Below are positions 1 to 25,289 of a DNA stretch of 25,289 nucleotides, piece after piece. Position 1 is the stretch's first letter. Every line of letters begins with the position of its first letter. The translations under genes and the position numbers were made by a program. Location of the stretch: the IMG/VR virus record IMGVR_UViG_3300032736_000431, positions 1-25,289 of that record; one strand, written 5' to 3'. Below the pieces are notes generated by a model. The model made no database searches, was not told the DNA's origin, and saw nothing but the letters and a program-made list of their open reading frames with translations. The DNA comes from a virus.

Positions 1-2818
1 CGTCACCTTCAAGGTCGATGCCGGTAAATGCCTTGGAAACCGGGAGAACTTCCAAGACAGCCTCAAGTGCAGCAAAGAACCGTGGGTCTTGATCCACCAG
101 TGCTTTAGCGAGCAATTCCTGGGCAGCTGAAAGGGATCGGACACGTGCAATGTTAGCCGCATGGTGGATGGGATCAATCATTCCCCGGGAGCCATCGACC
201 GGGCCAAGTGCTCCCTTGGCCGCTCGGTGCGCGCTATCCCAGAGATAGATATCGCTGCCTTTCTTTTCTGCGAGGCGGCCTACGATGTCGTTGTCAAGAT
301 CGACACCAACTGCACGGGCGAGCATAAGCGCTTCGTCGTAAGAAAATGCCGGAGCTCTGAAGGCATCCCATGCGAGTACAAGAAATGCTGTCGTGGGGTC
401 AAGATCAGCATCAGCTTTGAGGTGGGTCAATTGTTCGAGACGCCACCGTTTGACTTCGCGCCGGGCGACATTAAGCGCGTCCTCCGGAGTTGCGGCATAA
501 GGATCCCATTCGTCTTCGAACAGAACCTGCTGACGCCGCCGCTTCCGCTCCTCCGGCAACTCCCTTGGTGTTCCCCGCTTGAGCGGCCAATGACGGGAGA
601 ACTCTTCCAGTGCGGGGCCAAAGGAGGCGAGATAGAGATCAACCCCGGTAATGCCAGCGTTTTGAAATTCCCCGACGCGCTCTCGCACTGCCTTGGCAAC
701 CAGTGGCTCCACGTCTTCCCAATAGAGGTCCGATTCCACTTGCATGTCTCCGGTACGCGGGCGGCATACAAGAAAGATGGTGCTGTTGGCGGCAGCTTTG
801 TTTTTGATATGAAGGCTTCCCCCAGCTTCTGTGTTTATGGGCCAAGACGCAGTAATAACAAAACCTGCTTCGATTAAGCCTTTAGTCAAGGCATCCCAAG
901 CGCCGGTAGCTTTGTGGGTGAACATCAAGGTCATGATACCATTGGGTTTAAGGGTGCGACGACATTCGGCGAAGATCGAAGCCATACGATCTTGGTAATC
1001 GCGCCCAGCCAGAGCCTTTGAGCCTTTTTGCCCTTGGAACTTGGAAATGTTGGCGACTGCTTCGTTGTCCTTGTCTGTCAGTTGGCGACGAAACAGTTCG
1101 GGGACAACGTGGCCGGCTGTCCGCTTGAGCCAGACGTAAAAAAAATCCGATAGTTCCGCATACATGACATTGTCGTAGTAGGGTGGATCCATAATCACCA
1201 CATCGATGGTCCCATCTTCAATGTGGTCGAGGCTGTCACCGGATTTACATGTGATGGTAAGTGGAGGTGACATATAACTGGCTTTATCTGCATGGGCGAA
1301 CAAGTTATCCCCGCCGTCTGGGCGGACGAGGGCGACTAGTTCATCGACGCATTTGGAGGTTTTGTCATTGGCCCAATCATATCCAATGCCTGAAACCAGT
1401 GACGCCATTTCCGCATAAGACCAAACAAATGCGAAGTCATGTCGGTCAAAAATTGATCGAACTCGCCCTGTAGTGCTATCCCAACGGCCAGCTCGATTAT
1501 TGTAATTTAAAATCGTATCTATAGTGATGGCGAGATACCCGTACGCAGCTTGTTTGAGGTCGGGGAGGTTGTCCTGCGCTTTGTCCTCATCTAGCATCTT
1601 TCGGTAAATTTCGACGCTGGTACCATGGCAAAGCAGTTGGCGGGGGGAGAACAGGTCGCACCATGTTTGCATTCCGTAACGTTGAGGCTCAGATGTCTTG
1701 TTACCGTCTGGGATTCGCTCAGTCGGAACAAAATTGAAAGCCTCCCACTCTGGGAGTTTTTCCTCTAGAAGTGCATTTATCTCTGCACTGTTGTCATCCT
1801 CGGGTCGAGGGGCGCGGTAGCCTCGGACCCATTTGTCTTTGCCTCGCTTCCCAGACTTTAGAATTTTAATGACGCGCTCTTTGTAAACGATTGCATATAG
1901 CTGTTCGCCCATTTCTCCTGCTTGCGCTTGGGCTTTGATCTCGTCGCCATCAATCACACGCCCGCAGTCTGAATAAGGGCAGGTGCCATCCCCGCGTGAG
2001 ACTGTTCCCTTTGATTGTTCGCTGAGCGAATTGACAACTTCGAAGGTACAGTTACGACCTTCAGAACCAGGACCATTTGCGAGGTGTGGAATCAAAAGAA
2101 TGCCAGCACCACTTGGTTCCAAACGCCAATTCGGCGATAGGGGTACAAGGCCATCACAATATGGGCAAGTAATTGTTCTCGCCCAGAGATACCCATCTGG
2201 ACGAGTATTTTCATAAGGTTCTGCAGGGAAAACTCCCTCTAGGCGTTTGCGAATCTCTACCGCAAATCTGCTCCCAAGTTCTTCGAGCGCAGGTTTTATC
2301 TCTTTTGAATGCCTTGATGGCCATTCAATCGTTGCCCGTTCAACAAATGATGCAACTGGGTTGATGTCGTTAGCGAAAGTCTCAATGCCCAGGCGCAAAG
2401 ATTCAAACGGGACGCTGCCGCCGCCTGCTGTTGGATCAAGAACGATAGTATTTTGGGGTAAAAGCTCTTCCAACCATTCTCGGTCTTGCTTGTCTGGCGT
2501 GTGCCCAAATGCTCTTGCATAACCGTAGGCGTTAGCTCCTAGGCGTTCTCCTTTCCGGTTGGCTATTGCTATCCTTTTTTTTGCAGCAACTGGGTCCCCA
2601 TGGATGCCGAGCGCATGCATAAATTTTTCCCGATTTGCTTCGGCTGGCAGCAGTGATGCCAGTATCGCGGAGCGCGAGGCCACCAATGGACGTCGTGCCC
2701 ACCACACGTGTAAGCGATTTGGAGCAGGAAATGGTGTCATTGGGACACGCTCCCTTAGGCTCTCAATTCCTATGGCTGCGATAGGCAACCATCGTTCAAT
2801 TAGGCGGGTATCGGTCAT
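1..2818 (-). CDS. DUF1156 adenine-specific DNA methyltransferase-like protein (partial, 3' end off window)
   Basis: The frame is open from the ATG at 2818 to the left edge, about 939 codons, with no stop codon in any stretch I translated. The N-terminus ([16 protein letters not shown], then [15 protein letters not shown] near residues 37-51) is typical of DUF1156 proteins. A SAM-binding motif, LDPTAGGGS, lies near residue 127, and the amino-methyltransferase motif DPPYYDN near residue 543. Between them, CPYC and a second Cys pair (CPYSDC) form a zinc ribbon. The family is predicted to methylate adenine in DNA and occurs in defence islands, often beside DUF499-type ATPases; that role is family knowledge and is not shown here. 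It is preceded by a gene remnant and then phage genes, so it is probably bacterial chromosome rather than phage. Confidence 0.88.
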
Positions 2819-2836
2819 TGCATCTCCGTCATCCCA

Positions 2837-2968
2837 TTATCGTTTAGGATCGGTTAGTAGGAAGCGGAGTGCCATAAGCACACGCCGTGGATTCTTGCGG
2901 TGAATGGCCATACCGAGCCAGTAGGCGGCCTCTTCACGCCCCATAGCTTCGATAACCGGTCCAATTAA
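2837..2968 (-). pseudogene. 3' remnant of an unidentified gene upstream of the DUF1156 gene
   Basis: An open frame runs from the codon after a TAG (2971-2969) to the TAA at 2837. It can be translated as 35 residues from the ATG at 2944, starting MGREEAAYWLGMAIHRKNPR and ending LLTDPKR. The residues before the ATG (LIGPVIEA) also look like coding sequence, no convincing ribosome site precedes the ATG, and the next gene starts only 18 bases after the stop. I read it as the C-terminal tail of a longer bacterial gene that was operonic with the DUF1156 gene and was cut when phage DNA joined at about 2966-2972. I do not recognise the family. A genuine 35-residue protein is the alternative. Confidence 0.5.
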
Positions 2969-2975
2969 CTAGGCG
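2960..2975. other. Putative phage/chromosome junction
   Basis: The phage radical SAM gene ends with TAA at 2967-2965. The frame of the truncated bacterial gene becomes open two bases earlier on the minus strand, immediately after a TAG. Phage-type genes lie only to the right and the DUF1156 gene only to the left. No tRNA gene, integrase or direct repeat is visible here, so I cannot tell an attachment site from a deletion or recombination breakpoint. Confidence 0.4.
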
Positions 2976-3864
2976 CTTGATCGCCATGCTCTACACCGTC
3001 TGGATAATCTTCGGGAAGGTTGGCAACGAAATTCCTGAAATTGCGGGGCTTCCATGTTTTCATGTGGGCCTCAATTTCTTCCTTGGTGAAGGGTTCGTCC
3101 CGGACTTCAACATTGCCTTTAAGGGCCCGGACGGACCCCGCCTTCAGCAATCGACCAAGATTTTTTGGAGATACCAGATCAATTGAGGGTCCGTCACGAC
3201 CACCCCGATTGTCTGACCGTGTTTCCATTGGTAACGCGCCAGAACACTTCCCGCAGTAGCGATGAACTTGATCTTGAAATTGCGCCGGGTGCTTTTTCCA
3301 CCAGCCGGGCTCAATAGGGTATCCTCCCGGACCGTCAAATAAGTAATCCTGGCTTGCAGCGATTTCACAGAAAAATGCTCCCTTTGGAGTGATTGCCGCA
3401 CTCCAACGGGCTTGGAACGGGCAATTATCAATTAAGATTTTGCGGAGGTCTTCATCCTCAACCATTTCTTCAATAGCGACAAGAAGCGGCTGGTGGCGGC
3501 CCGACGCTTGGGTGTGATCGTTATAGGTAATCATGTCGTCATCAAAGGTGGAAAGGATGTCATCCCTGTATTCTTTCCATTTGAAGCCCGCCGTCCAAAA
3601 CTCCCGCCGCCGCCTGTCCGGGATTAACTCCCGAATAAGGGCTAGGATTTCACGGAATTTTGGGTGTAGGGCAGGTTCACCACCCATAATTCCGACACGG
3701 CCCGGGAACCCGTCAAGAGACTGAATGGCCTTCCTGACAGTTTCGAGGTCCATGAAGTAGGGCTTGCGATGGTGTCCGACCGCACGGGTGCAATGAGAAC
3801 AAGCCAAGTGACAGGCATTCGTGACATCAACATGGATGACGGTATTATCGCTTATTGGCCTCAT
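2965..3864 (-). CDS. Radical SAM protein (phage accessory)
   Basis: The 299-residue protein carries the canonical CxxxCxxC cluster motif at residues 18-25 (CHLACSHC) and a SAM-contacting GGEP at 61-64. Later cysteines (NCPF, FFCEIA and CGKC) could bind an auxiliary cluster or zinc. The family uses a 4Fe-4S cluster and SAM to generate a 5'-deoxyadenosyl radical; the substrate is unknown. The start overlaps the scaffold gene stop by four bases (ATGA), so the two are translationally coupled. It sits where a major capsid gene would be expected in this type of phage. The stop lies right at the phage/chromosome junction, so the last residues may not be native. There is no obvious link to deazaguanine synthesis (QueE). 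Confidence 0.85.
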   Translation of the reverse strand: MRPISDNTVIHVDVTNACHLACSHCTRAVGHHRKPYFMDLETVRKAIQSLDGFPGRVGIMGGEPALHPKFREILALIRELIPDRRRREFWTAGFKWKEYRDDILSTFDDDMITYNDHTQASGRHQPLLVAIEEMVEDEDLRKILIDNCPFQARWSAAITPKGAFFCEIAASQDYLFDGPGGYPIEPGWWKKHPAQFQDQVHRYCGKCSGALPMETRSDNRGGRDGPSIDLVSPKNLGRLLKAGSVRALKGNVEVRDEPFTKEEIEAHMKTWKPRNFRNFVANLPEDYPDGVEHGDQAPS

Positions 3865-4862
3865 GCTTGAGAATTCCGCTTATTCATGCGTTCCTTGGCC
3901 AGAATCAGTTCATAGTATTCTTGTTCCAACAAGGTTTTGTTGCCATCGGCGGTCTTCTGGCCTTTGTAGTAATCGCTTTCCTTGTCCTTCATCAACTGAG
4001 AAATTTCCCCCATACGGGTGTCGATGGTTTGCATTGAACCACCATGACTCGGTCCGGTTCTGGTAATTTCCGGGTCCAGTTCAAGGGCGATGGCGGACAG
4101 GTATTTCAGCGTGTTGGCGTCATTACCAAGGGCTGTGCCGTCTGCCAAACGAGCCCCTAAGATTTGGTCCATCATGCCGTCCGGGGCGTTGACATACTCA
4201 CCATCGGCCCGGGAGAAGCCCTTAAACAAGGCGATGGCGGCACCAACCCGGGGGGCAATGTCTTTGCCCATTTCCTTGGTCAGTAATTCTTGGGTCGCGG
4301 CCTTGTCGGAATCGTCTTGGGCCGCCCGTTCTGCAACCGTTTGGTCCTGAATTTCAAAATACATTTCAAGATTTTGTTTCACGGCGGCGGGCGGGATATT
4401 GGCCTTGTGGGCTTTTTCCAGGTAGTTTTCGACCAAATCCTTATTGTCTTCGCCAATGACAGTTTCTTCATTCAGCCCCAAGTCTTCAACCTTGTAGCCA
4501 TCTTCAGGGATGCCAGAGGCTTTCCGCCATGCGGAAACTTGCTCGTCGGTGCCGTCTTCAGGGAACGGGTTGGGGTCTTCGCCCTGCTTGAATTGCTTTT
4601 CAATATTGAGAAACGATTTCATCACTTCGCCGGGGTTGTTCCAGCGGTCGGCGCGTTTCATCAATTTGTCGTAATCTTCCCCTTCGGTTTTTCCGTCCAA
4701 GGCATAGGAAACATATTGCGATTTCCAATCGTCGGGGAACATCGAAGAAGCTGGGGCCGGTGCGCCTTCCGGGGCCGGGGTCATAACCGTGTTCGGGGCC
4801 GGTGCGGCGGGCGGTGCGGGTTCCGGGGCCGGTGCGGGTTGTCCGGGGTCTAGTTCACTCAT
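3861..4862 (-). CDS. Phage head scaffolding protein (putative)
   Basis: This is a 333-residue, highly acidic protein. The first 40 residues are Pro/Ala-rich and low in complexity (repeated PAPEPAPP-type sequence). A helical, charged body follows (DDWKSQYVSYALDG, then a region rich in EED and KK), and the protein ends with a basic helix (LAKERMNKRNSQA). Size, acidity, disordered start and position after portal and Bbp19-like genes match the scaffold of T7- and BPP-1-like podoviruses. A scaffold guides procapsid assembly and leaves before DNA packaging. The gene starts immediately after the Bbp19-like gene. The capsid gene that normally follows is absent. Confidence 0.72.
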   Translation of the reverse strand: MSELDPGQPAPAPEPAPPAAPAPNTVMTPAPEGAPAPASSMFPDDWKSQYVSYALDGKTEGEDYDKLMKRADRWNNPGEVMKSFLNIEKQFKQGEDPNPFPEDGTDEQVSAWRKASGIPEDGYKVEDLGLNEETVIGEDNKDLVENYLEKAHKANIPPAAVKQNLEMYFEIQDQTVAERAAQDDSDKAATQELLTKEMGKDIAPRVGAAIALFKGFSRADGEYVNAPDGMMDQILGARLADGTALGNDANTLKYLSAIALELDPEITRTGPSHGGSMQTIDTRMGEISQLMKDKESDYYKGQKTADGNKTLLEQEYYELILAKERMNKRNSQA

Positions 4863-5189
4863 TTACGATTTCCTTTTTCGGGTTACTTGTACGGGTTGGG
4901 GTGTTCTGGATTTTTCGAGTTGCCTAGCGTTCTGCTTGATAATGCCTACATTTATGGTGGAAATATTAACAAGGGTGCGCCCAATGTGGCGCTTTCCCTC
5001 ATTAAAATCCTGCCACTTCCCGTTGTCCGGGTCGAAGGTCATGTTGTAGGTGCCGCATAATTCATGGATAAGACACTTCATCGCCCGGACCTGTTGTTCC
5101 GGGCTGGCCTCGCCCCTGAAAAGGGCCTGAATTGCGTAGGAATCTACATCGTCAACGGGAAGAACGATGTGGCCGGGATTATCTGCCAT
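4863..5189 (-). CDS. Bbp19-like phage protein
   Basis: This 108-residue protein has a C-terminal half that follows the pattern of the Bbp19-like phage domain: TYNMTFDPDNGKWQDFNEGK followed by RHIGRTLVNI. The tail is basic (QVTRKRKS). In Bordetella phage BPP-1 and relatives, the Bbp19-type gene lies between the portal and the scaffold, exactly as here. The molecular role is not established; the context makes it a head-assembly factor. It ends directly before the scaffold start and begins 7 bases after the preceding stop. Confidence 0.6.
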   Translation of the reverse strand: MADNPGHIVLPVDDVDSYAIQALFRGEASPEQQVRAMKCLIHELCGTYNMTFDPDNGKWQDFNEGKRHIGRTLVNISTINVGIIKQNARQLEKSRTPQPVQVTRKRKS

Positions 5190-5196
5190 TCAAACC

Positions 5197-5601
5197 TTAT
5201 CCAAATCTTTGTGGGCCGGACTCTTGCAGGAAGGTTGTGTTGGTGCCCCTTGCCCGGCTTCCTTCCTTGCGCTTCCCGGCGCTTTTTCTTCGTTCTTCGG
5301 CTATCCGGGGGTCATCCATCGTTCCTTGTCGGCGCGGCGTTGTTCTTGCCCCGGGAACGTCGGCTAGGGGCTCGGTGCTAACTGAATCCGGACCACGATT
5401 TGTCGTTGCCAGCGGCAATATTCCGGGCATACCATCAAACATGCCTCTTAAAAAATTGTCGATGCTACGGCCCGTGGCGTTGGTTTTGTTCACGGAGTCG
5501 GCACCAACGCCAACAGGGATTCCTTCGTTGGCTCGGTTGGCCCCGGCCTGCATTGTGCCCATGAAAGAATCCAGGCTGAAACTTTGAAACACTTTAGCCA
5601 T
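5197..5601 (-). CDS. Hypothetical phage head-region protein
   Basis: The gene encodes 134 residues from the ATG at 5601, which reads MAKVFQSFSLDSFMG. The start overlaps the end of the portal gene, whose stop is at 5594. An upstream in-frame ATG at 5655 would extend it deeper into the portal gene and is less likely. The N-terminal half is Gly/Ala-rich; the C-terminal half is basic and probably disordered (RIAEERRKSAGKRKEGSR). No family is recognised. Its place between portal and Bbp19-like genes corresponds to Bbp20 in BPP-1, so a small head protein is likely by synteny only. Confidence 0.65.
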   Translation of the reverse strand: MAKVFQSFSLDSFMGTMQAGANRANEGIPVGVGADSVNKTNATGRSIDNFLRGMFDGMPGILPLATTNRGPDSVSTEPLADVPGARTTPRRQGTMDDPRIAEERRKSAGKRKEGSRARGTNTTFLQESGPQRFG

Positions 5602-7264
5602 TTGGGTTTTCCTGTTGCTGTTCTGGCTGCGGGGCCAATGCTTGTCCGGCACCACCTACTTGTTGCGCCACTTGGGCCCCGGCGGAAACGGTTTGCATCA
5701 ATTCGGCCAATTGCTTTTTCTTTGCCTCGGTTTCCTTAATCTCTTCCATTTGCTCTTCGGTCCGCATCCATTCAGGCGGTGTGCCTACGCCATGCTGGGC
5801 GTCACGGTGCGCGGTTTCCCAATCAATGATCTGCACCGCCAGCGGGTCAACCGCTGACGCTTCGACCGCAAGGCCCTTGGCCTCAAGGAATTGCTGACCC
5901 TTCAGCCTGTCGATGGATTCACTAAGCGGGCTTTCAAAATGGAATTCGGTTTCTTGGCCCTGTAAGGATTCCGGGATATTTTCCGCCGGACCAAAAGCCC
6001 CGCCGCGCATTAGGATGTCAAAATCCATTTCCATCAAAGCGCCGTTGTAATCGTCTTCCAAGGGCTCAAACAACGGAAGGGCTTGACGGATGAATTCACC
6101 AATACGCTCGGAGACTTCCATTGGTGACATGCCGCCCATCCCGGCGGCGGGCAACGCCAGCTTATCCAGATAGAAGGCCATCGAAATCATGTCGCGGATA
6201 TCTTGGTTCATTTTCAGACCAAGCGGTATGGACTTCTCACCGCCCTTGAAGAGGGGTCTAAGGGCTTCCCCTAGTCTTTCATCATATTGGGCGTCAATGG
6301 GCGTGAAACCGCCTGGGAATATCTCTATGGCCCCTTTTAAGGCTTCCTCTACCCCGACCATCGGCGGTTCAACCGCAAACTCTCCGGCGGTCAACAACGT
6401 GTACGTCATTGCCTGCAACAATCGGCCATCCGGAAGGGCGGCTATTGCGGCGGGAGAATAAGCATATTGTGAGCCGGATACGGTTTCCCAGCGGGGGATG
6501 ACATAAATCTGATTCCAAGAGCCCCGTTCTTCCAAAAGAGTTTCGTTGTCGGTGTCGATGTAAATGGAAACGTAGGGCTGGCGGAATTTCTTTTCATATT
6601 CGGCGGACATCACGACGATATGACAGACATTGACGGTCTTGTATGGGGTCTTTGCGGCCAATTCGGTGACTTGCCTAGATACCTTGCTGGGGAATTTCTG
6701 TTTCAATTCCCGGGCACCCGGCGTCCAGCGGCGGTGAACGGCGCTAATTTTGCCATAGGAGTTTTCGGACCAGCGAATATCCCGCAAATGCCAGTTCCGG
6801 TGCAGAAGGACGGGGCCGTTTGAGGGCGTTCTTGCCAGTTCGGCGGTCAGAACCGCTTGGCCGAAGGTGGCAAAATCGTGATCGGCTTCCTTGGTGGCGC
6901 GGACGAAGTTTGATTCCCGGTCATAAATGGCCCGCGTTAGAACCCGGTCGGTCATGGCCAGCCACTTGCGGGCCGCTTCATCTTCCAGTTGAGTCCGCTT
7001 GGCGCGGTTATGAAACCACGGCTTTGCCTTGGGCCGCAACATCGCACCGAAGGCGTTGCCAAGATCGCGCCGGGCAATGATGGGATACGATGTATCCAAG
7101 TTGGATGCAAATTCGTCTCCCAAAGACCGCGAAACCGTGAAGTCAGCACGTTCCGGATAGAAGTTTTCAGCCAATTCCTGAAAAAGCGACATCAGGTTTT
7201 GGGACTTCCCGAAGAGTTCCGCGTTCTCTTCTAAAAGCTGTTTGTGGCGCTGGTCTAAGGCCAT
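5594..7264 (-). CDS. Portal protein (T7-type head-tail connector family)
   Basis: The 556-residue product has the size and organisation of podovirus head-tail connector proteins. The N-terminus covers helical residues with an ELAENFYPERADF segment, typical of the family. The middle has SGSQYAYSPAAIAALPDGR, the usual 'GS.YG.SPA..ALPD' motif, and GGMSPMEVSERIGEF, the usual '.MTATEV..R' motif. The C-terminal tail is Gln/Ala-rich. A dodecamer forms the DNA-translocation channel at one capsid vertex and docks the terminase. The start lies just after the preceding small gene's stop. Length and motifs look intact. Confidence 0.93.
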   Translation of the reverse strand: MALDQRHKQLLEENAELFGKSQNLMSLFQELAENFYPERADFTVSRSLGDEFASNLDTSYPIIARRDLGNAFGAMLRPKAKPWFHNRAKRTQLEDEAARKWLAMTDRVLTRAIYDRESNFVRATKEADHDFATFGQAVLTAELARTPSNGPVLLHRNWHLRDIRWSENSYGKISAVHRRWTPGARELKQKFPSKVSRQVTELAAKTPYKTVNVCHIVVMSAEYEKKFRQPYVSIYIDTDNETLLEERGSWNQIYVIPRWETVSGSQYAYSPAAIAALPDGRLLQAMTYTLLTAGEFAVEPPMVGVEEALKGAIEIFPGGFTPIDAQYDERLGEALRPLFKGGEKSIPLGLKMNQDIRDMISMAFYLDKLALPAAGMGGMSPMEVSERIGEFIRQALPLFEPLEDDYNGALMEMDFDILMRGGAFGPAENIPESLQGQETEFHFESPLSESIDRLKGQQFLEAKGLAVEASAVDPLAVQIIDWETAHRDAQHGVGTPPEWMRTEEQMEEIKETEAKKKQLAELMQTVSAGAQVAQQVGGAGQALAPQPEQQQENPNG

Positions 7265-7266
7265 GA

Positions 7267-7518
7267 TTACCCGAAGGTATTCCCGTTGCCAACTTCAGAA
7301 AGGACCGTCGATGACCTCCCCGATTTTTCGGACCGCCTTGCCATAGTCCTTCTGCGGCCTTCCGCTGACGCGGCTTCGTCCCTAACTGGTGCAGGCGTGG
7401 GAGCAGCGGCGGCTGGCGCGGTCTGGCTTTGTCCTTTTTGTTTGGAACCACCAAAAATAGAGGAAACGGCTTGCGAAGCCAAGGTACTGACAACGGCAGA
7501 CACTACAGATGCGGGCAT
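7267..7518 (-). CDS. Small phage protein between terminase and portal genes
   Basis: The gene gives about 83 residues. The N-terminal 25 residues are small and hydrophobic (VVSAVVSTLASQAVSSIFGG). A low-complexity Ala/Pro/Gln linker follows (QTAPAAAAPTPAPV), then a basic tail. Small genes of this kind often lie before the portal in BPP-1- and Bcep-like phages, but their role is unknown. The start could be the GTG at 7521 or the ATG at 7518, which overlaps the previous stop as TGATG; I prefer the ATG. It ends two bases before the portal start codon. Confidence 0.7.
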   Translation of the reverse strand: MPASVVSAVVSTLASQAVSSIFGGSKQKGQSQTAPAAAAPTPAPVRDEAASAEGRRRTMARRSEKSGRSSTVLSEVGNGNTFG

Positions 7519-7967
7519 CACGATAAATCCTTTTCCATTAAAATCCCTGCTTCTTTATAGCCAAGGATTGTTAAAAGTTTTACAACTTTGTCTTGGTCGA
7601 TGTCTGACGAAACATCAATAAATGCGGAGTCACCGCCATTTTCAACAATCCATTTTTCGAATTCCCGCAAAAGGCCCCTTCCGGCAAGGACGCCTCTATT
7701 GTCCGGGTTTACATAAAGGAAATGCTCCCTGCCAATAAATCTTTCGGACGCGGAATGTTCAAGGATTTCACCCGCCATAAAACCAACCAGATTATTTTTT
7801 TGCCAAGCGCCGTAACTGAAAACTTTTGGGCTGGCAATAAAAATTGTGGCAACAAATTTAATCCGTTCCTCTGCGAATTCCCCTTTGTATCCGCTTTCCT
7901 TATACATCACCTTCCCTAGATTCATAACAGAATCCAGATCATTTAACGCTAACGGTCCAAATCTCAT
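7518..7967 (-). CDS. GNAT-like N-acetyltransferase, phage-encoded
   Basis: The 149-residue protein begins MRFGPLALNDLDSVMNLGKV. I chose the ATG at 7967 because it follows a good AGGAGAT site and lies 8 bases after the terL stop; the longer open frame merely overlaps terL. The layout is that of a GNAT domain: N-terminal helix, central strands with FSYGAWQKNNLVGFMAGEI, then the acetyl-CoA-loop region VNPDNRGVLAGRGLLREF, and a C-terminal YKEAGILMEKDL strand. Such genes are frequent next to terL in podoviruses. The acyl acceptor is unknown. Confidence 0.72.
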   Translation of the reverse strand: MRFGPLALNDLDSVMNLGKVMYKESGYKGEFAEERIKFVATIFIASPKVFSYGAWQKNNLVGFMAGEILEHSASERFIGREHFLYVNPDNRGVLAGRGLLREFEKWIVENGGDSAFIDVSSDIDQDKVVKLLTILGYKEAGILMEKDLS

Positions 7968-7974
7968 ACCCAGC

Positions 7975-9552
7975 CTATCTCCTTCTGCGTCTTTGACTGC
8001 GTTTGGTGACAACCCTTGCTTTCGAATTACGGCCCCGGGTGATACGGCCAAGCAATTCATTGCCGCCCCACCAAGACATGACGACTGCATCACCTTCGTT
8101 GGGAGAACGGCCCAATCGTTTAACCAAATCCTCTTTGTTTTCCAGCCTGATTCCGCCCGCCGGGACATCAAAGGTCGGTGCCGTCAGGTCAGAAAGTAGT
8201 GTTTGGCTGGGCGGTAGTGCAATCGGGCAACCGCCCTCTTGATCAGGGTCCAAGGCTTCCCGGAATTTCCAATAGGCGGCGGAACGGATATTTGTAAATC
8301 CAAGGGCGCGGTCGGTGGTCCGGAGAAGCGTTCCTTCGGCCCCTTTATACATCAGCACTTCAATTTTGTTGTCGGTCAAACTTTCCAGGATAGGGCCGCC
8401 GTAGCCGCCGCCCATGTCCAACACGATCAAAGCGCCATCCCGGCGGTTGGCAACAATATGGCCGGTCGAAACCTTGCCCATTGCTTCAATCGGGAGTTCC
8501 TTGCCGGGGATTTCAATCATCGGCGCAAACCAAGTGTCGTACCGGGGGGCAATAACCATCGGGTCTTTGCCACCGCCAGAGGCGTCTACACCCATCGCGG
8601 TCATCGGGTAATTAATCGGCGGGGTTTCTGTCCATCGCTCTTGGGCGGCCTGTATCCACGCGGTCGGAATGACTTGCCGGGGGTGGTCCCGAAGACCAAC
8701 GGTGAAGTTCCCTTCGGCGTATGTCTCTCTCAAATCCGAGGTAAGGTGCGAAAGTTTATCGCCGTAATTGCTTTTGTCTAAATCGGGGTTATCGGTCAAT
8801 TGTGAGCGAATGAAGGTTCTTGACGTTGCTCGGACCAGCCTTTCCACACCCTTGATGACCTTTGGATAAGGCCCGGGGCCATCGACTTCGCGTTCCTTGT
8901 CATCATCGCCCCGGAAGTACCACCTGACTTCGCCGGCAATAGCCGGGTTATGGTGTTTGGGGTCCAGCCATGCGGCGAATTTCTTGACCAGCCAAAGCCC
9001 GTCAGCGGTTAAGGGCGGGTTCGAAGCATAAACAATGCGGCAACGCTGGTCGGGATTGACGGAACGATTCCAGATACCGATAAATTCAACTTGGGTTTCG
9101 GTGAAATCAGCGGCTTCATCAAAGCCGATAAGATCATGCGGTTTTCCTTTATACGATTCCTTGTCGGACTCGTTGAGGCACCCGCCAAAATCCAATAGGC
9201 GATCTTTCATCCGCCACTTCAATAGGGTTCTGTTTAGGCCGTTGGAATGGCCAACAATATCAGCCGTTCTATCGGCCAACGCGCCAGCATCTTCCCGGAT
9301 ACGGCGCAAGATCAAGGATTGTTTGTGGTTGGTAAGGGCTAGGCCGCAAATTAAATCGGACTTGCCGCCGCCCGCCTCTCCACCAAAATACATTTCGTCG
9401 GCGTCACAAAAGAAGGCTTCGGTTTGGGGCCCCGGATTAGGCACCCAAATCAAACCTTGTGTTCCTTCTAGGGCCTCTTTTTCAAGTTCCTTTTTCTTGT
9501 CAGGGTCAAGGCTCTTTATCTCTTCCAATAATTCATCAAGAAGCGAAACCAC
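7975..9552 (-). CDS. terL: Terminase large subunit
   Basis: This 525-residue packaging motor combines ATPase and nuclease. Walker A is GGEAGGGKS at residues 57-65 and Walker B is LIGFDE at 141-146. The RNase H-like nuclease half has the expected acidic residues in GVDASGGGKD, LIVLDMGGG and NEGDAVVMSWW. The C-terminus is strongly basic (RSQRRRRR). The start is GTG at 9552, directly after the TAA of the preceding gene, with GGGGAA upstream. TerL cuts and pumps DNA into proheads through the portal. Unusually, it is about 9 kb of sugar and accessory genes away from terS. Confidence 0.95.
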   Translation of the reverse strand: MVSLLDELLEEIKSLDPDKKKELEKEALEGTQGLIWVPNPGPQTEAFFCDADEMYFGGEAGGGKSDLICGLALTNHKQSLILRRIREDAGALADRTADIVGHSNGLNRTLLKWRMKDRLLDFGGCLNESDKESYKGKPHDLIGFDEAADFTETQVEFIGIWNRSVNPDQRCRIVYASNPPLTADGLWLVKKFAAWLDPKHHNPAIAGEVRWYFRGDDDKEREVDGPGPYPKVIKGVERLVRATSRTFIRSQLTDNPDLDKSNYGDKLSHLTSDLRETYAEGNFTVGLRDHPRQVIPTAWIQAAQERWTETPPINYPMTAMGVDASGGGKDPMVIAPRYDTWFAPMIEIPGKELPIEAMGKVSTGHIVANRRDGALIVLDMGGGYGGPILESLTDNKIEVLMYKGAEGTLLRTTDRALGFTNIRSAAYWKFREALDPDQEGGCPIALPPSQTLLSDLTAPTFDVPAGGIRLENKEDLVKRLGRSPNEGDAVVMSWWGGNELLGRITRGRNSKARVVTKRSQRRRRR

Positions 9553-10440
9553 TTATAATTTCCCCTGGTCCCTGAATAACTGAATGAGCATGTCCACTTT
9601 GGTATCCAAGGTGGACTGCGGCCTTGGGCCTTCTACATTTGGGTCAACGCCGCTGATGACGTAGACTTCCCGCAAGAACCGAGCCATCGATATTTCGCCG
9701 TTAAGTTGGTTGATTTCGGCGGATAGCTGACCGTGCATTGCAGTTTTATCTGCCACCAGTGCGCCAAGATATTCCATCTTGGATTCCAGAGTCATGGCAA
9801 GATGGGTTTCCCAACCTTGGGGGTATGGGACAGGTTCCCGAAGCAAGCCACACCCGTCCGGCATATAGACGTTGACGCCAGCGAGTCTTGCAAGGTCAAT
9901 GAAGTGCCGGGCACCGGTGTATTGGTGCTTGTATTCTTCACCGGATTCCAGATCAATGCCCCAAAGGCCAAGGTCGGTTACGCCTTCTTCTAGGGCCATA
10001 GCAACCGCATAGACAATTGACGATGTGAACCATGTCCGGCCATACTTCTCAAACATTTGCTGTTTGGGATAGACCACATTGGCCGGCCAATCCGGCATCG
10101 AGTCTTCGGTGTAGATAATTTGGGGCGGCTCAACGGCCTTCAATTCTTCCAGATATTCACGGAATCCGTCCGGCCAGCGGCCATTCCCATGAATCTCAAA
10201 GAGGCGTTCCCAGCGGTTTGAATTTTTCCCGCCGGGCCCAATGGTCCAGAATTCCCAAGACAAGTCGTTTAATGGAGCCGCGCCCCGTGAGGGACACGTT
10301 CCAAGAATGCCTATCTTGCGGGGCGGCTTATTCCTGATTTCCCGTTTATACCCATCCATTACGACGGTTTTATATTCGGGGGCTTTCTCTTCAGGCGCGG
10401 GCCGGTTGTCCGCAAGACTCGGCGTTTTCTTCTTAGACAT
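9553..10440 (-). CDS. Rossmann-like phage protein, possibly sialyltransferase/MptE-like fold
   Basis: The 295-residue product starts at the ATG at 10440, which shares its A with the previous stop (TAATG). After a disordered basic start comes a Rossmann-type segment, KIGILGTCPSRGAAPLNDL, then WEFWTIGPGGKNSNRW and FEIHG. The core ends with GVTDLGLWGIDLESGEEY and ARHFIDLARLAGVNVYMPDG, and the C-terminus is helical. Phage proteins with this pattern are common near terL and resemble the GxGPS-type fold of MptE/DUF115 and some sialyltransferases. That link is from pattern recognition only. The 20777-21436 gene encodes a similar protein. Given the sugar cluster, glycosyl transfer is possible but unproven. 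Confidence 0.6.
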   Translation of the reverse strand: MSKKKTPSLADNRPAPEEKAPEYKTVVMDGYKREIRNKPPRKIGILGTCPSRGAAPLNDLSWEFWTIGPGGKNSNRWERLFEIHGNGRWPDGFREYLEELKAVEPPQIIYTEDSMPDWPANVVYPKQQMFEKYGRTWFTSSIVYAVAMALEEGVTDLGLWGIDLESGEEYKHQYTGARHFIDLARLAGVNVYMPDGCGLLREPVPYPQGWETHLAMTLESKMEYLGALVADKTAMHGQLSAEINQLNGEISMARFLREVYVISGVDPNVEGPRPQSTLDTKVDMLIQLFRDQGKL

Positions 10441-10952
10441 TAGCCAATTGTAATCCCAACAGTTGAGCCGATGACCGCCCATTCCGTAGTGCTGATACCA
10501 CGAAGCCGGATGGTCCGCCCGGCAACGGTCGCACCACTGACGAACATCGAAGAACCAGCACCAACGGCGGCGGGCTGGAAGATGATCGAGGTTGCGGTGC
10601 CGCCAAGGGTGAATTCCGAACCGGAGGTGCGGATATTGATTTCTTTTTCAATACCGGCGACCGGGGCCGAAATTTCATGCGCCGTCATAGCCGTGGCCGA
10701 AGCCGTGGCAAGCAATTGGCGACCATAATTAGTGAAGGTGGATCCGACAGAAGCCGCGACGGAGGCATTGGCGTCCAAGGTATTACCAGCAACGGAAAAA
10801 ACGCCGTTGAAGGAAAGTGCCGTCGAGGATGATTTAATCCCGCCGGTAGAGTCTTTCATCAAAGAGCCATAGCCGTTTTTATCGACAATCGCGCCGGTCG
10901 AAGACAGCGCAAGACGCCGCCCGTGGATGGAAGTAAGCCTGTTATAAGCCAT
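10440..10952 (-). CDS. Hypothetical phage protein, probable beta-rich virion component
   Basis: The 170 residues are rich in Ser, Thr, Gly and Ala with alternating hydrophobic residues, for example MFVSGATVAGRTIRLRGI and SIIFQPAAVGAGSS. This is typical of beta-structured virion or decoration proteins. It has no signal peptide, membrane segment or catalytic motif that I can see. A strong AAGGAGAT ribosome site precedes the ATG at 10952. It is coupled by TAATG to the next gene. Composition and the neighbouring gene at 11028 suggest a capsid decoration or fibre-like role, by inference only. Confidence 0.7.
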   Translation of the reverse strand: MAYNRLTSIHGRRLALSSTGAIVDKNGYGSLMKDSTGGIKSSSTALSFNGVFSVAGNTLDANASVAASVGSTFTNYGRQLLATASATAMTAHEISAPVAGIEKEINIRTSGSEFTLGGTATSIIFQPAAVGAGSSMFVSGATVAGRTIRLRGISTTEWAVIGSTVGITIG

Positions 10953-11027
10953 TGAAATATCTCCTTGTTTGCTTGGATTGCTGTTGCGTTGGAGTGGGGC
11001 TTGTATTCCGGTGCCTCTTACCGGGTG

Positions 11028-11366
11028 TTATCCGCCGTAACCAATGGTGACATTGGCTTCAACGGTCGTGGACGAAACCATCGCCAAGTGCGTATACGAT
11101 GGCTTGGCAAGATGAAGAAAAACAGTTTGTCCGCCTTCAATCAGCATGGAGTCGGAAGACGCGGCGGCAATACCTGAATCACCAAGACCAATATGGAAAT
11201 GAGGCGTCCCGGTTTGTGTGTTGATGCGGACGGTCCGATTGCTTGGCCCCTGCCATTCACGGAGCCCGGTCGATTGCAGCGCCGACGCAAACGATGTGCT
11301 ATCAACCGTTTTTGTAAAACTCGGGGCCGTTGAAAGTATCGGGACGAAAGGTTGATGCACTCGCAT
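11028..11366 (-). CDS. Hypothetical phage protein, probable beta-rich virion component
   Basis: The 112-residue protein begins MRVHQPFVPILSTAPSF and follows an AGGAGC ribosome site. It consists of short predicted strands (HFHIGLGDSGIAA, QTVFLHLAKPSYTHLAMV, EANVTIGYGG) with many Ser and Thr residues. No family is recognised. Pairing with the 10440-10952 gene, between the glycosyltransferase and terL, suggests a two-gene unit of surface or decoration proteins that could even be glycosylation targets. That is speculation. Confidence 0.65.
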   Translation of the reverse strand: MRVHQPFVPILSTAPSFTKTVDSTSFASALQSTGLREWQGPSNRTVRINTQTGTPHFHIGLGDSGIAAASSDSMLIEGGQTVFLHLAKPSYTHLAMVSSTTVEANVTIGYGG

Positions 11367-11376
11367 GGTATTGCTC

Positions 11377-12081
11377 CTAAAAAGCTAGGTGATCTAAATA
11401 TTTTTGTTCGTCGGCCTTGGCCGCCCTTGACCCAATTTCTGAATCGCCGGGCCGGGGAAGGATGTCGCAAAGGACTCTGTCAAGAAATCCCATCTTCACG
11501 CCCGCGTCACGGAATTGTTGCTGAAGATCGGTATCACAAACCCGATTATGGTCATTCTGCCAACAGTCAGGGTTGAACTTGAATGACTTCAGCTTTGACC
11601 GATAAAGCCAAGTCTGAAGAGAGCCGACCTTTACGCCATCAACATCATAGGGCTCAAGGACTCCGTCCGGTGAAGACGCCGCCGCTGACACAAAATCGAA
11701 GGCTTGCTCGTTGGCGAAGGAAAGAAGGCTGGAAATCAGGTCCGGATGCCAAACGTCATCGTCATCGATGGTGGCAATCCAGTCTCCGGTACATTCCTCA
11801 AGACCAGAATTTGAAGCGGCTACTCTGCCGGCGAACCAATGGGTTTCAAGGGTCGGCGGATATGTCAACACTCGGGGGATAGACTTACATCTAACCCGCC
11901 AATCGTGCGAAAAATGGTATGTGGCTACTTCGTTCTCGGTTTGGTCGGTACACCCGTGGGCAACCACAATGATTTCCAAATCCCGGTATGTCTGATTGGT
12001 GACGCTGGGTAAGGCCCGTTCCATTAAAAGGTCCACACGGTTGTGGGTTGGAATATAGACCGATACGAGGGGATTTAACAT
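11377..12081 (-). CDS. Glycosyltransferase family 2
   Basis: The 234-residue protein has a GT-A nucleotide-sugar-binding start, PLVSVYIPTHNRVDLLMERA. NQTYRDLEIIVVAHGCTD follows, and the metal/donor-binding acidic motif is IATIDDDDVWHPD. This is a single-domain GT2 enzyme without membrane segments. GT2 enzymes transfer sugar from NDP-sugars; they are not the usual CMP-sialyltransferase families, so the gene may build an acceptor glycan rather than use the CMP-nonulosonate. Its ATG overlaps the aminotransferase stop (ATGTTAA), so it is part of the sugar operon. Confidence 0.88.
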   Translation of the reverse strand: MLNPLVSVYIPTHNRVDLLMERALPSVTNQTYRDLEIIVVAHGCTDQTENEVATYHFSHDWRVRCKSIPRVLTYPPTLETHWFAGRVAASNSGLEECTGDWIATIDDDDVWHPDLISSLLSFANEQAFDFVSAAASSPDGVLEPYDVDGVKVGSLQTWLYRSKLKSFKFNPDCWQNDHNRVCDTDLQQQFRDAGVKMGFLDRVLCDILPRPGDSEIGSRAAKADEQKYLDHLAF

Positions 12082-13259
12082 TTGATACCCGGTCCGGATG
12101 GGATGTTGATAATGGATTTTGCAAGTCCCATCGTGATTTTCAATTCATCCCTTGGGTTGGATTGATACATCGGCAAAAGGTTTAACGGGGTCCATGCCAA
12201 CCGGGATTCAAGCCCTATGGAATCCAGCAACAGGATAACCTCTTGGCGAAGGGGTTCATCGCTAATATGAACCGCGTTTAACCAATGGTTTGTTGCCCGT
12301 GGGTAGCGTGGAATTCTAGCAAACGGAACATTTTCAATCGCTTCGCCGTACCGGTTGGCCAGTTTCAATTTTGCTGCCAGAATTTCCGGCAAGCGTTCCA
12401 TTTGCGCCACTCCAAGGGCCGCGTTCATGTTCGGCATCCGGTAATTAAAGCCAACATCGACATGCCAGAATTGGTGCGGGACATCAACTTTGGAAACGGA
12501 AGCCATTGTCCGGACTTTAGAGGCGGTGATTTCATCGTTTGTCAGGACCATGCCGCCGCCGCCCGTGGTGATCACCTTGTTGCCGTTGAAGCTGATGGCC
12601 GCCGCGTGGCCGGTGACTTTTTTCAATGCCCCTAAAGCCTGGGCGGAGTCTTCAATAAGGGTTACGCCGTGATCGTCACACACCTTTTTGATTTGATCGA
12701 TGTCGCAAAGGTGGCCGAAGTTATGAACCGCAACCACGGCCTTGACCGTGTGGTTTCTTAGCCAATCATCCAGCCACACCGGGCTTAGGCCGCCGTATTT
12801 GTCGCAATCGACAAAATTTGGTATCGCACCGCAATAACTGACCGCGTTGGCGACGGCCACAAACGTAAAAGCCGGGACCACAACATGATCACCGGGCTTA
12901 ATATGGGCGGATAATAGGGCTAGATGCAGGGCGGCGGTGCCGCTGGAAACGGCGACGGCATGTTTGGCCCCGGTTTCTTTGGCAACGGCCTTCTCAAAGC
13001 GTTCAACGTGGGGCCCGTGGGTGACAGCGCCTATGCTGACGGCCTCTTTAACCGCGTTTGCTTCAGAACGGCCTATCAGCGGGGCATGAAGTAGGGCCCG
13101 GCCTTTTACAACGCCCCGGATTGCCGCAACGACATCAAACGCTCTGCTTCCTGAAAATCTTTCAGGTGATCGATGTCCACTGATTTCTCTTCCTCCATAC
13201 GGTAGGTCGCCACTCTCCCCGTGTCGAAGAGTCCCGTTTCCCTTAGCCATGTTGTCCAT
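12075..13259 (-). CDS. LegC-like PLP-dependent sugar aminotransferase (DegT/DnrJ/EryC1 family)
   Basis: The frame spans 394 codons. The conserved protein begins near residue 41 (AFDVVAAIRGVV), which resembles the F-EVV-x-x-IR start of LegC enzymes. SSGTAALHLAL lies at 106-115, IEDSAQALGA at 202-211, and the PLP Schiff-base lysine in SFNGNKVITTGGGG is K228. LegC aminates the 4-keto sugar made by a 4,6-dehydratase in legionaminate synthesis. Start problem: there is no ATG, GTG or TTG in frame near residue 41, and the only visible ATGs (13259 and 13250) lie about 150 bases inside the cytidylyltransferase gene. A rare start codon, a long overlap or a frameshift must be involved. Confidence 0.88.
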   Translation of the reverse strand: MDNMAKGNGTLRHGESGDLPYGGREISGHRSPERFSGSRAFDVVAAIRGVVKGRALLHAPLIGRSEANAVKEAVSIGAVTHGPHVERFEKAVAKETGAKHAVAVSSGTAALHLALLSAHIKPGDHVVVPAFTFVAVANAVSYCGAIPNFVDCDKYGGLSPVWLDDWLRNHTVKAVVAVHNFGHLCDIDQIKKVCDDHGVTLIEDSAQALGALKKVTGHAAAISFNGNKVITTGGGGMVLTNDEITASKVRTMASVSKVDVPHQFWHVDVGFNYRMPNMNAALGVAQMERLPEILAAKLKLANRYGEAIENVPFARIPRYPRATNHWLNAVHISDEPLRQEVILLLDSIGLESRLAWTPLNLLPMYQSNPRDELKITMGLAKSIINIPSGPGIKC

Positions 13260-13702
13260 GCAATATATACCGCCCCGTTTGCGTCCGGCCCACGGTCATC
13301 AACAGTGATACATGACGGGGCTTTTGAGTGAAAACAAGTAAGAATGCAGCCATCAATATCTTCAACGGTCCGCATCGGAGAAGTAGCCTGAAGTAAAACC
13401 GTGTAATCGTGCGGTTCGTAAAATTCCAGAACATTGAAAATGGCGTCGTATATTGAGGACTCGTCCGCCGCAAGGTGCAGTGGCCTATCGTTTATTTCAA
13501 CATTGTGGCTCTTGACCACATTGACCACGGCGGGGTCATCGGTTGAAACAACAATCTTATCGATGAATTTACTCTTTTTGGCCTCTTCAACGGCATACAT
13601 AACCATCGGCTTGCCGTTTAAATCCCGCATGTTCTTTCCAGGAAGCCGTTTGGAGCCTGCCCGGGCCGGGATGATGGCCAGAATGGTTTTACCGTTGATC
13701 AT
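13106..13702 (-). CDS. CMP-nonulosonate synthetase (acylneuraminate cytidylyltransferase, NeuA/LegF-like), shortened
   Basis: The enzyme joins CTP to a nonulosonic acid to give the CMP-sugar. From the ATG at 13702, which overlaps the hisF-like stop as ATGA, it has 198 residues. The nucleotide-binding start IPARAGSKRLPGKN (11-24) is intact, as are VVSTDD (51-56), LLQATSPMRT (103-112) and the metal-binding SVDID (174-178). The family is usually about 225-235 residues. Here SCITVDDRGPDANGAVYIA is compressed, removing the loop that normally holds the R..LP..Y.NG segment of the sugar site. It may be active with an unusual substrate, or impaired. Confidence 0.9.
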   Translation of the reverse strand: MINGKTILAIIPARAGSKRLPGKNMRDLNGKPMVMYAVEEAKKSKFIDKIVVSTDDPAVVNVVKSHNVEINDRPLHLAADESSIYDAIFNVLEFYEPHDYTVLLQATSPMRTVEDIDGCILTCFHSKAPSCITVDDRGPDANGAVYIAWTTWLRETGLFDTGRVATYRMEEEKSVDIDHLKDFQEAERLMSLRQSGAL

Positions 13703-14490
13703 GCCGCCTCCCTTATTGGAATTCCGACCTTCAACAAATGGTCCCGGGTTTTCTTCAGGGGAATGGTGTCGTAATGCAGGCAATGAGCCATTGCGATGGC
13801 GTCCGCGCCAGCCTCGAAGGCGGCGGCGGCATCGATAATGCTTCCCATGCCACCGGAAGCGATGACCGGCACCTTACAGTTTTGGGCAATGCTGTGGATT
13901 AAATCGGTGCTAAAGCCCGTTTGGGTGCCTTCGCGGTCAATGGATGTCAGAAGGATTTCACCGGCACCTAATTCCACGACTTGACGGGCCCAATCTTCGG
14001 CGCACTTGCCGGTGTTTTCTCTTCCGCCGTCACACCAAACCATATTCGTATAAGCCGACCCCGGGCCGCCGTCATCCACTGGCCAAATATACCGCTTTAC
14101 GTCGATTTGCGCGACGATGGCTTGGCAGCCAAATTTTTCCGCGAGTTCTGTAATGATTCGTGGGTTGGCGGTGGCGGCGGTGTTGATTGCGATCTTGTCT
14201 GCACCTGACCGGAAAAGCCGGGCTGCATCATCGACGGTTCGAATACCGCCCCCGACTGTAATAGGGCAGAACACATCTTGGCTGGTATCTGATACCAATT
14301 GATGCAAAGCGTTCCGTCCGTATAAACTAGCCACGGTATCAAGAAATAAGATTTCATCGATTCCTTGGACATTGTATTTCCTCGCGTACTCGTTGGGGTC
14401 GCCAATGACACGCAAGCCCTCCATCCTGATTTGCTTTATCAAATTGTTGGATTTGATGTCCAGACGGGCTATGAGGCGTTTTTTAAGCAT
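13699..14490 (-). CDS. HisF-like cyclase subunit paired with the sugar amidotransferase
   Basis: The 263-residue beta/alpha barrel is homologous to imidazole glycerol phosphate synthase subunit HisF. Both catalytic aspartates are present, D11 in ARLDIKS and D130 in AQIDVKR. The phosphate-binding loops TVGGGIRTVDD and ASGGMGS are also intact. In flagellin and LPS clusters a second HisF/HisH pair supplies ammonia or an intermediate to PseA/WbpG-type amidotransferases, and the direct coupling here (ATGCTTAA overlap with the amidotransferase stop) supports that role rather than histidine synthesis. No HisH glutaminase subunit is in the window. Confidence 0.92.
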   Translation of the reverse strand: MLKKRLIARLDIKSNNLIKQIRMEGLRVIGDPNEYARKYNVQGIDEILFLDTVASLYGRNALHQLVSDTSQDVFCPITVGGGIRTVDDAARLFRSGADKIAINTAATANPRIITELAEKFGCQAIVAQIDVKRYIWPVDDGGPGSAYTNMVWCDGGRENTGKCAEDWARQVVELGAGEILLTSIDREGTQTGFSTDLIHSIAQNCKVPVIASGGMGSIIDAAAAFEAGADAIAMAHCLHYDTIPLKKTRDHLLKVGIPIREAA

Positions 14491-15700
14491 CGAACACCGT
14501 TTTGCGTAATTCGTATGAGGCGTTATCCCGCGTCCAGATTTTCGAGTTGCGGTAGCGGTTTACGACTTGCCAAAAATGGTTATTGTCCAGCCCAAGATAT
14601 TTTTGGGTTAAATCCATGTGGCGGCCCGGAACTTCGCCATCGTAACGCTTAACCAGTGCGACGGCCTCTTCCCGGGTGATTTCGCCGGACCGGACTTCTT
14701 GGGCCGCGTCGGACGTACACCGGCCCATGCCGAATTTGATGTAGGCCATAAAATAATGCAGGCCATCGGTGGCGTCATCCAAGGAAGCATATTTGGAATA
14801 TGTCCCTTCGGACCGGCCTTCGGGGTTTGATTCAAAGCCGTGGTTTTGGGCCGCCCGGTAGTAATTCGATTGAGGGTGCCAAAACTTGTAATACCCGAGC
14901 CAATGAAATTCAGGATTCCGGTCAAATTCCATCGGGGGCAAAGAGTAAAACTGGCTTATCTCCCGGATTTCATGTTTTTCAAAGGCCCCGATTTCAAGGC
15001 CGATGTCGATCAGCTTTTGAACGCCGGACCCCTTCTGATAAATCCGGTCCCAATCTTTCGTGTCCCACGATGGCTTGTCGTTGGCCGCCGGGTCGCCGCC
15101 GTATTCGGCTTCTCCGTTCTCACCAAAGAACACAATGGGAATATTGAACCTATAGGCCATCTGCATGGGATAGCAAAGCTGGCCGAATATGAAGGGAATG
15201 AATGGGTCGCCGTAATACTCGAAGGACAGCCGGGCCAACTTGCGGTGAATGATACCGTTGGGCCATGCCACTAGAGCGTCATATCCGGACTGTATGAAAC
15301 TGTCAAAATTCTTGAAGCCAATATCGGTATAAATAAACGGGGCCCACTTGACGCACAACGGGTTCATTCCGTGTTGCTCTTTCAGGGTGGCGGCGACGAA
15401 GGTGGAGTCTTTACCGCCGGAACACGGAACAATGACATCATAGCCGGACGTTTTCCGGTGCTTATCAAGAACCCCGCAAAGTTCACCGTGCCGTGCTGGC
15501 CAATTGATTTCGCTTTTCTTTTTTTCTGCGTATCGGCAAGCGGAGCAAACGCCTTCATCATCAAAGACAATGCGCGGGCGCTGGTTGCTTATAACACACC
15601 GCTTACAAAATTTGATTTCTTCCGGGCCGGTTTGTTCATCCAATGACTTGGCTTCGGCCCGGATGCGTTCTTCGACTTCGTTATCCCAAAGAGGGGTCAT
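14483..15700 (-). CDS. N-acetyl sugar amidotransferase (PseA/WbpG/LegA-type PP-loop enzyme)
   Basis: The 405-residue protein has an N-terminal zinc-like knuckle (CKRC at 32-35 and CSAC at 52-55) and an ATP-pyrophosphatase P-loop, VPCSGGKDST, at 91-100. The C-terminal part carries GGDPAAND and the long helical region usual for the family. PseA converts an N-acetyl group of pseudaminic acid to an acetamidino group, and WbpG does the same on a mannuronic acid derivative. By family, this gene makes an amidino sugar. Its ATG overlaps the stop of a tiny membrane-protein gene (ATGA), and it overlaps the hisF-like start by 8 bases. Confidence 0.92.
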   Translation of the reverse strand: MTPLWDNEVEERIRAEAKSLDEQTGPEEIKFCKRCVISNQRPRIVFDDEGVCSACRYAEKKKSEINWPARHGELCGVLDKHRKTSGYDVIVPCSGGKDSTFVAATLKEQHGMNPLCVKWAPFIYTDIGFKNFDSFIQSGYDALVAWPNGIIHRKLARLSFEYYGDPFIPFIFGQLCYPMQMAYRFNIPIVFFGENGEAEYGGDPAANDKPSWDTKDWDRIYQKGSGVQKLIDIGLEIGAFEKHEIREISQFYSLPPMEFDRNPEFHWLGYYKFWHPQSNYYRAAQNHGFESNPEGRSEGTYSKYASLDDATDGLHYFMAYIKFGMGRCTSDAAQEVRSGEITREEAVALVKRYDGEVPGRHMDLTQKYLGLDNNHFWQVVNRYRNSKIWTRDNASYELRKTVFDA

Positions 15701-15804
15701 TGCTCACCATCGTTTATTGCTCCGATTATCAACCAAATAGCGCAAAGACAAAAAATAAACACCACCACAATACCAAGATCGGCCATCAACTCACCAACCG
15801 TCAT
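15697..15804 (-). CDS. Single-pass membrane microprotein (35 aa)
   Basis: A 35-codon frame starts at the ATG at 15804 (MTVGELMADLGIV) and contains one hydrophobic segment, VVVFIFCLCAIWLIIGAI, with the charged tail NDGEQ. It fits precisely between neighbours: its ATG overlaps the stop of the upstream gene as ATGA, and its own TGA overlaps the amidotransferase ATG in the same way. This double coupling and the continuous membrane helix make it a convincing small gene. Function unknown; it could anchor a sugar enzyme complex or act as a small membrane regulator. Confidence 0.7.
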   Translation of the reverse strand: MTVGELMADLGIVVVFIFCLCAIWLIIGAINDGEQ

Positions 15805-16022
15805 TGCTGGATACGGGATGTGATTTCCCCTTGCTTGTCCATAGGGACCGGGGATTCCTTGCCACATTTCGTACATTGGGTTGCCACCAGAACATTCAGG
15901 GCCTTTTTATGATCAACCTTGACCATCAGGAAGAATTCAACACCACCGCATTGGCAATTACCGAAGCCGTTTGCGCCAAGGCCAAGGGCCCGTATGCCGG
16001 GAACGATAGTCTTTTCAGCCAT
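15801..16022 (-). CDS. Small Cys-rich (zinc-ribbon-like) protein
   Basis: The 73-residue protein begins MAEKTIVPGIRALGLGA. It has CQC near residues 23-25 and CTKC near 50-53, spaced for one zinc site, separated by a beta-type segment (VEFFLMVKVDHKKALNVLVA). No family is recognised. It starts just before the HNH gene's stop boundary and is coupled by ATGA to the membrane microprotein. Its position within the sugar operon is the only functional clue. Confidence 0.7.
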   Translation of the reverse strand: MAEKTIVPGIRALGLGANGFGNCQCGGVEFFLMVKVDHKKALNVLVATQCTKCGKESPVPMDKQGEITSRIQQ

Positions 16023-16460
16023 TTAGGTTTTTGCCCGTTGGTCGGCGGCTTTTTTACGAGAACATTTTCGGCAACGTCGGTGCCCGCTTTCAAAATATAA
16101 ATTTTGGCCTGAATATGGGTGGCCCTGCGGGCAATGTGTTTTTGTCGCATGTCTGTTATGCCACCGCCCACGATCACAAGTCCGTTGCGCGTTCTCTTGT
16201 TGTGTCACCGCGTCAAGATGCTCTGGATTTACACAAGCCGGAACCGAGCATATATGATCAACGACCAGCCCTTCTTGGATTGGCCCATTCTCTAATTCGT
16301 AAGCAAACCGATGGGCATAAACAAGACGCTCCCCGTCCCAAAAATGACCATAGCCCCCACGCACAGTTGCTGCTTGCCAAAGAAGGCAATCCGAACCAAC
16401 ATCCGGCTTAACTTTCTTTAAAAACCTCTCTTGTGGGCTTTCTGTTACTTTGAATGTCAC
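16023..16460 (-). CDS. HNH endonuclease (homing-type)
   Basis: The 145-residue protein has the phage HNH_3-like arrangement: CLLWQAATVRGGYGHF near residues 25-40, AHRFAYELENG, then the catalytic VVDHICSVPACVNPEHL and the N-containing helix VTQQENAQR. A second zinc-binding part (THCPQGHPY followed by CRKCS) binds DNA in related enzymes. Such nucleases nick or cut DNA and often behave as selfish genes in phages. It overlaps the radical SAM stop by four bases, so it is well fitted into the operon and not a crude insertion. Confidence 0.92.
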   Translation of the reverse strand: MTFKVTESPQERFLKKVKPDVGSDCLLWQAATVRGGYGHFWDGERLVYAHRFAYELENGPIQEGLVVDHICSVPACVNPEHLDAVTQQENAQRTCDRGRWHNRHATKTHCPQGHPYSGQNLYFESGHRRCRKCSRKKAADQRAKT

Positions 16461-17371
16461 GATTCAGCGCCTTCCGTAAGTCCCATATAATCCCAGCAAA
16501 CATTACACAAGGGAAGGCTGTAATCGTCTTTACTTAGGTGTTCCCTGTATTTTTCGATTATAGACTCTGTCCAAAGCAATTCGATGGGAACTGTTTGGAC
16601 ATTTCCAATGGTGTTTTTGCCTGAAAAATCATTACAGCACGTTACCACGGAGCCATCCCAATGGATTGATAATTTGTCGTTTACTTCCGGGCAGGGTTTT
16701 GGGTGCCGGAAACCTTCGTCCTTTGCGCCGTCACCCATAAAATCGAAGATGGTTTTGCCGACAGTGATTTGATCGACCATCGGGTATAACCTATCTTTGA
16801 ACGCCTCAATTTGTTCTTGAGTCTCATTTGTCGTGGTTGTGGACACCGATATATATGGCCGTGAATTTACGCTTCTGACGCCAGACATTATGGCGATTTT
16901 ATCAAGTAGGGGTTCGAAATAATCAATCTTACGCATTTCTGAGAAGGATTTACTGTCTACCCCCTGAAACGAGAATTTTATTGAGTCCAACCCGGCAGAA
17001 AGTAGATCGCCTGCCATTTTTTCGGTTAATTTACTCCCGTTGGTGTTGATGTGGGTTGGGAGCCCAGCGTCATTCGCCATTTGAACGAAATTGACGATCT
17101 CGGGATGTAAAAGCGGTTCACCAAACCCAATAAATCGGATTCCGGTGCCGCGTCCTACGCAATCACCGACAATAACCGAAAAAGTAGTCATGGACATAAA
17201 ATCTTGTGCCCGGCCAAGGGTGCCAACGCCGGTTGGGCACATTTTGCACTTAAAATTACAAACGCCAGCGGGCTCAACGTCGATGATGGTCGGGAAATCT
17301 GGAAGGTTACGGAATTTTTCGGCGTTGGTGCCTGTGTTGCATTTTTCATAAAGAGGCTTGAACGGGTTCAT
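16457..17371 (-). CDS. Radical SAM/SPASM-like protein in the sugar cluster
   Basis: From the ATG at 17371, which overlaps the acetyltransferase stop as ATGA, it has 304 residues; a longer frame start upstream lies inside the neighbour. The radical SAM motif is CNFKCKMC (C38, C42, C45), followed by GFGEPLLHP. The C-terminal region (VTCCNDFSGKNTIGNV, then LPLCNVCWDYMG) has the cysteines of a SPASM-type auxiliary-cluster domain. Related proteins occur in bacterial surface-polysaccharide loci and may epimerise, deoxygenate or methylate sugars. The exact reaction cannot be read from sequence; the context suggests modification of the sugar made here. Confidence 0.88.
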   Translation of the reverse strand: MNPFKPLYEKCNTGTNAEKFRNLPDFPTIIDVEPAGVCNFKCKMCPTGVGTLGRAQDFMSMTTFSVIVGDCVGRGTGIRFIGFGEPLLHPEIVNFVQMANDAGLPTHINTNGSKLTEKMAGDLLSAGLDSIKFSFQGVDSKSFSEMRKIDYFEPLLDKIAIMSGVRSVNSRPYISVSTTTTNETQEQIEAFKDRLYPMVDQITVGKTIFDFMGDGAKDEGFRHPKPCPEVNDKLSIHWDGSVVTCCNDFSGKNTIGNVQTVPIELLWTESIIEKYREHLSKDDYSLPLCNVCWDYMGLTEGAES

Positions 17372-17856
17372 ACGAAGACCTTCCCCGCTTTTACGAATGA
17401 TCTTGGCTTGCAAGTTTTTCCTTCGACAACGACCGCGTTTGCCCCGATAAAAGACGCGGCCCCGATGGTGCATCCACCAAGCACGACGGCCCCCGGCGCA
17501 ATATGGCAATGATCTTGGACAACAGAGTCATGGTCAACTTGGGCCCCTGTATTGATGATGACGTTGTTTCCTATCCTGGCACCGGCTTGGATGATGGCCC
17601 CGGCCATGATTTGCGCCCCGTGCCCGACAACAACATCCGGTGCAACAATGGCGCTTGAATGGGTGACGGACAAAAAGCGTTCCGCCCCGTAATGCTTAAA
17701 TATTGCAAACCGCGCCCCGATGTCGCCAATGCCGTTCAACAATTCGGCGTCGAGTGGGGCGTCCTCTTCGGGTTCGATGGACATGAAATCAACACCAGCC
17801 GCGAGAAGCGATTTAAGGACTCTGGCGTGGCCGCCTTGGCCAATTACATAGATCAT
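17368..17856 (-). CDS. NeuD/PglD-like sugar O- or N-acetyltransferase
   Basis: The 162-residue protein has the short N-terminal Rossmann-like start of the family, MIYVIGQGGHARVLKSLL. It continues as a left-handed beta-helix of hexapeptide repeats from about residue 70 (APDVVVGHGAQIMAGAIIQA, IGNNVIINTGAQVDHDSVV). The active-site histidine is in TGAQVDHDS. NeuD acetylates sialic acid, while the related PglD and LegH acetylate a 4-amino sugar in bacillosamine or legionaminate synthesis; beside LegC- and LegG-like genes the latter step fits well. It is shorter than usual (about 200-210 residues), mostly in the N-terminal part. Its start overlaps the 2-epimerase stop (ATGA). Confidence 0.88.
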   Translation of the reverse strand: MIYVIGQGGHARVLKSLLAAGVDFMSIEPEEDAPLDAELLNGIGDIGARFAIFKHYGAERFLSVTHSSAIVAPDVVVGHGAQIMAGAIIQAGARIGNNVIINTGAQVDHDSVVQDHCHIAPGAVVLGGCTIGAASFIGANAVVVEGKTCKPRSFVKAGKVFV

Positions 17857-18848
17857 GCGGCCTGCTTCCTTAAAACGCCTTCAATCGGGGTGGTGGCCAG
17901 CAATTCAGCTATCTTCTTGGAAGCGCCGGGCTTGCCATAGGGGTTCCAGTGGGTGCCGTGGCCGAAAAGTGGGGTTGAGTGCGTTAGCGCGGCATTAATG
18001 GCACCTTTTATGGAATTTGATTCTGCCTTGGTGTTAAATATGCCCTTGGCTTGTGCCCTGCCCTTCTGGCGGTCGCCTATGTTGACGGTCGGGACGCCTA
18101 GCGTCGGGCACTCAATGATGAATGAAGAGGAATTGCCAATCACGGCGGCGGCATGGCGGCAATGGCGAAGGTAGCCTTCGGGCGTCCAGTTTACTTGATG
18201 ACAGTAATCCAGTGTCGCGGTTATCTTTTCGTGGCCGGGGTCATTGTTCACGCCGGTCCAATAAATATGATAATCCGGAAACTCTGCCAAGGCTTCAACC
18301 AAGGCTTTAATGCCGTGATCATTACCAAGGGTTTCCGGATGATATGTCACCACAAAATATTTGCACGGGTCACGCGGGCCTTCGGCCAAGATCGGCACCA
18401 GATTGTCCAATCCCGGGGCCCCAACGAGAAAAATCCGCATAGGTTCTTCGCCCATACGGATTAGTCGTTCTTGCGCCTCTTGAGTAGCGACGAAATGAAG
18501 GTGGGATAGTTTGGAAATTGCATTCCGGATGGCGTCATCAAAAGCGCCTTCGGTGATTTCGCCTCCATGAATATGAGCAATCGGTATTTTGGCCACCGTG
18601 GCCGCACCGCAACATGCCAAAGTCTCGTACCTGTCACCAAGGACAAGCAGAATATCAATCTGATTTTTGGCGAAAAACAACGCCGACGACTTGGCGGAAT
18701 CGGAATAGCCTCGCAGCGCGTCCGGATTACCCGGAAGGCTAAGGCGCAATATCTGAATGTCGGGGGTTTTCTCCAATTCTGCGATGACCGGAGAAATCGG
18801 CCCTTTATCGGCGCGGCCTGACCAAGCCACGCATATTGTACGGGTCAC
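17853..18848 (-). CDS. UDP-sugar 2-epimerase, hydrolysing type (NeuC/LegG-like)
   Basis: The protein has 331 residues. The GDRYETL motif is at 71-77. HIHGGEITEGAFDDAIRNAI (93 onward) and GNSSSFIIECPTLGVPTVNI are signatures of the NeuC/LegG subfamily. It hydrolyses and epimerises a nucleotide N-acetyl sugar, giving the ManNAc-type (or 2,4-diacetamido-mannose) precursor for nonulosonate synthesis. The start is GTG at 18848, directly after the terS TAA. The length is somewhat under the usual 370 or so, with shorter N-terminal connections, but the active-site motifs are present. Confidence 0.92.
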   Translation of the reverse strand: MTRTICVAWSGRADKGPISPVIAELEKTPDIQILRLSLPGNPDALRGYSDSAKSSALFFAKNQIDILLVLGDRYETLACCGAATVAKIPIAHIHGGEITEGAFDDAIRNAISKLSHLHFVATQEAQERLIRMGEEPMRIFLVGAPGLDNLVPILAEGPRDPCKYFVVTYHPETLGNDHGIKALVEALAEFPDYHIYWTGVNNDPGHEKITATLDYCHQVNWTPEGYLRHCRHAAAVIGNSSSFIIECPTLGVPTVNIGDRQKGRAQAKGIFNTKAESNSIKGAINAALTHSTPLFGHGTHWNPYGKPGASKKIAELLATTPIEGVLRKQAA

Positions 18849-19349
18849 TTAATCAACGACTCCTTCAATTGTGATGGGTTCTTTGGCGAGGCGTCCGGGT
18901 TGCTGAAGAATGAAGGCCACTCTCCTTGCCAGTTCATTATCGGACATTTCGTTTTGTGGAATAAGGGGGGTGCCGTCTTTGCCGGTGACTTCGGTTCGGG
19001 AAGTCGGCGCAAAGCGTTCCGGCCAGCCACGTTCCAACATGAATTGAAGCATCCGGTCCGAATATTCCATTTCCGTGCCGATGACTTCGCCTTGGTAGTA
19101 TTTGGCTCGTTCAACGCCCTCATAAGCGCGGCGGACGGCCTCTTCTTCCAGCTTTTCAAAGATTTCGGCGCGGGCGGTTTCAAATTGGACCTGAAACGCC
19201 TTGTCTTTCTGACGAAGGCCATAAAAGCCCTCATAGGTCCGGCCAGCGGCTTTCGCAGCAACGTCCTGTTTTCGGGTTTTCCGATAAACGTCAAGGAAGA
19301 CCGCTTGTTCTTCTTCGGTAATAGGTGAATTGCTTTTAAAATTAGCCAT
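18849..19349 (-). CDS. terS: Terminase small subunit (putative)
   Basis: The 166-residue protein begins MANFKSNSPITEEEQAVFLDVYRK. A predicted helix-turn-helix follows (TRKQDVAAKAAGRTYEGFYGLRQKD), then a long helical segment with AYEGVERAKYYQGEVIGT and YSDRMLQFMLERGWPERFA, a pattern seen in many phage small terminases and related DNA-recognition proteins. It would recognise the packaging site and hand DNA to TerL. It is the first gene after the ops-like leader. An overlapping frame at 18845-19294 is a shadow. The separation from terL by the sugar genes is unusual. Confidence 0.8.
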   Translation of the reverse strand: MANFKSNSPITEEEQAVFLDVYRKTRKQDVAAKAAGRTYEGFYGLRQKDKAFQVQFETARAEIFEKLEEEAVRRAYEGVERAKYYQGEVIGTEMEYSDRMLQFMLERGWPERFAPTSRTEVTGKDGTPLIPQNEMSDNELARRVAFILQQPGRLAKEPITIEGVVD

Positions 19350-19373
19350 TTCTCACCTGATTTTAAGGGGAAT

Positions 19374-19383
19374 TGCTACCGCA
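19374..19383 (-). promoter_or_regulatory. ops-like antiterminator recruitment site
   Basis: On the minus strand this reads TGCGGTAGCA. The RfaH target ops has the form GGCGGTAGNNT, so GCGGTAG matches exactly and only the first G differs. It lies in the untranslated leader 25 bases upstream of the terS ATG and just downstream of the RfaH-like gene, the arrangement expected if that protein loads on polymerase here. The match is short, so chance is possible. Confidence 0.5.
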
Positions 19384-19388
19384 GTACC

Positions 19389-19414
19389 GGGGCTGTAAGT
19401 CAACCCCTAGCCCC
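19389..19414 (-). other. Leader hairpin upstream of the ops-like site
   Basis: A perfect 6-base inverted repeat, GGGGCT and AGCCCC, flanks a 14-base loop within the transcribed leader between the RfaH-like gene and terS. There is no U-run, so it is not a standard terminator. It could pause polymerase or act together with the ops-like site immediately downstream. Confidence 0.35.
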
Positions 19415-19426
19415 GCCGTTGCCAAA

Positions 19427-19456
19427 AGAGTAATCTTATTGATGATTAACTGTCAA
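19427..19456 (-). promoter_or_regulatory. Possible promoter of the late/sugar operon
   Basis: A consensus -35 box, TTGACA (19456-19451), overlaps the end of the RfaH-like gene. With an 18-base spacer, the -10 candidate is TACTCT (19432-19427), only half matching TATAAT. Transcription from here would include the hairpin and the ops-like site. A second TTGACT at 19403-19398 has no better -10. Confidence 0.35.
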
Positions 19457-19935
19457 GCGACATGCCGTTCCGGTACGCTGGCCCTCACTTTCCGGCCAAA
19501 CATGTTAAGCAATGTAATTATCCTGTCACCCTGTCTTTGGCAATAAAGGCCGTCGAGGCCGATATAGGCCCCGCCTACAATGCGGACAAGTTGGTTGGGC
19601 TTAAAGTGGCGCTCTTGAACGGTTTCGCTGTGAATTATGACGGCACCGCCGTCTTCGTCCACCTTGGCACGAATCGCGTCTATGATGGATTCTTCAAGAT
19701 TTGCGGGTGATTTATCGCCATTAGTCACAAGGTAGGATACGCCGGGGGTGCTGGTAACAGGCCGCCAAGGGCGGTCTTCTGCCATCCATAGAAATAAATA
19801 TCGTGGGAAAAGGGGTGTTAAATCTGGCCCTCGCTCTGGGCGACACATCGGTAAAAAAGTTGTAAACCCTTGTTGTTTAAGGTGTTTTTCCGCCCGGACC
19901 TCTTCGCGGGGCTTCGTATAACATACCATTGCCAT
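19453..19935 (-). CDS. RfaH-like transcription antiterminator (specialised NusG paralogue)
   Basis: The 160-residue protein matches the NusG/RfaH family. The NGN domain opens with MAMVCYTKPREEVRAEKHL and QGFTTFLPM, and contains PLFPRYLFLW at 41-50 and TPGVSYLVTNG. A KOW domain follows near 112-130 (PNQLVRIVGGAYIGLDG), then ITLLNMFGRKV. Length equals RfaH (about 162). RfaH-type proteins bind elongating RNA polymerase at ops and let it read through long, poorly translated surface-polysaccharide operons. Here the target would be the operon beginning at terS, which contains an ops-like site. A GGGAGGG ribosome site precedes the ATG at 19935. Confidence 0.9.
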   Translation of the reverse strand: MAMVCYTKPREEVRAEKHLKQQGFTTFLPMCRPERGPDLTPLFPRYLFLWMAEDRPWRPVTSTPGVSYLVTNGDKSPANLEESIIDAIRAKVDEDGGAVIIHSETVQERHFKPNQLVRIVGGAYIGLDGLYCQRQGDRIITLLNMFGRKVRASVPERHVA

Positions 19936-19965
19936 GAAAATCCCTCCCTCAAATACCCTGTAAGT

Positions 19966-19994
19966 GTTTTAGAACAAACATATATTTTAGTCAA
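19966..19994 (-). promoter_or_regulatory. Promoter of the RfaH-like gene
   Basis: On the minus strand, TTGACT (19994-19989) is followed after 17 bases by TAAAAC (19971-19966), with an A/T-rich spacer. The ribosome site and ATG at 19935 follow about 30 bases downstream. Spacing and sequence fit a sigma-70 promoter. Confidence 0.5.
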
Positions 19995-20058
19995 GTAGGT
20001 TGCCGGTCGCGGGCCCTGAAAGGTAGTGAGAGGCCCCACCGGCTGACGGGGTTGATTA

Positions 20059-20784
20059 TCATGCGCGGCACGAACCGTCTAATCCGCGTCCGCCCACGCC
20101 CTTCTTTGGATAGAAGGGCGTGGGCGGCAGGGCAACCACTCGTATTCGTTTCAACAATCGGTGAACGCTGGTCGAATGCCAACGGCCACCTTTCTCGGTT
20201 TTTTTGTCTTCGGCGTTTAGGGCATCGGCTATATCCCGGCAAGTGTGGATACCCTTTTTCCGGAACCGGGTAAGGGTCGGCTTCAGTTCTAGGGCGCGTT
20301 CCAAGGCACCCAGGCGGTTGATTGCGGCCCTTTGGGGTCCAGCGGTGCCCAGCCTGACGCCACGGCGCTTGGCGGCGGCCAGGGCGGCCTTGGTGCGGTC
20401 TGAAATCATCCCCGATTCCAATTCAGCGACCGCCGCCATCATGGTCAAGAAGAATTTTTGCATTGGCCCTTGGGGCATTTGCGGAAAGTCGCAAAATATG
20501 ATGGAAACGCCGGACTCCACTATTTCCAACAGGAACTTGGCGTTTCTGGATAACCGATCTAGCTTGGCGACTATAAGAGTAGCATTTCTGCTATTAGCCA
20601 GTTCTAGCGCATTTGCTAGTTCTGGTCTGGTTTTACGCCGCCCGGATTCAACCTCTTGAAACTCACCCAATAGGCTCTGGCCGCCGGCAAACAGCTTTAC
20701 AGTAGCCATTTGGGCCTCTAGTCCAAGACCGGACCGGCCCTGCATCTTGGTACTCACCCGGTAATATGCGACGTAATCAGTCAT
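20059..20784 (-). CDS. Serine recombinase (resolvase/invertase family)
   Basis: The 241-residue protein begins MTDYVAYYRVSTKMQGRSG with catalytic Ser11. It continues with EVESGRRKTRPELANAL and LIVAKLDRLSRN, then AAVAELESGMISDRTKAAL, all standard for small serine recombinases. A helix-turn-helix-like C-terminus ends W-x-S-x-x-V-x-x-LLKR. It joins or inverts DNA at short sites. It is not next to the visible junction at 2966, so a resolvase or inversion role, or an acquired gene, is as plausible as phage integration. The last codons lie over a perfect 16-bp inverted repeat. The start overlaps the preceding gene by 8 bases. Confidence 0.9.
   Translation of the reverse strand: MTDYVAYYRVSTKMQGRSGLGLEAQMATVKLFAGGQSLLGEFQEVESGRRKTRPELANALELANSRNATLIVAKLDRLSRNAKFLLEIVESGVSIIFCDFPQMPQGPMQKFFLTMMAAVAELESGMISDRTKAALAAAKRRGVRLGTAGPQRAAINRLGALERALELKPTLTRFRKKGIHTCRDIADALNAEDKKTEKGGRWHSTSVHRLLKRIRVVALPPTPFYPKKGVGGRGLDGSCRA
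20090..20127. repeat. Perfect 16-bp inverted repeat (hairpin or recombination site)
   Basis: CCGCCCACGCCCTTCT and its exact complement flank a 6-base TTGGAT spacer. The repeat is inside the 3' end of the serine recombinase gene. It would form a very stable RNA stem but has no U-run on either strand, so it is not a typical terminator. The recombinase tail it encodes (PPTPFYPKKGVGGRG) looks unlike the family and may have been created by the repeat. Confidence 0.75.
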
Positions 20785-21436
20785 TTATAAAATCCCTTGT
20801 GGATACATGGCCGTGTTTTTTAAGTTCCCTTGCAACTCGGAAATGATTTCCGCTTTTGATTGTGTGGACGGCGGCGCTCATAACAATGGCGGCCTCTTCC
20901 TCGCCCTTCAAATTTTTGTAGCCATATTTTCCGCTTTGCCAAGGGAAGGGTTTTCCAAGTATGGAGCCCGGGGAGATTTCAACATGAATCCCCCGGCCTT
21001 CGGCAAACCCCCGCCAAAAATCAAGGCACGGCTTCTGGCTGACGTATTCCCAACAGCCGTCACGGGGCGTTTGGATGCCGTGAATTAGGATGACGTCGGG
21101 CTTTTGCCGTATGGCTTCCGCGAACATATAGGCGGCGGTGCAAGTGTAATAATCGTCAACCCTGACTTCGCGCCGCAACCGTTTGAGGTTAAACTTCTGT
21201 GATCTAGGGATTTCCTCAAAATGCTTCTGCATATAAATTTCAAAATCACCCTTATTGACCTGTTTTATAAAATGATTTCGGTTGTCCCTCGCTTCGTCAA
21301 CCTCAAGGATTTCCAAGGGGTCCATCGCAAATATTTTATCGACCCTTGATGTCTGGAAGGCAAAATTGACGCCCCATATTTCGCCGTCGCCGTCGTAACT
21401 TGGGTCAAATCCGACAAGGACAATCTTCTTAGGCAT
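20777..21436 (-). CDS. Rossmann-like phage protein, similar to the 9553-10440 product
   Basis: The gene encodes 219 residues from the ATG at 21436; the SD-like GGAGGTGG and the upstream small gene's stop place the start there. It begins KKIVLVGFDPSYDGDGEIWG, has DKIFAMDPLEI, and later TCTAAYMFAEAIRQKPDVIL, HGIQTPRDGCWEYVSQKPC and RGIHVEISPGSILGKPFPW. The order of features (Rossmann start, W-x-x-N/G line, Y-x-x-A-x-A helix, GI strand, G-V strand, P-x-P end) parallels the gene beside terL. I regard them as distant homologues of one phage fold. Enzymatic function unknown. Confidence 0.65.
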   Translation of the reverse strand: MPKKIVLVGFDPSYDGDGEIWGVNFAFQTSRVDKIFAMDPLEILEVDEARDNRNHFIKQVNKGDFEIYMQKHFEEIPRSQKFNLKRLRREVRVDDYYTCTAAYMFAEAIRQKPDVILIHGIQTPRDGCWEYVSQKPCLDFWRGFAEGRGIHVEISPGSILGKPFPWQSGKYGYKNLKGEEEAAIVMSAAVHTIKSGNHFRVARELKKHGHVSTRDFIND

Positions 21437-21582
21437 CATCCACCTCCAAACATTTCGTCGTGTCTCGCCCATTCCTCGCAAACGCAGCATTCCGGCATAA
21501 ATTCAGTACAACGAGGCCCGTATATCCAATAGGTGAACAGCCATGAAATCGGGCGGTCTAAAAAGCAGAAGAAGCTACGCAT
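21436..21582 (-). CDS. Small Cys-rich protein (48 aa)
   Basis: The frame encodes 48 residues, begins MRSFFCFLDRPISWLFTYWI and ends with a compact cluster, CTEFMPECCVCEEWARH, that could bind one zinc ion. The ATG at 21582 follows a strong GGAGGTGG site inside the end of the preceding gene. The same GGAGGTGGATGATG sequence recurs at its own 3' end, starting the next gene, and the TGA overlaps that start codon. Coupling on both sides supports a real gene. No family is recognised. Confidence 0.6.
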   Translation of the reverse strand: MRSFFCFLDRPISWLFTYWIYGPRCTEFMPECCVCEEWARHDEMFGGG

Positions 21583-21970
21583 CATCCACCTCCTTATGAG
21601 ATTTTAATATTGTGATACATAGGGCGAGGGCTGGTGTTGCTGCTTCTATTAAATAGAAAACCCCGGTGGCCTTATTATAAACATACGCTTCATAAGGCCC
21701 ATTGGTTTCACTTGCTAATGACCATTCCCACCCCGGCAACAGCATCGTCAGTGCGGCGTCTATCGAAGTTGTCCAAGACATAGATGGCCGCGCACTATCA
21801 AAAGTATTTGATGCCCTCATGTAGGCTTTTTCTTCACCGGGCTTACGCCACCATGCCTTCCTATCTGTCCCGCGCTTTTCAAACGTCCAACCAAGTTCAA
21901 GCGCAATTTCAGCATCCAACTCCCGACTACCAACATGTGCGGCTTGTAAGCGTTCTATTAGGTCAGTCAT
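21575..21970 (-). CDS. Phage ABA-sandwich domain protein
   Basis: The 131-residue protein matches the pattern of this small phage domain: LDAEIALELGWTF near the start, AWWRKPG, then TSIDAALTMLLPGWEWSL and the C-terminal ATPALALCITILKSHKEV. Such proteins occur in early or accessory regions of many temperate phages of Proteobacteria; their function is unknown. The ATG at 21970 overlaps the stop of the upstream HTH gene (ATGA). Confidence 0.8.
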   Translation of the reverse strand: MTDLIERLQAAHVGSRELDAEIALELGWTFEKRGTDRKAWWRKPGEEKAYMRASNTFDSARPSMSWTTSIDAALTMLLPGWEWSLASETNGPYEAYVYNKATGVFYLIEAATPALALCITILKSHKEVDDA

Positions 21971-22188
21971 GTTTCACCTCTTGCTTCCTGAATAAACGGG
22001 ACAATCCCGCGCTTGTGGTTTCGTACCACGCGCAACCAGCCCTGTTCTTCAAGCCGCTTGATGGTTTTGTGGGAAAACCCTTTGTTGACATGAAAGTGTG
22101 CGGAGATTTCCCTATAGGACGGGGAGTGCCCATACTTTTGCCAAAACAGGCGGATGAAATCGTAGAATTCTTTCTGGCGGTGTGTCAT
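21967..22188 (-). CDS. LexA-like winged-helix DNA-binding protein (N-terminal domain only)
   Basis: The gene encodes 73 residues from the ATG at 22188, which overlaps the previous stop as ATGA; the longer frame is not needed. MTHRQKEFYDFIRLFWQKYG, then SPSYREISAHFHV and KTIKRLEEQGWLRVVRNHKRG, match the winged-helix domain at the N-terminus of LexA. There is no peptidase half, so it cannot self-cleave. It may act as a small phage repressor or regulator. Confidence 0.8.
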   Translation of the reverse strand: MTHRQKEFYDFIRLFWQKYGHSPSYREISAHFHVNKGFSHKTIKRLEEQGWLRVVRNHKRGIVPFIQEARGET

Positions 22189-22442
22189 TGGATTACATGC
22201 TGGACCAGTTCGGTTGTCGGGTTTTCCAGTTCGTCGGAAATCTCGTTCAAGACCTGTTGGGTATCGACATCGAAGTGTATGGCACATTGCTGGATAACGT
22301 CGGCCAGGATGATACCAAAATGTCTGTGATCAGCGCCTTCCATGCCGCCGAAGATGGTGATTACTTCTTGGCCGTTGCCGCCGGGTTGGTGGACCACCAG
22401 CCAAGGGTTATCGATGTCGTGTTTTTCCAGTTTTTTAGGCAT
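22185..22442 (-). CDS. DUF5076-like small phage protein
   Basis: The 85-residue protein contains WLVVHQPGGNGQEVITIFGG and HFGIILADVIQQCAIHF, the pattern of DUF5076, a small domain often found in alphaproteobacterial phages and prophages and of unknown function. It ends PTTELVQHVIQ and overlaps the LexA-like gene by four bases. Confidence 0.6.
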   Translation of the reverse strand: MPKKLEKHDIDNPWLVVHQPGGNGQEVITIFGGMEGADHRHFGIILADVIQQCAIHFDVDTQQVLNEISDELENPTTELVQHVIQ

Positions 22443-22470
22443 GTTGGCATCCTATATTAGGTTAAATCTG

Positions 22471-22857
22471 TTAGTCAACTGAATTGTCTTCAGCATCCCG
22501 TTTGGCCTTGCGTTCCGCCGTTTTTTTCTTCCGATAGTCGCGCATGAAAAGGCGCATATACTCCCGGTGTTTCTCGGGGTTTTTACGTCTGGACCGCATT
22601 TGCAGAATTGATTTTGGGTTTGCCTTGGAGCCCGGGAGGTCCAATTCGGGGTCAAACACATGCGGCGACCCTCGGGATGGCCTGGGGCCGGGTTTTTTGC
22701 GTTCCTTTTTTTCAGGCTTGGCGGCGACAGGTGGCGGCTTGGGCTTTGTCTTGACGGTAAAATCCCGGCGGCCATGCTCTGACGGGTCTTTGCTGGGGCA
22801 TTCCCATTCGGATTCCCAATGGCGTTCACCACAACATTTTCTAACCGGTGCTAACAT
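22471..22857 (-). CDS. Hypothetical basic protein
   Basis: The 128-residue protein has an N-terminal Cys/His cluster (CCGERHWESEWEC), a disordered Pro/Lys-rich middle (KPKPPPVAAKPEKKERKKPG) and a strongly basic C-terminal helix (REYMRLFMRDYRKKKTAERK). It follows an AAGGG ribosome site. Composition suggests nucleic-acid binding. The overlapping frame at 22452-22832 is judged a shadow because only this frame shows helical, family-like composition. Confidence 0.6.
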   Translation of the reverse strand: MLAPVRKCCGERHWESEWECPSKDPSEHGRRDFTVKTKPKPPPVAAKPEKKERKKPGPRPSRGSPHVFDPELDLPGSKANPKSILQMRSRRKNPEKHREYMRLFMRDYRKKKTAERKAKRDAEDNSVD

Positions 22858-22862
22858 TGAAT

Positions 22863-23087
22863 TTACCCTTTGGCTTTTTGAAATATATACTCACTTCCGT
22901 TCGCCACCGACCGTTGGCATAAAAACCCCAAAGGTGGGGTTGTTGTTGCCATCCTGAAGGCTATATCCCTAAGGGCCTTAACCTCTCTATTCCCATTAGC
23001 GACAAGGGCTAGATTACCAGTAAAATATACGAATGATTTTCCTGGCTTGGTTTCGGTAAGTTTTTTAGTAAATTGATTAGCATTCAT
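22863..23087 (-). CDS. Hypothetical phage protein
   Basis: The gene encodes 74 residues from the ATG at 23087 (MNANQFTKKL). I prefer this to the ATG at 23096 because AAAAGGA lies at the right distance from it. GKSFVYFTGNLALVANGN, then VKALRDIAFRM, and a C-terminal LCQRSVANGSEYIF form a compact alpha/beta domain seen in small phage proteins of unknown function. Confidence 0.65.
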   Translation of the reverse strand: MNANQFTKKLTETKPGKSFVYFTGNLALVANGNREVKALRDIAFRMATTTPPLGFLCQRSVANGSEYIFQKAKG

Positions 23088-23130
23088 GTTTAACATCCTT
23101 TTTTCCTTGTTCCATCCGCGTTATAAAAAA

Positions 23131-23316
23131 TTATACCAGCCTGTTCGGGGAGGCTTTGCACACCGGACAGGTTCGGTGCCCGGTCCATTCAGACATAAAC
23201 TGATTGCTGCAATTGAGACATTTCCGCATTTTCTTTTCGTATCGGGTGGGGTCGTCGTGCGGCGGCTTTTTTACGTCTTTGTATTTTCGCTTCAGGTAGG
23301 CGGCACTATCGACCAT
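23131..23316 (-). CDS. Small zinc-ribbon protein
   Basis: The 61-residue protein has a basic N-terminal half (LKRKYKDVKKPPHDD) and a C-terminal zinc ribbon, CLNCSNQF followed 12 residues later by CPVCK. Phage proteins of this kind bind nucleic acid or act as small transcription-associated factors. It overlaps the preceding truncated methyltransferase gene by 25 bases, and the overlap may reflect that truncation. Confidence 0.7.
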   Translation of the reverse strand: MVDSAAYLKRKYKDVKKPPHDDPTRYEKKMRKCLNCSNQFMSEWTGHRTCPVCKASPNRLV

Positions 23317-23522
23317 AAAATTTGGCCCTGAATATCAGTCGCATATTTGCAAATATGCCCGTGGTCTTGTAGGGCGCTGACCAGATGGCCATTACCGGCG
23401 CACGGCTCATAGAAGCTGGTATTGTCCAACAGGTGCGGCAACAGGGGCAAGACGGCTTCAGGGGGCGTGTCGTAGGCGTCTTGGGCTCTCCGGGGGAAGA
23501 CCCCTGTACTTCGCTTACCCAC
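23292..23522 (-). CDS. Truncated DNA methyltransferase-like protein
   Basis: The frame encodes about 76 residues from a GTG at 23522 that overlaps the HTH gene's stop; an ATG at 23567 in the same frame would add 15. DAYDTPPEAVLPLLPHLL, followed by FYEPCAGNGHLVSALQDHG, is the SAM-binding start of a phage adenine methyltransferase family. Those proteins are about 190 residues and carry an NPPW catalytic motif. Here the frame stops after KYATDIQGQILWSIVPPT, so the catalytic half is missing, and the zinc-ribbon gene occupies the space. It is probably a remnant that keeps only the SAM site. Confidence 0.65.
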   Translation of the reverse strand: MGKRSTGVFPRRAQDAYDTPPEAVLPLLPHLLDNTSFYEPCAGNGHLVSALQDHGHICKYATDIQGQILWSIVPPT

Positions 23523-23772
23523 CGAAGCCCTGCGATTTACTGAGGCCCAAGCGGTGAGCGCGGCCATGAATGGAACTTCTGGACCGGCCCAAGAAATCGG
23601 CTATGGCTTGGGATTGCCCATATTCGTAATTCTCCCGGATATATTTGTCTTCTTCATTGGAATAGCCGCGCACTTGACCACGGCCATCATCCTTGAGGGT
23701 TCCCCTGCCGACCGGTGCGGGAATTTTAATCGCCCGCTTACCGTCCGGCGTCCATGCTGTGATTGAATTCAT
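23515..23772 (-). CDS. SANT/Myb-like helix-turn-helix protein
   Basis: The 85-residue protein ends with YSNEEDKYIRENYEYGQSQ, then IADFLGRSRSSIHGRAHRLG, a Myb/SANT-like DNA-binding fold used by several phage and GcrA-type regulators. The N-terminal half (AIKIPAPVGRGTLKDD) is probably extended. It likely regulates transcription or contributes to DNA recognition by the methyltransferase-like neighbour with which it overlaps. Confidence 0.72.
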   Translation of the reverse strand: MNSITAWTPDGKRAIKIPAPVGRGTLKDDGRGQVRGYSNEEDKYIRENYEYGQSQAIADFLGRSRSSIHGRAHRLGLSKSQGFGG

Positions 23773-23825
23773 TTAAATTGCTCCCTGATTTTAACGGCCT
23801 GTTCGATGGCCTTGGTCGTGTGACA

Positions 23826-24134
23826 TCACCGACCTATCCCCGCCGCGCCAATTACCGGCGTGGTCGTGAGAACCACCGGCTCACCACGAAGCATCACCCA
23901 AATCCCACCGATTAAAAAAATTATGGTAATCCATTTCCCAGCCGACGAAAGAAACCCACCAGGCGGGGCCTGCTTGTGCGGAGGTAACGCTTCCTTGGCA
24001 TTATGAGGCTCGTTCATTTTACGATCAACACAACGCCAAGCCAAAGCATTCGTTTTTAATGGACCGGCGCAAGGCTTACCCTCTGAAGCCACCCACCAAT
24101 CACCAGACGAATAAACTACTGTCAATTTGGCCAT
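23826..24134 (-). CDS. Small membrane protein with soluble N-terminal domain
   Basis: The 102-residue protein begins MAKLTVVYSSGDWWVASEG and has two cysteines in the first 35 residues (PCAGP and WRCVD). One membrane segment, WITIIFLIGGIWVML, lies near residues 68-82, followed by a short hydrophobic tail. A GGGAGGG ribosome site precedes the ATG. It is the first gene after the right-hand spacer and its promoter. In-frame codons continue past its TGA up to the next gene's start, which may be a remnant of a longer C-terminus. Confidence 0.6.
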   Translation of the reverse strand: MAKLTVVYSSGDWWVASEGKPCAGPLKTNALAWRCVDRKMNEPHNAKEALPPHKQAPPGGFLSSAGKWITIIFLIGGIWVMLRGEPVVLTTTPVIGAAGIGR

Positions 24135-24164
24135 TAAAACCCTCCCAAGGCATCAACTGAAATA

Positions 24165-24194
24165 ACCCTAAACCAATCATTCCCCATAAGTCAA
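24165..24194 (-). promoter_or_regulatory. Probable promoter of the small-gene operon
   Basis: TTGACT (24194-24189) is followed, after an 18-base spacer, by TAGGGT (24170-24165), about 30 bases before the first gene's ATG at 24134. The -10 is weak. The TTGACT box is shared with the promoter of the RfaH-like gene. Confidence 0.35.
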
Positions 24195-24371
24195 CCTAAA
24201 TGTAAAATAATTTAAAAAAAATAAACCGCAGAAACAAGCCAATCCTGACCGTTGACTAACGTCTAAACCCCGTAAAATTGGTAAGCTGAAGGGGTGGGGG
24301 CGGCCCAGGATTTTGACAGCGGCATGGGGGGGGTCTTTGTTTGTTTCGCGTCAATTCCGCCTATAGTTTCC

Positions 24372-24474
24372 AATGATTGCAACGGTTTACAGCCATATAT
24401 GCACAAGTGAACGGTCCTTCACTTGTGAACTGAAGCAATACATTAAGTAAACCCCATAAGTGCCTGCAATCATT
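24372..24474. repeat. Three-tier nested inverted repeat
   Basis: Three perfect arm pairs nest inside one another. The outer pair is AATGATTGCA (24372-24381) with TGCAATCATT (24465-24474). The middle pair is GGTTTAC (24384-24390) with GTAAACC (24447-24453). The inner pair is CACAAGTGAA (24402-24411) with TTCACTTGTG (24418-24427), spaced by CGGTCC. Together they could fold into a branchless long hairpin in RNA or single-stranded DNA, or be an array of operator, origin or recombination sites. The inner element alone is a typical dimer operator. Confidence 0.8.
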
Positions 24475-24766
24475 CTATATTATCACGCGCATGTGAGGCC
24501 ATTCGTCTGTGTGAGGGCCATTTTTCTTAATAACTCTTTGCTTTGTTGGCTGTTAGTCACTGGCTCAAGGTGTTGCTGGCCTTGGGTTTGTTGTGATTGC
24601 GTGGCCTGTTTTGGCTCTATAGCGCCTGTAATTATGGAAGGGCTATGCCCCTAAGGGAAAGGATAAAGGTAATGCTAGATGGGGCGCGAAACCTGTGTAC
24701 GGTGGGCTGGGCTAGGACAAGGCGGCGCGTTTAGCCCTTGCGGCATCGATGGCATGGACACCAGGC

Positions 24767-24796
24767 AAAGAAAAGGCCCAGCGATTAAGCTAGGCC
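24767..24796 (-). terminator. Intrinsic (rho-independent) terminator
   Basis: Minus-strand stem GGCCTAGC, loop TTAATC, and GCTGGGCC (8 pairs, one G-T) are followed at once by TTTTCTTT. It lies 24 bases downstream of the microprotein stop at 24820 and ends the rightmost operon. Confidence 0.78.
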
Positions 24797-24819
24797 AATT
24801 CCTTGCTATGGGTTAGCGG

Positions 24820-24912
24820 TTAAAGGGAAACCATCCAGACATTGAACAATACATCTAAGACGATCACGATTACAAAGAAGCCCATAAATGTATTGCGCTC
24901 GTTCGTTTCCAT
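24820..24912 (-). CDS. Single-pass membrane microprotein (30 aa)
   Basis: A 30-codon frame, METNERNTFMGFF then VIVIVLDVLFNVWMVSL, has one membrane helix with an acidic polar start. Its ATG shares a base with the stop of the upstream gene (TAATG), and an intrinsic terminator follows shortly after its stop, so the gene closes an operon cleanly. Function unknown; a small membrane regulator or lysis-related peptide is possible. Confidence 0.6.
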   Translation of the reverse strand: METNERNTFMGFFVIVIVLDVLFNVWMVSL

Positions 24913-25289
24913 TAGTTCAAGCGCCGGACATGATCGACAACGGAGTCGATGGTTGAACCAATAAGGGTTGGGACCTGTTTCACGGCTTCACGCAGATGAT
25001 GATAAATAACCGTAGACCGTTGGCGCAAGTCATCGTGATTGTTGTTTGCACCTGTCGGCTTCAAGGCATGAGTCGCGGCATTGAATAACCACCAGAGATT
25101 CCTACCATTTGCGGCATGTTCTGGAATGTCCGATTTGTCCCATTGACCGATTGCGCGGCCAAGCTGGCTAGGGCTCAAACCTGAATCCCTGTAAATGGCC
25201 AGTAAGATATCGTCGCCTTGATCACGATTGATCATCGATTGATTGAACGAATCAAAATCAATTGTGAGCGTTTGCCCGGCATTTCGTAA
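24912..25289 (-). CDS. Phage/plasmid-type protein, possibly DUF932-like (partial, 5' end off window)
   Basis: The frame is open to the right edge (residues LRNAGQTLTIDFDSFNQS come before the first internal Met), so this is a C-terminal part of about 125 residues. It contains DDILLAIYRDSGLSPSQLG, then LWWLFNAATHALKPTG, with a long helical C-terminus ending VVDHVRRLN. The FNAATHALKP-type segment recalls DUF932 phage/plasmid proteins, but the evidence is weak. It is followed, with an overlapping start codon, by the membrane microprotein. Confidence 0.6.
   Translation of the reverse strand, partial: LRNAGQTLTIDFDSFNQSMINRDQGDDILLAIYRDSGLSPSQLGRAIGQWDKSDIPEHAANGRNLWWLFNAATHALKPTGANNNHDDLRQRSTVIYHHLREAVKQVPTLIGSTIDSVVDHVRRLN

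Follow-up and report, generated by a model that had tools for sequence, protein, structure and literature searches.

Two questions arise from this locus: (i) what could a block of sugar enzymes encoded between the two terminase genes of a phage make and (ii) where would the product go. In the window (the whole 25.3 kb contig that was analyzed), the small subunit gene terS (18849..19349; phrog_4044, E 1.7e-27) and the large subunit gene terL (7975..9552; phrog_979, 2.7e-21) flank a tightly coupled block of genes. The block and every other feature located below lie on the minus strand, and most neighboring genes in it overlap by 1–8 nt. TerL is related to the proteins of Rauchvirus BPP-1 and Acidovorax phage AP1 (39% identity), and BPP-1 further resembles the window in its head–tail adaptor (24%) and in having a GNAT gene after terL. 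In both of these cultured phages, however, the two terminase genes directly adjoin each other and a sugar block is missing. The preliminary description had placed eight enzymes at 11377–18848, splitting the terminase genes; family-profile matches locate all eight there, and the split is real. That description left out an HNH homing-type endonuclease gene (16023..16460; phrog_826, 8e-51), a guest that interrupts the block, as well as the spike-like and GT42/Maf-like genes downstream; together with a small ORF, orf11028, these two extend the functional block up to TerL. An HNH-like ORF lies likewise between the first radical SAM gene and wbuX in a related phage, L026 (locus L216).

Adjacent to terS is a NeuC/LegG hydrolysing UDP/GDP-sugar 2-epimerase with a shortened N-terminal region (17853..18848), which scores 265 bits with TIGR03568 (curated cut-off 236) and has a GDP/UDP-diNAc-bacillosamine 2-epimerase as its best PDB match (5xvs, E 4e-63). 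It is followed by a NeuD/PglD-type hexapeptide N-acetyltransferase (17368..17856; TIGR03570, 1e-36, the best match but below cut-off) and by a radical SAM/SPASM protein, rSAM1 (16457..17371; Pfam Radical_SAM 8e-15, SPASM 1e-9), that is conserved at 46–50% in most relatives. Beyond the HNH gene, the WbuX/PseA N-acetyl-sugar amidotransferase (14483..15700) reaches 322 bits with TIGR03573 (cut-off 203), matches PDB entry 8wex at 4e-105 and has an intact, conserved SGGKDS PP-loop. Its WbuZ/HisF-type amidation partner (13699..14490) scores 248 bits with TIGR03572, the best family though below cut-off, and 243 bits with TIGR00735; the HisH-type glutaminase of the WbuX–WbuY–WbuZ system, WbuY, is absent among the window proteins scanned. 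A shortened CMP-nonulosonate synthetase of the PseF/NeuA type (13106..13702) has TIGR03584 (PseF) as its best family (1.6e-27; 97 bits, below the cut-off of 206) and matches CMP-Neu5Ac synthetases in the PDB at 1e-26. The ORF for a LegC-type PLP sugar aminotransferase (12075..13259) overlaps the synthetase gene in its 5′ part; its best family is TIGR04181 (344 bits, 7e-103, below the cut-off of 420) and it matches a perosamine synthase in the PDB at 2e-74. The last of the eight is a GT2 glycosyltransferase (11377..12081; Pfam GT2, 1e-20). The assignment to nonulosonate and amidination families is upheld by TIGR profiles, with NeuC and WbuX above the curated cut-offs. A second radical SAM protein, rSAM2 (2965..3864), is encoded beside the capsid gene in this lineage and is 62–67% identical in L016, L023 and L026 and 63% in L013.

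Of the legionaminate pathway, the LegC-type, NeuC/LegG and CMP-nonulosonate synthetase steps are matched in the window, and the LegB-type and NeuB/LegI steps are unmatched. Searches by tblastn and HMM give no NeuB/LegI/PseI match and no NeuB remnant in the contig. No LegB/PseB-type 4,6-dehydratase is present among the window proteins scanned, a result that applies to this contig, which is a fragment. The contig alone therefore cannot make the sugar de novo, and the earlier claim of an almost complete pathway holds for the relatives of this phage but not for the contig itself.

Those relatives are informative. The gene set recurs in at least 10 divergent IMG/VR phages, and the block is found between TerS and TerL in independent metagenomes. 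The scan of viral contigs for WbuX returned nothing with a single-sequence query and seven loci with a two-sequence alignment; WbuX has no match in 50,697 GenBank phage records, in which NeuB-like proteins have three distant matches. NeuB is present in L008, L014, L017, L018, L021 and L026, and a complete legionaminate set (LegB, at about 330 bits with TIGR04180, LegC, NeuC, NeuB, NeuD and CMP-synthetase), together with WbuX and WbuZ, is found in L014, L018 and L026. In the related phage L195, the same place holds a pseudaminate version with PseI (378 bits, cut-off 340), a Pse-methylase above cut-off and PseF, and the adjoining stretch encodes a PseB-like dehydratase. L021 and L017 carry NeuB at the very position where the window has none: the start of the window GT2 gene overlaps the legC stop exactly at this site, and the GT2 protein is 76% identical to that of L021, where NeuB precedes GT2.

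The gap at this site invites another reading, in which this phage makes an amidinated nucleotide sugar rather than a nonulosonate, with WbuX, GT2 and the radical SAM proteins as the core and some other sugar on the spike. The missing NeuB and LegB fit this reading, as do L016 and L020, which keep WbuX, GT2, the spike and the GT42-like gene without most nonulosonate genes; L016 has no recognized CMP-synthetase or NeuB, on a contig that ends upstream. At one chromosomal locus (L103), moreover, homologues of rSAM2 (52%) and GT2 are adjacent to WbuX, with rSAM2 between the other two, though a CMP-synthetase adjoins there too. However, the window retains CMP-synthetase and NeuC under purifying selection, NeuB occupies the site empty in the window in L021 and L017, and NeuB accompanies the block in all full relatives. 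We consider such a product quite unlikely. That the locus serves nonulosonate synthesis, by a pathway incomplete in this contig, is well supported.

The preliminary description took the cluster to be phage-borne, and this stands: phage structural genes flank it on both sides in the window and in L017, L008/L012 and L020. It had also named what would overturn this, namely phage genes inserted around a polysaccharide locus of the host chromosome. The enzyme families are indeed common on chromosomes, and a chromosomal locus captured by chance, or joined in a chimeric assembly, would have no lasting phage role. We find instead that the phage WbuX proteins are 53–72% alike and form a clade with 100% support, and that phage-only clades are also seen for NeuB, NeuC and WbuZ (98–100) and for the CMP-synthetase (90); LegC is the exception, with two groups and no single phage clade. 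Chromosomal WbuX loci contain no terminase, spike or GT42-like gene. The block is not a chance arrangement because most of its neighboring genes overlap by a few nucleotides, pN is far below pS for window genes compared with their relatives, and the gene set recurs in divergent phages. Chance capture is thus very improbable for this lineage, and we reject a chimeric assembly or host island as its source.

The genes between GT2 and TerL bear on the second question. The product of orf11028 (11028..11366) is a small Ser/Thr-rich orphan (25% Ser+Thr) with homologues in L021, L016 and L018 and is a candidate virion protein. The next gene (10440..10952) encodes a predicted spike/connector-type virion protein and candidate glycan acceptor. 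Its AlphaFold2 model has a pLDDT of about 80 from about residue 60 on, the first 60 residues being of low confidence, and resembles T4 gp9/gp10 and tailspike connector domains (Z 8–10.5) and the Pa223 capsid spike (Z 7.5); a sequence profile gives no relevant match among solved structures, and the fold similarity comes from the predicted model only. This protein has 25% Ser+Thr compared with 10% in TerL and portal, and relatives carry up to three copies of its gene.

Between the spike-like gene and terL lies a GT42/Maf-like putative nonulosonate transferase (9553..10440). The top seven matches of its PDB profile are all GT42 sialyltransferases, but they are weak (E 0.09–0.5). Foldseek finds CstII (E 8e-4, prob 1.00), and VIA-align finds the Maf structure 5mu5 (Z 10.9) and Cst-I/II (Z 9.4–10.2), along with, at comparable Z, thiamin pyrophosphokinase (10.7) and HPPK; no residue was assigned as the GT42 catalytic His. 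A second, divergent member of the GT42-like family (20777..21490) is encoded outside the cassette and is detected with a profile made from distant phages only (E 8e-34). With 58 loci found, this is a widespread phage protein family, for which a function is proposed here; in the present lineage it adjoins a terminase gene. CMP-synthetases are not regular neighbors of GT42-like genes in distant phages, being nearby in just 6 of 27 clusters. A search of 754 genomes, drawn from the classes to which two chromosomal WbuX carriers belong, found no GT42-like gene.

Among portal-recruited phages, sugar genes go together with this gene pair. Where the sequence extends 5 kb or more upstream of TerL, 10/10 loci that have the GT42-like and spike genes also have nonulosonate genes, compared with 0/20 that do not have the pair (Fisher 3e-8), and the association persists after dereplication at 80% TerL identity (7/0 versus 0/18, Fisher 2e-6). 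The spike and GT42-like genes themselves co-occur (11/11 versus 0/24), although on the portal tree just two changes may be enough to account for the co-occurrence.

We think it probable that the phage encodes this nonulosonate system to O-glycosylate a spike of its virion, in the manner of Maf proteins, which transfer nonulosonates to Ser/Thr of flagellin in the cytoplasm (PMC4065374). Against this reading stand the weak sequence match to GT42 and the pyrophosphokinase-like fold scores, the L016 locus, which has the gene pair but no recognized CMP-synthetase or NeuB, the scarcity of CMP-synthetases near distant GT42-like genes, and the lack of NeuB and LegB in the window. The starting substrate, we infer, would be a nucleotide-activated 4-keto-6-deoxy-GlcNAc and the product a legionaminate-type nonulosonic acid. 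LegC would aminate, NeuD N-acetylate and NeuC catalyze 2-epimerization with release of NDP; NeuB would condense the product with phosphoenolpyruvate, the nonulosonate would then be CMP-activated, and WbuX with WbuZ would carry out amidination. For this phage, the NeuB and LegB steps would need to be supplied by the host or by unsequenced parts of the genome. Transfer by the GT42/Maf-like protein, perhaps with GT2, would then take place in the cytoplasm while late genes are expressed and before virions assemble, with Ser/Thr residues of the neighboring spike/connector protein as acceptors. More broadly, a podovirus-type lineage may encode complete nonulosonate synthesis, activation, amidination and transfer for O-glycosylating its spikes, a Maf-like system of viral origin in which the transferase–spike pair is conserved and the sugar genes around it are swapped between legionaminate and pseudaminate versions; we put this forward tentatively, at slightly below even chances.

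Such sugars are found on the O-antigen, capsule or flagella of many bacteria, and the preliminary description had left host-surface change beside virion coating as a use for them. The nonulosonate would then be made or edited for host LPS, capsule or flagellin, leading to serotype change or receptor masking (superinfection exclusion). The enzymes do resemble those of chromosomal surface-polysaccharide loci, and phage-borne enzymes that alter capsule nonulosonates are known: epaA/epaB of Acinetobacter prophages, like the present genes, act on nonulosonates, but they epimerize host-made pseudaminate in the capsule and neither make the sugar de novo nor target virions (PMC12053666). At the level of sequence analysis, we favor virion coating because the block, which lies between packaging genes, tracks the spike gene and because no multi-TM flippase or polymerase is predicted. 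No protein with three or more predicted TM helices is found in the ORFs scanned of the window cassette or those of six relatives, and the same ORFs lack the features of phage Gtr serotype conversion (the multi-TM GtrA flippase, the GtrC transferase and GtrAB-type genes). We therefore regard host-surface modification as unlikely.

Comparison with known systems places virion coating in context. Phage virion glycosylation is known mainly through transferases that use host sugars. Mycobacteriophages reportedly encode only the transferases; here sugar biosynthesis is phage-encoded as well, and the sugar class differs. What the systems share is phage glycosyltransferases, with virion proteins as targets in mycobacteriophages (Freeman et al. 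2023, as cited in PMC12619734) and as proposed targets here. NeuB-like synthases are also encoded by cyanophages and huge phages (pseI is listed in PMC6359870). Those of MH319754 and LR756508 are only about 33% identical and have no WbuX, NeuC, spike or GT42-like neighbors in the stretch read; MH319754 also has a LegC match and a weak CMP-synthetase match. The literature searched yielded no paper on phage-encoded nonulosonate synthesis for virions. Relative to the legionaminic/acetamidino-legionaminic pathway (LegB-C-H-G-I-F plus PseA/PtmG-type amidination), the window clusters homologues of LegC, NeuC/LegG, NeuD/LegH, CMP-synthetase and WbuX/PseA, to which relatives add LegB and NeuB/LegI, and L020 a LegE/PtmE-like CBS-nucleotidyltransferase. 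Unlike that pathway, the set is phage-borne, has several shortened enzymes, sits in a terminase block alongside genes for HNH and radical SAM proteins and, in the window, is without NeuB and LegB. The likeness to Maf and GT42 enzymes consists of a predicted core fold that matches theirs about as well as those of thiamin pyrophosphokinase and HPPK, and of a CMP-nonulosonate pathway encoded alongside, an arrangement also seen in islands for flagellin glycosylation, but the phage protein is only 12–18% identical to them, has a long C-terminal helix and has a phage spike, not flagellin, as its proposed acceptor. If our reading is correct, some phages coat their particles with self-made sialic-acid-like sugars, with altered charge, escape from binding or host-surface mimicry as possible benefits. 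The locus would also be a source of shortened NeuC, NeuB and CMP-synthetase enzymes and of a candidate minimal transferase–acceptor pair.

Finally, general promoter and terminator scans gave results at chance level, and a single feature hints at how the cassette may be regulated. A gene for an RfaH/NusG-like antiterminator (19453..19935; Pfam NusG, 4e-14) immediately precedes terS and the cassette, with RfaH (E 1.3e-6) ahead of NusG as best PDB match, and the leader between this gene and terS contains a putative ops-like core, GCGGTAGC (19375..19382). Regulation of the cassette by the RfaH-like protein through this core is a hint only because the 8-mer also arises elsewhere by chance; it is the placement that is suggestive. 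The RfaH-like gene keeps its position in L027, L017, L012 and L020, and the core recurs in the matching leader of L027 and L017.

The main genes of the window all lie on the - strand, and the 25,289-base record is probably a fragment. In the direction of transcription they run from an RfaH-like NusG paralogue (19453-19935) and TerS (18849-19349) through NeuC, NeuD, a radical SAM/SPASM protein (16457-17371), an HNH endonuclease, the small orf15801, the amidotransferase WbuX (14483-15700), its HisF-type partner WbuZ, CMP-synthetase, a LegC-type aminotransferase, GT2, orf11028, a spike-like gene (10440-10952) and a GT42-like gene (9553-10440) to TerL (7975-9552), followed by GNAT, portal, a scaffold-like gene, a second radical SAM gene and a DNA methyltransferase. 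Most junctions in the block abut or overlap by a few bases, with gaps of 75-100 nt upstream of WbuX and upstream of the spike gene. TerL is 39% identical to its counterparts in Acidovorax phage AP1 and Bordetella phage BPP-1, where terS adjoins terL directly without sugar genes; in the window about 9.3 kb separate the two. As in the window, a GNAT gene follows TerL in BPP-1. Just upstream of WbuX, a small 35-residue ORF (15697-15804) is predicted to encode a single transmembrane helix.

When WbuX, the GT42-like protein, LegC and portal served as scan queries, the same locus came up in at least 10 phage contigs from several metagenomes, and it is seen whole, TerS through TerL, in contigs L017 and L008/L012. 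The preliminary description is borne out: the cluster between terS and terL is real and stably placed across a phage lineage, and its core interpretation is sound as to the sugar class. In-frame insertions in the TerL ORFs of three relatives (L003, 8687-11380; L004, 67-2607; L008, 17837-20392) are large and look like inteins.

The enzymes belong to nonulosonate and amidination families; the window itself lacks both NeuB and LegB. NeuC exceeds its curated cut-off. Its closest match of known structure is the GDP/UDP-N,N'-diacetylbacillosamine 2-epimerase 5xvs (E 4e-63), with UDP-GlcNAc epimerases far behind, a ranking that favours the legionaminate branch over Neu5Ac. WbuX likewise passes its cut-off; a solved amidotransferase, 8wex, matches it at 4e-105. 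WbuZ, LegC, NeuD and CMP-synthetase each match their own family best, with scores under the curated values, and several are shortened; no HisH-type glutaminase was found in the window. The LegC stop overlaps the GT2 start (ATGTTAA, 12075-12081), while NeuB follows LegC in L017 and, in the close relative L021, ends where GT2 starts. The simplest reading is that NeuB was cleanly lost from this junction. The LegC frame (12075-13259) has no ATG, GTG or TTG near the conserved start and overlaps the CMP-synthetase gene (13106-13702) by about 150 nt; L008, L017 and L027 have a similar overlap. The region may be dual-coding, or LegC may use a non-canonical start.

Three relatives (L014, L018 and L026) additionally carry LegB and a sugar-1-phosphate nucleotidyltransferase, giving the full legionaminate route. 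L020 has a CBS-domain nucleotidyltransferase of LegE/PtmE architecture and, like L016, a reduced gene set. L195 holds a pseudaminate version, with PseI and a Pse-associated methylase above cut-off, PseF, WbuX and WbuZ and, in the adjoining stretch, a PseB-like dehydratase. Different nonulosonate pathways thus share one position beside the same spike and GT42-like genes. The L026 cassette includes a B12-type radical SAM protein (5726-7279; nearest families AprD4 and BchE), perhaps for further sugar modification.

Phage sequences form fully supported single groups, apart from chromosomal relatives, for WbuX (n=8), NeuB (n=5) and NeuC (n=6); support is 98% for WbuZ (n=5) and 90% for CMP-synthetase (n=7), and LegC falls into two groups. 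On chromosomes, WbuX mostly sits in ordinary nonulosonate loci that lack terminase, spike and GT42-like genes. Between the window and L027, L021 and L017, pN (0.14-0.30) is below pS (0.54-0.83), indicating that the genes are maintained. Related HNH genes beside WbuX, at slightly shifted positions (window 16023-16460; L216, a further locus of the L026 phage, 9258-9704; L008 6623-7234), are mobile guests. The second radical SAM gene (2965-3864) is distant from the cassette and adjoins the capsid gene in relatives; its chromosomal homologue in a Giovannonibacteria locus is flanked by WbuX and a GT2 homologue.

Against the PDB, the GT42-like family profile ranks GT42 sialyltransferases first, though weakly (E 0.09-0.5). 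Foldseek pairs the AlphaFold model (pLDDT 80) with CstII (E 8e-4, prob 1.00), and VIA-align gives Z 10.9 for the Maf glycosyltransferase 5mu5 and 9.4-10.2 for Cst-I/II, but thiamin pyrophosphokinase (10.7) and HPPK (10.6), which are of the same fold class, score similarly. A second, divergent protein of this family is encoded near the early genes (20777-21490), with a GT42-like gene similarly placed in L027. The model of the spike is more reliable after the first 60 or so residues; it resembles T4 gp9/gp10 and tailspike connector domains at Z 8-10.5 and, at Z 7.5, a podophage capsid spike. Ser and Thr make up 22-35% of spike proteins versus 10% of TerL and portal.

Among loci picked by portal protein rather than by sugar genes and then profile-scanned, the spike was present in 11/11 with the GT42-like gene and 0/24 without. 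For the 30 loci whose sequence extends 5 kb or more upstream of TerL, nonulosonate genes occurred in 10/10 with the GT42-like gene and 0/20 without (Fisher p 3e-8; 2e-6 after TerL dereplication at 80%); as few as two changes on the portal tree explain the trait, so these loci are not independent.

Virion glycosylation is the best-supported explanation of the block, and we consider it somewhat favoured overall. Alongside the observed gene content, families, conservation and association, we infer the sugar's identity, the reaction of the GT42-like protein, the acceptor and the timing as follows. Synthesis and amidination of CMP-nonulosonate would take place in the cytoplasm, and the spike would be O-glycosylated ahead of assembly by the GT42-like enzyme, perhaps together with GT2. 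This would parallel the Maf system, in which flagellin Ser/Thr residues are glycosylated in the cytoplasm prior to export (PMC4065374), and to which a putative legionaminyl transferase also belongs (PMC9298399). Neither the window block nor the scanned ORFs of six relatives encode anything predicted to have at least three TM helices, and this speaks against export of a lipid-linked glycan. Phage-borne enzymes that modify nonulosonates on the host capsule are known (PMC12053666), pseI is among listed phage metabolic genes (PMC6359870), a sialyltransferase is annotated in an Azotobacter phage (PMC12772287), and we found NeuB-like genes in one cyanophage-like and one huge phage record. In the literature searched, which was covered incompletely, no paper was found that links a phage's nonulosonate pathway to virion spikes.

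The leader behind the RfaH-like gene contains an ops core, GCGGTAGC (19375-19382), and the motif recurs after the same gene in L027 (5200) and L017 (4189); this 8-mer is not rare, and its placement suggests that the late operon may be under RfaH-type antitermination. Upstream of the RfaH-like gene lies an Rfam Proteo-phage-1 RNA (20041-20133, 52.7 bits).
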